Source of the DNA: Bacteroidales bacterium
GTDB taxonomy: Bacteria > Bacteroidota > Bacteroidia > Bacteroidales > UBA932
Direction: 5' to 3'
Assembly: GCA_017438975.1 (NCBI GenBank)
Contig: JAFRUH010000033.1
Coordinates: 62,001 to 126,000 of the forward strand
DNA length: 64,000 nt
The notes under the pieces are model-generated. The model ran no database searches. It was not told where the DNA came from and saw only the letters and a list, made by a program, of their open reading frames with translations. Positions 1-64,000 of this stretch are shown here, one piece after another; positions within the stretch are counted from its first letter, which is position 1, and every line of letters begins with the position of its first letter. A program made the translations under genes and the position numbers.

Positions 1-247
1 CGGAGCCTCCGAGGATCCGGTCTTCACCTACCTCAAATCCGTCGCTCCGACCGAAGAGTACAAAGGACTCAAGGCAAAGGCGACCCAGAAGATGCTGAAA
101 ACCATCAGCAAGAGCGTGGAGAAGGATAGCGACATCCTCTGGAACTTCACGAAATTCCTCATCAGCCGGGACGGCACGAAAGTCGAGCGTTTCGCTCCGA
201 CCGCCACTCCCGAATTCCTGGACGGGAAAATCAAGGAACTTCTCTGA
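1..247 (+). CDS. Glutathione peroxidase, C-terminal part (5' end outside window)
   Basis: The open frame enters from the left edge in frame 2 and stops at TGA 245-247, giving 81 residues. The segment WNFTKFLISRDG followed by RFAPTATPEF is the C-terminal hallmark of the glutathione peroxidase family; its Trp belongs to the Cys/Gln/Trp/Asn catalytic tetrad, whose other members lie upstream of the window. Bacterial members usually reduce organic hydroperoxides and often take electrons from thioredoxin, so the glutathione name is by family. The stop codon overlaps the start of the OhrR-type repressor gene by one base, which suggests co-transcription and peroxide-responsive control. Confidence 0.9.
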   Translation, partial: GASEDPVFTYLKSVAPTEEYKGLKAKATQKMLKTISKSVEKDSDILWNFTKFLISRDGTKVERFAPTATPEFLDGKIKELL

Positions 248-681
248 TGAAAGAAAGTCTCAAACTGGAAAACCAGCTCTGCTTCCGTCTCTATACGGTA
301 TCCAGACTGACGACGCAGGCGTACAGGCCGATGCTTGACGAGCTCGGCCTGACGTATCCGCAGTACCTGGTCCTGCTGGTTCTCTGGGAGAAAGACGGGC
401 TGCCGGTCAACGACATCGCGAAGCGGCTTTATCTGGAAACGAACACCGTGACGCCCCTTCTCAAGCGGATGGAGACCGAAGGTCTGCTGCGCCGGACCCG
501 CGGAACGGAAGACGCCCGGCAGATCCTCGTATCCCTGACGGAAAAGGGGAAGGATCTGGAAGAGAAAGCCGCTTCCATCCCCGAAAAGATGGGAGCGGCA
601 TATACTTGCAACAATCTCTCGGAGAAGGACGCCGAAACACTGGTTCTCTGGCTCGACGAACTGATCCGGACTCTCCGTTAG
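247..681 (+). CDS. ohrR: MarR-family organic-peroxide-sensing repressor, OhrR type
   Basis: This 144-residue winged-helix protein has the OhrR N-terminal signature ENQLCFRLY, with Cys12 at the position of the peroxide-sensing cysteine. Tyr26 and Tyr37 fit the tyrosines that hydrogen-bond the reactive Cys in OhrR. A second Cys at residue 121 lies where two-Cys OhrR proteins carry the resolving cysteine. The DNA-binding helix region is about residues 53-95. The ATG at 247 overlaps the stop of the peroxidase gene. The expected role is to repress the peroxidase operon until oxidised by organic hydroperoxides. Its stop codon overlaps that of the convergent nhaA gene. The family is certain; the OhrR subtype rests on Cys12 and context. 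Confidence 0.85.
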   Translation: MKESLKLENQLCFRLYTVSRLTTQAYRPMLDELGLTYPQYLVLLVLWEKDGLPVNDIAKRLYLETNTVTPLLKRMETEGLLRRTRGTEDARQILVSLTEKGKDLEEKAASIPEKMGAAYTCNNLSEKDAETLVLWLDELIRTLR

Positions 682-2096
682 GCTTTCCGCTTCTGAATCC
701 GGGAAACGACGGATATCAGGAGAGATCCCAAAATTCCTGCACATAGCGATCCCATCAGGACCGCTATTTTTCCTGCATCCCTGAGATGGGCGGTCACCTC
801 GGCCGGAATTCCGTTCCCGGAGAAGGAGAGCGTATCCACGAAAATCGACATCGTAAATCCGATACCGCCGAGACAGGCTACCGCAAAAAGCATGGCCCAG
901 GTCGACTTCGCGGGCATCTCGCCGACCTTGCATTTGATGGCGATCCAGCTGGCGAGGGTGATGCCGACCGGCTTTCCGAGGACCAGGCCCAGGAAAATGC
1001 CCATTCCGGCTCCGCCGACGGCGGGATCGAACGAGAAGACGTTGAAATAGGACAGGTCGGTGATTTCAACTCCGGCGTTGGCAAGGGCGAAAACCGGCAT
1101 AATCAGGAAGTTCACCCACGGGGAAAGCAGGTGCTCGAGCCGGTAGGTCGGACCGATGGAACGCTTTGTAAGGCCCGCAAGGCGGCGGAGATAATACCGC
1201 TGCGGACCGTTCGGGAAGTCCTCGCTCGGGGAGAGTTCCTCGCTCGCGACCAGTCCCGAATAGAGAATGTGGCTCCGGCGATGGAACTTCGCCTTGTTGT
1301 AACGGGCTTCCATCGGGATGATGAAGGCCATGACGACGCCGCTCATCGTAGCGTGGATGCCGGAATAATAGAACAGGGCCCATACGACGACGGCCGGGAG
1401 GAGATAGAAGAACAGGCGCTTCTCGCCGAGACGCTTCAGGATGAAAGTGAAAAGGATGACCGCGAACGCGACCCCGAGAAGGACCAGATTGATCTTTCCG
1501 CCATAGAACAGGGCCACGACGAGGATGGCGATCAGGTCATCCGCGATGGCAAGTGCCGTCAGGAAGACTTTCAGCGAAACCGGGACCCGGTCTCCAAGGA
1601 TGGACAGGATGCCGACGGCGAAGGCGATATCGGTCGCCGTCGGGATGCCCCACCCGCTCGCGGACAGGGTTCCGTGATTGACGGCCGTGAAGATCAGGGC
1701 CGGGGCGAGGACACCTCCGAACGCCGCGATGACCGGAAGGATCGCCTTCTTGAAGGAGGAGAGTTCGCCGTTGACGACTTCACGCTTGATTTCAAGGCCG
1801 ACGGTGAAGAAGAAGATCACCATCAGGATATCGTTGATGAACTTCTCGACCGTCAAGTCCCTCGGGAAAATCCAGTCCACACCGCCGCCCGGACTGGAAA
1901 TCCGCAGCGAAAGGGAGGTCTCGAGGAAAGCGTGATAGGCGTGCTTGGTAAAAGGGAGGTTCGCGAGCAGCATCGCGATGACGACGCAGGCGAGGAGAAC
2001 GACTCCGTTAGCCCAGGGCTGTTTTGAAAATTTATCCTGGGATATGCGGAAATTGTGGATTTCCTTGTTCCACCAATAGATAGGGATGAGTTTCAT
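678..2096 (-). CDS. nhaA: Na+/H+ antiporter NhaA
   Basis: The product is a 472-residue inner-membrane antiporter with about 12 membrane segments. The NhaA signature is clear: TATDIAFA with Asp156, and ALAIADDL with Asp186-Asp187, which match the ion-binding Asp pair of Escherichia coli NhaA, plus FTVGLEIKRE near residue 97. It is longer than the 388-residue E. coli protein, mainly through an N-terminal cytosolic leader and a hydrophilic insert of about 50 residues (around residues 280-330), as often seen in Bacteroidota. I chose the ATG at 2096, two bases after the ahcY stop, over an upstream in-frame Met lying inside ahcY. It probably forms an operon with ahcY. Confidence 0.93.
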   Translation of the reverse strand: MKLIPIYWWNKEIHNFRISQDKFSKQPWANGVVLLACVVIAMLLANLPFTKHAYHAFLETSLSLRISSPGGGVDWIFPRDLTVEKFINDILMVIFFFTVGLEIKREVVNGELSSFKKAILPVIAAFGGVLAPALIFTAVNHGTLSASGWGIPTATDIAFAVGILSILGDRVPVSLKVFLTALAIADDLIAILVVALFYGGKINLVLLGVAFAVILFTFILKRLGEKRLFFYLLPAVVVWALFYYSGIHATMSGVVMAFIIPMEARYNKAKFHRRSHILYSGLVASEELSPSEDFPNGPQRYYLRRLAGLTKRSIGPTYRLEHLLSPWVNFLIMPVFALANAGVEITDLSYFNVFSFDPAVGGAGMGIFLGLVLGKPVGITLASWIAIKCKVGEMPAKSTWAMLFAVACLGGIGFTMSIFVDTLSFSGNGIPAEVTAHLRDAGKIAVLMGSLCAGILGSLLISVVSRIQKRKA

Positions 2097-2098
2097 GT

Positions 2099-3349
2099 TT
2101 ATCCGAAAAGGTATTCCCGCTGCGCGGGCGTAAGGTCGTCGATGCTGACGCCGCACGAGCTGAGTTTCAGAAGGGCAACAGCCCTGTCGATTTCTTCGGG
2201 GACGGTATGGAGCATCTTTCCTCTTTCACGGCCGAGCCGGTCGCGGTTCTCGAGCAGGTAGCGGAGGCTGAGCGCCTGGATGGCGAAGGACATGTCCATG
2301 ATCTCCGCGGGGTGCCCGTCGCCGGCGGCGAGGTTGACGAGCCGGCCCTCGGCCAGGATATGGACCGTCCGTCCGTTTTCGAGGGTATAGGAATGGATGT
2401 TGGCGCGGGATTCCCGGTCGGACACGGCCATCTCTTTCAGGGACGCAACGTCCACTTCGACGTCGAAATGGCCGGCGTTGCAGCAGATGGCACCGTCTTT
2501 CATCCGGAGGAAATGCTCCGGCGTAATGACGTCCCGGCAGCCGGTCACGGTAATGAAGAGGTCCCCGAGCGGGGCGGCTTCCTGCATCGGCATGACCCGG
2601 TATCCATCCATCAGCGCTTCCAGTGCCTTGACCGGATCAACCTCCGTCACAATTACTTCCGCACCGAAACCCTTCGCCCGGAGGGCGACGCCCTTGCCGC
2701 ACCAGCCATAGCCCGCGACGACCACGGTCTTCCCGGCGACGATCAGGTTCGTGGTCCGGTTGATTCCGTCCCAGACACTCTGGCCGGTTCCGTACCGGTT
2801 GTCGAAAAAGTGCTTGCAGGCAGCGTCGTTGACGAGCATCATCGGGAAGCTGAGTTCCCGGGCGCGGTCCATCGCCTTCAGGCGCAGGATTCCCGTCGTC
2901 GTCTCTTCGCATCCGCCGGTCACCCCGGACAGCAGTTCGGGAAATTCCTTGTGGAGCATCCCGACGAGGTCTCCCCCGTCGTCGACGATCAGGTCCGGAC
3001 CGGGTTCCAGGACCCGCCGGAGATCCGATTCATACTCCTCCGGGGTGGCGCCGTGGACGGCGAAAACGTTCATCCCCTGCCGCACGAGCGCGGCGGCGAT
3101 GTCGTCCTGGGTCGAAAGGGGGTTGCTGCCGGTCACATACATCTCGGCGCCGCCTTCCGCGAGGACCTCGCAGAGGTGGGCGGTCTTGGCTTCGAGATGG
3201 ACGCTGAGGGCGACTTTCAGGCCTGCGAAAGGCCGGCTGGCGGAAAACTCTTTGCTGACGGAGGCGAGGAGAGGCATATGGTCCCGGACCCAGCGGATCT
3301 TCAGTTCCCCGCTCTCCCAAATCTCCCGGTTTCTGATGTGACAAGCCAT
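2099..3349 (-). CDS. ahcY: Adenosylhomocysteinase, short form
   Basis: This cytosolic NAD-dependent enzyme splits S-adenosylhomocysteine into adenosine and homocysteine, clearing the by-product of methylation. Seen in the 416-residue protein are the SAHH core VHLEAKTAHL, GCEETTTG, the NDAACKHFFDNRYGTG substrate segment and the Rossmann motif VVAGYGWCGKG. It ends at EYLFG, so it lacks the C-terminal extension with the conserved Lys-Tyr tail that reaches the neighbouring subunit in the long bacterial and eukaryotic form; this matches the shorter archaeal/thermophile-like form. A perfect Bacteroidota promoter lies just upstream (3372-3402). nhaA follows after two bases. Confidence 0.95.
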   Translation of the reverse strand: MACHIRNREIWESGELKIRWVRDHMPLLASVSKEFSASRPFAGLKVALSVHLEAKTAHLCEVLAEGGAEMYVTGSNPLSTQDDIAAALVRQGMNVFAVHGATPEEYESDLRRVLEPGPDLIVDDGGDLVGMLHKEFPELLSGVTGGCEETTTGILRLKAMDRARELSFPMMLVNDAACKHFFDNRYGTGQSVWDGINRTTNLIVAGKTVVVAGYGWCGKGVALRAKGFGAEVIVTEVDPVKALEALMDGYRVMPMQEAAPLGDLFITVTGCRDVITPEHFLRMKDGAICCNAGHFDVEVDVASLKEMAVSDRESRANIHSYTLENGRTVHILAEGRLVNLAAGDGHPAEIMDMSFAIQALSLRYLLENRDRLGRERGKMLHTVPEEIDRAVALLKLSSCGVSIDDLTPAQREYLFG

Positions 3350-3371
3350 GGGGTTTGCAATTTTAAGGGTG

Positions 3372-3402
3372 CAAAGATAAAGAAAACCTCTTGCAGTCCA
3401 AA
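3372..3402 (-). promoter_or_regulatory. Promoter of ahcY-nhaA
   Basis: Read on the minus strand: a -33 box TTTG (3402-3399), a 19-base spacer and a -7 box TATCTTTG (3379-3372), an exact match to the Bacteroidota consensus TTTG/TAnnTTTG. The implied leader before the ATG at 3349 is short. It overlaps the divergent promoter for the regulator gene at 3440. Confidence 0.75.
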
Positions 3403-3420
3403 GGATTTTCGCTAAATTCG
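3390..3420 (+). promoter_or_regulatory. Promoter of the TPR/LuxR regulator gene
   Basis: CTTG at 3390-3393, a 19-base spacer and TAAATTCG at 3413-3420 resemble the Bacteroidota -33/-7 elements with one mismatch in each box. It lies about 20 bases before the ATG at 3440. It is interleaved with the opposing ahcY promoter, so the two would compete for polymerase. Confidence 0.6.
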
Positions 3421-3439
3421 CGTCATAAACCGAACGTCG

Positions 3440-4819
3440 ATGCTCCTTTCAATCCTTTTTGCGCTCGCTTTGACGCTGACCCCTTCGGAGGCGCTCCAGA
3501 AAGCCTCCGGACTCTATGAAGAGAACCGCTACAAGGAAGCGGTCGAGACGCTTTGCGAAGAACTTCCCTCCATCCGGAAGGCCCAGGATCCCTCCCTGCT
3601 GGGAGAGACCCTCAGCCTCCTCGCCTCGTCGTATTTCCGGCTCGGCATCTTCGACAAAGCCATCGCGGCCCAGAAGGAATGTTATGACATCGACCTCGCC
3701 TCCAAGGATTCCTCGGCGATCAGTTCCTCCCTCAACAACCTGGCCGCCATGTATATGACGACGGAAGACTTCAAGATGGCGGAAAAACTGATCCGGGAAG
3801 CGATCGGATACGAAGAGCCGCTCGGGCATAGTGACGCCCTGGCCGTCCGGTACGGAATGGCCGCCGACATCCTGGTCAACCGGAAAAAGCCCGAAGAGGC
3901 GGAAAATTTCGCCCGGAAGGCGCTCGCCCTCGACGAAGAGGCCGGGAGGGAAGGCAATGCGGCGAAACGCAAATCCCAGCTCGCCCAAGCCCTCCTGGAG
4001 CAGGGAAAACTGACGGAAGCTTCCGAACTCCTCGTGGAGGCCTACCCCGTCTTCGACCGTGAGAAAAACCGGAACTCCCAGGCGATCTGCCGGTTCCAGC
4101 AGGGGATCATCGCAGTAAAAGAAGGATTCGAGAACCTGGCTGCCAACTATCTCCGTGAAGCGCGGGAACTGAGCATCACGATCGGAAACAAATATCTGCA
4201 GAAAAAGGTCACCAAGGAACTCTCGTCCCTGCTCCGGACGTCGGATCCCTCCGAGGCGAGCAAATATATGCAGGAATACGCGGCGCTGACCGATTCCATC
4301 TTCCACGAAAAAACCGCGGAAGAACTCAACGACTTCAAGATCAAACAGGAAGTTGAACAGCGGGACCGTGACCTTGCCGTCAAGGAGATCGAAGTCCGTG
4401 ACCTGCGGACCATCCGGACCCTGCTGATCATCATCGCGGGCCTGCTGGCCCTCGCCCTCGTCCTCGTCATTTGGATCGCGACGATCCGCCAGAAGAACAT
4501 CCGGATGCTCCGCCAGACCCTTGAAATCAAGGATCGGATCCTCGAAATCCACGAAGGTCAGTCTTCCTTTGAAGAAAAGCACGAGAAGATGACCGGTGTC
4601 ATCGAAGACCTCTCGCGGATCGTATCCAACGGCAAAGAAACCCTGACCCGGCGGGAGCAGCAGATCGCTGACCTCTGCTGCGAGGGCCTGATCTCCAAGG
4701 AAATCGCCGACCGGCTCGGCCTGTCGACCCGGACCGTCGAGACCCACAAGAACAACATTTTCAGGAAACTCGGCATCCATACGACCGAGGAACTGATCCA
4801 ACGGATGAAGAAACAATAA
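3440..4819 (+). CDS. TPR-containing membrane regulator with LuxR-type DNA-binding domain
   Basis: The 459-residue protein has an N-terminal signal/anchor (about residues 1-19), then a tetratricopeptide array (about 20-290) with helical pairs such as ALQKASGLYEENRYKEAVE, then a charged coiled coil (about 290-327). A single membrane helix (about 329-350) precedes a C-terminal GerE/LuxR helix-turn-helix (about 401-459: LTRREQQIADL, EIADRLGLSTRTVETHKNNI). The layout suggests a periplasmic TPR sensor joined across the inner membrane to a cytosolic DNA-binding domain, a layout common in Bacteroidota. No receiver domain is present. The target genes are not evident; it is followed by fabG after 18 bases but need not regulate it. 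Confidence 0.85.
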   Translation: MLLSILFALALTLTPSEALQKASGLYEENRYKEAVETLCEELPSIRKAQDPSLLGETLSLLASSYFRLGIFDKAIAAQKECYDIDLASKDSSAISSSLNNLAAMYMTTEDFKMAEKLIREAIGYEEPLGHSDALAVRYGMAADILVNRKKPEEAENFARKALALDEEAGREGNAAKRKSQLAQALLEQGKLTEASELLVEAYPVFDREKNRNSQAICRFQQGIIAVKEGFENLAANYLREARELSITIGNKYLQKKVTKELSSLLRTSDPSEASKYMQEYAALTDSIFHEKTAEELNDFKIKQEVEQRDRDLAVKEIEVRDLRTIRTLLIIIAGLLALALVLVIWIATIRQKNIRMLRQTLEIKDRILEIHEGQSSFEEKHEKMTGVIEDLSRIVSNGKETLTRREQQIADLCCEGLISKEIADRLGLSTRTVETHKNNIFRKLGIHTTEELIQRMKKQ

Positions 4820-4837
4820 ACCATTAAACAATTGAAT

Positions 4838-5584
4838 ATGGGACTTTTAGAAGGAAAGGTCGCTCTGATTACCGGTGCCGCGCGCGGTATCGGCAAGGCG
4901 ATCGCGCTCAAATTCGCATCCGAAGGCGCAGACGTCGCCTTCACGGACCTTGTCATCAATGAAGCGGCAGAAGAAACCATCGCCGAAATCGCCGCGTTCG
5001 GCCATAAAGTGAAGGGATATGCCTCCAACGCCGCCAATTTCGAGGAAACCCACACGGTCGTCGAACAGATTCTCGCCGATTTCGGTAAGGTGGACATCCT
5101 CGTCAACAACGCCGGCATCACCAAGGACGGACTGGCTATGCGCATGACGGAGAGCCAGTGGGACGCGGTCATCGCCGTCAACCTCAAATCCGCCTTCAAC
5201 TTCATCAACGCCCTCCTGCCTTCGATGGCCCGCCAGAAGAGCGGCAACATCATCAACATGGCTTCGATCGCCGGCCAGATGGGCAATCCCGGCCAAATCA
5301 ATTACGCCTCTTCGAAGGCCGGACTGATCGCCATGGCGAAATCCGTCGCGAAGGAAATGGGTTCCCGCGGCATCCGCGCCAACGCCATCGCCCCGGGATT
5401 CATCATCTCTGAAATGACGAACGCCCTGCCGGACGCCGTCAAGGAGGAATACCTGAAGCAGATCCCGCTCCGCCGCGGCGGAACGCCCGAAGACATCGCG
5501 AACACGGCGCTCTACCTGGCGTCCGACCTCGCCTCCTATGTAACCGGACAGGTCGTCGCCGTCAACGGAGGCCTCTACTGCTAA
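4838..5584 (+). CDS. fabG: 3-oxoacyl-[acyl-carrier-protein] reductase, SDR family
   Basis: The product is a classical short-chain dehydrogenase of 248 residues. The NADPH loop TGAARGIG lies at residues 12-19, NNAG at 90-93, and the catalytic set is Asn115, Ser143, Tyr156 and Lys160. The C-terminal GQVVAVNGG is typical of FabG, which reduces 3-oxoacyl-ACP in fatty-acid elongation. Other SDR activities share this fold, so the substrate is by similarity. I start at ATG 4838 (MGLLEGKVALITG) and not at the TTG six bases earlier, because the family normally begins a few residues before the first strand. A strong hairpin follows the stop. Confidence 0.88.
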   Translation: MGLLEGKVALITGAARGIGKAIALKFASEGADVAFTDLVINEAAEETIAEIAAFGHKVKGYASNAANFEETHTVVEQILADFGKVDILVNNAGITKDGLAMRMTESQWDAVIAVNLKSAFNFINALLPSMARQKSGNIINMASIAGQMGNPGQINYASSKAGLIAMAKSVAKEMGSRGIRANAIAPGFIISEMTNALPDAVKEEYLKQIPLRRGGTPEDIANTALYLASDLASYVTGQVVAVNGGLYC

Positions 5585-5606
5585 CCCCCGGGAAGCGCCC
5601 CGGGGG
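5585..5606. terminator. Hairpin between convergent fabG and comF-like genes
   Basis: CCCCCGGG at 5585-5592 pairs perfectly with CCCGGGGG at 5599-5606 around a six-base loop. The very stable 8-bp GC stem sits one base after the fabG stop and three bases before the end of the opposing gene, so it can act in both directions. There is no T-run on either side, so termination is inferred from position and stability. Confidence 0.6.
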
Positions 5607-5609
5607 AGC

Positions 5610-6323
5610 CTATCCGACGACGGAAAGGGTCGCGACACTGATGCGGACTGCCGGATACGCCTCCCGAATCACCCGGTAACAGGCGTTCAGGGTCGCGCCC
5701 GTCGTGAACACATCGTCAACCAGAAGAATGTGCCGGACACCTTCCGGCAGGGGTCTCCGGAGCGAAAAAGCTCCGGAGACATTCTTTTTCTTCTCCTCCA
5801 CCGCCTTCCGGATCTGCGTCCCGGTCCTGCGGGAACGGACGAGAAGATCCGCCCGGCAGGGCACTTGCAGGACGGAAGCGATTCCGCGGGCGAGGATCTC
5901 CGCCTGGTTGTAGCCGCGCCGCCACCGGCGGAGGAAGTGGAGCGGGACGGGAATGACGAGATCCGCATCTTTCAGGTGAGGGGCTTCCGAAAGGAATCGG
6001 CCGAGCATTTCCGCAAAAAAGCGTCCTCCGGACAGGTTTCCGGAATATTTGAGCGCATAGGGGATCCGTCGGTAGAGGGCCTGGGAACTGAACCGGAACA
6101 GCGCCGCCGCATAGGCATAGGGCTCATATTCCGCCGAGGGCAGGTCCCGCTGGATCATGGCGTTGAAGCGGTCCGCCATCGGATGATGCGTCAGGAGCCA
6201 GTTATAGGTCAGGGGCAGGTCGGAGAGGCAGTAAATGCAGATTTCGCGTTCCTGCAGCAGGAGCGTCCGGCCGCAAACGATGCAGGTCCGGGGAAGGAAG
6301 AGATCGAGAAGTGGAGTTTTCAT
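5610..6323 (-). CDS. ComF-family phosphoribosyltransferase-like protein
   Basis: The 237-residue protein begins with a zinc-ribbon (CIVC at about residues 14-17 and CIYC at about 29-32), followed by the type I phosphoribosyltransferase fold with the PRPP loop LLVDDVFTTGAT near residues 195-206. Upstream of that are DLVIPVPLHFLRRWRRGYNQ and RTGTQIRK, which are typical of ComF/GntX proteins. Family members are linked to DNA uptake in naturally competent bacteria and are widespread in Bacteroidota, where the role is less clear. The gene follows the CotH gene on the same strand after 19 bases and may be read through from the beta-glucan locus. Confidence 0.88.
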   Translation of the reverse strand: MKTPLLDLFLPRTCIVCGRTLLLQEREICIYCLSDLPLTYNWLLTHHPMADRFNAMIQRDLPSAEYEPYAYAAALFRFSSQALYRRIPYALKYSGNLSGGRFFAEMLGRFLSEAPHLKDADLVIPVPLHFLRRWRRGYNQAEILARGIASVLQVPCRADLLVRSRRTGTQIRKAVEEKKKNVSGAFSLRRPLPEGVRHILLVDDVFTTGATLNACYRVIREAYPAVRISVATLSVVG

Positions 6324-6342
6324 AGCCGTAGGTTTATCTTGT

Positions 6343-7932
6343 CTAAGGTAGGTTTTTCCGAATGATTTCCAGCCGTTCCGAATAGATGTCTTTCAAGCGG
6401 ACGATGGCTTCGTGGAAAGACAGATACTCGTCTCCGTTGATAATCTGCCCACCGTTTTGCGAAGCGTCTTCCGAAGGGTCCCAGAGGGCGAAATTCAGGC
6501 GGGCCGAAGCGGTAAGCAGCCGCTCCGTCGAATCGATGAAGGCAGGAACACCGGAGAGGGCGGGCAGCAATTCCTCATACCTGGCCCGCAGCTTCGAGCA
6601 GAAAGCGGGATCCTCGAAGAGCCTGTCGTACCAGATGGCATGCCGGTTGATGAGACCATATTGCGCCTGGGGAGAGGTCCTGTATGACAGAGCTCCCCAG
6701 TCGAAGTCCCAGCAGGGCCCGGCGACAATCTTTCCGGAAGCACTGCCGTGCATGAAAATGCTGCCGGGATTACCCAGTTCGTGATTCCCCATGACCTCGA
6801 AGACGATCCAGTAATCGATGAAGGAGCCGACATCCAGGAAAGCGGCATAGCCCTTTTCCGGATCCTTGAAATCCGGTCCGTACAGCGCCGCGGCAGCCTT
6901 TTCGACTTTATCTTTGATCTGCGAGAGCCGTTCCGGAGAGAGATTCTCCGGCTCGGGATGCTTGACGCTGAAAGGGATTCCTCCCGGGACCATTCCGGAC
7001 CGTCCATAGGGACTGATCCACTGGACCGGATTGTCAAAGTGGAAGTCCAGTTCCAAAAGGAATCCGTCTTCGGGAAGGTCCAGACGGTTCCGGTCGACCC
7101 GGATCTGTTCGGTCAGGAGGTAACTACCCTCATGCCGACCGTTCAGGACCAGTTCGACAGGGATGCACGAGGGGGTCCAGTCCAGCGCCGTCAGCGCGGC
7201 GACATGACTGGCGAGCAGGTTCCGCATCAGGGTCCTGTCCATGAAATTGGCCAGCAGGACCCAACGCCTGTGCGAAGGCATCCCCAGCACTTCTGTTCTG
7301 CTTTCCAGCCGGACCAGATACGGTTTTTTCGGCCAGGTCCATGTCGTATTGCCCCGGCCGCGGATCTCGCAGCCCAGTTCCTGCAGGTCCGGAGCGGTTC
7401 CTTTCCCGTCGATCGACAGGCGGGCCGGGAGATAATCTTCCTTGGAGCGGATTTCCGCACCGCCTTCCGTCGAGATCCGGACGACGGGAAGGCCGGTTTT
7501 CAGGACGATGCCTCCGGAGGCGGCCGCCTCGCTCTCGACCGTGAACGAAGGGGAAGCGATGTAGGAGACCCGGCCGGTTCCCACCCCGAGGACGATCCTC
7601 AGCTGGGCGGATTCCCGGTAAAGGGGCTCGGTTCCATGGTCGCGGATCACCGCCGTATAGCGGCCCGGCCCGTCCCCGGAGAGGACACGCAGGAGGGAGT
7701 ATTCCACAGGGAGTTCTCCGTCGGAACGGACCAGTTCCAGCGCCTCGAAAACGGCCTCGGGATCCCGGACCGAGAAGTGCAGTTCCGCCGTTCCTTCCGC
7801 GGGAAGGACGAGTTCCGTTTCGTCGACGGAGATGGACCTGAGCCTGGGCTCGGGAACCTCTACGACATCCCCGCCGCACCCCGCAAGGAACAGCGACAAA
7901 AGGAGGACGGTTGTGCGTCCTCCCTTTCTCAT
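6343..7932 (-). CDS. CotH-kinase-family lipoprotein in a beta-glucan locus
   Basis: The 529-residue protein has a lipoprotein signal peptide ending LFLAGC, then a beta-sandwich region (about residues 30-150), then a CotH kinase-like domain (about 160-500). CotH landmarks are RGRGNTTWTWPKKPYLV, the WVLLANFMDRTLMRNLLA segment, ELVLNGRHEGSYLLTEQI and CWDFDWGAL at 407-413, matching the metal-binding D-x-D motif of CotH pseudokinases. Bacillus CotH phosphorylates a spore-coat protein; exported Bacteroidota members have no settled function. The start at 7932 overlaps the GH3 stop in an ATGA arrangement, which implies translational coupling to that gene. It is the last clear gene of the operon. Confidence 0.8.
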   Translation of the reverse strand: MRKGGRTTVLLLSLFLAGCGGDVVEVPEPRLRSISVDETELVLPAEGTAELHFSVRDPEAVFEALELVRSDGELPVEYSLLRVLSGDGPGRYTAVIRDHGTEPLYRESAQLRIVLGVGTGRVSYIASPSFTVESEAAASGGIVLKTGLPVVRISTEGGAEIRSKEDYLPARLSIDGKGTAPDLQELGCEIRGRGNTTWTWPKKPYLVRLESRTEVLGMPSHRRWVLLANFMDRTLMRNLLASHVAALTALDWTPSCIPVELVLNGRHEGSYLLTEQIRVDRNRLDLPEDGFLLELDFHFDNPVQWISPYGRSGMVPGGIPFSVKHPEPENLSPERLSQIKDKVEKAAAALYGPDFKDPEKGYAAFLDVGSFIDYWIVFEVMGNHELGNPGSIFMHGSASGKIVAGPCWDFDWGALSYRTSPQAQYGLINRHAIWYDRLFEDPAFCSKLRARYEELLPALSGVPAFIDSTERLLTASARLNFALWDPSEDASQNGGQIINGDEYLSFHEAIVRLKDIYSERLEIIRKNLP

Positions 7933-10166
7933 CTGACTTCGAAATGGACCGGTTCCCCGGTCGCGCTGTCTCCGGCGACCCAAAGAAGGAAACCGCCCGG
8001 CTCGACCGCGCGTTTCCCGTCCCTTCCGTAGAAAGCCAGCCTGGAGACCGGAATCTCGAATGAGAGGGCCTTGCGCTCGCCGGGAGCGAGCGTGACCCGC
8101 CCGAAAGCCTTCAGCTCCCTGACCGGCCGGACAACCGACCCGACAAGGTCGCGGACATAGACCTGGACGACCTCGGTCGCCTCAACCGTGCCGGTATTGG
8201 AAAGCGTATAAGATACCCGGATGACATCGTCTTTCCCATAACTTTCCCGGTCCAGCGAAATATCTGAAAAGACAAAGTTCGTATAAGAAAGGCCAAAACC
8301 GAACGGGAAGAGCGGACAGGCTCCGTAATCCAGGTAATAAGAAGTATTCCCAAGGGATGTCTGTCCGGCTTCCAGGCCGATCTCGCTGAGAAGTTTCTCG
8401 TTCTGGTACGGCCGTCCGGACATATGATGGTTATAGTACATCGGCACCTGTCCCACCGTCCTGAGGAAGGTTACCGGGGTCTTCCCGCTCGGGGAGGTTT
8501 TCCCGAGGAGGAGATCCGCCAGGCCGGGGCCGCCCATGGTCCCGGGATGGAAACTGTAGAGCAGGGCGTTGCAGGAAGGGAGGTCCCGCTCGATCGTCAG
8601 GGGCCGGCCGGCCATGACGACCGCGATGACCGGTTTCCCGGTCGCCTTCAGGGCTTTCAGCAGATCGCTCTGGCTGCCGATCAGGTTCAGGTCGGCAAGG
8701 CTGTGCGCTTCGCCGGAAAGGATCGCCTCTTCCCCGACGAACGCGAGGACGGCATCCGCTTTCCGGGCCGCCGCGAGGACCTCCGGGAAGGAAGTCCGGA
8801 CCTCACGGGTATACGCCAGGCCGGGAACATACAGGACGTTCCCGCCGAATTGTTCGCGGAGAGCCTGCAGCGGGGTGACCGTCCGGTCTTTTTCGCCGTC
8901 GAAGCACCAGGTCCCGAGCTGGTCGTGCGGGGCGTCCGCCATGGGGCCGGTCACGAGAAGGGTCCGGACCCCTTTCAGGGGCAGAACTCCGTCGTTCTTC
9001 AGCAGGATCGCCGACTCGGCGACCGTCCTCCGGGCCGCGGAAAGGGCCTCTTCCGTATAGAGAGCGGCCTTAGCCGCGGCGGGATCCACATACGGGTTGT
9101 CGAACAGGCCCAGCATATACTTGACTTTCAGGATATGGCGCACGGCCTCGTCGATGTCGGCCATCCGGACCTTCCCCTCCTTGAGCAGTTCCTCGAGGTG
9201 GGAAAGGAAGCCGAAGGTCATCATGTCCATATCGACACCGGCCTCCAGCGCCTGGCGGGCGGCCTCTTTCCTGTCCGTGGCAAACCCGTGGGCGATCATC
9301 TCGCCCATCGAGTTCCAATCCGTGACGACAAGCCCGTCGAAGCCCCATTCGTCCCGGAGGATGCCCCGGACAAGCGGAACGTTCCCTGTCGAAGGCAGGC
9401 CATCGTTCTCGTTGAAAGAGGTCATCAGGGTCATGGCACCTGCCTTTACGGCCGCCTCGAACGGAGGAAGATAGACATTCCGGAGCTGGCGCTCGGGAAT
9501 CTGGGTTCCGGCATAATCCCTGCCGCCTTCCGCCGCACCGTATCCGGCAAAATGCTTGATGCAGGCGGCGAGGGACGAGGCCCCCGGACGCTCTCCCTGA
9601 TAGCCGCGGACGAAGGCCTCGGCCATGCAGGCATCGAGATACGGGTCCTCTCCGCTGCCTTCCGCGATCCTGCCCCACCGGGGATCCCGGGCGATGTCCA
9701 GCATCGGGGAGAAGGTCCAGTGGATGCCGCCGGGACGGGCTTCCGCAGCGGCGAGTGCGGCACCGGTCCGGGCCAGTTCCGGATCGAAGGTCGCCGCGAT
9801 TCCGAGCGGAATCGGGAACACGGTCCGGTACCCGTGGATGATGTCCCGGCCGACGAGGATCGGAATACCCAGACGCGATTCCTCAACCGCAATCCGCTGG
9901 AATTCATTGAGCCGGAGCGGGTCGACCTCGTTCAGGATGGACCCGACCTTCCCTTCCCGGACCGCGGCCGCATACGGAGCGACTTCGCCGCCGGCGGAAA
10001 TCTGGTTCATCTGGCCGATTTTTTCCTGCAGGGTCATCCGGGACAGGAGGTCTTCGACTTTCCGGTCGATTTCCTCTCCCGCCCCCAGCGTCCCCTGACG
10101 CTGCTCCGAGGTGCAGGACAGGACCGCCGCGGCAATCAGGCCCAGCGCAAAGTATCTGATATTCAT
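7929..10166 (-). CDS. GH3 beta-glucosidase, BglX type, lipoprotein
   Basis: The 745-residue enzyme has a lipoprotein signal ending AVLSC. The GH3 N-terminal barrel carries KHFAGYGAAEGGRDY and the nucleophile motif VVTDW with Asp283. The C-terminal alpha/beta domain and a fibronectin-III-like domain (from about residue 630, with LSNTGTVEATEVVQVYVRD) follow, the standard BglX layout. It should release glucose from the non-reducing ends of beta-glucan oligosaccharides made by the neighbouring GH16 enzyme, in the periplasm. It lies six bases after the GH16 gene and overlaps the CotH gene. The enzyme class is secure; the linkage preference is inferred from context. Confidence 0.93.
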   Translation of the reverse strand: MNIRYFALGLIAAAVLSCTSEQRQGTLGAGEEIDRKVEDLLSRMTLQEKIGQMNQISAGGEVAPYAAAVREGKVGSILNEVDPLRLNEFQRIAVEESRLGIPILVGRDIIHGYRTVFPIPLGIAATFDPELARTGAALAAAEARPGGIHWTFSPMLDIARDPRWGRIAEGSGEDPYLDACMAEAFVRGYQGERPGASSLAACIKHFAGYGAAEGGRDYAGTQIPERQLRNVYLPPFEAAVKAGAMTLMTSFNENDGLPSTGNVPLVRGILRDEWGFDGLVVTDWNSMGEMIAHGFATDRKEAARQALEAGVDMDMMTFGFLSHLEELLKEGKVRMADIDEAVRHILKVKYMLGLFDNPYVDPAAAKAALYTEEALSAARRTVAESAILLKNDGVLPLKGVRTLLVTGPMADAPHDQLGTWCFDGEKDRTVTPLQALREQFGGNVLYVPGLAYTREVRTSFPEVLAAARKADAVLAFVGEEAILSGEAHSLADLNLIGSQSDLLKALKATGKPVIAVVMAGRPLTIERDLPSCNALLYSFHPGTMGGPGLADLLLGKTSPSGKTPVTFLRTVGQVPMYYNHHMSGRPYQNEKLLSEIGLEAGQTSLGNTSYYLDYGACPLFPFGFGLSYTNFVFSDISLDRESYGKDDVIRVSYTLSNTGTVEATEVVQVYVRDLVGSVVRPVRELKAFGRVTLAPGERKALSFEIPVSRLAFYGRDGKRAVEPGGFLLWVAGDSATGEPVHFEVR

Positions 10167-10172
10167 TTCCTG

Positions 10173-11270
10173 TTATTTCTTCTGGAATACTCTCACATAA
10201 TCTACCTTCATCGTGCAGGGAAGGGCGCTTTCATCGACACCCTTGTATCCGCCCCAGTCCCCGCCCCAGGCGAGGTTGAGGATGATGAAGAACGATTTGT
10301 TGAAGGGCCAGGTCGCGTTGTTCCCCTTCTTGTCGTTCGGGAAGCTCAGCAAGGGTTTCCCGTCGACATAGGAAACAATTCCGTCCGCCGTCCATTCGAT
10401 GGCGTAGACATGGAATCCGCTTTCCGCGCCCGTGGTCAGGCGGGAAGCCGTTTTCTGGGTTCCCTTGACGTGGTTGTAGCTTTCGCAATGGATCGAGGAG
10501 GAGGTCTGTTCCGGATCGCATCCGACTTCTTCCATGATGTCGATCTCGCCGCAGTTCGGCCAGCCGAGACTCTGGTCGTTCGGCATCATCCAGAATGCCG
10601 GCCAGGTGCCCTTTCCCTTGGGCAGCTGGATCCGGGCTTCCATGTACCCGTAGGTCCAGGACTCCGTCGAATTCATCCGGGCGGAGATGACCTGGCTGCC
10701 GTGTTTCATCGCACGGATGTTCAGGATTCCGCCCTCGATGAACGCGGTCTTGTCCCCTTCCAGTTCGCCTCCGGCGACATAGCGCTGGAGCTCGTGGTTG
10801 ACCCGGCCGGGCGCCCAGTTCTCGAATTTCCAGTTCTTCGCGTTCACGGACGTTCCGTCGAATTCGTCGTGCCAGACCAGCTGATATCCGTCCGGGACGA
10901 CGATGTCCGAACTTTGTTTCATCCCGGCCTGGGTGACGGGAACCGAATGGCGGAGGGAACCGCATTTCACGACGACGGATCCTTCCCGCACATCCTGGGA
11001 GATGTTCTCGTCATATTTGACGGTAACGGTTCCTCTCGGATCGGCACTGTAGGAAGGGTCGACGGAAAGGATCCAGCTGTCATTGCTGTAGGCCTGGAAG
11101 GGACCCGAGGCCGTGACGGAAAAGGTCACGGTCCCTTTCTCGGCGGAAAGGGAGAGGGTCTCCGGAGTCGTTGAAACGGTTTCTGCCGTTGTTTCGGGCT
11201 TCTCCCCGCCCGTGCAGTTGCAGGCACAGGCGAGGAGCATCGCACCGATGAAGCATCTCAGATTCTTCAT
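10173..11270 (-). CDS. GH16 endo-beta-1,3(-1,4)-glucanase, laminarinase type
   Basis: The 365-residue lipoprotein (signal ending MLLACAC) has a BACON-like beta-sandwich (about residues 32-115) before a GH16 catalytic domain (about 125-365). The active-site motif EIDIMEE has the nucleophile Glu242, Asp244 and the acid/base Glu247; the extra Met before the acid/base is typical of laminarinase-type enzymes and not of EIDIE-type lichenases. It should make internal cuts in beta-1,3-glucan or mixed-linkage glucan, probably at the cell surface. I start at ATG 11270, five bases after the upstream gene's stop, because an earlier Met would lie within that gene and before the signal peptide. Confidence 0.92.
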   Translation of the reverse strand: MKNLRCFIGAMLLACACNCTGGEKPETTAETVSTTPETLSLSAEKGTVTFSVTASGPFQAYSNDSWILSVDPSYSADPRGTVTVKYDENISQDVREGSVVVKCGSLRHSVPVTQAGMKQSSDIVVPDGYQLVWHDEFDGTSVNAKNWKFENWAPGRVNHELQRYVAGGELEGDKTAFIEGGILNIRAMKHGSQVISARMNSTESWTYGYMEARIQLPKGKGTWPAFWMMPNDQSLGWPNCGEIDIMEEVGCDPEQTSSSIHCESYNHVKGTQKTASRLTTGAESGFHVYAIEWTADGIVSYVDGKPLLSFPNDKKGNNATWPFNKSFFIILNLAWGGDWGGYKGVDESALPCTMKVDYVRVFQKK

Positions 11271-11275
11271 ATACG

Positions 11276-14200
11276 TCAGTCTATATGCTCCTGAAAACAG
11301 AAGCCCGTGAAGGAGACTTCGCTGCCGGCGGGGCAGCGGCCGCAATCAATGAAGAGGACGATCTTGTCGTAGTCGGCGTCCGGGGAGATTCCCGGCTTTT
11401 CGAACCGGAACGACTCGCCGGCCTTGACGCTGACGGCATTCTCATAGAAGAACGCATGGTCGTTGTCATTGCCTTCCCAGGCCAGCTTGACGGTCAGGAC
11501 CGCGTCTTCATCCGAAAGGATCCGGCAGCAAAAATCGTACTTCTTGTCCGCAGAAGCCGGGATGTCGGTATGCCAGACGGTCTGGCCCTGCCACTCGGCG
11601 CCGCCGATACCGGCCGGGATGGTGACCTTGAGCCCATGGTTCGCAAGGGCTTGAGTCTCCGGATTGGCGATCTGGCTCCAGCCGCCGTCGGCGTACCAGT
11701 AAGTGTTGGTAACCGTGGCGGAATTCCAAAGGTTGGACGGGCCGTCGACATCATACCACTGGCCATGCGGCTGGAAGCAGAAGTCCGTGAAGGAAACGGC
11801 TGTTCCCCGCTTGCAGCGGCCGAGGTCGATGAAGAGGACGACCTTGTCGTAATCGACGTCCGGAGCGATCTCGATCTTCCTGAACTTGAAGGTCTCCCGG
11901 GCCTTGACGCTGATGCTGTTCTCATAGAAGAAAGCATGGTCGCCGTCGTGGCCTTCCCAGGCCAGCTTGACGGTCATGGCATAGATATCTTCGTCGGAGT
12001 TGACGGTGAATCCGAAGTCATAGGTCTCGCCTGCCGTCGCCTTGATATCGGTATGCCAGACAGTCTGGCCCTGCCACTCGCTGCCGCCGATCTCGTAAGG
12101 GATGATTACCTTCAGCCCGCCGAAATCATCGGCCGGGAAGGTCATCGGGTCCGCGATCTGGCTCCAGCCGCCGTCCGCATACCAGAAGGTATTGTTCATC
12201 GACGCGCTGCGCCACAAGTTGGAGGGGGCGTCGATCCTGAGGGGATCCTCTCCGGGAACGTCCGGACCCGGACCGGGCTCGGGTTCGCCACCGGAACCGG
12301 CGACGTGCTCCTGGAGGATGATCTCACGGATCGTGATCTCGGTGTCCGCGGCGTTGCGGCCGAAGTCGAAGACCAGCTTGACCGCCTCGGCGTCGATGCC
12401 GGGCAGGTTCGTGAAGCGGAAGACCATGTCCTCGTACGCCTCTGCGGCCACCATGTTGGTGAACAGGAAGTTGCCGTCATCGGTGGTATCCGTGAGCTTC
12501 AGGATGATGTTGCCGTGGTCGGTCGAGGAGTTCAGGATCACCTGGAAGTCGTACGCCTTTTCCGCGGAAAGGGCGATCGGAGCGTCCGGAATGATGAAGA
12601 ACTGGGCCTGCCACTGGTCGAAGGTCGCCTCGGGGAAGGACAGGGTATAGACATTCCCTTCCTGGGTCGTCTTCGGATCGGCGATCTGGGCCCAGCCGGG
12701 AGCATAATAGTAGGAGTAGGTATGGGCCTGGTCGGCTGCCTTCCAGAGGTTCGAGGCCGCATCGTAATCGAACTTGACCTCGTCGGAACCGCCGCCCTGG
12801 TGGGTGCCGTCGTCGACGGAATGGTCTTTCAGGACGATCCGGTTGATGGAAACCTCGGCGTTGTCCGGGTTGCCGCCCCAGTCGAGGACGATCCGGATGT
12901 TGCCGGCGGCGATGCCCGCAAGGGCGGAAGCGTCGACAATCACGTCTTCACCGGCCTTGAGCGGCACATCGACGTCAAGCAGGACGACCCCGTTGTCAGC
13001 GTCGGAACCGTTCTCGTCGAAACGATGGATCTTTACCTTCGGCGTGACGTCCGCGGAAGCGGAGAGGACGCAGGAGAAATCATACGATGCATCTTCCGTC
13101 AGGGAAATGGGCGTCACCGGGACGAGGAACATCTGGGCCTGCCAGCGGTCGGATGTCGCGGAAGGAAGGGTCCATGTATACTTGGCGCCCGACTTCTCGA
13201 GAGCGGGATCCGCGATCTGGGCCCAGCCCGGGGCATAGTAATAGCTGAGGGTCAGCCCGCCGTCGGCGTCCGCGCCCTTCCAGAGGTTGGCGTCGCTGTC
13301 GTACTTGTACTCCCGAGGGCCGTCGGTCGGAGTGTCGTCGCCGTCGGGAAGGACGGTGCCGTCATCGATCGCATGGTCCTTGAGGACGATGCGGCTGGCG
13401 GAGACCTCGGCGTTGTCCGGGTTGCCGCCCCAGTCGAGGACGATCCGGATATTGTTCGCGTCGATGCCATCGAGGGCGCTCTTCCAGAAGACGACGTCTT
13501 CACCGGCCTTGAGGGGGACGTCCGCGTCTACGAGCACGACCCCGTTGTCGGCATCGGACCCGTTTTCATCAAAGCGATGGACCTTGACCTTGACGGTCAC
13601 GTCAGCGGAGGCGCTGAGGATGCAGGAGAAGTCATATTGCATCGCGGCGCTCAGGGAGATGGACGTCGAGGGAACGAGGAACATCTGGGCCTGCCAGCGG
13701 TCGGACGTTGCGGAAGGGAGGGTCCAGGTATATTTGGAACCGGACTTCTCGAGGACAGGATCCGCAATCTGGGCCCAGCCCGGAGCATAGTAATAGCTGA
13801 GGGTCAGTCCGCCGTCGGCGTCCGCGGGTTTCCAGAGGTTGGATTCCGCCGTATAGTTGAATCCGTTGAACACGGTGGCGGCCGCCTTGGAGGTCAGGGT
13901 GAAGTGCCAGGCGATCTCGCCGTTGTCGCAGACCAGGTTGAGCGTATTGTTGTCAGCGCTCTCGACCCTGAAACGCGGATTCTTCATGAAGTCGGCGTTC
14001 GGGATATACGGGAAACGGGTTCCGGCCGGGAGGACCAGGAAGAGGTCGTCTCCGGAGACCTCGAAGGAATAGGTCGCCTGCTGCGGGTCTACCGGAACGG
14101 TATAGTCCTGGCCGTCGTTGGTGTTGAACGCGCCGTAAGGGGCGGCGGTCACGCCGGTGTTGACATACAGGGTTCCGCTCTCGCCCGGATCGAAGGTATA

Positions 14201-14752
14201 GCCGTACTCGTTCGTGAAAGTCACGCGGTTGTCATAAAGGCCGACGGCGGCCTTCTCGTCCGGGGCGGCCGCCCACCATTCCGTACCGGTCGTGCCGGAA
14301 GGGCCGCAACCGAAATGTGCGGGGACGGTGTTGTCGATGCGCCACTGCTTGGACGAGGTTCCCGCCAGGAAGCGGATGTACCGGTCGAAATTGACGATGG
14401 TGTTGTCCACGTGGAAAGTCTTTTCCACATAGTCGGGAGAGACGCCGGCCGCATTCATGATCTGCAGGCGGACCTTGTAGTCCCCGGCGGAGGTGAAGAT
14501 CTTCGTCAGGCCGTCCTGGGCCGCATAGGTCGTGAATTCGCCGTTCTTGTCCTGCAGGACCCAGACCGGGATGACCCCCTTCGTCCCGGAAGGGAGGGAG
14601 AAGGTGACCTGGTTGGTCTCCTGGTCGACGGTAACGACCGGTTCGAAGCGGGCCGCAAGCGGGGCGTCCGCCTCGGAAGGATGGTTGATTTCCTCGACCG
14701 AGCAGGAGAAAACCAGAACGGAAATACCTAAAATGGAAAGTATGCGTTTCAT
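11276..14752 (-). CDS. Large surface glycan-binding lipoprotein with five tandem binding modules
   Basis: The 1158-residue lipoprotein (signal ending VLVFSC) sits where SusE/SusF or SGBP-B proteins sit, after SusD. A PKD-like domain (about residues 35-118) is followed by an unassigned region (about 120-300) with GCGPSGTTGTEWW, then five related beta-sandwich modules starting near residues 302, 485, 664, 841 and 1003. Each opens with SNLW or ANLW and has an aromatic-rich W-x-QIADP and WQ(A/G)Q core, typical of CBM4-like folds. Modules 1 and 2 are nearly identical, and 4 and 5 form another close pair, so the array grew by local duplication. No catalytic motif is seen. The expected role is to hold beta-glucan at the cell surface. 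Confidence 0.85.
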   Translation of the reverse strand: MKRILSILGISVLVFSCSVEEINHPSEADAPLAARFEPVVTVDQETNQVTFSLPSGTKGVIPVWVLQDKNGEFTTYAAQDGLTKIFTSAGDYKVRLQIMNAAGVSPDYVEKTFHVDNTIVNFDRYIRFLAGTSSKQWRIDNTVPAHFGCGPSGTTGTEWWAAAPDEKAAVGLYDNRVTFTNEYGYTFDPGESGTLYVNTGVTAAPYGAFNTNDGQDYTVPVDPQQATYSFEVSGDDLFLVLPAGTRFPYIPNADFMKNPRFRVESADNNTLNLVCDNGEIAWHFTLTSKAAATVFNGFNYTAESNLWKPADADGGLTLSYYYAPGWAQIADPVLEKSGSKYTWTLPSATSDRWQAQMFLVPSTSISLSAAMQYDFSCILSASADVTVKVKVHRFDENGSDADNGVVLVDADVPLKAGEDVVFWKSALDGIDANNIRIVLDWGGNPDNAEVSASRIVLKDHAIDDGTVLPDGDDTPTDGPREYKYDSDANLWKGADADGGLTLSYYYAPGWAQIADPALEKSGAKYTWTLPSATSDRWQAQMFLVPVTPISLTEDASYDFSCVLSASADVTPKVKIHRFDENGSDADNGVVLLDVDVPLKAGEDVIVDASALAGIAAGNIRIVLDWGGNPDNAEVSINRIVLKDHSVDDGTHQGGGSDEVKFDYDAASNLWKAADQAHTYSYYYAPGWAQIADPKTTQEGNVYTLSFPEATFDQWQAQFFIIPDAPIALSAEKAYDFQVILNSSTDHGNIILKLTDTTDDGNFLFTNMVAAEAYEDMVFRFTNLPGIDAEAVKLVFDFGRNAADTEITIREIILQEHVAGSGGEPEPGPGPDVPGEDPLRIDAPSNLWRSASMNNTFWYADGGWSQIADPMTFPADDFGGLKVIIPYEIGGSEWQGQTVWHTDIKATAGETYDFGFTVNSDEDIYAMTVKLAWEGHDGDHAFFYENSISVKARETFKFRKIEIAPDVDYDKVVLFIDLGRCKRGTAVSFTDFCFQPHGQWYDVDGPSNLWNSATVTNTYWYADGGWSQIANPETQALANHGLKVTIPAGIGGAEWQGQTVWHTDIPASADKKYDFCCRILSDEDAVLTVKLAWEGNDNDHAFFYENAVSVKAGESFRFEKPGISPDADYDKIVLFIDCGRCPAGSEVSFTGFCFQEHID
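12805..13297 (-). repeat. Tandem repeat unit encoding binding module 2
   Basis: This stretch is highly similar in DNA and protein to 13357-13850. Shared landmarks include SYYYAPGWAQIADP, TWTLPSATSDRWQAQMFLVP and RFDENGSDADNGVVL. The second unit encodes module 2 of the surface glycan-binding lipoprotein and probably arose by recent in-frame duplication. Confidence 0.85.
13357..13850 (-). repeat. Tandem repeat unit encoding binding module 1
   Basis: Partner of the unit at 12805-13297, with the same module length and only scattered differences. A Pro/Asp-rich linker (DGDDTPTDGP) separates the two modules. Such near-identical tandem units are open to slippage or recombination that would change module number. 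Confidence 0.85.
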
Positions 14753-14764
14753 ATCTGTCGTCGA

Positions 14765-16279
14765 TTAATAGTTGTTCTGGACCAGAGGATAAGCCGTACC
14801 TTCACTGGCATCGATCTCATCCTGCGGGATCGGGAGATATTTCTTGGAGGGAGACCAGGTGTTGGTCCGGTAACCGTAGCTGTCCGGGACAAGGGTCGTC
14901 TGGGCATCGCCCCAGCGGACGAGGTCCCAGTAGCGTTTGCCTTCCCCGACGAACTCGAGACGGCGTTCTTCCTTGATGTTTTCCAGCGAGAAAGCGACCG
15001 TCGCCCCGGAGAGGGAACGTCCGTGGACTTCATTCAGCCAGGCGGCGCCGTCCCCGCTGCCGTAACCGCGCTGCACGAGCTCGGCCGCGTTGAGGAGGGT
15101 CTCCGCATAGCGGTAGATCCGGAGGTTGTTGTTGAAATTGAGGTCATCGGCGGCGATCCTGTCGGCGTTGTTCGCCTTGAGGGCGATGTACTTGTTGAGG
15201 AAGTAGCCGGTATCCTGGTAACGGTTGTTGTAGCTCAGTCCGGCGCCGGGAGCGTCGAAGCAGGTCGCACTCTTGCGGGCGTCGCCGTCCGCATACATCT
15301 GGACGGTTTCCAGCCGGACGGGAGCGAAGCCCCAGCCGTTGTCGTGGATATCGTCACCGCTCGGATTGTTCGGGCTGATCAGACGGGGGAGGATCGTTCC
15401 GCCGACGCCGCGGACCCAGTCGTAGGAGCGGAGACCGTTGTCATCCTTGTAGCTGATTTCGAAGATGGACTCGTCGGTCCATTCGCCGGATTCCTGGAAG
15501 ATGTCGCCATAGTCCGGATTGAGGTGGTACTGCCCGGAGGAGATGATCTCCTTCATGTATTCGAGGGCCTTCGGAAGGCGGGATTCGTCGTTCTGGTACA
15601 TGACGATTTCCGCATAGAGCATATAGGCCATCGCCTTGGAAACGCGTCCTACGTTCTCGCCGGTCCATTTCATCGGAAGGGCGTTCAGCGCGATCGCGCC
15701 TTCGAGGTCTTCGATGATCTTTCCGTAGACCTCGTCGGCCTTGAACTGCTCGCAGAGGAAGTCCTGCAGCTCGTTGGACTCGAAATACGGGACATTGCCC
15801 CAGAATTTCCATATCCAGTTGTAATAGAAGGCGCGGAGCACCCGGGCCTGCGCCTCGGTGGATTTCGCGACCTCTTCGGAGAGGCCTTCCGTCCATTTGA
15901 TATAGGTGAGGACGTCGTTGCAGCGCTTGACGCCGGAATAGGCGTCGGACCAGAGACCTGTCATGCAGTTGTTCGGCAGGGCTTCGAAGTTCATCATCAG
16001 GTGCCAATACATATTGTCGGTCCTGTCACTGCCGCCTACCCAGATCTGGTCGGCCATGATGTCGCTCATGATGCAGACCGGATTGTACTGTCCTTCACAC
16101 CAGTCCGGCCACTGGAGCGGGTCATATGCAGCGACAAGGGCCTCGGCGAGGTGGCCTTCCGTCGTGAAATAGTCTTCGATCGGCATCGCCGTCGGATGCT
16201 CGACCGTCAGGAATTTGTCCGTGCAGGCAACGGCCATTGCGGTCATCGCGGCCGCGAGAATAAGCTTATACGTTTTCAT
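14765..16279 (-). CDS. SusD/RagB-family glycan-binding lipoprotein (beta-glucan locus)
   Basis: The 504-residue protein has a lipoprotein signal (MAVAC) and the SusD fold: an N-terminal TPR-like scaffold with CNDVLTYIKW and EAQARVLRAFYYNWIWKFWGNVPYFE, and the C-terminal signature EERRLEFVGEGKRYWDLVRWG. SusD proteins form the lid of a SusC pore at the cell surface and load oligosaccharides into it. It lies 12 bases after SusC in the usual order. The start could also be the ATG at 16285, two codons earlier; I prefer 16279 (MKTYK) by comparison with other lipoprotein starts. Confidence 0.95.
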   Translation of the reverse strand: MKTYKLILAAAMTAMAVACTDKFLTVEHPTAMPIEDYFTTEGHLAEALVAAYDPLQWPDWCEGQYNPVCIMSDIMADQIWVGGSDRTDNMYWHLMMNFEALPNNCMTGLWSDAYSGVKRCNDVLTYIKWTEGLSEEVAKSTEAQARVLRAFYYNWIWKFWGNVPYFESNELQDFLCEQFKADEVYGKIIEDLEGAIALNALPMKWTGENVGRVSKAMAYMLYAEIVMYQNDESRLPKALEYMKEIISSGQYHLNPDYGDIFQESGEWTDESIFEISYKDDNGLRSYDWVRGVGGTILPRLISPNNPSGDDIHDNGWGFAPVRLETVQMYADGDARKSATCFDAPGAGLSYNNRYQDTGYFLNKYIALKANNADRIAADDLNFNNNLRIYRYAETLLNAAELVQRGYGSGDGAAWLNEVHGRSLSGATVAFSLENIKEERRLEFVGEGKRYWDLVRWGDAQTTLVPDSYGYRTNTWSPSKKYLPIPQDEIDASEGTAYPLVQNNY

Positions 16280-16291
16280 GATCATGCCTGT

Positions 16292-19200
16292 TTAGAATTT
16301 GAGATTGATACCGAAAAGGAAGGTCCGGGCCTGCGGATAGACACCGTAGTCCACGCCCAGGGAGGTTCCGCCGGAAGAGATTTCCGGATCGTATCCCCGG
16401 TAGCTGGTCATGGTCAGCAGGTTCTCGGCCGAGACATAGAGGCGGAGCGAGGACACGAAAACGGTCCGGGTCAGCCGCTCGGGAAGCGTATAGCCCAACT
16501 GGATGTTCTTCAGGCGGCCGTAGGTGCCGTCCTGGATATAGAGGTCGGAAGACTGCCAGTTGACGGAATCGCCGCGGACGAAGCGCGGATACTTGTTCGA
16601 GGTACCCTCGCCGGTCCAGCGGTTCAGCATGTAGGCGGGAAGATTGGTCTCGGAGATATCCGTACGGCGGGTGGCGTCGAAGATATCGTTGCCGACCGTC
16701 CCCTGCCAGAGCATATAGAAGTCGAAATTGCGCCAGGAAGCGGAGAAATTGACGCCCCAGGTCCAGTCCGGCGTGCCGTTTCCGATGAAGGTACGGTCGT
16801 CGTCCGAGATCTTGCCGTCACCGTTGACGTCGACGAAGCGGACGTCGCCGGGAACCGCAGCCGGCATGATCTTCGCGCCGGAGGTACCGACATAGCTGTC
16901 GATTTCCGCCTGGTTCTGGAAGATGCCGTCGGTCTTGTAGCCGAAGAAGAACGGGAAAGGCTTGCCGTTCTCGGCGCGGGTAATGGTGCCGGCGCCCTGG
17001 AAGGAATCGTAGTTGGCGATGCCGCTCTCGTTGCCGAGGTTGATCAGGGTGTTCCTGAGATAGGTCAGGTTGCCGCCGAGACGGAAGTTCCAGTCCCCGA
17101 CGCTGTGCTTGAACCCGGCCTCCATCTCGACGCCCCGGTTGTCCATGATACCGACGTTGCCGATCGGACGGGCTTCGCCGACATATTTGTTGATCGGGAT
17201 TTCCATGAGCATGCCGTCCGTCTTCTTGTCATACCAGTCGACCGTGAAGGTCAGCTGGTTGTTGAAGAATCCGAGGTCGAGGCCGAGGTCGGTCTGGACG
17301 CTTTCCTCCCAGCGGAGGTTCGGATTGGCAAGACCGCTGGACTTGACGCCCTGGACGGTCGTTTCGCCCTCGCCGAGGATGTAGTTGTTCTCCGAAGAGG
17401 TCAGGACCGTATAGCGGAAATCACCGATCGCCTCGTTACCGTTCTTTCCCCAGGAGAAGCGGATCTTCGCATTGTTGATCCATGCCGGTATGTTGTCCCG
17501 GAAGAAGCTCTCCTTGTGGAGGTTCCATCCGAGGGAGAAGGACGGGAAGGTCGCCCATTTGTTATTGGCGCCGAAGCGGGAAGAACCGTCCCGGCGGATC
17601 GTGAACTGGGCCATGTACCGCTCGTCGAAATTGTAGTCGGCGCGGAAGAAGTACGAAGCCAGGCGGGCAGAGATGTACGGACCGCCGTAAACCGACATCC
17701 GGCCGTCTTCCTGAAGACCGGTGGCGTTGTTGATGTAAGGCTTTCCGTACCACTCTTCCGGAAGATCGTAGCGGGATCCGCCGATTTCCTTGCCGGCCGA
17801 AGCCTTGGCGCTCTGTCCGAAGAGGACGGAGAAGCCGTGACGGCCGATTTCCTTATTATAAGTAAGGGTGTTTTCGATCTGCCAGACGGTCGACGTGGCG
17901 CTGTAGCCGTTGGCGTTGCTGTAGGTCGCCTTGTTGTTGCCGCTCAGGTAGAAGAGCGGGGTATAGCCTTCGTTGCCCCAGAAACTGAGGTCGATGCCGT
18001 AGGAGGAGCGGAATTTCAGGTTGTCCCAGATCTGGATCTCTCCGGCGAAGCCGGCCACGAACTTATGGCTCCATCCCTTGTTCCCCGGAAGGGACATGCT
18101 GGCGATCGGATTGACCATCTCGTTGTAGTCCATGCCCGGGATCATGTAGAGCCGGCCGGAGGGATCGGTTACGAGGGTCTCGCCCGCATACAGGGATGCA
18201 TACCGCTTGGCCTGCTCCTCCGTCGCAATAACGCCGAGGATCGGAGACAGCGCAAGGGCCGAGCCGAGCGGGGAACCCCACTGGGAGTTCGCCGTAACGC
18301 CGATCGAGTGGATGTTCGCGTAGGAAAGGTTGCTCGAAAGGACGACGCAGTTGAGGAAATTGCGCTCGTCCTTCTTGTCCAGGAGGGTATAGCTCGTATT
18401 GGACCGGAGGGTCAGACGGTCATAGTTGGACTTGTTGAAATTACCGCCGACAATACCTTCCTGCTCCGTATAGCCGAGGGAGAGGTAATAGTTAATCTTG
18501 TCGGAAGCACCGCTGACGCTCATCTCGTGGGTCTGCTGGGGCGCGTTCCGGTTGAAAACCTCCTTCTGCCAGTCGGTTCCGACACCATAGCTGAACGGAT
18601 CGTTGTATTTAGGGGCGATGCCGGCGTTGATCAGGCCTTCATTAATCATCAGCGCATATTCGGAAGCGTTGAGGACCTCCCTCATGCGCCAGGGGTTGGA
18701 AATGCCGTAAGAGAAATCGTAGGTCACGCGGGTCTGTCCCTTGACGCCCTTCTTGGTCGTCACGAGGATGACGCCGTTGGCCGCACGGGCTCCGTACACG
18801 GCACCCGAAGCGGCATCCTTGAGGACCTCGATACTCTCGATATCCGTCGGATTCAGATAATCGATGCCGCCTTCGATCGGCATTCCGTCCACTATATATA
18901 AAGGGTCGGAATGGTTGATCGTGCCGGTACCGCGGACCCGGATGCGGGAGGACGCGCCCGGCTGTCCGGAGGAGGCCGTGACGTTGACACCGGCCGTGAG
19001 GCCCTTGAGTGCGTTGTCCACGCGGGTCGGGGCGGTCACGCCGAGGTCTTCCGCGGAAACTTTCGCGATAGACGCCGTGACGACGCTCTTTTTCTGGACG
19101 CCGTAGCCGATGACGACCGTTTCTTCAAGCATCTGGCTGTCGTCCTCGAGGATGACGGTCAGGTCGGGCGTTTCGCCGGTCACGGTGACGGTCCGGGACT

Positions 19201-19426
19201 GGTAACCGATGCAGGAAACCTCCAGCGCCGCGCCGGCCGGAACCTTGATGGCGAACTCGCCCTCGGCTCCGGTCATCGTGCCGTTGCTGGTTCCTTTCTC
19301 GACCACGAAGGCCCCGATGACAGGCTGGGAAGCATTGTCCAGGACATGACCGCTTACGGTCACGTTCTGGGCCCATGCCGCCAGGCTCAATCCCATGGAA
19401 AGGATCAGGGTAGCTATTTTCTTCAT
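16292..19426 (-). CDS. SusC/RagA-family TonB-dependent transporter (beta-glucan locus)
   Basis: This 1044-residue outer-membrane protein has a cleavable signal (LAAWAQ), a carboxypeptidase-regulatory-like domain (about residues 22-100), a TonB plug (about 110-230, with VVIGYGVQKK, IRVRGTGTIN, DPLYIVDGMP and YGARAANGVILVTTKKG) and a 22-strand barrel ending YPQARTFLFGINLKF. It should import beta-glucan oligosaccharides cut at the surface, driven by TonB. It is the first structural gene of the locus, preceded by its own promoter and separated from the regulator by a terminator. Confidence 0.96.
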   Translation of the reverse strand: MKKIATLILSMGLSLAAWAQNVTVSGHVLDNASQPVIGAFVVEKGTSNGTMTGAEGEFAIKVPAGAALEVSCIGYQSRTVTVTGETPDLTVILEDDSQMLEETVVIGYGVQKKSVVTASIAKVSAEDLGVTAPTRVDNALKGLTAGVNVTASSGQPGASSRIRVRGTGTINHSDPLYIVDGMPIEGGIDYLNPTDIESIEVLKDAASGAVYGARAANGVILVTTKKGVKGQTRVTYDFSYGISNPWRMREVLNASEYALMINEGLINAGIAPKYNDPFSYGVGTDWQKEVFNRNAPQQTHEMSVSGASDKINYYLSLGYTEQEGIVGGNFNKSNYDRLTLRSNTSYTLLDKKDERNFLNCVVLSSNLSYANIHSIGVTANSQWGSPLGSALALSPILGVIATEEQAKRYASLYAGETLVTDPSGRLYMIPGMDYNEMVNPIASMSLPGNKGWSHKFVAGFAGEIQIWDNLKFRSSYGIDLSFWGNEGYTPLFYLSGNNKATYSNANGYSATSTVWQIENTLTYNKEIGRHGFSVLFGQSAKASAGKEIGGSRYDLPEEWYGKPYINNATGLQEDGRMSVYGGPYISARLASYFFRADYNFDERYMAQFTIRRDGSSRFGANNKWATFPSFSLGWNLHKESFFRDNIPAWINNAKIRFSWGKNGNEAIGDFRYTVLTSSENNYILGEGETTVQGVKSSGLANPNLRWEESVQTDLGLDLGFFNNQLTFTVDWYDKKTDGMLMEIPINKYVGEARPIGNVGIMDNRGVEMEAGFKHSVGDWNFRLGGNLTYLRNTLINLGNESGIANYDSFQGAGTITRAENGKPFPFFFGYKTDGIFQNQAEIDSYVGTSGAKIMPAAVPGDVRFVDVNGDGKISDDDRTFIGNGTPDWTWGVNFSASWRNFDFYMLWQGTVGNDIFDATRRTDISETNLPAYMLNRWTGEGTSNKYPRFVRGDSVNWQSSDLYIQDGTYGRLKNIQLGYTLPERLTRTVFVSSLRLYVSAENLLTMTSYRGYDPEISSGGTSLGVDYGVYPQARTFLFGINLKF

Positions 19427-19470
19427 AAAATCTTATATTGGTTACACGTAAGATTGCGATGGTTCATGCA

Positions 19471-19478
19471 CAAAAATA
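19471..19478 (-). promoter_or_regulatory. Candidate -7 element for the beta-glucan SusC operon
   Basis: On the minus strand this reads TATTTTTG, matching TAnnTTTG, 45 bases upstream of the SusC ATG. No clear TTTG lies 19-20 bases further upstream, as expected if a regulator has to help polymerase. The rest of the spacer 19427-19594 is AT-rich and holds no gene. Confidence 0.5.
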
Positions 19479-19594
19479 GTCTACAAAGCAATCCCTTCGC
19501 AGACTATAATGAAAAAAGTAGTGATTTCAATTTTGAAGAATGCTGATTATCAGCTATTTAAACATTCTTCACGGTGCCGAAAAAGTAGTAACAT

Positions 19595-19620
19595 AAAAAG
19601 CCGGAATTACATTTTCCGGC
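19595..19620 (-). terminator. Rho-independent terminator after the SusR-like gene
   Basis: On the minus strand GCCGGAA (19620-19614) pairs with TTCCGGC (19606-19600) around a seven-base loop that contains the TAA stop codon. The stem is followed at once by TTTTT. The regulator transcript would end here, so the downstream SusC operon must start from its own promoter. Confidence 0.75.
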
Positions 19621-21235
19621 CGATAGTTTTTACATTTTCTTCAAAATGCTCCCGGTCTCCGGCGGCCTTGTTGCGCATCTTTACCTTGTAGTTGTAGATC
19701 GTACTGACCGAGTAGTGAAGGAGGTTCGCGATGCGGGTGGAGTCCTCGATTCCGAGGCGGACAAGGGCGAAAATCCGGAGTTCCGTATTGAGCAGTTCGC
19801 CCTTTTTCAGGACGATCCGCTCGTCCTCCCGGAGGAGTCCGTTGAAGGCCTCCACAAAATCCGGATACAGGCTCAGGAAGGTCGTGTCGAAGGTGTGGTA
19901 GAACGCTTCCAGTTCGTCTTCCGCCCGGGTCGTGATGGACAGTTCCTTCAGCAGCTCATCCGTTTTCCCCTGCTTGAGTTTCTTCCGGATCGAATTGTCG
20001 TGGGCCGCCATCTTGTCGATATTCTCCGACAGGATTTTCAGGAACAGGCCGATATACTCTTCCTTGATGGAGTTCGCCTCGGAAATCTCCTTGTTCAGCA
20101 GCTGAAGCCGGGCGTTGGTCGTTTCCAGCTGCTGGTTGGTGGAAAGAAGGGCTTTCTGGGTCCTGGACAGCTTCCGGGAGCGTTTGATCAGGAAATACAG
20201 CGCCGCCAGGAGTGCCAGGGAGATGATGGACATCAGAACTGCGATCGCGCGGGTACGGAGGGAGATCTCCCTGTACCGGTCCATATAGCTGTTCTCGATG
20301 TTCATGAAGAACTGGGAGATCTGCCAGGGGCGCAGCCGGGCGTTGTAGAAGATCGCATCCTCCTGTGCGATCCGCAGATACCGGAAAGCCCGGTCGACAT
20401 CCTGCCCCGTCAGGATCTGCGAGATAACGGTCAGGGAAGCATAGTCCTTGACGGAATTGACGATGTCGCACTCGGCCGATTCGATCAGCCAGTCCAAACA
20501 GGCCTTTTCATCCCCTTTCGCGCTCTCGATCACGGACTGGACATAAGTCACGACGGCATAGCGGTGCTCTTCCTGATGGTGGGCCTTGAGCATCAGCCGG
20601 TTCAGGCTGTCCGCGGAGGATAGCCGGTTCTCCCGGAGGAACTGCGCCGCACGCACTTCCCGCCAGATGTCAGAATGGGCGGGGAAAGACTCGAGCACCC
20701 GGTTCTCACAGGCGGCGAGATCGGGAACGGGGACGGATTCGATGATACCGGGATTATCCTGGAGGCTCCGGGCGAATCTATAGTAGGCATAATTGAACGC
20801 CCTTTGGAGGTCTTCCGGCAAGGCCTTCCCTGAAATGACGCTGAAAAGCCGGTCGGCGTCGAGAAAATGCCCGGCCGTCGAATACAGGTCCGCCAGAAGG
20901 ATCTCCGCCTTCGTCCTCAAGAGCGGGTCTCCGGCTTCTTCCGCCGCAGCGATGCCCCGGCGGAGCCAGGTCTCGGTAGAATCGAATTTATAGGAGAAGA
21001 ACTCTTCCGCGAGGTTGAAGCAGACGGAGAACCGCTGCTTCGGATCGCCGCCTTCGGGAGGAAGGATCTTCCGCAGCGCCTCGATCTTGTCCAGTTTCCG
21101 GGTTTCATATAGCTGGCGTGCAGACAGATAGCCGTCCAGACCGTCCAGGGCAGGGTTGTGCTTGCCGCCGGAAGGCGAACACGAGGTCAGGAGGGCGCCC
21201 AAGAGGGCAAGACAGGCGGTTATCAGTCTCATCAT
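19607..21235 (-). CDS. SusR-like membrane-bound transcriptional regulator
   Basis: The 542-residue protein has a signal/lipobox-like start (LLTSC), a helical TPR-like sensor region (about residues 35-320), one membrane helix (about 330-350, AIAVLMSIISLALLAALYFL), a coiled coil (about 355-400) and a C-terminal DNA-binding region with IFALVRLGIEDSTRIANLLHYSVSTIYNYKVK in two conserved blocks. This is the layout of Bacteroides SusR-type regulators that sense periplasmic sugar and activate the adjacent Sus operon. It lies just upstream of SusC on the same strand but is cut off by a terminator. The inducer is probably a beta-glucan oligosaccharide, by context only. ATG 21232 is an alternative start. 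Confidence 0.85.
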   Translation of the reverse strand: MMRLITACLALLGALLTSCSPSGGKHNPALDGLDGYLSARQLYETRKLDKIEALRKILPPEGGDPKQRFSVCFNLAEEFFSYKFDSTETWLRRGIAAAEEAGDPLLRTKAEILLADLYSTAGHFLDADRLFSVISGKALPEDLQRAFNYAYYRFARSLQDNPGIIESVPVPDLAACENRVLESFPAHSDIWREVRAAQFLRENRLSSADSLNRLMLKAHHQEEHRYAVVTYVQSVIESAKGDEKACLDWLIESAECDIVNSVKDYASLTVISQILTGQDVDRAFRYLRIAQEDAIFYNARLRPWQISQFFMNIENSYMDRYREISLRTRAIAVLMSIISLALLAALYFLIKRSRKLSRTQKALLSTNQQLETTNARLQLLNKEISEANSIKEEYIGLFLKILSENIDKMAAHDNSIRKKLKQGKTDELLKELSITTRAEDELEAFYHTFDTTFLSLYPDFVEAFNGLLREDERIVLKKGELLNTELRIFALVRLGIEDSTRIANLLHYSVSTIYNYKVKMRNKAAGDREHFEENVKTIGRKM

Positions 21236-21271
21236 CCAGTGTTATCCGGCCGTAAATATAAGAAAAAGTAT

Positions 21272-21279
21272 TAAATTTG
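21272..21279 (+). promoter_or_regulatory. Candidate -7 element of mutS
   Basis: TAAATTTG fits TAnnTTTG and lies 23 bases before the mutS ATG. No good -33 box is seen at the right spacing. The region 21236-21302 is the divergent spacer between the SusR-like gene and mutS. Confidence 0.5.
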
Positions 21280-21302
21280 TATGATTTTCCAAACGCGAGA
21301 AT

Positions 21303-23933
21303 ATGGCAAAGACGGCAGAAGATACTCCGCTCATCCGACAGTATTTCGAAACGAAAGCCCAGTATCCCGAGGCCCTGCTCCTGTACAGGGTCGGGGATTT
21401 CTATGAGCTCTATTCCGACGATGCGGAAAAAGCCTCGAAAATCCTCGGGCTCGTCCTGACCAAGAAGTCGAACGGGGAGAAGGGGCCCGTCGCGATGGCC
21501 GGATTCCCCCACCACGCCATAGATAATTACATTCCGAAGCTCATCCGCGCCGGAATGAAAGTCGCCGTCTGCGACCAGCTGGAAGACCCCAAATTCGCCA
21601 AGAAACTGGTCAAGCGCGGCGTCACGGAAATCGTCACGCCGGGCATTTCCTTCAATGCCGGGACCCTCGAACAGAAAGAGAACAACTTCCTCTGCGGCCT
21701 GACCTTCGAAAAGGACCAGTGCGGGGCGGCGTTCCTGGACGCCTCGACCGGCCAGTTCCTCCTGGCCCAAGGCAGCCTCGACTATATCGCCACCCTCCTG
21801 AGCTCCCTCCATCCGCGGGAACTGATCGTCCAGCGGGGCTACGAGAAGGGGGTCAGGGACCGCTTCGGAAACTATTATACGACCAGTATCGACGAGTGGG
21901 CCTTCGTCTATGATGCTGCCGTCAAGAGACTCTGCCGCCAGCTCGGCGTCGAATCCCTGAAGGGGTTTGCCGTCGATCCGTACCCGCTCGGCATCTGCTC
22001 GGCCGGAGCCCTGATGGTCTACCTCGAGCAGACCTGCCACACCGGTCTCAAGAACATCTGCTCCCTCGGGCGCATCGACGAGGGGATGTTCGTCTGGATG
22101 GACCGTTTCACCATCCGGAACCTCGAAATCTTCGCCAGCGCTTCCGGCGGCGAGGGCGTCTCGCTCGTCCAGACGATCGACCGGTGCTCGACCCCGATGG
22201 GCGCCCGGATGCTCCGGCAATGGCTGGCCCTCCCGATCATGGACCTGAAGGAACTGGAGCGCCGCTACGAAATCGTCGGATTCCTCAAGGACAACGCAGA
22301 GCTCCTCGAAGAGACGATGATGACCCTCGGGGACATCGGGGACCTGGAACGGATCCTCGGGCGGGTCGCGACCGGAAAGGTCAACCCCCGGGAAATGCTC
22401 CAGCTCGGGCGTGGGCTTGCGTCCATGGAACCGCTCCGGGAGAACCTCAAGGGCAACGAATCCCTTGAAAAACTTCTCGGCGGCATGGCTTCCTGCCAGG
22501 CCCTCCGGAAGGAGATCCAGCGGGTGATGGACCCGGAATCCGCCGTCCAGATCGGCAAGGGCCCCGTCATCGCGGAAGGGATCGACCCCGAACTGGACGA
22601 ACTGCGGCAAATCTCCACGGGCGGCAAGGATTACCTCCTGCAGATGCAGCAACGGGAATCCGAGCGGACCGGAATCCCCTCCCTGAGGATCGCCTTCAAC
22701 AATGTTTTCGGCTACTATATCGAGGTCCGGAACATGCACAAGGACAAGGTTCCGCCGGAGTGGATCCGGAAGCAGACCCTGGTCAATGCCGAACGCTACA
22801 TCACCGAAGAACTCAAGGAATACGAGGAAAAGATCACGACCGCCGAAGAGCGGATCTATGCGATCGAGACCCGGCTGTACGGAGCCCTGATCGAGAAGGT
22901 CCAGAGCCAGATTTCCGCGATCCAGAAGAACTGCCGGATCGTCGCGAAACTCGACGTCCTCTGCTCCTTCGCGGACCAGGCGAACCTGCGGAACTACTGT
23001 CGCCCGGTCATGGACAAGAGCGATTCCCTCGACATCAAGGCGGGACGCCACGCCGTCATCGAAACCCTCATGGGTCCGGGCGAGGAATACGTTCCGAACG
23101 ATGTCTTCATGGATTCCAAGACACAGCAGATCATTATCCTGACGGGTCCGAACATGGCCGGAAAGTCCGCCCTGCTGCGCCAGACTGCGCTGATCGTGCT
23201 CCTGGCCCAGATCGGATCCTTCGTCCCCGCGGAAAGCGCCCGGATCGGCGTTTTCGACAAGATTTTCACCCGCGTCGGAGCGACCGACAACATCTCCCGG
23301 GGCGAGTCTACCTTCATGGTCGAGATGCTCGAGACCTCCATGATCCTGCACAACCTCTCCGCCCGGTCGCTGGTCCTGCTGGACGAGATCGGCCGGGGAA
23401 CCTCGACCTACGACGGCATGTCGATCGCCAGGTCTATCGTCGAGTACATCCACGAATACGGAAAAGGGGCCAAGACCCTCTTCGCAACCCACTATCATGA
23501 ACTCAACGACCTGGAAGAGCTTTATCCCCGGGTGAAGAACTTCCATATCGCGGTCAAGGAAGTCGGCCGCGAGGTCGTCTTCCTCCGGAAAATGCGGGAA
23601 GGAGGCACGGCGCACAGCTTCGGCATCCATGTCGCCCGGATGGCCGGCATGCCGAAGGAAGTGCTCGAAATGGCGGAGCAGACGCTCAAATCCCTCGAGA
23701 ACGCCGCCGCCCTCGAAAAGGTCCAGCAGCTGTCGCAGCGGCCCGTCAAACCGCACAACACCAAGGAAGGCCATGTCGAGAAGGACGGCTCGATCCAGCT
23801 GTCCATGTTCCAGCTCGACGATCCCCTGCTCGAATCCCTCCGGGACCGTCTCCGCGACGCCGACCTCAACAATATGACCCCGCTTCAGGCCTTCGACCTT
23901 CTGCGGGGAATGAAAGAAGAACTCGGACTATAA
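21303..23933 (+). CDS. mutS: DNA mismatch repair protein MutS
   Basis: The 876-residue cytosolic protein recognises mismatches and starts repair with MutL. The mismatch-wedge motif Phe33-Tyr34-Glu35 lies in GDFYELYSDD. The ATPase Walker A is GPNMAGKSA (615-623), followed by LLDEIGRGTSTYDG (Walker B and signature) and FATHYHEL. Length and domain order fit MutS1. The start at 21303 gives the usual short leader before LIRQYFETKAQYPEALLLYRVG. It is divergent from the SusR-like gene and followed by a small membrane protein after 19 bases. Confidence 0.98.
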   Translation: MAKTAEDTPLIRQYFETKAQYPEALLLYRVGDFYELYSDDAEKASKILGLVLTKKSNGEKGPVAMAGFPHHAIDNYIPKLIRAGMKVAVCDQLEDPKFAKKLVKRGVTEIVTPGISFNAGTLEQKENNFLCGLTFEKDQCGAAFLDASTGQFLLAQGSLDYIATLLSSLHPRELIVQRGYEKGVRDRFGNYYTTSIDEWAFVYDAAVKRLCRQLGVESLKGFAVDPYPLGICSAGALMVYLEQTCHTGLKNICSLGRIDEGMFVWMDRFTIRNLEIFASASGGEGVSLVQTIDRCSTPMGARMLRQWLALPIMDLKELERRYEIVGFLKDNAELLEETMMTLGDIGDLERILGRVATGKVNPREMLQLGRGLASMEPLRENLKGNESLEKLLGGMASCQALRKEIQRVMDPESAVQIGKGPVIAEGIDPELDELRQISTGGKDYLLQMQQRESERTGIPSLRIAFNNVFGYYIEVRNMHKDKVPPEWIRKQTLVNAERYITEELKEYEEKITTAEERIYAIETRLYGALIEKVQSQISAIQKNCRIVAKLDVLCSFADQANLRNYCRPVMDKSDSLDIKAGRHAVIETLMGPGEEYVPNDVFMDSKTQQIIILTGPNMAGKSALLRQTALIVLLAQIGSFVPAESARIGVFDKIFTRVGATDNISRGESTFMVEMLETSMILHNLSARSLVLLDEIGRGTSTYDGMSIARSIVEYIHEYGKGAKTLFATHYHELNDLEELYPRVKNFHIAVKEVGREVVFLRKMREGGTAHSFGIHVARMAGMPKEVLEMAEQTLKSLENAAALEKVQQLSQRPVKPHNTKEGHVEKDGSIQLSMFQLDDPLLESLRDRLRDADLNNMTPLQAFDLLRGMKEELGL

Positions 23934-23952
23934 CCAGATAATCCTTTCCCGT

Positions 23953-24333
23953 ATGGTACGCACCCTGCTGCTCGCTCTCCTCCTATTCCTTCTCGGCGGC
24001 GCCGAAAGTTATTTCGCTTTTCCGAAAGAGAAACTCGACGGGAAGTCGGATGTCACGATTGTCCTCTGGATTTTCGGTTTCGCCTTTCTTGTCTGGATCG
24101 CAATCCTGATCCATATTTGGTGCAGCGGGTTGGATTCCCCCTCGGTATATCCTGTCATGGCTCTCATACGCGTCATCGCGCTCTTCCTGATCGGGATGGC
24201 CCTGTACCTCATCTTTTACCTGTGCTGGCGGATGAAATCTTTCAAAAAGATTTTTCTTCTCGGATGCGTCGGCTTCGCTGGAGGACTCATCATGCTTGTG
24301 CTGGGTTTCTTTGTCGCCAATCTTGTCGTTTGA
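23953..24333 (+). CDS. Small four-helix membrane protein, unknown function
   Basis: The 126-residue protein has four hydrophobic segments (about residues 3-21, 36-55, 66-88 and 99-124), with short charged turns such as WRMKSFKKI. I recognise no family. It starts 19 bases after mutS on the same strand, so it may share that transcript, and is followed 24 bases later by the phosphodiester glycosidase gene. Hydrophobicity and a clean open frame support a real gene. Confidence 0.65.
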   Translation: MVRTLLLALLLFLLGGAESYFAFPKEKLDGKSDVTIVLWIFGFAFLVWIAILIHIWCSGLDSPSVYPVMALIRVIALFLIGMALYLIFYLCWRMKSFKKIFLLGCVGFAGGLIMLVLGFFVANLVV

Positions 24334-24357
24334 TACTACCGATCAACAACAATAACT

Positions 24358-25593
24358 ATGAAACGTTTCGTTCTGATGCTGGCAGTGGCGATCTGGATTC
24401 CGGCCGGCTTTTATTCCTGCGACAAAGTAGAAAAACCGGAGGAGACAATCTCCGTCGAATCCGTCAAACTGGACCAGACCCGGCTGGACCTGACGGAAGG
24501 AGAATCCAAATACCTGACCGCGACCGTCTCCCCATACCATGCCACCGATAAAAGAGTGACTTGGTCCAGTTCCGCCCCCGAAGTCGCAACGGTCAACGAA
24601 AGCGGCCTCGTGACCGCCGTCAAGGCCGGCAGCGCAACCATAACGGCCACGGCGGGAAACAAGAAGGCCGAGTGCCTCATCGCCGTCCGGGCCAAAGATG
24701 CACCCATCGCGGACGTCTTCCCCATCAATGTCGTAAAAGCCCTCCAGCAGCGCACCTCCCTCATCAAAACCCTCAGGGACAGCGTTTCCTACCGGCCCCA
24801 TGACAACGTGACCGTCACGGAAGTAAGTTACGTCGACCACGCCGGCGACAACCAGGCCGCCTTCGTCATGCAAGTCAATCTCGCCGATCCCCGGATCTCG
24901 ATCACCAACACGACTCCGGGAGATACCGATTTCGAGATAGGCCATGTCCAGCGCCAGAAACTCTCCGAGCAGTTCAAACTCATCGACAAAGCCGGACACC
25001 GGGTCATCGGAGGGGTCAATACGGATTTTTTCACGACGACCGGGACATACGCGGGGCGTCCGTCCGGGGTCTTCTGGCACTCCGGAGTCTGCTACCGGGA
25101 CGTCTTCGCATCGGAGACGAACCGCCCCCGCTGCTTCGTCTGGTGGGGAGAGGATGAGCACGTCCATATGGGCCATTCCTCCGACTACCCGGCCGCCAAG
25201 GCGACCGGCAAGATCCGGGAACTTTTCAGCGGCGGACAGATTCTCATAGAGGAAGGGAAACTGACGACGTTCATGGAAGATTCCGTATTCGGGACGCACC
25301 CGAGAACGATGTTCGGCTATACCTCCGATGACCGGAAGATCGTCCTCGTCGTCTTCGACGGACGCCAGAACACCTGGTCCGTCGGGGTCAATTATCCCGA
25401 CATGCAGGCCTTCATGAAGGCGCTCGGCTGCCGATGGGCGATCAACATCGACGGCGGCGGCTCCTCAACCTTCATCGTCCGGAAAAACGGAGCTTCCTTC
25501 ACGGACGCCGGCCGCTTCCTGATCAGGAACAAGCCCTCCGACGGCTCAGAACGCGCGATCGGCCCCGGCCTCGCCGTCATCGTAACGGATTAA
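24358..25593 (+). CDS. BIG2-domain lipoprotein with NAGPA-type phosphodiester glycosidase domain
   Basis: The 411-residue protein has a lipoprotein signal (AGFYSC), a bacterial Ig-like group 2 domain (about residues 32-117: LTEGESKYLTATVSP, VTWSSSAPEVATV, GLVTAVKAGSATITA) and a C-terminal NAGPA domain (about 150-410). The NAGPA core has GGVNTDFF, HPRTMFGYTSDDRKIVLVVFDGR and INIDGGGSST. The human namesake removes GlcNAc from GlcNAc-1-phospho-6-mannose; bacterial relatives cleave sugar phosphodiesters. Its stop codon shares TTAA with that of the convergent AraC gene. Substrate unknown; note the two other phosphoesterase genes at 32656 and 33452. Confidence 0.82.
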   Translation: MKRFVLMLAVAIWIPAGFYSCDKVEKPEETISVESVKLDQTRLDLTEGESKYLTATVSPYHATDKRVTWSSSAPEVATVNESGLVTAVKAGSATITATAGNKKAECLIAVRAKDAPIADVFPINVVKALQQRTSLIKTLRDSVSYRPHDNVTVTEVSYVDHAGDNQAAFVMQVNLADPRISITNTTPGDTDFEIGHVQRQKLSEQFKLIDKAGHRVIGGVNTDFFTTTGTYAGRPSGVFWHSGVCYRDVFASETNRPRCFVWWGEDEHVHMGHSSDYPAAKATGKIRELFSGGQILIEEGKLTTFMEDSVFGTHPRTMFGYTSDDRKIVLVVFDGRQNTWSVGVNYPDMQAFMKALGCRWAINIDGGGSSTFIVRKNGASFTDAGRFLIRNKPSDGSERAIGPGLAVIVTD

Positions 25594-26462
25594 ACGCTCC
25601 GCTTGTTCTTCTGGTACGTTTCCCGGTACTGTACGGGAGTCATGTTGCAAGTCGCCTTGAAGGTGCGGTTAAAGTTCGAGATATTGCTGAATCCGCACGA
25701 CCCGGCTATGTCTGAAATCTTTTCCGTCGTGTCCACCAGTTTCCTCGTCGCCTTCCCGATCCGGGTCTGGATGAGATAGGTATAGGGGGTAATCCCGGTC
25801 CGCGACTTGAAAATCCGGCATAAAGAGGTCGGAGACATGCCCAGGGAATCCGCAACTTCCTTCAGCGAAATTTTCCGGTCGAAGTTCATCTTGATGAAGT
25901 CCTTGGCCCCGGCCACTTCGTCCCGACCGAACTTATAGTCCGGCAGTTCGCCCGAAATTGCTGTGAGCGGGCGGTAGGGGGAACGTGCCAGGTCATTCAG
26001 GATCCTCTCGAAAAGGATCAGCTGTTCGAAAGGGTCCTTTTCTTCGACCATCCTGTTCAGCAGATGATAAACGGACAGTACGGACTGCATCCCGAAGGAA
26101 ATGCCCCTCGCGCTCGCTTCCAGCATCCTGACGATGGGCTCGAAAAGCCTCTTGCCGCGATAGTTCATCAGGAAAATGTTCCCGTCGAAATGGACGGTTA
26201 TCTCGCTGATATCGGACGACGAGCACGCTCCCTGTTCCCACGCGTGCTCGAGGTTGTCCCCCAGGATCACCAAGTCATAATCCCCGATTACCTCCGTGCT
26301 GTCCCGTACGATCCTCCGGGCGCCGTTTCCGTGTTCGATGAAATTCAACTCCATGACAGGATGCCTGTGGACGGGGTAAGAGAAGACGCGCTTATGCCGG
26401 TTTACGATCCGGAAACACTCGTCTTCCTTGAGCTCGGGAATAATGTCGACGACCTGTGCCAT
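25590..26462 (-). CDS. AraC-family transcriptional regulator with cupin sensor
   Basis: The 290-residue protein has an N-terminal cupin-like ligand domain (about residues 15-95, with HRHPVMELNFIEHG and LVILGDNLEHAW) and a C-terminal double helix-turn-helix (about 190-285, with ISLKEVADSLGMSPTSLCRIF and the second-helix signature ISDIAGSCGFSNISNFNRTFK). It is the RhaR/XylR-like class that senses a sugar in the cytosol. It is divergent from the ROK kinase/MFS genes across a 301-base spacer, which makes that operon its most likely target. Confidence 0.9.
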   Translation of the reverse strand: MAQVVDIIPELKEDECFRIVNRHKRVFSYPVHRHPVMELNFIEHGNGARRIVRDSTEVIGDYDLVILGDNLEHAWEQGACSSSDISEITVHFDGNIFLMNYRGKRLFEPIVRMLEASARGISFGMQSVLSVYHLLNRMVEEKDPFEQLILFERILNDLARSPYRPLTAISGELPDYKFGRDEVAGAKDFIKMNFDRKISLKEVADSLGMSPTSLCRIFKSRTGITPYTYLIQTRIGKATRKLVDTTEKISDIAGSCGFSNISNFNRTFKATCNMTPVQYRETYQKNKRSV

Positions 26463-26485
26463 ATTTCACTTTTTGGTAAGATATG

Positions 26486-26493
26486 CAAAGATA
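26486..26493 (-). promoter_or_regulatory. Candidate -7 element of the AraC-family gene
   Basis: On the minus strand this reads TATCTTTG, an exact TAnnTTTG, 24 bases upstream of the ATG. No clear -33 box lies at 19-20 bases. The remaining spacer to the ROK operon (26494-26705) is AT-rich, holds no open frame I would trust, and is where AraC operators would be expected. Confidence 0.5.
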
Positions 26494-26705
26494 ACGATAA
26501 TTATTATACAATATCATCTCCCGAATCACGAAATCAAGGCCGCAGAATGTCATTCCTGTCAATATAATATTATATCAGGCTGATGGAAAATAACAAAAAA
26601 CAAACCCGGCTCTTGCACTCGCGAGAATAAGCATAACAAGCTCATAAACAATTACTTATTACAGAATCACATCTTGAGGTTCAACCGACTGGAAAGCTCT
26701 GTCTT

Positions 26706-26737
26706 CTTGACAGTGGTGAATTATTTTCATACATTTG
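26706..26737 (+). promoter_or_regulatory. Promoter of the ROK kinase/MFS operon
   Basis: CTTG at 26706-26709, a 20-base spacer and TACATTTG at 26730-26737 fit the Bacteroidota pattern. The ATG follows 27 bases after the -7 box. Confidence 0.65.
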
Positions 26738-26763
26738 TTAAGACCACAAAGAGAGTACACGCC

Positions 26764-27711
26764 ATGCGTAAAACTATCGCCATCGATTTGGGAGGAACCA
26801 AAGCCCTGGGGGCTGTCTTTTCCCCGCTAGGAGTAATCCTTACCAGTAAAAACGTCTATCTCCGCGGCGCTTCCGGAGAGGCTGCGGGAGACCTTGTCCT
26901 GGGTCTCATCGACGAACTGGAATCCGCCGGCCCGGAGGGGAAGGTCGTCGCGGTCGGAATCTGCGTCCCCGGCATCGCATACCAGGACAGCGGGTGTGTA
27001 TGGGCTCCGAACATCCCCGGATGGGACCATTACCCGCTGCGGGAACGGATCCGGAACAAGATGGGGGAAGGGGTCCATGTCCGCATCGAGAGCGACCGGA
27101 CCTGCTATATCCTCGGGGAAACCTGGAAAGGGGCCGCCAAGGGGTCCAGGAATGCCATCTACATGGCTGTCGGAACGGGAATCGGAGCCGGGATCATCTC
27201 GGAAGGCCGCGTCCTGAGGGGCAGCGGAGACATCGCCGGTGCCATCGGCTGGATGGGCCTTGAATACCCGTTCCGGGAAGATTATGTCCAGACCGGATGC
27301 TTCGAATCCTACGCTTCCGGGAACGGCATCGGGCAGCGGCTCCGGGAAGCGGTCCTCGCCGCTCCGGAGTATTCCGGCGTCCTTTCGCGGAAGCCGGTCT
27401 CCGAACTCACCTCCTATGACGCCTTCGAGAACTATGACTCCGATCCGCTCGCCAGGGCGGTCCTGGACAAGGCGGTCGTCATGTGGGGCATGGCAGCGGC
27501 GAACCTGGCGAGCCTGCTGGACCCGGAAATCATCGTCTTCGGAGGTGGGGTCTTCGGCCCTGCGGCGCGATTCCTGGACCGGATCCGGGAGGAAGCCTGC
27601 AAATGGGGGCAGCCGATCGTGATGAAAAAACTCCGCTTCGCCGTTTCCGAACTCCCCGGAGAAGCCGCTCTCTTCGGGGCCGCCCGGCTCATCGCGGAGG
27701 AATCTGTATAA
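26764..27711 (+). CDS. ROK-family sugar kinase
   Basis: The 315-residue protein has the phosphate loop DLGGTKALG (from Asp8), the acidic catalytic residue Asp111 in ESDRTCYILGETWKG, and the glycine-rich AVGTGIGAGIISEG. The usual ROK zinc motif with three closely spaced Cys is reduced to a single Cys in QTGCFESYASG, so it either lacks zinc or binds it otherwise. It should phosphorylate a hexose or N-acylhexosamine in the cytosol. It is followed after 20 bases by an MFS transporter, suggesting uptake coupled to phosphorylation. I start at ATG 26764, after the promoter, because upstream in-frame sequence is not protein-like. Confidence 0.87.
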   Translation: MRKTIAIDLGGTKALGAVFSPLGVILTSKNVYLRGASGEAAGDLVLGLIDELESAGPEGKVVAVGICVPGIAYQDSGCVWAPNIPGWDHYPLRERIRNKMGEGVHVRIESDRTCYILGETWKGAAKGSRNAIYMAVGTGIGAGIISEGRVLRGSGDIAGAIGWMGLEYPFREDYVQTGCFESYASGNGIGQRLREAVLAAPEYSGVLSRKPVSELTSYDAFENYDSDPLARAVLDKAVVMWGMAAANLASLLDPEIIVFGGGVFGPAARFLDRIREEACKWGQPIVMKKLRFAVSELPGEAALFGAARLIAEESV

Positions 27712-27731
27712 TCCCGTTACAACCATAGACC

Positions 27732-28889
27732 ATGACAAAGAACTCATCACGCACCGGGTACTCCACCCCCGCCGTTTTCATCGCAGCCTGCGCCGGCATG
27801 TTCTTTTTCGGCGTGGCCATGCTCTCCCTGGGGCCCATCCTGGGCCAGCTCAACCAGCTCGTCGAAGGGGCCAACAAGCTGCCGGCGACGATGTCCATCG
27901 GCATTTTCCTGGGAACGATCCTCTTCGGTCCGGTCGTGGACCGTTTCGGATACAAATGGCTGCTGATTATCGGGTCCGTCCTGGAACTGGCCGGCCTCCA
28001 AGGCGTTGCGAACCTCGGTTCCATCGGAGCCCTGCACCTGTCCATCTTTTGTCTCGGACTGGGAGGTGGGATTCTGAACGGAGAGACGAACGCCCTGGTC
28101 TCAGACCTTTATGACGACTCCCGCAGAGGAGGCCGCCTGGGCCTTCTCGGGGCGTTCTACTGCATCGGGGCCCTCGTCTGGGTGCTGATGAATTATTTCA
28201 TTTCCGACTACCGGATTCCGCTGAACATCCTCTCCGCTGTCATGGCGGGCTTCATCGTATACTATTGCTTCCACCGATTCCCCGAGAAGCAGGCGTCGGA
28301 AAATGTCCCCGCCACGTCCATGGCCGGCCTGCTGAAATCCCTACCCCTGATCCTTTTCGCGCTCGTCCTCTTCTTCGAGAGCGGATTTGAAGGGGCGCAG
28401 TCCAATTTCACCATCCTCTACCTGGTTCAGGAAGGCGGACTGACCGCCGCCGTCGCCACCCTGGCCATGACCTGGTTCACGGTCGGAATGATGGGCGGAC
28501 GATTCCTGCTCGGGAAAATGATGGAGCGCCTGGGCTCGCTCAAGACCCTGTACGTATACCTGTCCGTGGCCCTCGCCGGCGTTTTGATGATGTTCATCCG
28601 TTCCTCCAGCCCGGTCCCGGCCTATGTGTCCATGGTCCTGATCGGATTCGGTGTCGGTGCGACTTTCCCCGTAATCCTCAATTACATCGGCGGGGCCTTC
28701 CAGGGCCGGTCCGGCTCGGCCATCTCGATCGCCATCGCCATCGCGCTGATCGGCCAGTATACCTTCAATTTCCTGACCGGCACCCTGTATGACCACGGCA
28801 ACTACGTCTCGCTGCCCTTCCTCCTCTCGGGCGCCATCCTTGTCATGATGGTCCTCGTCCCCGTTTCCGTCCGGGCTTCAAAAAAGTAA
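27732..28889 (+). CDS. MFS sugar transporter
   Basis: The 385-residue inner-membrane protein has about 12 helices in two halves with a central loop near residues 190-200. The MFS loop 2-3 signature appears as GPVVDRFGYKWLLIIG. It resembles fucose/glucose-type symporters of Bacteroidota, with LGLGGGILNGETNALVSDLY. It lies between the ROK kinase and the first GH28 gene and should bring in the sugar freed by the locus. Substrate not determinable from sequence. Confidence 0.85.
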   Translation: MTKNSSRTGYSTPAVFIAACAGMFFFGVAMLSLGPILGQLNQLVEGANKLPATMSIGIFLGTILFGPVVDRFGYKWLLIIGSVLELAGLQGVANLGSIGALHLSIFCLGLGGGILNGETNALVSDLYDDSRRGGRLGLLGAFYCIGALVWVLMNYFISDYRIPLNILSAVMAGFIVYYCFHRFPEKQASENVPATSMAGLLKSLPLILFALVLFFESGFEGAQSNFTILYLVQEGGLTAAVATLAMTWFTVGMMGGRFLLGKMMERLGSLKTLYVYLSVALAGVLMMFIRSSSPVPAYVSMVLIGFGVGATFPVILNYIGGAFQGRSGSAISIAIAIALIGQYTFNFLTGTLYDHGNYVSLPFLLSGAILVMMVLVPVSVRASKK

Positions 28890-28912
28890 GACAATCAAAT
28901 AGTTAAGTAATC

Positions 28913-29228
28913 ATGAATAAAGCTGCTTACCTTCTGACCGCCGTCCTTCTTCTGACGGGATTCGTCGCAAGGGCCGAACAGGCCAGCCTGGAGCCGGCCG
29001 CCCCGGCCGAATGCGTTGCGGTACTTTCTGCAGGCTTTCTTCGGAAAGAACCGGATGGCGGTCATCGCCATAAACGAGACCTCCGCCAAGCCGCAGGAGA
29101 CCCGGATTTCCGTCCCCGGATACAAATATGCCGGGCATTCGTTGATCGGGGACGCCACGGTAACTGGTGATAAGGTAACGCTCGGCAAGTACGGCGTCGC
29201 CGTCCTGATCTACGACAAACAAGAATAA
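28913..29228 (+). pseudogene. Remnant of a secreted protein: signal peptide and C-terminal end in different frames
   Basis: The first frame (28913 on) encodes a normal signal peptide, MNKAAYLLTAVLLLTGFVARA, then turns into nonsense composition. A second frame, open to the stop at 29226-29228, encodes a convincing protein end: FFGKNRMAVIAINETSAK followed by ISVPGYKYAGHSLIGDATV and VTLGKYGVAVLIYD, like the C-terminal beta-sandwich of an exported glycosidase. The frames would join near 28990-29010. Either most of a larger gene was deleted or a short exported protein of about 105 residues carries one frameshift. It sits between the MFS gene and the first GH28 gene. The 51 bases from 29229 to 29279 hold nothing else. 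Confidence 0.55.
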
Positions 29229-29279
29229 ACCTCTGTATTGACACAAAAGGCCCTATTAGTAACAAAAACCTGTTTTAAT

Positions 29280-30578
29280 ATGCGTAAAACCACCCTTATC
29301 CTCGCATTCCTGACCTTTTTGACCGCCTCGCATTCAGAAGCCAAGGACATCAACATCAAGTCCTTGGGTGCCAAAGGTGATGGAAAGACCCCGGCAACGG
29401 CCATCATCCAGAAGGCCATCGACGAAGTCCACAAAGCCGGCGGCGGCCGGGTCATCGTTTCCGGCGGCTCCTATCTGATAACCCCTTTTGAAATCAAGAG
29501 CAATGTCGAACTGTTCATCGACGCGGATGCGGTTCTCCTCGGGTCCACGAACCTGGAGGACTATCCGGAACGGCCGAATCCGAAGCATTATATCACCGAG
29601 AACATGCCCCGCTACCGGAACGTATCACTCATCTACGCCGATGAGGCAGAGAACATCGCCCTGACGGGGCGCGGAGTCATCGACGGTCAGGGCAGTTATT
29701 TTGTCAGGCCGAAGACCGGAGACAACTGGAAAGGCTGGCATTTCGAGCGGACAGTCCCGCGCGACAAATCGATGCCGCGCATGATCTTCTTCGCAGGATG
29801 CAAGAATGTCACCGTCCGGGACATCACTATCAAAGACTCTCCTGCCGCCTGGAGCTTCATGATCCACGACTGCGAAGTCGTCCAGTTCGACCACTGCAAG
29901 ATCTGGTCGGACCTGCGGTATATGAACAATGACGGTATCCACCTCAACTGCTGCCGGGATGTCACGATCTCCAACTGTGACATCAAGGTCGGCGACGATG
30001 CCATCGCCGTCTGCGCCAACAGCCGCTCCCTCCATGAAAACAAGTCCACCGAAAGGGTGGTCGTCACTAATTGCGTCATCCAGGCCTGGTCGACCGGCAT
30101 CCGGGTCGGTTGGACCGACCAGGGCGTCATCGCCAACTGCTCCTTCTCCAATCTCCAGATGAAGGACGTTTCCAAGGGCGTCGCATTCCAGTTCCCCGGG
30201 CCGTATAAGTCCACCAACAACTGGGGCCGGGAGTATACGCTGATCGAGAACCTGACCTTCTCCAACATCCGGATGGACCATGTCTATCTGCCCATTTACG
30301 GCATCATCGAAAAGGGCCCGGACCTGGTCCACATGAACGCCATCCGGAACATCAGTTTTACGGACGTCACCGCCACAGGCATGCAGTTCCCCTATTTCAA
30401 GGGACGGGAGGACTGCATGTTCGAAGAAATCAGTTTCAACAACTGCACGTTTGAGAAACGGCCGATCGAGGAATTCGCCGACTACCAGCGGCACGGGGAT
30501 GTTCCGGTCCCCGAGGGAGAACGGTTCGTTCATGTCAACAATATCCGATTCAACAATACACGTTTTATCAACAAATAA
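29280..30578 (+). CDS. Exported GH28-like parallel beta-helix protein (first copy)
   Basis: The 432-residue protein has a signal peptide (to about residue 21) and a pectate-lyase-3-like start, INIKSLGAKGDGKTPATAII, followed by a right-handed beta-helix. Of the polygalacturonase active-site set, NNDGIH (Asn216-Asn217-Asp218) and GDDA (Asp239-Asp240) are present, but the catalytic His region GHG reads STG and the RIK motif is not seen. It is therefore a divergent GH28 member, possibly acting on an unusual uronate-containing glycan or by altered chemistry. It is followed 11 bases later by the SIS gene, and a paralogue lies beyond that. I start at ATG 29280, which gives a clean signal peptide. 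Confidence 0.82.
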   Translation: MRKTTLILAFLTFLTASHSEAKDINIKSLGAKGDGKTPATAIIQKAIDEVHKAGGGRVIVSGGSYLITPFEIKSNVELFIDADAVLLGSTNLEDYPERPNPKHYITENMPRYRNVSLIYADEAENIALTGRGVIDGQGSYFVRPKTGDNWKGWHFERTVPRDKSMPRMIFFAGCKNVTVRDITIKDSPAAWSFMIHDCEVVQFDHCKIWSDLRYMNNDGIHLNCCRDVTISNCDIKVGDDAIAVCANSRSLHENKSTERVVVTNCVIQAWSTGIRVGWTDQGVIANCSFSNLQMKDVSKGVAFQFPGPYKSTNNWGREYTLIENLTFSNIRMDHVYLPIYGIIEKGPDLVHMNAIRNISFTDVTATGMQFPYFKGREDCMFEEISFNNCTFEKRPIEEFADYQRHGDVPVPEGERFVHVNNIRFNNTRFINK

Positions 30579-30589
30579 TCTTTAATCTT

Positions 30590-31354
30590 ATGTCTTTAGC
30601 ACAACAATGGAAACAGAACGCCTTCGATGTCATGAATAACATCGAGGCCACCCAGATGGATCAGATCCGCAAAGTCGCGGAAGTAATGGCCGATTGCATC
30701 CAGTCGGGCCACCTTGTCCACACCTTCGGCTGCGGCCACTCCAATATTCCGATCGAGGAAATGTACCCGAGAATCGGCGGGATCGTCGGTTTCCATCCCC
30801 TCTGCGAGCTTCCGCTGACCTTCTTCACCCACATCGTCGGCGAAATGGGCATCCACCAGTTCCTCTGGCTGGAAAGGCAGGAAGGCTACGGCCAGACGAT
30901 CATGGCCAGCTGGAAATTCGAGAAGGACGACCTGATGTGGATCTTCACCCATACCGGCATCAACGCCTGCGTGATCGACGTCGCCAACGAGGCGCACAAA
31001 CGCGGAATGAAGGTCATCGTCTGCGGCTCCGCATCCCGCACCGGAGACAAGGTCCCCCGCCATTCCTGCGGCAAGAACCTCTTCCAGATCGCCGATTACG
31101 TCGTCGATACCTGCTGCCCGCTCGAGGACGCCTCCGTGCCCCTGAAGAACCATTTCGACAAAATCGGCCCGCTTTCGACCATGGCCTCGGTAACCTGTGT
31201 CTGGATGATCATCACGACCGTTTGCGAGATCCTCGCCGACCGGGGTGTGAAACTGCATATCAACCCGTCCCACAACGTGCCGGGCGACACGACCGCCCAG
31301 GAGCGTCTCGACGCCGCCATCGAAGCCTATCGCGACAGCGTCCAGCGCTGCTAA
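30590..31354 (+). CDS. SIS-domain sugar-phosphate-binding protein
   Basis: The 254-residue cytosolic protein has a sugar isomerase (SIS) fold, with HTFGCGHSNIPIEEMYPRIGG as phosphate-binding turn and WIFTHTGINACVIDVANEA for the second half. It resembles the UPF0309-type SIS proteins, whose reaction is not well defined; they are often found beside sugar kinases and hydrolases. The last 53 bases, including the stop, are repeated exactly at 35130-35182. The gene itself is intact. Context suggests it handles a phosphorylated sugar made by the ROK kinase. Confidence 0.82.
   Translation: MSLAQQWKQNAFDVMNNIEATQMDQIRKVAEVMADCIQSGHLVHTFGCGHSNIPIEEMYPRIGGIVGFHPLCELPLTFFTHIVGEMGIHQFLWLERQEGYGQTIMASWKFEKDDLMWIFTHTGINACVIDVANEAHKRGMKVIVCGSASRTGDKVPRHSCGKNLFQIADYVVDTCCPLEDASVPLKNHFDKIGPLSTMASVTCVWMIITTVCEILADRGVKLHINPSHNVPGDTTAQERLDAAIEAYRDSVQRC
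31302..31354 (+). repeat. 53-bp direct repeat, copy 1 (3' end of the SIS gene)
   Basis: From AGCGTCTCGACG to CAGCGCTGCTAA this is base-for-base identical to 35130-35182, and the identity ends on both sides at the first flanking base. It encodes the C-terminus of the SIS protein (RLDAAIEAYRDSVQRC) and its stop. Together the copies bound a three-gene segment. Confidence 0.97.
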
Positions 31355-31366
31355 TATTGAGGAGAC

Positions 31367-32650
31367 ATGATGAAACGACTGATCCTCAGCCTTCTTGTCC
31401 TTTCTTCCTTGTCTCTCTGGGGGGCCGATTTCGACGTGAGGAAATATGGCGCCAAGGGAGACGGACAGAAAAAGAATACAGAGGCCCTTCAGAAAGCGAT
31501 CGACGCCTGCCACAAGGCAGGCGGCGGTCGCGTTGTCCTTCAGGAAGGCGTGTACATGACGGGCCCGATCGAGCTCAAGAGCGGGGTAAACCTGTATATT
31601 GACGCGACGGCCCGTTTGCTGGCCTCGCCGAATATCGAGGATTATCCCGAATGGCCGAATATCAAGCATGTCATCAGTGAGAACCTGCAGCGGGGGAACC
31701 GGAATACCTGCCTGATCCTGGCCGACGAGGCAGAACGGATTGCTATTACAGGTCGGGGCGTAATCGACGGAAACGGGACCTATTACGTCCGCAAGGAGAA
31801 ACGTGACAATGCCCATGGATGGCAGTATGTGCGGATTTATCCGAACGAGAAGTCCATCCCGCGTCTGGTCTTCCTGACCGGATGCAAGGATGTCCTGCTT
31901 GAGGATGTAACGATGCTCAACCAACCATCCAATTGGAGTTACCAGATCCATGACTGCGACCGGGTAACGATCCGTGGGCTGCAGATACTGGCAGAGTTAG
32001 CCTACGAAAACAATGATGGCATCCACGTCAACTGCTCTCGAGATGTTACCATCTCCGATTGTCATATCGAGACAGGCGACGACTGCATTATTATCCGGGC
32101 TAACAGCCGTTCCCTCCGAGAAAAGAAGCCTTGCGAGAGGATTGCGGTAACTAATTGCGTGCTTCGCAGCGGTTCTGGCTGCATCCGTCTGGGTTGGACC
32201 AACGACGGGGTGATTCGCCACTGCACTTTCTCCAACCTGGTCATGACGGACTCTTTCTGCGGCCTGGACATATACCTGCCACATCCCATCCGGAAAGACT
32301 ATGGTATTGAGCCGACGCTAATTGAGGACATGTCCTTCTCTAATATCACGATGACGGGGATGTACGGGATTCCGATCAAGGTAAATATTTCTCCGAATCC
32401 TGATACTCAGGTTGAAGCAGTCCGTGACCTGCGCTTTTCTAACGTACATGCGGTAAGTAAGTTGTTCCCTTATTTCCATGGCCGCGAAGGCAATCCTGTG
32501 CGGAGGTTTGTTTTCGACAACTGCAGTTTTACACGGGAAGCCGAGCCCGAAAAGCCCCAACCGGAAATCTTTCAGTTTGCCGAGGGTTTTGTCTTCAATA
32601 ACACTAGTTTTACCTCTTTACAGGTGCCCCCAAAAGAAGAAACCAAGTAG
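31367..32650 (+). CDS. Exported GH28-like parallel beta-helix protein (second copy, in cassette)
   Basis: The 427-residue paralogue of the GH28-like protein at 29280 starts with a signal peptide (to about residue 19) and FDVRKYGAKGDGQKKNTEAL. It keeps NNDGIH (Asn215-Asn216-Asp217) and GDDC (Asp238-Asp239), but again lacks the GHG histidine (GSGCIRLG) and RIK. GC content falls visibly along the gene compared with the first copy. GGAGA sits just before the ATG pair at 31367/31370, so either Met may be used. It is the first gene of the segment bounded by the 53-bp repeat and is followed by the GDPD gene after five bases. Confidence 0.82.
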   Translation: MMKRLILSLLVLSSLSLWGADFDVRKYGAKGDGQKKNTEALQKAIDACHKAGGGRVVLQEGVYMTGPIELKSGVNLYIDATARLLASPNIEDYPEWPNIKHVISENLQRGNRNTCLILADEAERIAITGRGVIDGNGTYYVRKEKRDNAHGWQYVRIYPNEKSIPRLVFLTGCKDVLLEDVTMLNQPSNWSYQIHDCDRVTIRGLQILAELAYENNDGIHVNCSRDVTISDCHIETGDDCIIIRANSRSLREKKPCERIAVTNCVLRSGSGCIRLGWTNDGVIRHCTFSNLVMTDSFCGLDIYLPHPIRKDYGIEPTLIEDMSFSNITMTGMYGIPIKVNISPNPDTQVEAVRDLRFSNVHAVSKLFPYFHGREGNPVRRFVFDNCSFTREAEPEKPQPEIFQFAEGFVFNNTSFTSLQVPPKEETK

Positions 32651-32655
32651 GGACT

Positions 32656-33459
32656 ATGCATAGTAAAAAGATCTTGATAATCCTCGTCATCATGCTGCTC
32701 GACTCGCTTATGCTCGCCGGGCAGGAACAGATGGTTAAGATATGTGCTCACAGGGGCTATTGGAAAAACGAGATGACCAAAAAGTCGGAGAACAGCATTG
32801 CCTCCCTCAAGTGTGCACAGAAGGAACGTTTTTGGGGAAGCGAAATCGATGTTCACTTGACAAAGGACAATGTTATCGTCGTAAACCATGACCGGACGAT
32901 AGATGGAATCACGATTCGCGAGAGTCCCTATTCCGCCATCAAAGGTCACAAACTGCCCAATGGAGAAGAACGCCCGACCCTCGACAAAATCCTGCGGCAA
33001 CTCAGCAAGTCCCACCGTACGATCCTGGTCCTGGAGGTTTGTGGCGGGGGGTCGGATGACCGGATGATCCTGCTCTCCGACCTTTGCATCCAAAAGTTGA
33101 TGGATCACCATCTTTTCGATCCGTCGCGGGTGATGTTCATCAGCGGCAATTTCGCCGTTTGCAACCACCTCGCCCGTGCTGCGCCCGGGTTTCAGGTTCA
33201 GTTCGTCAGTCGTGGCGAAGATCCGGATTCTTTGAAACAGTCGGGGGTAACAGGAATCGACTATGATTTCCACGCCTTTCAGGCACATCCCGAATGGGTC
33301 GCGCGTGCACATGAACTGGGTATGGACGTCAATGCGTGGGTGGTCAACCAAGAAGATCTTGTCCGGGAGATGATTCGTCTTGGCGTCGATTGTATCACAA
33401 CGGACGAGCCCATTCTGGTCCGCCAAATCCTCAAAGACATGGAGGATCACCATGAATAG
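32656..33459 (+). CDS. Exported glycerophosphodiester phosphodiesterase family protein
   Basis: The 267-residue protein has an N-terminal signal/anchor (about residues 1-22) and a GDPD barrel. Active-site landmarks are His32-Arg33 in AHRGYW, Glu45-Asn46 in SENSI, Glu63 and Asp65 in SEIDVHL, and His78-Asp79 in VNHD; the barrel ends with AWVVNQEDLVREMIRLGVDCITTDEP. Family members hydrolyse glycerophosphodiesters with a divalent metal. Base composition is lower in GC than the flanking genes outside the cassette. Its end overlaps the phosphoesterase gene by eight bases, implying joint translation. Confidence 0.9.
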   Translation: MHSKKILIILVIMLLDSLMLAGQEQMVKICAHRGYWKNEMTKKSENSIASLKCAQKERFWGSEIDVHLTKDNVIVVNHDRTIDGITIRESPYSAIKGHKLPNGEERPTLDKILRQLSKSHRTILVLEVCGGGSDDRMILLSDLCIQKLMDHHLFDPSRVMFISGNFAVCNHLARAAPGFQVQFVSRGEDPDSLKQSGVTGIDYDFHAFQAHPEWVARAHELGMDVNAWVVNQEDLVREMIRLGVDCITTDEPILVRQILKDMEDHHE

Positions 33460-35125
33460 ACGTTTTTTCCTTACCCTCTTTGCAAGCATTCTGAGCGCAT
33501 GCTCGATGTACAAGGTCAAGTTAAAGCCCGCAAAGAATAGGGATGGGCAGAATGAACCCCCGATTAAGGCGGAGAACAACTTGTACGGTACGATTACCGA
33601 TACAGAAGGGACCCCTCTCCCGAATGTTCCGGTATCGGACGGCTATCAGATTGTTTTGACCGACGCAAACGGAATTTACCAGATGAAGGCAGATCCCAGG
33701 AGTACCTTCGTCTATTATAGTTTGCCCGCCGGATACGCCATTATCCAAAACGAGGAGACCCATTTAGCAGATTTCTTCCAGAAGATATCGCCAAATGTCA
33801 GAAATAAGAGAAATTTTATTCTGAAAAAGTTACCGACGGCATCCGATACCTTTACCTTTGCCGTTCTCGGGGACATCCATGTCCGAGACGCTGCCACTTG
33901 TTCCCAATTCAGCAGCAGTGTCATGCGTCCTGTCGGAGAGTATTTCCGGCAACATGTGCCGAAAGGACTCAAGTTCGGGATAAGCCTTGGAGACATAATT
34001 GACGATGCAAAAAATCCGGAAACGTTCAATCTCACCCGAGAAGCACTCGGTAACTGTCAGTGTGGACCCGGAGAGTATCTTCCGTTCTATACGGTTATCG
34101 GAAACCATGATCACAATGCCTTTGGAGGTGACAGTCGGTTTACAGGGACCGAAGATTTCGACCTGGGAGCAGTCCGGGATTTTATGGAGGCCTACGGCCC
34201 TACCTGCTATTCATTTAACATCGGCAAGGTCCACTTCATCAGTTTGGATGATTACATCGCCCGGCAGGCCAAGACCAACGGCTCCGCTATTCCCACGAAC
34301 GGGCGGCTGGGGTTAAGCGAGGATGTATACAAGTGGCTTCTGAGCGACCTGGACTATGTTGAGGACAAGGCATCCAAGATGGTTGTCATTCTTGCACACG
34401 TCCAACTCAGGGGGTTGAAAGATGCCCCCCATCGGGATGACATGATTGAACGGCTTGCCCCTTTCAACAGTGCATATCTTTTTACCGCAAATGCACATAT
34501 TTGTGAGAGTTACAAATATGAAGTCAAGACTCGGAATGGCAATTCTGTCATGGAGCGTATCCATGGTGTCCCGATGGGTAATTTCTGGTATTCGCAGTAC
34601 TGTCCTGACGGTGCTTCTGCCGGATTTTACGTCTACCATGTTGACGGGAACGATTTTTCCAGCTGGGAATACAGAAGCCTTCATGATTCCCAGGACCAGA
34701 TGCGTGTGTATGACTCAAACGATGTTTATGACAAAGAGACCGATTGGTCACACAAGTATGTCTGGTCCAATGAGAGCCTGTTTGCCGGCGGGAACTTCCT
34801 CCTAGCCCATATCTACCACGGAGACGAGGATTGGGAGGTAACTCTTGAACATGATGGCAAATCTGAAAAGATGACTTTCGCCAATAAACGGATTTACGAT
34901 TATTGTGTCAACGCTCATCTGGTCAACGATAACGTCCCCGGCATCAAGACCAACTTTCCCTTCTTTTGGGACCGCTCCGAGAACTGGTGGTACCTGAAAT
35001 TAGATCGCCCCGCCTCCGAATTGCGTGGATGGAAAGTGGTCGCCAAGGCCAGGTTCCCGGGGAGCAAGACGGTTCTTACCTATACTTGCGACCGGATTAC
35101 CCATACCCTTTCAGAGACGACATAA
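33452..35125 (+). CDS. Calcineurin-like metallophosphoesterase lipoprotein
   Basis: The 557-residue protein has a lipoprotein signal (ILSAC), an Ig-like N-terminal domain (about residues 42-125: LYGTITDTEGTPLPNVPV, TDANGIYQM), a calcineurin-like catalytic domain (about 133-400) and a C-terminal beta domain. The metal ligands are GDIH (Asp141, His143), GD at Asp181, GNHD (Asn218-His219-Asp220) and AHVQ; the last GHxH motif appears as NAHI, slightly off consensus. GC is markedly low in places (about 35% at 33781-33840, against about 60% outside). It is the last gene before the second copy of the 53-bp repeat. Confidence 0.88.
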   Translation: MNRRFFLTLFASILSACSMYKVKLKPAKNRDGQNEPPIKAENNLYGTITDTEGTPLPNVPVSDGYQIVLTDANGIYQMKADPRSTFVYYSLPAGYAIIQNEETHLADFFQKISPNVRNKRNFILKKLPTASDTFTFAVLGDIHVRDAATCSQFSSSVMRPVGEYFRQHVPKGLKFGISLGDIIDDAKNPETFNLTREALGNCQCGPGEYLPFYTVIGNHDHNAFGGDSRFTGTEDFDLGAVRDFMEAYGPTCYSFNIGKVHFISLDDYIARQAKTNGSAIPTNGRLGLSEDVYKWLLSDLDYVEDKASKMVVILAHVQLRGLKDAPHRDDMIERLAPFNSAYLFTANAHICESYKYEVKTRNGNSVMERIHGVPMGNFWYSQYCPDGASAGFYVYHVDGNDFSSWEYRSLHDSQDQMRVYDSNDVYDKETDWSHKYVWSNESLFAGGNFLLAHIYHGDEDWEVTLEHDGKSEKMTFANKRIYDYCVNAHLVNDNVPGIKTNFPFFWDRSENWWYLKLDRPASELRGWKVVAKARFPGSKTVLTYTCDRITHTLSETT

Positions 35126-35129
35126 TTGT

Positions 35130-35182
35130 AGCGTCTCGACGCCGCCATCGAAGCCTATCGCGACAGCGTCCAGCGCTGCTAA
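35130..35182 (+). repeat. 53-bp direct repeat, copy 2 (detached SIS gene end)
   Basis: This is an exact copy of 31302-31354 with no gene body in front of it. It lies four bases after the phosphoesterase stop and five bases before the end of the convergent GH2 gene. Before the cassette arrived, the SIS gene probably ended here, directly against the GH2 gene. Confidence 0.97.
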
Positions 35183-35187
35183 CGGCT

Positions 35188-38034
35188 TTACTTGCTCTCC
35201 AGTTTGTAAACCAGGAAGCGACACCCTTCGGAGCTGTTCCGGAAACGGAACGGCTCCAGTCGTGTTACGCTGCGCCCTTCCGGGACGGAAACACCCTTGA
35301 ACACCTTCCGCTCCAGCACCCTGCCCTTTTCGTTCTGCAGCTCGACCGTCAAGGTCGCCGTACAGGCCTCGCCGAGATTGAAGATCACGGGACGGACCGG
35401 GTCGCCGGGTCCATAGACCACATCCACGTCGTCGCTGCCCGCCCAGGTCTTTGAAAAAACCATCCGGTTAGCGTGGAACGCCAGTTTCGGGACTCCGAAC
35501 GGATCGACCAGCGGCTTCTGGTAGGTGACCATGTTGGGGCCCGACTCCAGGGTGCACCAGGAGAACCCGCTGACCCCCATCAGGGTCTGCTTCTTCATGG
35601 ACTCCCAGGCGGAAAACGCCTGCCAGCCCTGGCTAGCACGCCACTCGTCATTCCCGAGAAGGCGGCCGATGGTCCCTTTCTCGTAATTCTTTTCATAGGA
35701 AGACAACTCGAACCAGGGTTCCTTCCGGGCCAGCGCCCAGTTCGGCTGGGCAATCGATTCCTCGTGCTCGAAATTGAAGTAGCAGAGGTCTTTGGCTTCC
35801 AGGCAGGATTTCGCCCAAGGCGACGGCGCTTTCCGCAGGACGCTCCAGTCCTTCTCGTATCCCGTATAGGAATCCTGGCTGCCCCGGGTCATCATCCGGT
35901 GCATCAGATTCGGATTGGGCGCATGCTTCCCTCCCTTAATATCGAGGGTTCCGTCATAGTTCGCGTAATGCATGTGCTGCCAGAAGGAGGTCGGGGAGAC
36001 CAGCCGGCTGCTGTCCGTCTCCGTGATGATCGGAACAATCTGATTGATAAAGTCCTCCGAATCGTTGAAATCGTGCCGCTTGAACCGGTTCGGGTGGTTG
36101 CTCGCCTCCCACATGACGATTGAAGGGTGGTTGTACACCTGCCGCATATATGTGGCATAATTTGCGAAATCGACGTTCCAGGCCTCTCCTTCCCGGATCC
36201 ATCCCGCCGTCTGCCAGATTAGGTAGAGGCCGAGCTGGTCGGCGTATTCGGCGTAGCGGGGATCATTGATCCCGTCCGAGGTGTTGAGCTGGGCATGGAC
36301 ATGGATCCTAAGCAGGTTCCCGAGCGCTTTGGTCATCATCAGTTCGCGCATGACCATCCCGTCCGTGGCGCAGCGGATCGTCTTGGAGATGGTTTCCAGC
36401 GGGAGGCGGAAACCCATGATCTGGGCCCCGTTCAGCATTTCCGGGCGGTGGTTGATATAGAGGACCCCTTCCCGCTGCTCGATGACGCGGATCCCGGTCG
36501 TCGTGACGTAATCGTCCACCGGCTTCCCGTTTTCGTCTTTCAGGATCACTTCGACCCGGTACAGCCGGGGTTCCGCCGGGCTCCAGAGCGCCGGATCGTC
36601 GAGGGTCAGGTCCATCTCCACGGGATTGTCGACTCGCGGCCGGAGCGAGACCTTACGCTCGAGGGACGCCACGCAGGGGCCCTCTTCCGGGAACCAGGGA
36701 TAATAATTCACCTGCACGAGTCCGGTACCGGGCAGGCCGGTGTCGTTCCGGAGCGTAATCTTATGGTGCTGGACAGCCTTCGACCCGTCCAGGGAGGCGG
36801 TATGGACCAGGGCCTCCACAATGCGGTCCGGCGTATCGGTCAGGACCAGCTCCGTCCGGCCGAGGAACCAGCCGATATAGGGATCGGAGGGGGCGTGGAG
36901 CATGTGCCGCTCCGGCTCAAAAGGCTTGACCCGCACGGCGATGGTATTTTCCCGCCCGGGAATCAGATACGGACCGATTTCGATTTCCCGGGGAATCCGG
37001 CCCTCCAGGACCGCCGCCACTTCACCGTTGATCCAGACCTCCCCTGCAGGATCGAGCGTTTCCATCCGAAGCAGGGCGTGGCTGAAGGAATCCACCTGGA
37101 CACGGGTCCTGAGGTAATAACTCTCTCCGGCGTCCTTCAGGCCTCCGTGTGAAGACGGCAGCAGAACCTCTTCCCAGGCCGAATCGTCATAGCCGAAAGT
37201 CTGCCACCCGTCCATGGACGGAACCGGCTCGAAATCCTCATCCCAGACCAGTTCCGACCGGTACGGCGTACGGAGATTCTCCTCCTGGCGCACGAAACGG
37301 TAGAAGGAAAGAGCCTCGACGGACGCTTTCCCGGACGGAGCGCCGATGGAAAATGCGGTGACGGGACCTCCCTTCCAGGGAATCTCTTTCACGGTCTTCC
37401 CCTCCGAGGAAAGGAAAATCCGTCCGTTCACGAGGTCCCCGTAAATCTCGAAGGACATCAGGGCTCCGACGGCGATCTCGAGAGGCATCCCCGCGGCCGG
37501 GGAAAGACGGACCACCAATCCGGAAGGGACGTCGCTGAGGAACACCTTGATCCGGAAACGCCAGTCGGCGGGGTCCATTCCCGGAGAAGCCATGACCCCG
37601 TCGAGGACGAGGCGCCCGTTCTCGATCCAGGCCCCGTCCCTGGTCCATTCCCGCAGCGCGGCATCTTTCCCGGACTCCTTTCCTCTCTTATAACCATAGG
37701 CGCGCCACGCTTTCAGCGGAAGCGTCCTCCGGACAGAGGTCAGAGGCCGGGGCTTGACCCTGGCAAGGCGTTCCTGAACCGCCGATTCCGGGAACAGGGG
37801 CGTATCCAGGCCCGGATCCCCCCAGAAACGGGAAGCGTAAGCGGCGTACTTGTTCAGCAGGTCGACCCGCTGATCCGTGTCCAGCCACTCCGTTTCCCCG
37901 TGGAAATCCGTGCTCCCGTCTGCTTTCGGGTCTTTCGTAAAATACCGCATCTCGAAAGTGGTCTGCATCTGCTGCGCACCCGCCGGAAGGACTGCCATCC
38001 AGGCGAGAAGAAAAAGGACGATTCGGCTCCTCAT
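35188..38034 (-). CDS. Exported GH2-like protein with altered active-site motif
   Basis: The 948-residue protein has a signal peptide (LPAGAQ), a long N-terminal region of its own (about residues 20-270), a GH2 sugar-binding domain (about 270-400: SYYLRTRVQV, EVWINGEVAAVLEG), an Ig-like domain (about 410-530) and a TIM-barrel region (about 530-830). In most GH2 enzymes the acid/base is the Glu of an Asn-Glu pair; here the site reads VMWEASNHP, with Asn646-His647, although Glu643 is close by. FEHEES near residue 760 is a possible nucleophile region. It may be an inactive or chemically divergent GH2. It is convergent with the cassette and divergent from the FAD oxidoreductase gene. Confidence 0.78.
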   Translation of the reverse strand: MRSRIVLFLLAWMAVLPAGAQQMQTTFEMRYFTKDPKADGSTDFHGETEWLDTDQRVDLLNKYAAYASRFWGDPGLDTPLFPESAVQERLARVKPRPLTSVRRTLPLKAWRAYGYKRGKESGKDAALREWTRDGAWIENGRLVLDGVMASPGMDPADWRFRIKVFLSDVPSGLVVRLSPAAGMPLEIAVGALMSFEIYGDLVNGRIFLSSEGKTVKEIPWKGGPVTAFSIGAPSGKASVEALSFYRFVRQEENLRTPYRSELVWDEDFEPVPSMDGWQTFGYDDSAWEEVLLPSSHGGLKDAGESYYLRTRVQVDSFSHALLRMETLDPAGEVWINGEVAAVLEGRIPREIEIGPYLIPGRENTIAVRVKPFEPERHMLHAPSDPYIGWFLGRTELVLTDTPDRIVEALVHTASLDGSKAVQHHKITLRNDTGLPGTGLVQVNYYPWFPEEGPCVASLERKVSLRPRVDNPVEMDLTLDDPALWSPAEPRLYRVEVILKDENGKPVDDYVTTTGIRVIEQREGVLYINHRPEMLNGAQIMGFRLPLETISKTIRCATDGMVMRELMMTKALGNLLRIHVHAQLNTSDGINDPRYAEYADQLGLYLIWQTAGWIREGEAWNVDFANYATYMRQVYNHPSIVMWEASNHPNRFKRHDFNDSEDFINQIVPIITETDSSRLVSPTSFWQHMHYANYDGTLDIKGGKHAPNPNLMHRMMTRGSQDSYTGYEKDWSVLRKAPSPWAKSCLEAKDLCYFNFEHEESIAQPNWALARKEPWFELSSYEKNYEKGTIGRLLGNDEWRASQGWQAFSAWESMKKQTLMGVSGFSWCTLESGPNMVTYQKPLVDPFGVPKLAFHANRMVFSKTWAGSDDVDVVYGPGDPVRPVIFNLGEACTATLTVELQNEKGRVLERKVFKGVSVPEGRSVTRLEPFRFRNSSEGCRFLVYKLESK

Positions 38035-38059
38035 AAATACCTTTGATTGCTATTCTCCT

Positions 38060-38067
38060 CAAATATA
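38060..38067 (-). promoter_or_regulatory. Candidate -7 element of the GH2-like gene
   Basis: On the minus strand this reads TATATTTG (TAnnTTTG), 25 bases before the ATG at 38034. No good -33 box is visible. Confidence 0.45.
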
Positions 38068-38091
38068 CGATAAACTGTTCTGATTTTTTTA

Positions 38092-38099
38092 TATCTTCG
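38092..38099 (+). promoter_or_regulatory. Candidate -7 element of the two-domain FAD oxidoreductase gene
   Basis: TATCTTCG matches TAnnTTTG with one change and lies 19 bases before the ATG at 38119. It faces away from the GH2-like promoter in the same short spacer. Confidence 0.4.
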
Positions 38100-38118
38100 C
38101 TGCAAAGAGTTCCTCCCT

Positions 38119-39972
38119 ATGAAAAAAAGCATCTCACTTCTTCTGGTTTCCCTCTTGCTGCTGGGCTGCTCGAGCGCACCCGCTGCCTTCATCGACGCTG
38201 AATCTCTCGAAAATCCCGGGGGCTGGGTCACGGACCAGCAGGCGATGGATGTCCTCGGTTCGCCGTACCTCCTCGCCCATGGCGCGGGCGTACCGGTCGA
38301 GGACGCGTCCGGGACAGTAACGCTTCCGGAGACAGGGCGCTGGCACGTCTGGGTCCGGACCTATAACTGGACTTCGCCCTGGTCGGAGAAGGAAGGACCG
38401 GGAGCGTTCTGCGTAACCATCGGCGGAGAATCGCTGGGGAAGACCTGCGGGACGACCGGAAAAGGATGGGAATGGCAGTATGCCGGGAGTTTCAGGGCCT
38501 CCGGGAAGGAGATTTCCCTCGGCCTTCACGATCTCACGGGATTCGACGGTCGGTGTGATGCGGTCGCCTTGACCAAGTCACGCAGGGCGGTCCTTCCGGA
38601 GACTCCCGAGGAAATGCACGCGCTCCGTCTCGCCTTCGATCCGGACTATGATACACCGGCCGAAACGACTGAGTATGATTTCGTTGTCGTAGGAGGCGGG
38701 ATCTCCGGGATCTGTGCCGCCGTCGCCGCCGCCCGGCTCGGGCTGAAAGTCGCCATCCTCAACGATCGGCCGGTCCTCGGAGGCAACAACAGCGCCGAAA
38801 TCCGGGTCCATCTCGGGGGCCGGATCGAACTGGATCCTTATCCGAACCTCGGGAACCTGATCAAAGAATTCGGCCACAAGGCGTGCAAGAACGCTGACGC
38901 GGCGGAAAAATTCGAGGACGGGAAAAAGGAGGATATCCTCCGTAGCGCAGGGGTCGATATCTTCGCTCCCTACCACGCCGTTTCGGTCGTCAAGGACGGC
39001 TCCCGGATCGCATCGGTCGATGCCAGGGAGATCAATTCCGGGAAACTGATCCGCCTCTCGGCTCCGCTCTTTTCCGATTGCACCGGTGACGGGAACCTCG
39101 GGTTCATGGCCGGTGCCGACTGGACGGAAGGGCGGGAGGCCAGGAGCGAATACAACGAACCCATGGCCCCGGAAACGGCTGACAAAGAGCATCTTGGAGC
39201 CTCGCTCCTCTGGAACTCGAAGGACACCGGCGCACCCTCTGCCTTCCCCGAATTCGAATATGGACTCCACTTCTCGGACAGCACGGTCCAACGGGTGAAA
39301 AAGAGCGAATGGTACTGGGAGACCGGCCTCAGCGACGATATGATCAAGGACGTCGAACGCATCCGCGACTTCGGCCTCCTCGCGGTCTATTCGAACTGGT
39401 CATTCCTGAAAAACCACGCCTCCGGGGCGGAAGAATTCACCAGCCGCGCCCTCGACTGGGTCGCCTATATTACCGGGAAGCGCGAATCCCGGCGCCTCCT
39501 CGGGGACCATGTCCTGACGGAAAACGACATCGTGGACGTCATTCCCTATCCGGACGGAACCTGCTCGACTTCCTGGTCCATCGACCTCCACTACCGGAAA
39601 CCCGAGAACAGCCGGGACTTCCCCGGGATGGAGTTCATGACGACCGCGGAGCACAAGTATTTCGAGCCCTATCCGATTCCCTACCGCTGCCTGTACAGCC
39701 GCAATATTGACAATCTTTTCATGGCCGGACGGGACATCAGCGCGACGCACGTCGCCCTCGGATCGACCCGGGTCATCCGCACCTGCGGCATGATGGGCGA
39801 GGTCGTCGGCATGGCGGCGTCCGTCTGCAAGGCCCACGGGTCCCTGCCCCGGAGCGTCTATACGGATTATCTGTCAGAGCTCCAGGCCCTTATGAAAGAG
39901 GGCGTCGGCCAGAAAGGTCTCCCCAACGACCAGACTTTCTGCATTCACGGCTGCTACCCGCCGAAGCAGTGA
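38119..39972 (+). CDS. Exported FAD-dependent oxidoreductase with N-terminal beta-sandwich
   Basis: The 617-residue lipoprotein (signal LLLLGC) has a carbohydrate-binding-like beta-sandwich (about residues 22-155: WHVWVRTYNWTSPW, AGSFRASGKEISLGLHD), then an FAD domain (about 185-605) with VVVGGGISGICAAVAA, GGNNSAEIRVHLGG, DCTGDGNLGFMAGA and the C-terminal GRDISATHVALGSTR. The FAD part is of the PF12831 type also seen at 48940 and 62789. These proteins recur in Bacteroidota polysaccharide loci and are sometimes named after xanthan lyase; their reactions are mostly unknown. It ends three bases from the convergent Lrp gene. Redox action on a sugar is an inference. Confidence 0.8.
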   Translation: MKKSISLLLVSLLLLGCSSAPAAFIDAESLENPGGWVTDQQAMDVLGSPYLLAHGAGVPVEDASGTVTLPETGRWHVWVRTYNWTSPWSEKEGPGAFCVTIGGESLGKTCGTTGKGWEWQYAGSFRASGKEISLGLHDLTGFDGRCDAVALTKSRRAVLPETPEEMHALRLAFDPDYDTPAETTEYDFVVVGGGISGICAAVAAARLGLKVAILNDRPVLGGNNSAEIRVHLGGRIELDPYPNLGNLIKEFGHKACKNADAAEKFEDGKKEDILRSAGVDIFAPYHAVSVVKDGSRIASVDAREINSGKLIRLSAPLFSDCTGDGNLGFMAGADWTEGREARSEYNEPMAPETADKEHLGASLLWNSKDTGAPSAFPEFEYGLHFSDSTVQRVKKSEWYWETGLSDDMIKDVERIRDFGLLAVYSNWSFLKNHASGAEEFTSRALDWVAYITGKRESRRLLGDHVLTENDIVDVIPYPDGTCSTSWSIDLHYRKPENSRDFPGMEFMTTAEHKYFEPYPIPYRCLYSRNIDNLFMAGRDISATHVALGSTRVIRTCGMMGEVVGMAASVCKAHGSLPRSVYTDYLSELQALMKEGVGQKGLPNDQTFCIHGCYPPKQ

Positions 39973-39975
39973 CCC

Positions 39976-40440
39976 CTACAGCGGCAGGCCGCAGATATTC
40001 TTGATCTCGTTCATCACGAAGGAACTCTGGACAGACCCCAGGCTGTCGATGGTTCCGAGCGTGTTGATGAGGAAGTCGTTGTAGTACTGCATGTCCGGGG
40101 CGTAAATCTTGAGAAGGTAATCGAAATCGCCCGAAATGTTGTAGCATTCAGCCACTTCCGGGATATCCTTCACCCGGTTTACGAAATCATTGGCGATCTC
40201 CTTCCCCATCCGCCGGAGGCGCACGCTGCAGAACACCAGGAAGCCGCGTCCGAGCTTGGCGGCGTCCAGGACGGCCGTATAGCGGCGGATGAAACCCTCT
40301 TTTTCCAGTCGGTGCAGGCGTTCGAAAACGGGGGTCGGGGAGAGATGGACCTTCAGGGCCAGGTCCTTGACGGTGATGCGGGCGTTCTCCTGGAGGACGC
40401 GAAGCATCTGGATGTCGGTTTTGTCGAGCGTTTCGGTCAT
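39976..40440 (-). CDS. Lrp/AsnC-family transcriptional regulator
   Basis: The 154-residue protein has an N-terminal helix-turn-helix (about residues 4-60: LDKTDIQMLRVLQENARIT, LSPTPVFERLHRLEKEGFI) and a C-terminal RAM effector domain (about 70-150). I start at ATG 40440 (MTETLDKTDIQ), because the family starts just before the first helix; upstream in-frame Met codons would add an atypical leader. It is divergent from metY across 155 bases, so amino-acid-responsive control of metY is likely. Confidence 0.9.
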   Translation of the reverse strand: MTETLDKTDIQMLRVLQENARITVKDLALKVHLSPTPVFERLHRLEKEGFIRRYTAVLDAAKLGRGFLVFCSVRLRRMGKEIANDFVNRVKDIPEVAECYNISGDFDYLLKIYAPDMQYYNDFLINTLGTIDSLGSVQSSFVMNEIKNICGLPL

Positions 40441-40541
40441 AGTGGAATCTTTTGTCGGAGAGGACTTTACTCTGGTCATTCAAACCACATCCCCTGCGAT
40501 TGTTGGCAAATTTAGAGGATTCCTCCTAATTTTCAAAGTTT

Positions 40542-40573
40542 CTTGTTTGAAATCTCCGCACGCCATAACTTTG
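40542..40573 (+). promoter_or_regulatory. Promoter of metY
   Basis: CTTG at 40542-40545, a 20-base spacer and TAACTTTG at 40566-40573 match the Bacteroidota pattern. A second TTTG at 40546-40549 gives only 16 bases. The metY ATG follows at 40596. Confidence 0.65.
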
Positions 40574-40595
40574 CAAGCAGAAAAATACAACGATT

Positions 40596-41885
40596 ATGGC
40601 AACACGCAAACTTCACTTCGAGACCCTTCAGCTCCACGTAGGACAGGAGCACGCAGACCCCGCAACCGACGCCCGCGCGGTCCCCATCTACCAGACATCC
40701 TCCTATGTCTTCCATAACAGCGAGCACGCCGCCGCCCGCTTCGGCCTGGCGGATCCCGGCAACATCTACAGCCGCCTGACCAACACGACCCAGGACATCC
40801 TGGAACAGCGCATCGCCGCGTTGGAGGGCGGTGTGGGCGCCCTCGCCGTGGCATCCGGCGCCGCCGCCATCACCTATTCCATCCTGAACATCACCCGCGC
40901 GGGGGACCATGTCGTCGCGGCCAAGACCATCTACGGCGGCACCTATGACCTCCTGCAGCACACGCTCGTCCCCTACGGAATCTCGACCACCTTCGTCGAC
41001 CCCGCCGACATCGGGAACTTCGAAAAAGCCATCCGCCCGGAAACGAAACTCCTGTTCATCGAGACTTTCGGCAACCCCAACGGCAATGTCATCGACATCG
41101 AGAAAGTCGCGGAAATCGCCCACCGGCACCGGATTCCCCTCGTGGTGGACAACACCTTCGCGACACCCTTCCTCCTCCGGCCGATCGAACTCGGCGCCGA
41201 TATCGTGGTCCATTCCGCCACCAAGTTCATCGGCGGCCACGGCACCACCATCGGCGGCGTCATCGTGGACTCGGGGAAGTTCGACTGGAAGGCATCCGGC
41301 AAGTTCCCGCAGTTCACGGAACCAGAAAACAGCTATCATGGAATCGTCTTTGCCGACGCTGTCGGCCCGGCCGCCTATATCACCCGGGCCCGCGCCATCC
41401 TGCTCCGCGATACCGGCGCGACCCTCTCCCCGGTAAGCTGCTTCATCTTCCTGCAGGGCCTTGAGACCCTCTCGCTCCGGGTCGAGAGACATGTCGCCAA
41501 CGCCTTGAAAATCGTGGACTTCCTATCCCGGCACCCGAAGGTGGCCAAGGTCAACCACCCCTCCCTGCCGGACCATCCGGACCACGAGACCTACCGGAAG
41601 TACTTCCCCTGCGGAGGCGGGTCCATCTTCACCTTCGAGATAAAGGGAGGAAAGGACGAAGCGTTCCGGTTCATCGATTCCCTGGAGATCTTCTCCCTCC
41701 TCGCCAACGTAGCCGACGTCAAGTCGCTGGTCATCCACCCCGCCACGACCACGCATTCCCAGCTCACCGAAGCCGAGCTCACGGACCAGGGCATCTACCC
41801 GAGCACGATCCGCCTGTCCATCGGCACCGAGCACGTCGACGACCTCATCGCCGACCTCGCCCAGGCCCTCGACAGGATTGCATAA
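40596..41885 (+). CDS. metY: O-acetylhomoserine sulfhydrylase
   Basis: This is a 429-residue PLP enzyme of the Cys/Met metabolism family. The cofactor lysine is Lys210 in HSATKFIGGHG. VPIYQTSSYVF, YSRLTNTTQDILEQRIAALEGG and ETFGNPNGNV are typical of O-acetylhomoserine sulfhydrylases, which make homocysteine from O-acetylhomoserine and sulfide in the cytosol. Other family members (cystathionine synthases) are usually shorter, near 390 residues. It stands alone, divergent from the Lrp gene, with the terminator/inverted-repeat region after it. Confidence 0.94.
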   Translation: MATRKLHFETLQLHVGQEHADPATDARAVPIYQTSSYVFHNSEHAAARFGLADPGNIYSRLTNTTQDILEQRIAALEGGVGALAVASGAAAITYSILNITRAGDHVVAAKTIYGGTYDLLQHTLVPYGISTTFVDPADIGNFEKAIRPETKLLFIETFGNPNGNVIDIEKVAEIAHRHRIPLVVDNTFATPFLLRPIELGADIVVHSATKFIGGHGTTIGGVIVDSGKFDWKASGKFPQFTEPENSYHGIVFADAVGPAAYITRARAILLRDTGATLSPVSCFIFLQGLETLSLRVERHVANALKIVDFLSRHPKVAKVNHPSLPDHPDHETYRKYFPCGGGSIFTFEIKGGKDEAFRFIDSLEIFSLLANVADVKSLVIHPATTTHSQLTEAELTDQGIYPSTIRLSIGTEHVDDLIADLAQALDRIA

Positions 41886-41892
41886 GGGGACG

Positions 41893-41904
41893 CGTGGAGG
41901 CTAA
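41893..41904 (+). repeat. Left arm of a 12-bp inverted repeat around a terminator hairpin
   Basis: CGTGGAGGCTAA is the exact reverse complement of TTAGCCTCCACG at 41991-42002. The two arms enclose 86 bases that contain the hairpin at 41935-41960. It begins eight bases after the metY stop. Confidence 0.85.
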
Positions 41905-41930
41905 TCCGTTCTCTATCAACCGTTTTCAAG

Positions 41931-41960
41931 AAAAACGTCTGGTGCAAATGCACCAGACGT
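41931..41960 (-). terminator. Strong terminator of the second SusC/SusD operon
   Basis: ACGTCTGGTGC (41935-41945) and GCACCAGACGT (41950-41960) form a perfect 11-bp stem with an AAAT loop. On the minus strand the stem is followed directly by TTTTT, so it is a rho-independent terminator for the SusD gene ending at 42006. In the metY direction there is no T-run, though the hairpin could still protect that transcript's end. Confidence 0.8.
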
Positions 41961-41990
41961 AAACACAATAACATTAAAGGAGCCAAGAGG

Positions 41991-42002
41991 TTAGCCTCCA
42001 CG
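41991..42002 (-). repeat. Right arm of the 12-bp inverted repeat
   Basis: TTAGCCTCCACG is the partner of 41893-41904. It ends three bases before the SusD stop codon (42006-42008), so the arms can pair in RNA from either direction around the central terminator. Confidence 0.85.
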
Positions 42003-42005
42003 AGG

Positions 42006-43799
42006 CTACCATCCCGGGTTCTGGGTCAGATTCGGGTTGACGAGCCGGTCCGCAGCGGGAATAGGCCAGAGGTAGTCGCGGCTCTGGTCGAAGGTCCGCT
42101 GGGCGGCAACCGCGATGTAACCGGCTTCAAGCTGGTCGGTAAGATCCGCATAGCCATACTCGTCAAACTTCGGCACACCGCCGATCGGGAAGTTGCCGTC
42201 GTCCCACTGCTTGAGGATCTTCTTGAACGCCTCGGAGACCTGCGAAGTATCACCGGCCCAATTGGTCTTTCCAGACCAGACGCGCGGCAGGTAGTAAAGC
42301 GGGCGGTTGAAGATGACGTGGCAGAGTTTCCAGCGATAGAGGTCCTCCACGCGGAGTTTCTCCAACGCCATCTCGACGAACCGCTCGTTGCGGAGTTCGG
42401 CCCTCATCTCAGCCTGGGATCCGAGCATCAGGCGGGGATACTGGATCTTGCTTCCGGCATAGGCACGTTCACGAAGCTTGTTGATTGTCTGATCCAGGAC
42501 ATCCTGGGTACACTTGTTCTGTTCGATCATCGCCTCGGCGTACATCAGCAGCACATCTCCGTAACGGATGTAGACTTGGGGCGTGTTGGTACCCGCGAGA
42601 CCGTTCTCCAACCAGCTCTCGTCAACAAACTTCTTCACCTGTAAACCATTGTAGTTCGCGTGCTCGGCACGGCCCTTCGAGTCGTTGTTTGTAACTTGCT
42701 TGCCGTCGGACATCCGTTTGACCGTGTAGGCCCAGGGGCTCGGGGAATACTCGTACCCGAGCCAGGCGTAGTCTTCCGGTTTGTAATTATCGCCGAGGGC
42801 TGCCTTTCTATAGGCGGTCGCGAAGGGAACGATGGTCTTGCCGAGACGCGGATCGCGGTTCTCGAACGGATCTTTCGGATTATACAACGGAGATTTGTCA
42901 ATCCGAAGACCGTCCGTGCAGCGGTAGGCGCAGTAGAGCTCATAGGTGATGCCCATCTGGCCGAGGCCGCCGGCCGTTCGGGTAACTCCTTTTTTGACGT
43001 TGTCATAGTAGAAGTAGTAGTTCTTCAGAGCAACGGAAGCCGGGAAGTAGAAGATCCATTCCTTGGAGAAGTCCGTCGTAAAGATGTCTTCATACTCCTT
43101 TTCAAGCTCGTATTCGCCCAGGTCCATACACTTCTTGGCCGCTTCCGCCGCGAGGGCATAATCCCCATTGTAAAGAGCGATACGGGCTTTCATCGCATAA
43201 GCCGCCCCTTTCGTGGAACGCTGGGAACCGGCATAGGAGACCGGAAGTTTTTCACCAGCCTTGTCGAGGCATTCATAAGCATAAGCGAGAACCTCAGACT
43301 TCGGACTACGCGGTAGTGTGTAAGAGTCCTCCAGGCTTACCTGCTCCTTGTACAGGATGACATCGCCCCAGTGGAAGGCGAGGTAACCGTAGGCGAAACC
43401 GATGTAGAAATAGGCTTCACCCTCATACTGGTCGAGTTTAGCCTGGGCAATGCCCATGCTCTTTCCCTTTTCCAAATTGGCGAGGACGCGCTGGGAACGG
43501 GTGATACCCTTGTAAAGGTTGGTCCACCAAGTGCCGATGGTGCCGTTCTCGGCCGTCAGGGTACCGTTGAACAGAACCGGGACATTGACGCGGTTGGCGA
43601 GGTCATCCCCCCAGTGAGAGGTCATCAACGGATAAAAATCCGTTCGGTACATGTCTGCCGTGGCCATCTCAAACTCTTCAGGAGAAGCGAACCAGTTGCT
43701 GCTGGAGCCTTCGGAAAGCGGGTTCAGGTCAAGATCCACGCAGGCGGGAAGCATCAATGCCGCAGACAGAATAGCGATAAAAATAGATATCTTTTTCAT
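42006..43799 (-). CDS. SusD/RagB-family lipoprotein (second pair)
   Basis: The 597-residue lipoprotein (signal LMLPAC) starts CVDLDLNPLSEGSSSNWFAS and has the SusD helical repeats and the C-terminal NERFVEMALEKLRVEDLYRWK segment. It is closely related to the SusD protein at 56102 (CVDLDRNPLSEGSSENWF). It follows its SusC partner after 12 bases and ends the transcript just before the strong terminator. No hydrolase is linked to this pair in the window, so the glycan is unknown. GC is lower than in the beta-glucan pair. Confidence 0.94.
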   Translation of the reverse strand: MKKISIFIAILSAALMLPACVDLDLNPLSEGSSSNWFASPEEFEMATADMYRTDFYPLMTSHWGDDLANRVNVPVLFNGTLTAENGTIGTWWTNLYKGITRSQRVLANLEKGKSMGIAQAKLDQYEGEAYFYIGFAYGYLAFHWGDVILYKEQVSLEDSYTLPRSPKSEVLAYAYECLDKAGEKLPVSYAGSQRSTKGAAYAMKARIALYNGDYALAAEAAKKCMDLGEYELEKEYEDIFTTDFSKEWIFYFPASVALKNYYFYYDNVKKGVTRTAGGLGQMGITYELYCAYRCTDGLRIDKSPLYNPKDPFENRDPRLGKTIVPFATAYRKAALGDNYKPEDYAWLGYEYSPSPWAYTVKRMSDGKQVTNNDSKGRAEHANYNGLQVKKFVDESWLENGLAGTNTPQVYIRYGDVLLMYAEAMIEQNKCTQDVLDQTINKLRERAYAGSKIQYPRLMLGSQAEMRAELRNERFVEMALEKLRVEDLYRWKLCHVIFNRPLYYLPRVWSGKTNWAGDTSQVSEAFKKILKQWDDGNFPIGGVPKFDEYGYADLTDQLEAGYIAVAAQRTFDQSRDYLWPIPAADRLVNPNLTQNPGW

Positions 43800-43811
43800 G
43801 ATTGATGCGAT

Positions 43812-46800
43812 TTAGAATTTAACATTGACACCGAGCGTAGCCGTCGTGGAAATGTACACGCCGCCCCAACTCCATTCCGGATCGATTCCCTTCGGGTAGT
43901 TGCTGATTGCAGGGAGGTCGGTGATGTTGGCATAGACGCGGAGTCCTTTCATCTTGAGGGAATCCGTGATTCGTTTCGGGAAAGTATAGCCAAGAACGAT
44001 GTTCTTGACGCGGAAGTAACCGCCGTTGAACAGCCAGTAGTCAGAGCCGGAAGTCGTATTGGTCCGGTACGTGAAGGTCACGAGCGGATACTTTGCCTTG
44101 AGATTCTGCTCTTCCGTATTGTACTTGCTCCAGTAATTGCCCATCAGGTTCTGGGGTACACTCTTGTACTGGTCCCGGATCGGCTGGATCCAAGTGGTAT
44201 TGAACAGGACTTGCTGATGACCGATACCCTGGAACTGGAGACTGAAATCGAAATTCTTGTAGCCCATGGAGATGTTTCCGCCATAGAGGTACTCCGGGCG
44301 GGAATTGCCAAGACGGACCTTGTCATCCGCGTTGACCTTTCCATCTTCATTGACATCGACATACTTGATGAAACCGGGCATATTCACGGCCGTCAGGCTT
44401 GGGAGCTTGGCATCCTCTGCGGTCTGCACGAGACCATCGGTCTTGTACATATACCACTCCTGGAAATAGGAACCCTTCTCATAAAGGTAGTTGCCGCTGA
44501 GGGTCTTCTTGTCGCCGAGGTAGCCCATGATCGAACGATAGTCGGAGAGGTTGGCGGACAGGCTGTACCAGAAGTCGCCGACGCGGTCTTTCCATCCAAG
44601 TTCGATATCATAGCCATAGGTGTGCATGTCTCCGGCATTGGCTTCAGGAGAGCTATAGCCGTAATAGGACGGGAAGCCGACGGTCAGAAGCATGTTTTCA
44701 GTCTTCTTGTAGTAGGCGTCGACGGTCGCCGTGAGCCGGCTGTCGAAGAAAGCGGCGTCAATACCCGCACCATAGGTCGTCGTGGTCTCCCAGGTCAGGT
44801 CTTCATATGCATAATGGGTCTGACGGGCAGACTGGACGGCCTCAACTTGCTTGGAACTGTTGTTGCGGAGATAGACGGTACCGAATTCCATCGCAGCCTG
44901 ATACGGGAAGTCGGAGCCAAGGCGCTCGTTTCCAAGCTTACCCATGGAGGCTCGGAGTTTGAGATAATTGGTCAGGCCCTTGTCGTTGAACCAGGGTTCA
45001 TCGGAAACGACCCATCCAAGAGAGAATGACGGGAAAACACCCCAGCGGTATTGGGAGGCGAAACGGGATGAACCGTCAACACGGATACTGGCCTGAAGCA
45101 GATAACGGTTCTTGAACGAATAAATCAGTCGGCCGAACGCGGATTGATAGGCGTTGTGGCTCGCACTCCCGGAGTTGTACTCGAAGTCCTCGGGGCCGAG
45201 GTCGAGGTACGGGAAGTTCGTCAACGTGTAATTGAGCCGGCTGGCATCGACAGCCTCATGATAATAGGTGAAGCCCTCATAACCGAGCATTCCGTTCAAG
45301 GCATGTTCGCCGAAACGGTTCTGGTAATTGGCCAGCGCCTGATAGGTATAAGACTCGCTGTAACCACGGGTTTCAGCAAGGCTCGTAGCATTCTGCTCCA
45401 AAGAGTTACAGGCCTTTCCGTCTTCATAATTTAGGATAAGCCGTTTCTTGAAGGTTTTATTCCTGGAGAAGTTGTAATTCGGCGAGAAGATACCGGTAAG
45501 GGTCATCCCTTTAAACGGGGTGATATCCAACTGTGCCTTGCCTTGAAGACCGTAGTGTTTGTTCTGGACAAAACCGCCGGCTTCCAGAAGGGGAAGGATG
45601 TTATTGCCATCCTTGACATCGGAATATGTACCATCACCCCACTTCGCCGTGTAAATCTGGGGAAGGCCATAGGCTTTGTCGATAATGCCGTTGCCGGGCT
45701 CATTGCCAGCCGGAATGTCATCCAGGATATTGTAATGGTACTGAAGATCGAAGGAAGCCTTCATCCAGGAGTTGATCTGCATATCCGTATTCACACGGCC
45801 GGAATACTTATTGAACGTATTCCCGTCATAATAGCCGTCGCCGGTGAAATAGTTGAAAGTCGCCTTGGTCTTGATCCGTTCGGATCCGCCGGCGATGCTG
45901 AGGGCATGCTTCTGATGGGCCGTGCTGTTTTTAATCATCATGCCGACCCAGTCCGTATTCGGATAGTGGATGGGATCCTTGGCATTGTTGGCCATGTAAT
46001 TCTCGATGAACTCTTTGGAATAGACCGAGTTCGGCCCGGAGCCGTCATTTTCGCGAACTTCATTGAAGACATTGAGAAAATCCACGACGCTTGCCTTTTC
46101 CGGGCGGACCGTCGGCCTGTCGAAGGAATACTCATACTTATAGTCCAGAATAAACTGGTCCGTCTTCGCACGCTTGGTGGTGATGAGGATGACGCCGGCC
46201 GCGGCTCGAGCTCCGTAAATAGCCGCCGCAGACGCGTCTTTGAGAACGGAAAGGGTCTCTATATCCTCGGCGTCAATATAGGCAAGTTCGCCCGGGACGC
46301 CGTCGATGATGACAAGCGGATCATTCTCCGACATGGTCGTCATACCATGGATACGGATCGTGGCCTGCGAGGCATTGTTGCCGCTCGATCGCGTGATTTG
46401 CACACCGGCAATCTGCCCCTGAAGGGCCGTAGACACCTGAGCGGATCCCCGTTCAACCAATTTGTCGCTTGCAACGCTGGAAATCTGGCTGGTCAAGTCT
46501 CCCTTGCGGGCGGTACCATAACCGACTACGACAACCTCGTCGAGGAACTGGGTGTCGTCTTTGAGGACAATGCTAAGAGGTTCTCCGGTGACTTTTACCA
46601 CCATTTCTGCATAACCGATGGAGGTAAACCTGAGTTCGGCTCCAACAGGAGCTTTCATCTCAAAGTCTCCGGCAGCATCGGTCACGGTTCCGACAAGGGT
46701 CTCCCCGACGAGCATGACGGTCACCCCTTCAAGAGGCGCACCGCTGACATCAGTCACATGGCCCTTGACAGGAACCGATCCCTGTCCGGCTGCGGAAGCC

Positions 46801-46856
46801 GGAATGGCAGCCACGACCAGCGCGGCGGCCAGGACGATTGACTTGAATAATTTCAT
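43812..46856 (-). CDS. SusC/RagA-family TonB-dependent transporter (second pair)
   Basis: The 1014-residue outer-membrane transporter has a signal peptide (IPASAAG), a carboxypeptidase-regulatory-like domain (about residues 28-105: KGHVTDVSGAPLEGVTVML), a plug (about 115-230: EVVVVGYGTARKGDLTSQIS, DPLVIIDGVPGEL, YGARAAAGVILITTKRA) and a barrel ending in STTATLGVNVKF. It is the partner of the SusD protein that follows. Sampled lines show about 45% GC against about 58% in the third SusC gene, which hints at a separate origin. Confidence 0.95.
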   Translation of the reverse strand: MKLFKSIVLAAALVVAAIPASAAGQGSVPVKGHVTDVSGAPLEGVTVMLVGETLVGTVTDAAGDFEMKAPVGAELRFTSIGYAEMVVKVTGEPLSIVLKDDTQFLDEVVVVGYGTARKGDLTSQISSVASDKLVERGSAQVSTALQGQIAGVQITRSSGNNASQATIRIHGMTTMSENDPLVIIDGVPGELAYIDAEDIETLSVLKDASAAAIYGARAAAGVILITTKRAKTDQFILDYKYEYSFDRPTVRPEKASVVDFLNVFNEVRENDGSGPNSVYSKEFIENYMANNAKDPIHYPNTDWVGMMIKNSTAHQKHALSIAGGSERIKTKATFNYFTGDGYYDGNTFNKYSGRVNTDMQINSWMKASFDLQYHYNILDDIPAGNEPGNGIIDKAYGLPQIYTAKWGDGTYSDVKDGNNILPLLEAGGFVQNKHYGLQGKAQLDITPFKGMTLTGIFSPNYNFSRNKTFKKRLILNYEDGKACNSLEQNATSLAETRGYSESYTYQALANYQNRFGEHALNGMLGYEGFTYYHEAVDASRLNYTLTNFPYLDLGPEDFEYNSGSASHNAYQSAFGRLIYSFKNRYLLQASIRVDGSSRFASQYRWGVFPSFSLGWVVSDEPWFNDKGLTNYLKLRASMGKLGNERLGSDFPYQAAMEFGTVYLRNNSSKQVEAVQSARQTHYAYEDLTWETTTTYGAGIDAAFFDSRLTATVDAYYKKTENMLLTVGFPSYYGYSSPEANAGDMHTYGYDIELGWKDRVGDFWYSLSANLSDYRSIMGYLGDKKTLSGNYLYEKGSYFQEWYMYKTDGLVQTAEDAKLPSLTAVNMPGFIKYVDVNEDGKVNADDKVRLGNSRPEYLYGGNISMGYKNFDFSLQFQGIGHQQVLFNTTWIQPIRDQYKSVPQNLMGNYWSKYNTEEQNLKAKYPLVTFTYRTNTTSGSDYWLFNGGYFRVKNIVLGYTFPKRITDSLKMKGLRVYANITDLPAISNYPKGIDPEWSWGGVYISTTATLGVNVKF

Positions 46857-46903
46857 TGTGATTATAGATTAATGGATATTAAAAGTGGCTTACAATGGTT
46901 TCA

Positions 46904-47728
46904 TTATTCCTCCGGACTCCAGAAATCGAAGGAACAGGTAACGGCTTTCGGGTCGGCGGTCTTGCTGCTGCTCGCCTTGATGAAGAGCAGCTTCCCTCCG
47001 GAGAGTTTCCCGGGCATGACGTCCAGTCCCTGGTTCGCCTTGAGGAAGTACGTCCGGAGGACCTTGAGATCCTTGTCGAACACGACGATCTGGGGCGCAT
47101 TCTTCACGGAATAGAACGAAGCGTAAATCACCTTGCCGTCCGTCGTGATGTTCTGGAAACTGTAACTGGTTTCATACCCGTAGTCGAACTCTGCCCGGGG
47201 AGCGATTTCCTTGAGGGTTTTGGCATCGAAACGGCCGAGGATGTTGATGCGGTGGGGGGTCGAGGACGGTTGTTCCTTGGCACCCATGCCGATGTAAATA
47301 ACGCCGTCAAGACAGGTGATTCCGTCGGTGCGGCGGTCGATTTCCGTCTCCCGCACCAGGTTGAGATCCTTGTCGAAGACTTGGATCTTGCCGACGCCGG
47401 CAGAAGGGTCGGACAGGGGTGTGGTCGCCTCGGACGCGCTGAGCGCCAGGGCGGCATACAGTTCCCCCTTGTACCAGCAGAGGTCCCCGGTATGGTTCGG
47501 AACCTCCCGGCTCTTGATCAGTTTCCCGGTCCAATCCACCTTGGCGAGGTGGCGGTCCTGCGAAATGTAAAGGGCGTCCTCGCTTGCTGCGATGCCCTGG
47601 ATATGGCTCCCGGCGGGATTGAAGACCTCAGGTCCGGCCGTAAACGGTTCCGGCGAAGAGACCGGGCGGGAACAGCCAAGGCAAATTGTAATTGATACGA
47701 ATAATGCGAGCAGCGGATTATTTACCAT
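46904..47728 (-). CDS. Propeller-like lipoprotein upstream of the second SusC
   Basis: The 274-residue lipoprotein (signal ICLGC) consists of repeated four-stranded blocks such as QGIAASEDALYISQDRHLAKVD, GDLCWYKGELYAALAL and DGVIYIGMGAKE, the pattern of a beta-propeller. No catalytic residues can be assigned. It starts the transcript that runs into SusC and SusD after 47 bases. It could be a surface glycan-binding or lyase-like accessory protein; function unknown. Confidence 0.72.
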   Translation of the reverse strand: MVNNPLLALFVSITICLGCSRPVSSPEPFTAGPEVFNPAGSHIQGIAASEDALYISQDRHLAKVDWTGKLIKSREVPNHTGDLCWYKGELYAALALSASEATTPLSDPSAGVGKIQVFDKDLNLVRETEIDRRTDGITCLDGVIYIGMGAKEQPSSTPHRINILGRFDAKTLKEIAPRAEFDYGYETSYSFQNITTDGKVIYASFYSVKNAPQIVVFDKDLKVLRTYFLKANQGLDVMPGKLSGGKLLFIKASSSKTADPKAVTCSFDFWSPEE

Positions 47729-47767
47729 ATTATGAAAGATTAGTTAATTCTTCTCTACCGAGTATGG

Positions 47768-47806
47768 ATAACCGCCTAAGCCGCGTCTTGACGGTCATCC
47801 GGTTAT
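47768..47806. promoter_or_regulatory. Split inverted repeat in the LacI/propeller spacer, possible operator
   Basis: ATAACCG (47768-47774) and CGGTTAT (47800-47806) are perfect inverted arms 25 bases apart, with further symmetry outward (GGAT and ATTCC). The arms resemble half-sites of LacI-family operators, which centre on CG, and lie between the candidate -7 box and the propeller gene. The wide spacing is unusual for one LacI dimer, so this could also be a leader hairpin. The rest of 47729-47903 holds no gene. Confidence 0.35.
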
Positions 47807-47816
47807 TCCACTATCA

Positions 47817-47824
47817 CAAATTTA
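47817..47824 (-). promoter_or_regulatory. Candidate -7 element of the propeller-SusC-SusD operon
   Basis: On the minus strand this reads TAAATTTG (TAnnTTTG), 89 bases upstream of the ATG at 47728. No TTTG lies at the normal -33 distance, so an activator may be required. Confidence 0.45.
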
Positions 47825-47903
47825 AAATAATCAAACTGTTCCCAGTTTTCCGCCCAATCAAATATCGAGGGTTAAATCCTTCCCGACTTGCGCAATATTT
47901 GCG

Positions 47904-48923
47904 CTATTTCAAGACGGATGCGACCGAGTCCCTCCGGATTATTTCTGGAGAAAGACGGATCTGGGAGTTGACAGAGAAAGAACCCGCCGGATGCAAACGG
48001 TCATAGAGGATCTTGACGGCCAGCTTGGCCATATTTTCCACCGGCTGGCCTACACGCGTGATTGCCGGAGTCATATAGTCCATATACATGTTGTCGTCAA
48101 ACGAGATAACGGAAACATCTTCCGGCACGGAAAGTCCCGATTCCCGGATCGCCTTCAACGTTCCGAGCAGAATCGTATTGCTCAGCGCAAAAATTGCCGT
48201 TGGCGGTTCCGGTGCGGCAAGGAGAAGTCTGGTGGAGAGATACCCGTTTACAACGGAAAAGTCATTGCCGGTGATAAGAATCCGGTCTCTGAGGTCCGCT
48301 TCTTCCATCGCCTTCATATATCCTTCCACCCTTTCCCGGTTAGGCATGGACGACCGGGCTCCTTCAATGCAGCAGATCCGCCGGTGCCCGGCCTGGATCA
48401 AGAGGCGTGTCCCGTCATAACCTCCTTTATAATTGTTGGTCGTTACATAGGAAAGGCTGCTATTCTCGTAAAAGCGGTCTACGAGCACAACAGGGACCTC
48501 TCGGTTGATCATCTCCAGAGCCGAAGGGTCTTCCCCGCACGGAGCGGCAATGACGCCTTCTACATGGCGCTGCATCAAGGCGATAGCATCCTTGTTCATC
48601 CGGGAAGCATCCTCCATGGTATCGATCAGGATTGCCGAATAACCGGACTGGTTCAACTCCGCCACGATATGGCCGGCCATATCGGCAAAGAACGGATTCG
48701 TTATGGAGGGCAACAGCAATCCGATCATGCCGGTCTGCTTCCCGCGGAGACTTTGCTGCGTATAATTCGGCACATAACCAGTCCGCAGGACATCAGCCAT
48801 CACCCTCTCTTCCGTTGCTTTGCTGATCCGGTATTTATTCGCCTTTCCGTTCAGGACACGGGAGACAGTCGTAACGGAACAGTTGCACCGCTTTGCAATA
48901 GACAGAAGGGTTTCCTTTTTCAT
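47904..48923 (-). CDS. LacI-family transcriptional regulator
   Basis: The 339-residue protein has the LacI helix-turn-helix at its N-terminus (about residues 3-48: LSIAKRCNCSVTTVSRVLNG, hinge near 55) and a periplasmic-binding-protein-like effector domain (about 60-335: GMIGLLLPSITNPFFADMAG, FDDNMYMDYMTPAITRVGQP). I use ATG 48923; a TTG two codons earlier is possible. It is the last gene of the long minus-strand array and lies just before the propeller-SusC-SusD operon, so it may control either or both. GC is lower than in the oxidoreductase gene before it. Confidence 0.92.
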   Translation of the reverse strand: MKKETLLSIAKRCNCSVTTVSRVLNGKANKYRISKATEERVMADVLRTGYVPNYTQQSLRGKQTGMIGLLLPSITNPFFADMAGHIVAELNQSGYSAILIDTMEDASRMNKDAIALMQRHVEGVIAAPCGEDPSALEMINREVPVVLVDRFYENSSLSYVTTNNYKGGYDGTRLLIQAGHRRICCIEGARSSMPNRERVEGYMKAMEEADLRDRILITGNDFSVVNGYLSTRLLLAAPEPPTAIFALSNTILLGTLKAIRESGLSVPEDVSVISFDDNMYMDYMTPAITRVGQPVENMAKLAVKILYDRLHPAGSFSVNSQIRLSPEIIRRDSVASVLK

Positions 48924-48939
48924 ATCCAATGCCTTCAGA

Positions 48940-50379
48940 TTACCATTTCACTTCTTCCCCTTCCCGGAGAGCGGGGGGAAGGTAGACGCCGTCGGCCTTG
49001 AGGGTCGCGATCAGCTGGTCGGTATCGATCTCCTTCGGACCGACGCCGGCCTTGACAGCCATCGCCGCGGCGGTTCCGGCCGCCTGGCCCATCGCGAAGC
49101 ACGGAGGCATCACGCGGATCGCCGCCATCACGGGCCGTTCGGCCGCGGCGCAGCGCCCGGCGACGAGGAGATTGTCGACCTTCTGCGGCAGCAGGGCGCG
49201 GTAGGGAATGAAGAACGGCTCGTTCGTGTTGCGGGCGACATAGTCCACGAAGCCTTTCTTATGGATGTCCATGCTGTTGGCGCAGCAGAAAATCGGGTCG
49301 GGATACCGGACCGAATTCTTGGCGTCCTCTGTCGTGACGGTATAGACGCCCTCGATCCGGCGGGTCTCGCGGACGCCGAGGTCGGCCGCCGTCGCGACCA
49401 GTTCGACATCCTGGCAGCCGTCGACATATTTCCGGAGGAACTTCACGATCTCGGCGCACTGCTTGCGGCCGTCGATCTCCGCATCGGTCACCTGTTTCGG
49501 GTCTAGTCCGTCGACTCCGTCGCTCTGGGCCATATTGACCGTATAGGTCCCGTCCAAATTCTCGAACAGCGCGATCTTGTTGCGCCAGGAAGGGAATTCT
49601 CCCTTCTCGCGGGCCGCCTTGATCTCGTTCATGTACCACTGGCCTTCGTAGTCGCCTTCCGCGAGGCACTTGGCGTTGTGCGCGTCCATTTTCGCCTTGT
49701 CCACGCCCCGTACGGTAAAGAACATGGACACGGCCTGGACGCCGCCCTCGCCGTCCCCGATGACGACCGGAACCCCTGCCTGGTAGGCCAGGTCACCGTC
49801 CCCGGTGCAGTCGATATATTCCTTTGCGGTCACCTTCCAGATTCCGTCCTTCGTCGCGAAATACGCCGCCGTGATCTTGCCCTTCCGGGTATCCGCCTTG
49901 ATGAAAAGCATATGGTACATCAGGTTCACGCCCGCTTCGGTGCACATCGCCTCCAGCGTCCGCTTGAGGCACTCGTAGTCGAAAGTCGTCAGGCCGTGAT
50001 GGCCCTTGTCGCGGTAGGCGGTCCAGGAGCCGATTTTGGCGTCGAGGGGATGGATGGCTCCTCCCTCCGCGACCATCCGGTTCACGAGGTCTTCGTAAAT
50101 TCCACGGATCAGGAAAGTCTTTCCGTCCGGCGTCGTCGAGGACATGAACGGAGCGACGAGACCCGCCGTCGCGGTCCCGCCGAGGACGCCGTTGCGCTCG
50201 GCGAGGATCGTCTTCGCCCCATGACGGGCCGCACAGATCGCCGAGGCTGTTCCGGCCGTTCCGCCGCCGATGACCAGCACGTCGCAGTCAAAACTGCGGG
50301 TTACGGGAAGTTTCACATGGGAGCCGTTGCAGGATACAAGTAGCAGGCCGGCCGCGATGAAATAAAGAAAGCGTTTCAT
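48940..50379 (-). CDS. Exported FAD-dependent oxidoreductase (PF12831 type)
   Basis: The 479-residue lipoprotein (signal LLLVSC) starts its FAD domain at about residue 32 with CDVLVIGGGTAGTASAI, followed by GGTATAGLVAPFMS, DCTGDGDLAYQAGV, a long mixed region, and the C-terminal FAD closure LVAGRCAAAERPVMAAIRVMP. It is paralogous to the protein at 62789-64000, which sits at the other end of the same gene array. The reaction is unknown; oxidation of a sugar or aglycone outside the inner membrane is an inference. It follows the symporter gene after 63 bases containing a small hairpin. Confidence 0.85.
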   Translation of the reverse strand: MKRFLYFIAAGLLLVSCNGSHVKLPVTRSFDCDVLVIGGGTAGTASAICAARHGAKTILAERNGVLGGTATAGLVAPFMSSTTPDGKTFLIRGIYEDLVNRMVAEGGAIHPLDAKIGSWTAYRDKGHHGLTTFDYECLKRTLEAMCTEAGVNLMYHMLFIKADTRKGKITAAYFATKDGIWKVTAKEYIDCTGDGDLAYQAGVPVVIGDGEGGVQAVSMFFTVRGVDKAKMDAHNAKCLAEGDYEGQWYMNEIKAAREKGEFPSWRNKIALFENLDGTYTVNMAQSDGVDGLDPKQVTDAEIDGRKQCAEIVKFLRKYVDGCQDVELVATAADLGVRETRRIEGVYTVTTEDAKNSVRYPDPIFCCANSMDIHKKGFVDYVARNTNEPFFIPYRALLPQKVDNLLVAGRCAAAERPVMAAIRVMPPCFAMGQAAGTAAAMAVKAGVGPKEIDTDQLIATLKADGVYLPPALREGEEVKW

Positions 50380-50411
50380 ATCTCGTTTATATTCAATTGT
50401 TTATCCATTTG

Positions 50412-50435
50412 CCTTTGTCCCGAAAAGGACAGAGG
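50412..50435. promoter_or_regulatory. Intercistronic hairpin between symporter and oxidoreductase genes
   Basis: CCTTTGTCC (50412-50420) and GGACAGAGG (50427-50435) pair over 9 bp with one weak position around a six-base loop. In the minus-strand transcript no T-run follows, so it may be an mRNA processing or stability element and not a terminator. Confidence 0.35.
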
Positions 50436-50442
50436 GGAAGGG

Positions 50443-52158
50443 TTAAGGCTCTGAACGACGGGCGTTTACGATGCGAAGGACCAGGAAGGCGAGGAGGGAG
50501 ATGGCGGTCAGGGCGCCGCCGAAAAGCAGGAGGAGGCGCCGGGTTGCCGGGAAGAAGAACGAGAGGACGAGCGAGATCAGGCCGACGGCGAGATAGGTGC
50601 CCGCCAAAATCTTCAGGGCCATGCCGGAATAGGCGCGGCCGGCCTTCTTCGCGACGGCATCCTCCATGCGGTTCTCATCCCCGAGCAGGGATTCCATCTT
50701 CAGGTAGCCCTCCTCGACCGGCCGCTTCCGTCCTGCGATCTCGAAGATCGTCAGCATGAAAAGGGGGACAAGGCAACCCACGATGGCGTCCGCCAGGTAC
50801 GAATTTGCGGAAACCCACTCCGGGAACAGGAGGTGGAACTTCACCAGGATCGCCAGCACATAGGTCACCCCCATGGAAATGATGACGTCCCGGCCCCGGA
50901 TCTTCTTTGAAAACAGGCCCCAGATCGACGGGATGAAGATCGGTGAGATCACGACGGTCAGGAGCATGATCACGACCTTCTCCGCCCCGCCCAGAAGCGG
51001 GAGCAGGACAGCGATCACGACCAGCATGAGCCCGTAAATATACGTGAACCGGCGCCCGACCTTGATTTTCTGCGCCTCCGTGGCTTCCGGATGGCGCGGC
51101 AGGTAGAGGTCGCAGGTAAAGACGTTCGCGAACACATTGAGCGTCCCTGAGACCAGCGACAGGGTCGCGGACATCATCGCCGCGATCATGAAACCGAGGA
51201 GTCCCGGGCCCAGGACCCGCTGGCTCATCAGCATGTACGCCTGTTCCGGATTGGCTCCCGGATCGACGGTCCGGTAGACCATTGCCGGAAGGTACCAGAG
51301 AATCGGTGTCAGAAGATAGAGAGCGCCGACAAGGTAGGAACTCTTCCGGGCGTCCTTCGCTGTCGGGACGCTGATATAGCGCTGGACGAAGGGCCAGTCT
51401 CCGCCGATCATGAAAAAGTTCAGGATGGTCCACAACACGAGCCAGCCGCCGGTGTACTCATTATTGGTGATCCGGAAAAAGCCCTCCGGGGCCTTCGCCG
51501 CGAAGGTCTCGAACCCGCCGACGGAATGGAGCGAGAGCGGAACCAGAATCAGGAACATCACGAAAAGTACCGCGAACTGGATCACATCCGTCATCAGGAC
51601 GGCCAGGTATCCGCCCATCGCCGTATAGACGAAGGTGATGAGGCCGAGGATGATGACAGCCCACTGGACACGGAGATGGCCCGTCGCCGGATCTGCGAGG
51701 ACATGGCCTTCCGGGAGGGGCATCACGGCGACGACCATGATGGAAATCGCATAGAGGGCAACCGCGGTATGGACCGCCCGGCCGATGATCAGGACGACGG
51801 AATAGAACTTGAGCGTTCCGTCCCCGAAACGGTGCGTCAGGTACTCCGCCGGGGAACTGATGTTCATCCGGGCCCATTTGACGGAAACCCACTTGCCGAC
51901 CGCGAGGGACACGACGCCAATCATCATGCCGATGATCGCCGCGCAGAGGCCATGCTTGAAGGCCACGCCGCCCCAAACGGCGAAGGTGCTGGCCGAAAAG
52001 ATCGTCATGTAGGTAGACAGTCCGGACAGCCACCAAGAAGAATTCTTCCCGGCGATGAACATCTCCCGGGAGCTGCTGATCCGCTTGCCCAGCAGCCAGC
52101 CGACCGCCAGGAGTCCCGCAAAATACAGGAGGATGATCAGATAATCGGCCGGAGTCAT
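50443..52158 (-). CDS. Sodium/solute symporter (SSS family)
   Basis: The 571-residue inner-membrane protein has about 13-14 helices. The SSS family is shown by the N-terminal GKRISSSREMFIAGKNSSWW, the STFAVWGGVAFKHG segment and the later MIAAMMSATLSLVSGTLNVFANVFTCDLY, which matches the sodium-site signature region. It should bring the final product of the pathway into the cytosol with Na+. Relatives carry sugars, sialic acid, myo-inositol or carboxylates; sequence alone does not decide. It lies three bases after the 107-aa gene and before the FAD oxidoreductase. Confidence 0.92.
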   Translation of the reverse strand: MTPADYLIILLYFAGLLAVGWLLGKRISSSREMFIAGKNSSWWLSGLSTYMTIFSASTFAVWGGVAFKHGLCAAIIGMMIGVVSLAVGKWVSVKWARMNISSPAEYLTHRFGDGTLKFYSVVLIIGRAVHTAVALYAISIMVVAVMPLPEGHVLADPATGHLRVQWAVIILGLITFVYTAMGGYLAVLMTDVIQFAVLFVMFLILVPLSLHSVGGFETFAAKAPEGFFRITNNEYTGGWLVLWTILNFFMIGGDWPFVQRYISVPTAKDARKSSYLVGALYLLTPILWYLPAMVYRTVDPGANPEQAYMLMSQRVLGPGLLGFMIAAMMSATLSLVSGTLNVFANVFTCDLYLPRHPEATEAQKIKVGRRFTYIYGLMLVVIAVLLPLLGGAEKVVIMLLTVVISPIFIPSIWGLFSKKIRGRDVIISMGVTYVLAILVKFHLLFPEWVSANSYLADAIVGCLVPLFMLTIFEIAGRKRPVEEGYLKMESLLGDENRMEDAVAKKAGRAYSGMALKILAGTYLAVGLISLVLSFFFPATRRLLLLFGGALTAISLLAFLVLRIVNARRSEP

Positions 52159-52161
52159 GCG

Positions 52162-52485
52162 CTATTCCTTGCAGGCAATCTGGATGTTCAGTTTCATGGA
52201 TCCGCCGGTCACGGTTGCGTCGAGGCGGAGCCAGTTGCCGAATTCGCGGACGCGGATGAAGTTCAGGCCGTCCCGGATAGGACCCGAGACGGTCCCCTCG
52301 TCGCACCAGTGTACGCCGTCATGGGAGATCTGCACGCGCGCGTTCAGTTCCGGATCCCCGATCCGGTCCTCGACGTGGATGAAAAAGATGCACTCCGAAG
52401 CCCATCCCGCCTCATAGGGATTGGTCTGGAAATTTCCTTCGAAGTACTTCTTGACTTCGAGGTGGGATGCATTGAACAGTCTCAT
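52162..52485 (-). CDS. Small beta-rich protein of unknown function
   Basis: The 107-residue protein has no signal peptide. Alternating strands are visible (CIFFIHVEDRIG, RVQISHDGVHWCDEG, NFIRVREFGNWLRLDATV), and the SHDGVHW piece resembles one found in small sandwich domains of virion and discoidin-like proteins. I recognise no family with certainty. I start at ATG 52485 and not at the TTG two codons earlier. It is tightly packed between the first MBL-fold gene and the symporter gene (gaps of 6 and 3 bases), which argues that it is translated. Confidence 0.65.
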   Translation of the reverse strand: MRLFNASHLEVKKYFEGNFQTNPYEAGWASECIFFIHVEDRIGDPELNARVQISHDGVHWCDEGTVSGPIRDGLNFIRVREFGNWLRLDATVTGGSMKLNIQIACKE

Positions 52486-52491
52486 TGCCAA

Positions 52492-53802
52492 TTATTTAGA
52501 TTGATAAGGTCCATGGACGGCCTTGACCTTGTAGGCCTGGTCGTCATCTTCCAGGATCAGCACCCAGTAGCGGTCACCGCCCGGCTCGACCCGGACGACG
52601 ACATGACCCTGCACGGAAAGGAACCTGTCCGGATCGACATCGTTCGACAGGAGGAGGTCCCGGTTGGCGGGCGCCATGTTCGTCGAGATGATCTTCGCGT
52701 CGGGGTTGGCCTTCCAGACCCGCTTCATCGTCGCGGGATTCGGCTGCACGTCGCGCCAGTTCGCCGCGATGGCGACATCCGGTTTCAGGGCGTTCAGGAG
52801 CGCCTGGCTGTTCGTTCCGCTCGTACCGTGGTGGCAGAGCTTCATGACGTCCACCTCGGGCATGATCTTCGCGACCGGAGCCTCGGCGTCGAACCAGGGG
52901 ATCTTTTCTTTGTGCTTGTACTGGAGGTCGCCGCCCGCGAAATAGTTGAATTTCCCGTACTGCAGGTGGAAGAGGCAGCTGAAGATATTCTCGTTGATAT
53001 TCGGGGCCTCGGGATCTTCGGACTCCGCCCAGATGAGACACTGCTCGGCGGAAGGGATATAGGTCGAATCGACCTCCGTCCCCACGCCGGTCCAGTAATT
53101 GCCGCCGGCGCCGATGTTCCGGACGGAAAAGCCCGGATACTTCGACGGGTCGTGCTTCAGGACGATCTGGTCGTCCCGGCCGACCTGCATGGGCTGGTAC
53201 ACGGTGCCGTTGGCCTTCTCGGACCAGGCGACGAACTTCCGGTAATTCTCATACCGCTCCCAGGAAGCCTTGTTGCGGAACCCCTTCGAGGCGCGGGAGG
53301 AGAAATCGCCCCGGTCGATGACGGTCCCGACCTTGAGGTTCGCTCCGACTTCGGCGACCGAGACCATCTGGAAGCCGCCTTCGGGATGGACCTGGATCCC
53401 GGCGGCGCCCGGCGTCGGGGCAAGCATGCCGAAATGGTCCCCGTGGAAATGCGTAATCATCATATAATCAAGCGCTTCCTTGGAAACAGACGGTTCGAAG
53501 TGCCGGACATAGTCCGTGACGACCTTTCCCGTCGTGATGTCCTTGGAGGGCTTGGAAGGGAGACCCGGAGGGTCGAGGGGATAATCCTCCTGCGGAAGGG
53601 AGCCGCCGGCGTCGACCAGCATCGTCGTCCCGTCCGGGAAGATGTAGAAGAAGCTCTCCCCGCGGCCACTGTTGATGGAATGGATGTCCAGCCAGCCTTC
53701 CTGCCACGCCGGCAGGACTTTTCCGGGCTTGACGGAAACCGGCGTCTTCGCACATCCGGCCAGGAGCGCCAGGAGAGCCAACCCTGTGATAATCTTTTTC
53801 AT
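52492..53802 (-). CDS. Metallo-beta-lactamase-fold lipoprotein, paralogue A
   Basis: The 436-residue lipoprotein (signal LLAGC) has a metallo-beta-lactamase fold with THFHGDHFG (His118, His120, Asp122, His123), FAGGDLQYK later on and VMKLCHHGTSGTN, the order seen in ComEC/Rec2-like MBL proteins. A large insert (about residues 130-260) separates the first metal motif from the rest. Such folds hydrolyse phosphodiesters, esters, lactones or sulfates, but the substrate is unknown. Shared blocks with paralogue B include LPAW-x-EGWLDIHSIN and QGHVVVRV. Gene gaps of 3 and 6 bases point to one operon. Confidence 0.82.
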   Translation of the reverse strand: MKKIITGLALLALLAGCAKTPVSVKPGKVLPAWQEGWLDIHSINSGRGESFFYIFPDGTTMLVDAGGSLPQEDYPLDPPGLPSKPSKDITTGKVVTDYVRHFEPSVSKEALDYMMITHFHGDHFGMLAPTPGAAGIQVHPEGGFQMVSVAEVGANLKVGTVIDRGDFSSRASKGFRNKASWERYENYRKFVAWSEKANGTVYQPMQVGRDDQIVLKHDPSKYPGFSVRNIGAGGNYWTGVGTEVDSTYIPSAEQCLIWAESEDPEAPNINENIFSCLFHLQYGKFNYFAGGDLQYKHKEKIPWFDAEAPVAKIMPEVDVMKLCHHGTSGTNSQALLNALKPDVAIAANWRDVQPNPATMKRVWKANPDAKIISTNMAPANRDLLLSNDVDPDRFLSVQGHVVVRVEPGGDRYWVLILEDDDQAYKVKAVHGPYQSK

Positions 53803-53805
53803 ACG

Positions 53806-55155
53806 CTATTGTGCACGGAAAGGTCCGAATTTGGCCTTCACTTTATATTGTTCATTGTTGTCATCGAGGACGAAGACCCAATACTTGACCTTGCCGGGGT
53901 CCACACGGACCACGACATGGCCCTGGGTCGCCGAGAACCGGTTCGCGGGAATCCCGGCCTCCTGCATCAGCTGGAGGTTGGAGGACGCGATGTTGGTGGT
54001 GAACAGTTTCACCTCCTTGTTCGCATCCAGGACCCGCTGGATCGTCGCGGGATTCGGCTGGACGTCCTGCCAGGTCGCGGCGATGAACACATCCGGTTTC
54101 AGCACGGCGAGGAACTCCTTGCTATTGGTGTTGGCCGTGCCGTGGTGGCCGGCCTTCATGACCTCCACCTTCTGCATGACCTTCGCCATCGGGGCCTCGA
54201 TGTCCTTCCAAGCGTAGGTGGAGCGGCCGTTGTACTGGTGGTCGCCGCCCGCGAAGTAATCGAAGGAGCCGTATTTGAGATGGAACGCGCAGCTGTAGAT
54301 GTTCTCCCCGACGGCCCAGTCGGAACTGGAGGCGTGCTGGAGCATCTCCTCTGCGGAGGGCATCTCGGAGTATTCGTTCGTGCCGACTCCGGTCCATACG
54401 CGACCGGAAGCCGCAATGTTCCGGACGGAGAAAGACGGATATTGTTCCGGATGGTGCTTCAGGACAATCTGGTCGTCATGGCCGACCTTCATCGCTTCCC
54501 GGACCGTCCCGTATTTCTTCGCGGTCCATTCCACGAATTTGATGTAGTTCTGGTACCGTAGTTTCCCGCCGGAGTCGAAATAGTCCGCCGAGACCCGGTC
54601 GGTCCAGTCGCCCCGGTCGATGATCTTGACGATCGGGAGTTCCACCCCCACCTCCGGCAGACCGTTCATGACGAAACCACCTTCGGTGTTGTATTCCCAC
54701 TTGTAGGTCGTCCGCCAGGCGTCCCGCCACGCGCCGATATGGTCGCCGTGGTAGTGGGAAGCCATGAAATAATCGATCTTTCCGTCGGCTACGGCAGGAG
54801 CGAAATGCTTTATGTAATTGATGATCACCCGGCCGCAGCTGACCGTAACGTCCGGTTTGGACGGGAAGCCGTCCTTATCCGCCGTGTACTCGTTCTGTGG
54901 GGCGCCGGCCGCATCGATCAGCATCGTCGTTCCGTCGGGGAGAATGTAGTAGAAACTCTCCCCGCGACCGCCGTTGATGGAATGGATGTCCAGCCAGCCC
55001 TCTTCCCAGGCGGGAAGGACCTCGCCGACCTTGACGACCGCAGGGCCGGTCTCATCGGAAGGCGTCGGGGTCGGCGTCGGAGTCGGATCGACTGGTTTCT
55101 TGCAGGCGAAAACGGCCCCGGCGAGGACCAGCATCAACCAAATTCTTCTCTTCAT
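53806..55155 (-). CDS. Metallo-beta-lactamase-fold lipoprotein, paralogue B
   Basis: The 449-residue lipoprotein (signal AVFAC) has a Pro-Thr linker (TPTPTPTP) after the lipobox, then the same fold as paralogue A: SHYHGDHIG (His134, His136, Asp138, His139), FAGGDHQY and VMKAGHHGTANTN. Block identity to paralogue A is high across LPAWEEGWLDIHSING, DDQIVLKH and ISTN/FTTN, so the genes are a tandem duplicate. The inserts between motifs differ, which suggests separate substrates. It starts six bases after the 312-aa gene. Confidence 0.82.
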   Translation of the reverse strand: MKRRIWLMLVLAGAVFACKKPVDPTPTPTPTPSDETGPAVVKVGEVLPAWEEGWLDIHSINGGRGESFYYILPDGTTMLIDAAGAPQNEYTADKDGFPSKPDVTVSCGRVIINYIKHFAPAVADGKIDYFMASHYHGDHIGAWRDAWRTTYKWEYNTEGGFVMNGLPEVGVELPIVKIIDRGDWTDRVSADYFDSGGKLRYQNYIKFVEWTAKKYGTVREAMKVGHDDQIVLKHHPEQYPSFSVRNIAASGRVWTGVGTNEYSEMPSAEEMLQHASSSDWAVGENIYSCAFHLKYGSFDYFAGGDHQYNGRSTYAWKDIEAPMAKVMQKVEVMKAGHHGTANTNSKEFLAVLKPDVFIAATWQDVQPNPATIQRVLDANKEVKLFTTNIASSNLQLMQEAGIPANRFSATQGHVVVRVDPGKVKYWVFVLDDNNEQYKVKAKFGPFRAQ

Positions 55156-55161
55156 ATTCTC

Positions 55162-56100
55162 TTACTCTTGGGATATGACGACGGAGTCCAGGTAGAGGAA
55201 ACTCCGGCGCGGCGCATCGGTCTCGACCCAGGCGAGGGGGTTCATGAGCCCCTCGATCCGGGCATAGGCCGGAGCCCCGTAGATCGGGTGCCGTCCGAGG
55301 TCCATGACCTTGTCCTGGCACTGCATCTCGACATATTCGTATTTTTCCGTATCGATCAGAAGACGGAAATACTGCCAGTTGAGCTTGCAGTCCGTCTCGT
55401 TGTAGCAGAGGTCCTGGTGTCCGTCCGGAACATCGATGAACCCCTCGTGGCGGCCGTCCGGATAGCGTTTCCCGTTCCAGAACGGGTCGACGCCCTTGAC
55501 GCACCAGTCACCTTCGGTATCATAGGCCCAGGCCTTGTCGCTTTCGGCCCAGGGCCAGATCATCTGCCACTTCCGGACCGGCCGGCCGTCGACGGCGTTG
55601 AGGTAGCGGACCCCCGCGAAATGGCGGTTGTCGCCCCGCTCCTGCAGGTCCCAGCCGAAACCGAAGCACCGGATGGAATTCTCGTGCAGTCCGGGGAGTT
55701 CGCCTCCCGCGTCGCAGACATCCTGCTCCGCGGTGTAGGCGAACCACGTTTCGAACTGCAGGTATTTCCCCTTCCGGAAGAAGGAGATCCGCTTGATGCC
55801 GTGTCCCATGGACCCCGGCGCCGGTTTTTCGGCATAAGGGGAGCAGACGTTCCGGGTCGAGATCTTGAGGCTGTACTGCCCGCTCATCGAACCGTGCGAT
55901 CCGGGATACCGGAAGGTCGCGCTCGAGAGCATGCAGGCGGGCCACTGGTCCTTGATCACGATGCTCGGGCTCTGCTCGAAGCCTTCATTGCAGAAGTTCG
56001 GCATGATATTCATCCATCCGTTGAAGCCCGTGTCGAACACATCGTGGACGAGCACGCGCTTCAGCGGAAGGAATCGGGAAACTTGGATATCGTCCGTCAT
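55162..56100 (-). CDS. Conserved-looking protein of unknown function, 312 aa
   Basis: The protein starts MTDDIQVSRFLPLKRVLVHD without a signal peptide, although most neighbours are lipoproteins. It is rich in Trp, Tyr and Gly (FDTGFNGWMNIMP, GSMGHGIKRISFFRKGKY, LQFETWFAY, KWQMIWPWAESD), which suggests a jelly-roll or lectin-like sandwich. I do not recognise the family. It starts one base after the SusD gene and so is almost certainly translated with it. A carbohydrate-linked role is inferred from the aromatic content and position. Confidence 0.7.
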   Translation of the reverse strand: MTDDIQVSRFLPLKRVLVHDVFDTGFNGWMNIMPNFCNEGFEQSPSIVIKDQWPACMLSSATFRYPGSHGSMSGQYSLKISTRNVCSPYAEKPAPGSMGHGIKRISFFRKGKYLQFETWFAYTAEQDVCDAGGELPGLHENSIRCFGFGWDLQERGDNRHFAGVRYLNAVDGRPVRKWQMIWPWAESDKAWAYDTEGDWCVKGVDPFWNGKRYPDGRHEGFIDVPDGHQDLCYNETDCKLNWQYFRLLIDTEKYEYVEMQCQDKVMDLGRHPIYGAPAYARIEGLMNPLAWVETDAPRRSFLYLDSVVISQE

Positions 56101-56101
56101 G

Positions 56102-57970
56102 CTAGTATCCGGGATTCTGGGTCAGTTTCGGGCAGACGGTCCTCTCGTTGATCGGAATCGGGAAGAGATACTGCCGGGGGACGAATGCCTTCTGGACGTT
56201 GATCTGGTAATAGGACGGATAATTGTCCATGTCGCTCAGATCGATGATCGAGGTCTCGCTCATCCGGACCTTCAGATCCTTGGGGAAGAACCAGTACGGG
56301 GTCTTCTCGTTGGCTTTCCGGCTTGCGTTGGCGGCAAGACCGTAGCACGGCATCGTCAGGGCCTCCTCGCAGACTCTCCAGCGGATCAGGTCGAACCAGC
56401 GGCGGTTCTCCCAGGCCAGTTCGATCCGGCGCTCGTTGCGGATGATCCGGCGGAGTTTGGTCTGGTTGGTCTCGGTGATGGCCGGGTACTTGGAGGTTTC
56501 CTTCAGGCCGCATTTGTAGGCGCGGGCGCGGAGCGAATTGAGGGCGTCGAAGACGCTCTGGTCAATCTGGTTCATCTCCATCTTGGCCTCGGCGTACATC
56601 AGCAGGACGTCACCGTAGCGGATGATGACCTGCGGCATGTCGGTGAGCCGGTCGTCGATCCATTCTTCGTCGATGTATTTCTTCAGGACGAAACCGTTGT
56701 AAGAGCAGTCCTTGGAACCGGTCTTGGAGTCATTGTTCTTGACGAGGGCGCAGTTCAGGTGCCAGAATCCGTCCGCACCGACGACATTGGCCTTGCCGGT
56801 TTCCGCCCTGACATTCGTATTGATTCCGTCGATCTCCCAGTTTCCGCTCGCTCCCTTGACGGGCTCTGCGCCGGGATGGGCGGCCGCGACGACGGTCGTC
56901 GCCACGCCGGTCGAAACCTGGGCGACCTGTGAAGCGTCAACCCGCGGATTGTAGATATAATCCATGAATTCGGAATAGAACGGAACGATCGTCTCGCCGA
57001 GACGCGGGTCGCGGTTTGCAAACGGATCGGCGGGATCATAGAGCGGAGACTCCCACGGCAGCTTGCCGTCCGTGCAGGGGAAGGCGAAGAAGAGGTCGTA
57101 GGAAGGCTGGGCGACGGACGTTCCGCCGTTGTTTCGCGGATAGAACGAACGGGTCGTGGCCTCGTCATAGGAATGGATTCCGAGGGTGTTGGAGCACGGA
57201 AGGGCGAAGATATGTTCCGGGGAAGTCTTCGTCGAAGAGAGGAAGAGTTCCCGGAAGTCCGGGTGGAGCGAATAGAGGCCGAGGTCCATGCAGGCCTTCG
57301 CTGCAGTGGCGCAGGTCTGCCAGTCGCTCATGTACAGGGCGATCCGGGCCTTCATCGCGAGAGCGGCACCCTTGGTGACCCGCTGGGTCCCGGTATAGCT
57401 TTCCGGCAGGGCTGCGATAGCCGCGTCGAAATCCTCATAGATATGTCCGAGGACCACTTCGCGGTCGATACGACCCATCTCGTATGCCTCCTCCAGGGTG
57501 ATGTAATCCGTATAGAACGGCACATCGCCGAAGAGAGCGATGAGGTAAGAGTAGAAACAGGCGCGGAAGAATTTGGCTTCCCCCGTATACTGGGCCATCT
57601 GGGCGTCGCTCAGGGCGTCCTTTGCCTTGTCGAGGCTGTAGAGGATGGTATTGGCACGGGCGATACCCTTGTAGCTGTTCCCCCAGTCGGTCGCGCCCTG
57701 GCCCCAGGACGAGCTGATCGTACCGCCGAGCCAGTCATAAAGCTGGGTCCGCTGGTTCCAGTCGTCGGTCCAGCGGTCCGTATTGAAGAACCGGGTGCAT
57801 TCCGAACGCCACAGCGCCGGATTGTAGAGGGCGTTGAGCGCAAGGACGACTTCCTGCTCATTGCTGAACCAGTTCTCGCTGGACCCTTCGGAAAGCGGAT
57901 TCCGGTCCAGGTCGACGCAGCCGACGGCAAGGGTCAGCGCGGCGAATGCGAAAATGATATATTTTTTCAT
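56102..57970 (-). CDS. SusD/RagB-family lipoprotein (third pair)
   Basis: The 622-residue lipoprotein (signal LAVGC) opens CVDLDRNPLSEGSSENWF and has the SusD helical scaffold (EAKFFRACFYSYLIALFGDVPFYTD) and the C-terminal NERRIELAWENRRWFDLIRWR. It resembles the SusD protein at 42006 more than the beta-glucan one. Unusually, a BACON lipoprotein gene separates it from its SusC. It should bind the unknown substrate of the long array. Confidence 0.94.
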   Translation of the reverse strand: MKKYIIFAFAALTLAVGCVDLDRNPLSEGSSENWFSNEQEVVLALNALYNPALWRSECTRFFNTDRWTDDWNQRTQLYDWLGGTISSSWGQGATDWGNSYKGIARANTILYSLDKAKDALSDAQMAQYTGEAKFFRACFYSYLIALFGDVPFYTDYITLEEAYEMGRIDREVVLGHIYEDFDAAIAALPESYTGTQRVTKGAALAMKARIALYMSDWQTCATAAKACMDLGLYSLHPDFRELFLSSTKTSPEHIFALPCSNTLGIHSYDEATTRSFYPRNNGGTSVAQPSYDLFFAFPCTDGKLPWESPLYDPADPFANRDPRLGETIVPFYSEFMDYIYNPRVDASQVAQVSTGVATTVVAAAHPGAEPVKGASGNWEIDGINTNVRAETGKANVVGADGFWHLNCALVKNNDSKTGSKDCSYNGFVLKKYIDEEWIDDRLTDMPQVIIRYGDVLLMYAEAKMEMNQIDQSVFDALNSLRARAYKCGLKETSKYPAITETNQTKLRRIIRNERRIELAWENRRWFDLIRWRVCEEALTMPCYGLAANASRKANEKTPYWFFPKDLKVRMSETSIIDLSDMDNYPSYYQINVQKAFVPRQYLFPIPINERTVCPKLTQNPGY

Positions 57971-57978
57971 GTTCTCTC

Positions 57979-59676
57979 TTATTTAACGATTGCGATCCAG
58001 GTGTGGTGGGTAACGGGAGTCGATCCGCCGCCGGAGGAATCCTCGCCGGCCATACGGACGACAGGGTTCTCATCCTTTCCGGAAGATTCTCCGATGTAGG
58101 TCACGACCTTGGTTCCGTCGGAAATCATCAGGGACTGGCAGGTAACCTTGTACTCGACCTTGTCCACAGACTTGGTCAAGGTGTAGTTCCGGTCGACATA
58201 GGAGTTGAACTGCGTCGGGCTTTCAGGAGTGCCCGCACCGTTCGGATCGAACTTCAGTTCGATGTTGTACTTGACGTCGACGCCGTTCACGGACGCCGTC
58301 TGGACATCGCCGACCGGGACCCAGGTCCCGCCGTCATTGATTTCGAGAAGCCAGTACTTCAGCGTATTCTTGGTATTCGGACGGAGGGTGAACCAGATGT
58401 TCAGGGTCGTTCCGGCGGCAAGAGGAGCCGTCGGAGTCGCCTCCATCCAGATGTAGTCCCCGATCCAGGCACCGTACCAGCAAGGCTCGCCGCTGTTCCC
58501 GATACCTCTCTTGCAACGTCCCTTCGGGTTGATTTCCGTCTTGTCGGTTGCATTGTAGAACATGATCTTGCCGTTGCCGGTCTCATTCGCCGCACAGTAG
58601 AGGTCTTCACCGAAACCGACCTGGCAGGCCGCGGCGTTGGTCGCACCGTCGATCTTGGCGGCTTCCGCGAAATGGGCGCCGAGCACATCCGCATATTCCG
58701 CCTTGAAGTGCCACTGGGCCAGCATCTCGAGTTCCGGACCGACCTGGGCGGCGGCCTGGGTGATCACGACGGCGTATTCCGCCTGCGCGACGCCCTCGAC
58801 GGCCGTCTTGACCGTTACGGTATAGGTAACCTTCTCGCCCTTCTCGTTGGCCGGGAAGCCGACATTAATGGTTCCGGCACCTTCTCCGGCAGCAGGCTCG
58901 AGGGTCACGCCCTCGCCGGCAGCCGTCCAGGCGACATCGCCCTCGACCGCGATCGCGGCGGTCGTTGCAGCCGCGTCGACGGCAATCTCAAGCGGGGAGA
59001 CGACGAAGGTATGGGTCGGCTTCACCTCGGCGGCAGCCTGGGTGACGACAACCTGATACTCGGCCGTTTCGACATTCTTGTCATCAGTCTTGACCGTTAC
59101 GGTATAGGTAACCGGCTCGGTCTTCTCATTGGCCGGGAAGGACACGATGACGGTCGCGTCTCCATTGCCGGAAGCCGGATCGACCGTCGCACCGTCGGTA
59201 ACGGCGGCGGTCCAGGCGACCTCGGCACGGACATCGAAGGAGGCCGACGTCGCTTCCGCAGGAACCTCGAGCGCCACGTCGCTCACGCTGAAGGCATGGA
59301 CGACGGGTTCGGCGTTCGGATTGGCCGCCTGCCGGACCTCGACCCGGGTCATGACGATTTCATCGTTGGTATCGATGACGGCGACGCTCGCATAGCGGAG
59401 AACCGCGGTCGGGTTCTCGGTCGCCGTGAAGGTAATCTGGTCTCCGGAAACGCTGGCGGTCAGCCAGGTGGCCGTCTTCGGGACGGAGATGGTGAAAGGA
59501 AGCTCCGACGCGACGGTCGCGGTCAGGGAACCGCCTCCATAGGGAATCGGGTCGGTAGCCATCGTGACCTTCGTGCGGTCGCCGGCATAGGCTTCCTGCT
59601 CCTGGGCCTCGCGGTTCTCCTCGCAGGAAACGACCGCCAGGGCAAATATGGAAAGGAGAGTCAAAAATCTTTTCAT
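57979..59676 (-). CDS. BACON-repeat surface lipoprotein between SusC and SusD
   Basis: The 565-residue lipoprotein (signal LAVVSC) has about three BACON-like Ig modules (about residues 30-110, 125-215 and 222-312), each ending in a VTQAA or RQAA motif, with ITVTVKT-type repeats and the W-T-A core. A separate C-terminal domain (about 315-565) begins LAQWHFKAEYADVLG and has aromatic-rich WYGAWIGDYIWM, probably the ligand-binding part. Such proteins act as surface glycan-binding proteins in Sus-type systems. Its place between SusC and SusD is not the usual order. Confidence 0.82.
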   Translation of the reverse strand: MKRFLTLLSIFALAVVSCEENREAQEQEAYAGDRTKVTMATDPIPYGGGSLTATVASELPFTISVPKTATWLTASVSGDQITFTATENPTAVLRYASVAVIDTNDEIVMTRVEVRQAANPNAEPVVHAFSVSDVALEVPAEATSASFDVRAEVAWTAAVTDGATVDPASGNGDATVIVSFPANEKTEPVTYTVTVKTDDKNVETAEYQVVVTQAAAEVKPTHTFVVSPLEIAVDAAATTAAIAVEGDVAWTAAGEGVTLEPAAGEGAGTINVGFPANEKGEKVTYTVTVKTAVEGVAQAEYAVVITQAAAQVGPELEMLAQWHFKAEYADVLGAHFAEAAKIDGATNAAACQVGFGEDLYCAANETGNGKIMFYNATDKTEINPKGRCKRGIGNSGEPCWYGAWIGDYIWMEATPTAPLAAGTTLNIWFTLRPNTKNTLKYWLLEINDGGTWVPVGDVQTASVNGVDVKYNIELKFDPNGAGTPESPTQFNSYVDRNYTLTKSVDKVEYKVTCQSLMISDGTKVVTYIGESSGKDENPVVRMAGEDSSGGGSTPVTHHTWIAIVK

Positions 59677-59688
59677 AATCAGACTGCT

Positions 59689-62600
59689 TTAGAAAGTGAT
59701 CTGGGCACCGACCGTGAAGGTCTTGACAATATAGGCGCTGAGGTTCGCGTAAGCTTCGGGATCCCAGCCCTGCGGGAACTTGGAGATGCTGAACGGATCC
59801 GTGGCGGCCGTGTAGAGACGGAGCCGCTGGACGTTGATCTTCTTGGTCAGACGAGAAGGAACGGTGTAGCTGAGCGTGATGTTCTTCATACGGAAGTAGG
59901 CGCCGTTGAAGAGCCAGTAGTCGGTCATCTGCTCATAGTTGTTCTTCGCGGAGTTGGTGAGGGTCGCTCTCGGATACTTGGCAACGGCATTCTGCTCGGG
60001 GGTCTTCAGTTCGCTGTAGTACCACTTGTCGTATTCGACCGGGAAGGTGTAGGCGTCACCGTCACGGTAGACCATCGCCTGGTCGAGTTTCGTGAGGACG
60101 TAACCGATGCCCTGGAAGGCCATGGAGAGGTTCCAGTTCTTCCAGCCGAGGTTGATGTTGCCGCCGTACTGGTAGTGCGGGGCGGAACTGCCGAGGACCG
60201 TACGGTCGTAGTCGGCGTTGATGATTCCGTCCGGCTCGCCATCCGGGCCGCCGAGGTCGGAATACTGGACATCGCCCGGCCTGACGTTCGTATAGAGCAG
60301 GGCGGCGTTGTCGATCTGCTCCTGGCTCAGGAACAGACCCGGGGAACGGTAGCCGTACCAGGCGTTGTACTCGACACCTTCCTTGATGATGTTGCCTCCA
60401 AGGCTCTGGTAGCCGCCGAGGTTGCCCATGATGGACTTGTAGTCGGAGACGTTGAAGGAGGCGGCATAGGAGAAGTCGCCGACGCGGTCGTTCCAGCCGA
60501 CCTGGAGTTCCCAGCCGGTGGTATGCATGTCACCGATATTGTCCTGCGGGTCGCTGTATCCGAGCACATCGGGAATCTTCCGGGAAAGGAGCATGTTGTA
60601 GGTGTTCTTCCGGAAAACGTCGGCGGTAACGCTGAGGCGGTTCCGGAACATCGTCAGGTCGACGCCCACGTTCCAGGTCTTCGTCGTTTCCCAGGTGATG
60701 TCGCGGATTGCATACGCGGTCTGGGCGGCGGTCATCATGGAGATGATTTCGGTTGCCGTGTACATCGGGACGGAACCGAGGTCCATGATACTCTGCCACG
60801 GGTAGTTACCGATCTTCTCGTTGCCGAGGGTACCGTAGGAAGCGCGGATCTTCATGAAGTCGAGGGCCTTGAGGTTCATCGCCTTGACCCACGGCTCTTC
60901 CGTAACAACCCAGCCGAAGGATGCGGACGGGAAGAAACCGCCGCGGTAGGCGCTGTTGAAGCGCGAAGACATATCGTACCGGGCGTTGAACTGGAAGAGG
61001 TAGCGGCCGAGGATGTCATACGTAATCCGTCCGAAATAAGAGCGGTAGGCGTTCTCGGAGGCGTTTCCGGTGCTGGAGAGGAAGTTCTTGTTCCCGCGGT
61101 TGAGGTACGGATAGGAACTGAGTTCCATCTGGTCGGAGCCGCTGGAGAGGGATTCGGTCCAGGCATAGTAATCCTCGTAGCCGAGGAGCCAGGTCGTCCT
61201 GTGGTTCTTGCCGAAATCCTTCTTGTAGTTGAGCAGGAGCTGCTTGGTGATGTTCATCGAATTGGTCCTGCTTTCCGTCAGGGTGTTGAATGCGCAGCCG
61301 CTGAGCGGGTTCTCGGAGAGGACGCCGGGCTCGCGGTAGTAGTAGGCCTGCTTGATGAAGTCCTTCTCCCGGCTGTTGCGGAGCGACGGGGCGAAGACGC
61401 CGGTGATCGTAAAGTCCTTGAACGGAGTGATCGTAATGGAAGCCTTTGCATAGAAGGCGTCCCGCCAGGTGTTGTCGAAGCCGCCGGAGTGGATGCGGGC
61501 GTAGGTGTTGGTTCCGTTGTTGCCCGGGCCCATCGTCCCGTCGGACCAGACGGCCGCATAGATCGGGTTGTACTTGAACGCGGCCTGGACCGGGTTGACC
61601 TTGTTGTTCGCGCGGAGGCGGTGGTTGAAGGTCATGTCGAGCGAAGCCGAGATGAACTTGTTGACCTTGATGTCGTTGTTCAGACGGGCGGTGTATTCGT
61701 CGGAATAGCGTCCGACATAGAGCGCCTGCTCGTTCGCGTAGGAGATCATCGCCTGCGACTTGATGTACTCGTTGCCGTAGCTGATGCTGATCCGGTGCTT
61801 GTGCTGCGGGGCGGTCTTCGCAATCATAAGGGCGTCCCAGTCGGTCAGGGGATAGTCGTCCGGATAGAGCTCGTGGTTCGCCATGTAGTTGTCCACGAAT
61901 TCCTTCTCATACTGGAAGTACTCCCTTCCCTCCGGGTTGCCGGCGTCGTTCCACTGGGCTTCGTTCTGGAGTTCCATGAAACGGGTCGGGCTGACCTGGA
62001 TTGGATGGGTCGTCCGGGACAGGAGGCTGAAGCTGCCGTTGTAGTCGATGTGGAGGCTGCCCGGCTTCGCACGCTTGGTCGTGACGATCAGGACGCCGCC
62101 GGAAGCCCGGGCTCCGTAGATGGAGGCGGAGGCCGCATCCTTCATGACCGTGATGTTGTCGATCGCATCCACGTCGACGTCATCCAGGCTGGCTGCCGGA
62201 ACACCGTCCACGATGATGAGCGGGTCGGAGTCGCCGATGGTCGTGATACCGCGGACGCGGATCGTGGCGCTGGCGCCCGGAAGGCCGCTCGAACGGGTGA
62301 CCTGGACACCTGGCATGGAGCCCTGGAGCGCCTGGGAAAGGCCGGTGGCCTGCATGGCGGAGATCTTGTTCCCGTCGACATTGGCGACGGCTCCCGTCAA
62401 GTCTTTCTTCTTGACGGTACCGTAACCGATGACGAGGACCTCATCCAGGAGTTTTGCATCCTCCTCCAGGATGATGTCGATCCGGTTGCGGTTTCCGACC
62501 GGAACGACCTGGGTCTCGTATCCCACGAAGGAGAATTCGAGTTCGGCCTTTCCGGAGGAAACGGTCAGCTCATAACTGCCGTCGATTCCGGTCGTCGTGC

Positions 62601-62754
62601 CGTTGAGCGTTCCCCGCTCGACGACGCCGGCGCCGATGACGGACTGTCCTTCCTTGTCGAGGACAGTTCCCTTGACCGTGACCTTGCCTTGGGCGAATGC
62701 CGTCCCAAGACCGAGGGTCAGGGCCAGGAGCGTCAAAATGATTCGATTTTTCAT
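59689..62754 (-). CDS. SusC/RagA-family TonB-dependent transporter (third pair)
   Basis: The 1021-residue transporter has a signal peptide (GLGTAFAQG), a carboxypeptidase-regulatory-like domain (KGTVLDKEGQSVIGAGVVE), a plug (EVLVIGYGTVKKKDLTGAVA, DPLIIVDGVPAASLDD, YGARASGGVLIVTTKRA) and a barrel ending VKTFTVGAQITF. I start at ATG 62754 (MKNRIILTLL); upstream in-frame sequence runs into the oxidoreductase gene and lacks signal features. The spacer to that gene is only 34 bases, so SusC is read from a promoter outside the window. Confidence 0.95.
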   Translation of the reverse strand: MKNRIILTLLALTLGLGTAFAQGKVTVKGTVLDKEGQSVIGAGVVERGTLNGTTTGIDGSYELTVSSGKAELEFSFVGYETQVVPVGNRNRIDIILEEDAKLLDEVLVIGYGTVKKKDLTGAVANVDGNKISAMQATGLSQALQGSMPGVQVTRSSGLPGASATIRVRGITTIGDSDPLIIVDGVPAASLDDVDVDAIDNITVMKDAASASIYGARASGGVLIVTTKRAKPGSLHIDYNGSFSLLSRTTHPIQVSPTRFMELQNEAQWNDAGNPEGREYFQYEKEFVDNYMANHELYPDDYPLTDWDALMIAKTAPQHKHRISISYGNEYIKSQAMISYANEQALYVGRYSDEYTARLNNDIKVNKFISASLDMTFNHRLRANNKVNPVQAAFKYNPIYAAVWSDGTMGPGNNGTNTYARIHSGGFDNTWRDAFYAKASITITPFKDFTITGVFAPSLRNSREKDFIKQAYYYREPGVLSENPLSGCAFNTLTESRTNSMNITKQLLLNYKKDFGKNHRTTWLLGYEDYYAWTESLSSGSDQMELSSYPYLNRGNKNFLSSTGNASENAYRSYFGRITYDILGRYLFQFNARYDMSSRFNSAYRGGFFPSASFGWVVTEEPWVKAMNLKALDFMKIRASYGTLGNEKIGNYPWQSIMDLGSVPMYTATEIISMMTAAQTAYAIRDITWETTKTWNVGVDLTMFRNRLSVTADVFRKNTYNMLLSRKIPDVLGYSDPQDNIGDMHTTGWELQVGWNDRVGDFSYAASFNVSDYKSIMGNLGGYQSLGGNIIKEGVEYNAWYGYRSPGLFLSQEQIDNAALLYTNVRPGDVQYSDLGGPDGEPDGIINADYDRTVLGSSAPHYQYGGNINLGWKNWNLSMAFQGIGYVLTKLDQAMVYRDGDAYTFPVEYDKWYYSELKTPEQNAVAKYPRATLTNSAKNNYEQMTDYWLFNGAYFRMKNITLSYTVPSRLTKKINVQRLRLYTAATDPFSISKFPQGWDPEAYANLSAYIVKTFTVGAQITF

Positions 62755-62788
62755 AAATGATTGTGTTATTGTGTTGTGTTGTATTTCT

Positions 62789-64000
62789 TTACAGGCAGGC
62801 TTTCCCCTTGATGAGTTCCGCACGGAGCTCCCCGTAATCCAGGTCTTTCGGCTGGATTCCCTTTGCGAGAGACAGCGCCGCGGCGGTTCCGGCGGCCTGG
62901 CCGAGGGCCATGGCCGGCGGCATGACGCGGATGGCACCCGCAGCGGCGGAATCGGCGGAGACGCACCGCCCCGTCAGCAGCAGGTTCTTCACGCCAGCCG
63001 GCAGAAGCACCCGGTATGGAATGCCGTATTTATCTTTCTGGATGGGCATGTACAGGCCTCCGGCAGGACCGCCCATGGCCCCGTGCACGTCGATCGAGTT
63101 GGCGGAAAGGAGGATGTTGTCCTCCGGGATGACACCGTCGATCAGGTCCTGCACCGGCAGGACGAAGTCTCCGTGGACATGGCGCGATTCGCGGATACCC
63201 ATGACGGAACCGGTCCCCATCAGGGTCGCCTTTTCGCACCCGGGGACATACTTGTGGAAGAAGTGCATCAGTTCCTGGACTTGGCGGCGGCCCTCCTCCT
63301 CGGCGGAAGAGAGACTTTCGGCGTCCGTGGCGTCGACGCCGTGGATCCGGGTGCAGTTGGCGACCCACTGGTCCTTCTCGACGGAGCGCCAGATATTGAC
63401 CGACTTCCGGGCGAGGTCCCATTCTCCGTTCGCTTCCGCTTCGGCGACCCGCCAGTGCAGGCACCGGTAGCTGACTCCGTTCACGCGACGGAATTCCGGA
63501 AGGTGCGGCTCGACCTCGGCGATGAGCCGGTCGGTGTCGATATTGTTCATCCGGAAGAAGAGGGAGGAGGGCTGGACGCGGCCCGCCTCGGGATCCCCGA
63601 AGACGCAGGGAGCCCCGGCGCGGAAGGCGACGGTGCCGTCCCCGGTCGCGTCGATGACCATCTTCGCCTCGGCGGCCTCCAGCCCGGAGGGGGTCAGCAG
63701 GACCGCCCCGCAGATTGCGTCGCCCTTCATGATGGGCTGGGCGAAGAGACTGTTGTACAGTACCTTGATCCCCGCTTCCTTGCACATATGGTCATAGACG
63801 ACCTTCAGCAGTTCGGGATCGAAAGGGGTGACATGGTCATGACCCTCGCTGATCCAGGCCGTGAACTCGGTCTTCTGGCGGATTCCGCTCGGATGCAGGG
63901 CGCCCCCGATCGCGACGAGCCGGTCGACGACCTCTTCGAAGAGTCCCCGGATAATCATTTCCTCGCCCTTGGCGTCATAGCAGGTCATGAAAGGACCGAC
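62789..64000 (-). CDS. FAD-dependent oxidoreductase, 5' end outside window (PF12831 type)
   Basis: The frame is open to the right edge, giving 403 residues; the N-terminal FAD-binding motif lies beyond it. Seen are GPFMTCYDAKGEEMIIRGLF, DATGDGTVAFRAGAPCVFGD and the C-terminal LLTGRCVSADSAAAGAIRVM, with PPAMALGQAAGTAAALSLA near the end. It is paralogous to the protein at 48940-50379. It is the first gene visible of the long minus-strand array and precedes SusC by 34 bases. Reaction unknown; two such enzymes in one array suggest paired redox steps. Confidence 0.85.
   Translation of the reverse strand, partial: VGPFMTCYDAKGEEMIIRGLFEEVVDRLVAIGGALHPSGIRQKTEFTAWISEGHDHVTPFDPELLKVVYDHMCKEAGIKVLYNSLFAQPIMKGDAICGAVLLTPSGLEAAEAKMVIDATGDGTVAFRAGAPCVFGDPEAGRVQPSSLFFRMNNIDTDRLIAEVEPHLPEFRRVNGVSYRCLHWRVAEAEANGEWDLARKSVNIWRSVEKDQWVANCTRIHGVDATDAESLSSAEEEGRRQVQELMHFFHKYVPGCEKATLMGTGSVMGIRESRHVHGDFVLPVQDLIDGVIPEDNILLSANSIDVHGAMGGPAGGLYMPIQKDKYGIPYRVLLPAGVKNLLLTGRCVSADSAAAGAIRVMPPAMALGQAAGTAAALSLAKGIQPKDLDYGELRAELIKGKACL

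Follow-up and report, generated by a model that had tools for sequence, protein, structure and literature searches.

Direct repeats of a gene 3′ end around cargo genes are the anatomy of integrative elements and of their cis-mobilizable relics (CIMEs); in those that reside in gene 3′ ends, the repeat leaves the host gene intact and closes off the opposite end of the element. Duplicated gene ends are also known from general recombination. In E. coli, DNA transferred by conjugation with homology at one end mostly integrated with the end of the target gene partly duplicated, in 56 of 60 Lac- clones, and the duplications measured 109-950 bp in the 14 clones sequenced (PMC3240628). The authors attribute these to a single crossover by a circular DNA from which part of the homologous end was missing; 4 of the 60 were products of homology-facilitated illegitimate recombination (HFIR) (PMC3240628). 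The locus analysed here, in a 64-kb window (the whole stretch of DNA under study), has an arrangement of this kind around the end of a sugar isomerase (SIS) gene. The relatives used for comparison include G002 (RUG14177, same genus), L012 and G286; the present genome is G000. The features are as follows.

25601-35187, no strand: block of ~9.6 kb holding AraC, ROK, MFS, a gene remnant, GH28a, SIS, the trio GH28b-GDPD-PE and repeat copy 2; absent at the same place in G286
29283-30578, + strand: GH28a, second GH28 gene, just before SIS; 48% identical to GH28b
30590-31354, + strand: SIS gene, sugar isomerase domain protein (Pfam PF13580; NCBIfam NF002805 above cut-off); groups with G002 and L012
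31302-31354, + strand: repeat copy 1, the true SIS 3′ end (last 50 coding bases, i.e. 16 codons and two bases, plus stop)
31367-32650, + strand: GH28b, GH28 family glycoside hydrolase (PF00295); its G002 homologue lies directly after SIS
32656-33459, + strand: GDPD, glycerophosphodiester phosphodiesterase (PF03009)
33452-35125, + strand: PE, calcineurin-like phosphoesterase (PF16371, PF16370, PF00149); 96% DNA identity to G002
35126-35129, + strand: joint bases ttgt between the PE stop and copy 2; G002 departs after the first of these four
35130-35182, + strand: repeat copy 2, the SIS 3′ end duplicated as an orphan without a gene body, located between PE and GH2
35188-38034, - strand: GH2-like gene (PF00703), the convergent flank; in G286 the homologue abuts an NAGPA-type gene

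As an earlier note on this DNA had stated, the two copies form an exact direct repeat of 53 bp (100% identity, 3,828 bp apart) and part at both outer edges; there are 0 common bases directly upstream, and T stands against C directly downstream. This is the longest exact repeat of the window, and across the genome's 2.80 Mb and 33 contigs the 53 bp occur at only two places, both here. Chance can be ruled out as its origin, the longest repeat in first-order Markov sequences of 64 kb being 14-19 bases in 40 of 40. The coordinates also bear out the note's view of copy 1 as the true SIS end and of copy 2 as an end without a body, which begins at an arbitrary point inside SIS, finishes exactly at the SIS stop, and is separated by 4 bp from the PE stop on its left (35123-35125) and by 5 bp from the stop end of GH2 on its right (35188). 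No base of the ttgt joint is shared with the bases immediately preceding copy 1. No promoter or terminator was found at copy 2, the totals of 3 promoter-like and 4 terminator-like matches being no higher than in shuffles. Since the copies show 0/53 differences, while G002 and L012 differ from G000 in the same 53 bp at 11 and 12 positions, the duplication looks recent, and likely is; the same comparison points to a donor of the repeat end within the same species. Upstream, a gene remnant lies between MFS and GH28a; a SIS remnant was sought there and none was found, the stretch being the remnant of a different gene. In L012 and G286, SIS lies immediately beside MFS.

The trio proposed in the earlier note, whose GH28, GDPD and phosphoesterase identities are confirmed by Pfam, had been described as fitted tightly between the repeats. 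The positions are indeed close, but on the left the fit is normal operon spacing and not specific to the repeat, the SIS-GH28b gap being 12 bp here and 16 bp in G002. In G002 the order SIS-GH28-GDPD-phosphoesterase is present with similar spacing and with no second repeat after PE. It is followed there by a short reading frame, possibly the start of nagA. With NagA of L012 as query, no match was obtained in G002, nor in L009 at E ≤ 1e-5, and Pfam found nothing in the 25-residue fragment; aligned directly with NagA, the fragment agrees with it at 8/19 positions, the N-terminal register being kept (E = 2e-4 in a single-protein search), which is consistent with a nagA start but no proof of one. 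SIS and nagA are directly joined in another relative, and nagA is absent at this place in the window. Given the repeat-free order in G002 and this direct SIS-nagA junction, the trio looks like an operon extension. An empty site, SIS joined to the GH2-like gene, was not found in the relatives examined: SIS loci gave no GH2 match, and the GH2 loci of 7 relatives no SIS match. The flanks are shared with only one relative examined, G286, where the NAGPA-type gene abuts GH2 and the larger 9.6-kb block, from AraC to the repeat, is missing as a whole.

At fourfold sites, identity between G000 and G002 is 47/100 for SIS, 239/405 for GH2, 112/182 for GH28b, 81/106 for GDPD and 198/221 for PE (GH2 versus PE, Fisher P = 6e-17). 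GDPD and PE are thus far more alike than SIS or GH2, which shows that this part of the trio was exchanged horizontally between species. GH28b is as diverged as GH2 (P = 0.59), so the left half of the trio gives no impression of a recent import from a source resembling G002. The earlier suggestion of movement of the trio, or of homologous recombination at SIS, holds in so far as the duplication appears recent and some of the trio has been exchanged across species; insertion at the SIS end by homologous recombination is possible.

The explanation that we tentatively prefer, at somewhat less than even probability, is that the orphan 53 bp is the scar of general, non-site-specific recombination. 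The starting chromosome would have had the SIS stop already fused to the GH2 side. A DNA fragment of the same species would have extended from inside the SIS end through GH28b-GDPD-PE. Its far end, directly past the PE stop, would have been linked to the fragment's own SIS end with no homology between them, and the fragment would have entered by a crossover within the common SIS end. This would yield, from left to right, an intact host gene, the three genes and a truncated SIS end. One joint, at the SIS stop where copy 2 finishes, does coincide with the homology limit, and the other has no homology (0 bases after PE), as in HFIR or circularised-fragment events. The arbitrary start and exact stop end of copy 2 would be expected if one edge came from trimming of a DNA end and the other marks how far the common sequence reaches. 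The locus resembles the single crossover of re-circularised DNA and HFIR of E. coli (PMC3240628) in that a short direct repeat of the target gene end borders the insert on both sides and that one joint needs no homology. It differs in that the duplication is 53 bp here versus 109-950 bp there, and in that the product alone, never the event, is seen here (PMC3240628). Against this explanation, an allele with SIS fused to GH2 and lacking the trio was not seen in the relatives examined. Moreover, since GH28b has diverged as far as GH2, the model needs a donor of the same or of a third species, and none was seen. A stretch of 53 bp is also very short for a RecA crossover.

Another possibility, to which we would give about one chance in three, is tandem duplication followed by deletion, which leads to the same end product as the insertion route. 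A unit of 3,828 bp (31302-35129), starting within the SIS end and finishing directly past PE, would have been duplicated in tandem via a joint without homology, and the second GH28b-GDPD-PE, together with what followed (perhaps nagA), would then have been lost up to the GH2 side, the SIS end being kept. The joint of PE to the SIS end, which is present although only 53 bp of a second tandem unit are left, is precisely the new junction that such a duplication would create. The starting point would be the order seen in G002, SIS-GH28b-GDPD-PE and then probably nagA, and no external donor would be needed; the gene remnant between MFS and GH28a indicates further decay at the locus. However, two events are required, and the deletion must begin exactly past the stop of a body-less SIS fragment, a position under no selection. 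As in tandem duplication and merodiploidy, the novel joint links the end of a unit to its own start, but the duplications described there are about 100-900 kb long and repeat-based (PMC3784515), whereas here the unit would be 3.8 kb, the joint is repeat-free and one unit is mostly missing. Both the insertion route and duplication with deletion are ordinary.

It could also be, though we consider it improbable, that the arrangement is an assembly artefact, in which strain variants with the trio and with SIS fused to GH2 were merged, or a chimeric read formed the joint. The assembly is a draft of 33 contigs with 3.61% contamination, and that of G002 also breaks in these regions, C379 ending ~100 bp after PE and C70 inside the 3′ part of GH2, which may mean variable sequence. 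On the other hand, the joint between PE and copy 2 has no overlap between the parents, so an overlap-driven misjoin cannot make it. Also counting against an artefact, 53 bp is below ordinary read length and does not correspond to a word length that assemblers commonly use.

It is very unlikely that a passive element (a cis-mobilizable relic) integrated site-specifically at the SIS end, with the copies as attL and attR and a recombinase coming from elsewhere. The att-like arrangement is present, with direct repeats at both ends, one of them completing a gene 3′ end, and a profile search for tyrosine integrases (PF00589) gave seven matches in the genome, three of them on the same contig. However, the nearest on the contig ends ~68 kb away (C33:25718 versus C33:93302) and none is in the window, in keeping with the earlier observation that the trio carries no integrase. 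Furthermore, a second copy of the own SIS end was found in 0 of 42 related SIS loci, not all of them independent species and several with little DNA after SIS (down to 189 bp), and exact repeats of the last 120 SIS bases elsewhere in the same locus reached 13 bases at most. For this count 43 loci were entered, L027 giving no stop; left out were L029, L041 and L048 (SIS near or cut by a contig end), L007 (a SIS-like gene of 31% identity), and, as repeats of places already counted, L004-L006, L013, L082-L084, L088-L090, L095, L096 and L100. No other gene sets between copies of the 53 bp, which the earlier note had proposed to look for, were found in the 42 SIS loci or the own genome, and the exact 53 bp had 0 matches in viral contigs. 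An event in the style of integrative elements, as the note had proposed, is thus not supported, in view of the 42 loci, of the trio standing after SIS in G002 with no right-hand repeat and of the lack of a tyrosine integrase in the window; the last two points, and the lack of any other occupied site among those searched, also set the locus apart from CIMEs. Equally hard to credit is a passive catabolic cassette moved among rumen Bacteroidales, with the conserved SIS 3′ end as landing site and the machinery in trans, which, if true, would let sugar operons acquire and shed gene sets with no mobile-element gene involved.

A repeated gene end can mimic an integrative element, and comparison with a single informative relative, G002, recasts what seemed a mobile cassette as a scarred operon. 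The locus would be a clean natural example of how sugar-use operons of uncultured gut Bacteroidales gain and lose genes by seemingly ordinary recombination. A search for a phage or plasmid that might carry PE gave only relatives with 27-31% identity, in 3 plasmid and 3 phage records, and of the 7 stretches in viral contigs matching a PE peptide pattern, 0 encode a PE relative. Among 393 sampled genomes of the order, the own genome alone matched PE at E ≤ 1e-60. Within the genus, PE-like DNA matches of 67-70% are present in G286, G499, G296, G558 and G462.

The exact 53-bp direct repeat described in the earlier note was confirmed, with two copies in the window. It is the longest exact repeat there, the corresponding maximum being 14-19 bases in 40/40 first-order Markov sequences of equal length, and a genome search found these two copies only. 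The features concerned are:

30590-31354, SIS gene
31302-31354, copy 1 of the repeat
31367-32650, GH28b gene
32656-33459, GDPD gene
33452-35125, calcineurin-like phosphoesterase (PE) gene
35130-35182, copy 2 of the repeat
35188-38034, minus strand, GH2-like gene

Copy 1 is the end of the SIS gene (Pfam PF13580; NCBIfam NF002805, sugar isomerase domain-containing protein). Copy 2 begins 4 bp past PE and ends 5 bp short of the stop of the convergent GH2-like gene, so that the two copies enclose GH28b, GDPD and PE (Pfam assignments). Its left edge falls at an arbitrary point within SIS, the preceding joint sharing no base, and its right edge is exactly the SIS stop codon.

Many Bacteroidota, and members of some other phyla, share a ROK-MFS-SIS gene order. 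In G002, a genome of the same genus (isolate RUG14177, contig C379, CADBPH010000379.1), SIS, GH28b, GDPD and PE follow one another in the same order as in the window and with nearly equal spacing, and no SIS end is present downstream of PE. In a protein tree the window SIS pairs with that of G002 (100/95) and next with that of L012 (100/99), a locus of the same genus (JAUMVX010000002.1), those of G286, G433 and G355 standing apart. Given this gene order and tree, the ancestor of the window's genome and G002 probably already had the three genes behind SIS. At L012 the gene after SIS is nagA (TIGR00221, scoring 251.5 bits where the cut-off is 225.65), and the trio was either never present or lost. 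In G002 the reading frame MDTIIKIQGGKVLTPSGIAHANIIV starts about 25 bp beyond PE, just before the contig end, and aligns in register with the start of the L012 NagA (8/19 identities), making it likely from sequence to be a nagA start; Pfam gave no match on its 25 residues, and wider searches with NagA did not pick it up. Rechecking this gene weakened one supporting detail and left the odds of the mechanisms for copy 2 unchanged. Contig C22 carries the NagA relatives found in the window's genome: one with 45% identity, plus a weak partial match at 29%. Among 400 sampled genomes of the genus, with the best two candidate places scored per genome, near-complete DNA matches to SIS plus trio were listed for the window's genome and G002 only.

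Fourfold-site identity between these two genomes is 0.47 for SIS, 0.59 for GH2, 0.615 for GH28b, 0.76 for GDPD and 0.90 for PE. Relative to GH2, SIS is slightly lower (P = 0.03), GH28b does not differ (P = 0.59), and GDPD (P = 0.001) and PE (P = 6e-17) do, while third-position GC falls from 0.82 in SIS to 0.57 in PE. By these values GDPD-PE has undergone exchange later than the rest of the locus, while the SIS-GH28b neighbourhood appears to be of roughly the same age as the species pair. Since the two 53-bp copies are identical, whereas the same positions differ at 11/53 in G002 and 12/53 in L012, the duplication appears to be a recent one that drew on sequence of the same species.

As to how copy 2 arose, we tentatively favor a route in which a fragment with one homologous end would be trimmed, joined end to end and inserted by a single crossover, leaving copy 2 as its remnant. 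The unlike edges, one a joint without homology and the other at the stop codon, are what this route would leave. In E. coli, this type accounted for 56/60 Lac- recombinants, of which 14 were sequenced and carried duplications of 109-950 bp (PMC3240628). A tandem duplication whose second unit was then largely deleted would give the same product and is a somewhat weaker candidate; both routes are ordinary general recombination. That copy 2 is an assembly artefact is improbable, and integrase-type integration more improbable still. The reading of the trio as a passive cassette integrated at the SIS gene end finds partial support, horizontal exchange and insertion by homologous recombination both being possible; in the collections searched, no sign of a site-specific or specialised passive element was found.

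The earlier note had also proposed a search for an empty site, with SIS joined to GH2, and none was seen in the relatives examined. No GH2 match was found within their SIS loci and no SIS match within the GH2 loci fetched from seven relatives, a set separate from G317, G335, G337 and G003, whose GH2 loci were listed without flanks; reported absences apply within the collections searched. The closest match to the flanks is G286, where a NAGPA-type gene directly adjoins GH2: C2:155876-157119 matches window 24357-25600 and C2:151143-155874 matches window 35189-39900. About 9.6 kb, AraC through copy 2, is absent as a whole from that place, reflecting either gain in the window's genome or loss in this one relative. 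The G286 ROK-MFS-SIS operon, whose SIS is of a different lineage, sits elsewhere, flanked by FabG and ComF homologues (L101, C2:174000-193000); these adjoin each other in the window (4832-6323), and the SIS operon is therefore placed differently in the two species.

Where the block absent in G286 has its left boundary (25590-25603), the AraC gene stop overlaps the NAGPA-type gene end, and by eye the last AraC codons seem to fall on flank sequence common to G286. Between MFS and GH28a, positions 28913-29225 hold a gene remnant with a signal-peptide-like start and, in another frame, a 67-residue tail weakly matching a GH42 C-terminal domain (E 0.002, below cut-off); this resembles what deletion would leave of a gene for a secreted glycosidase. 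A PE paralogue, 65% identical, lies at C27:123892-125592 of the window's genome; the adjacent gene has a NAGPA domain and, below cut-off, a weak match to histidine phosphatase. A relative of PE is present on C12 of G286. The SusD-like gene at 42006-43799 has 97.6% DNA identity to its G286 counterpart (L073), against 82-93% for four other genes compared, which suggests recent exchange there too.
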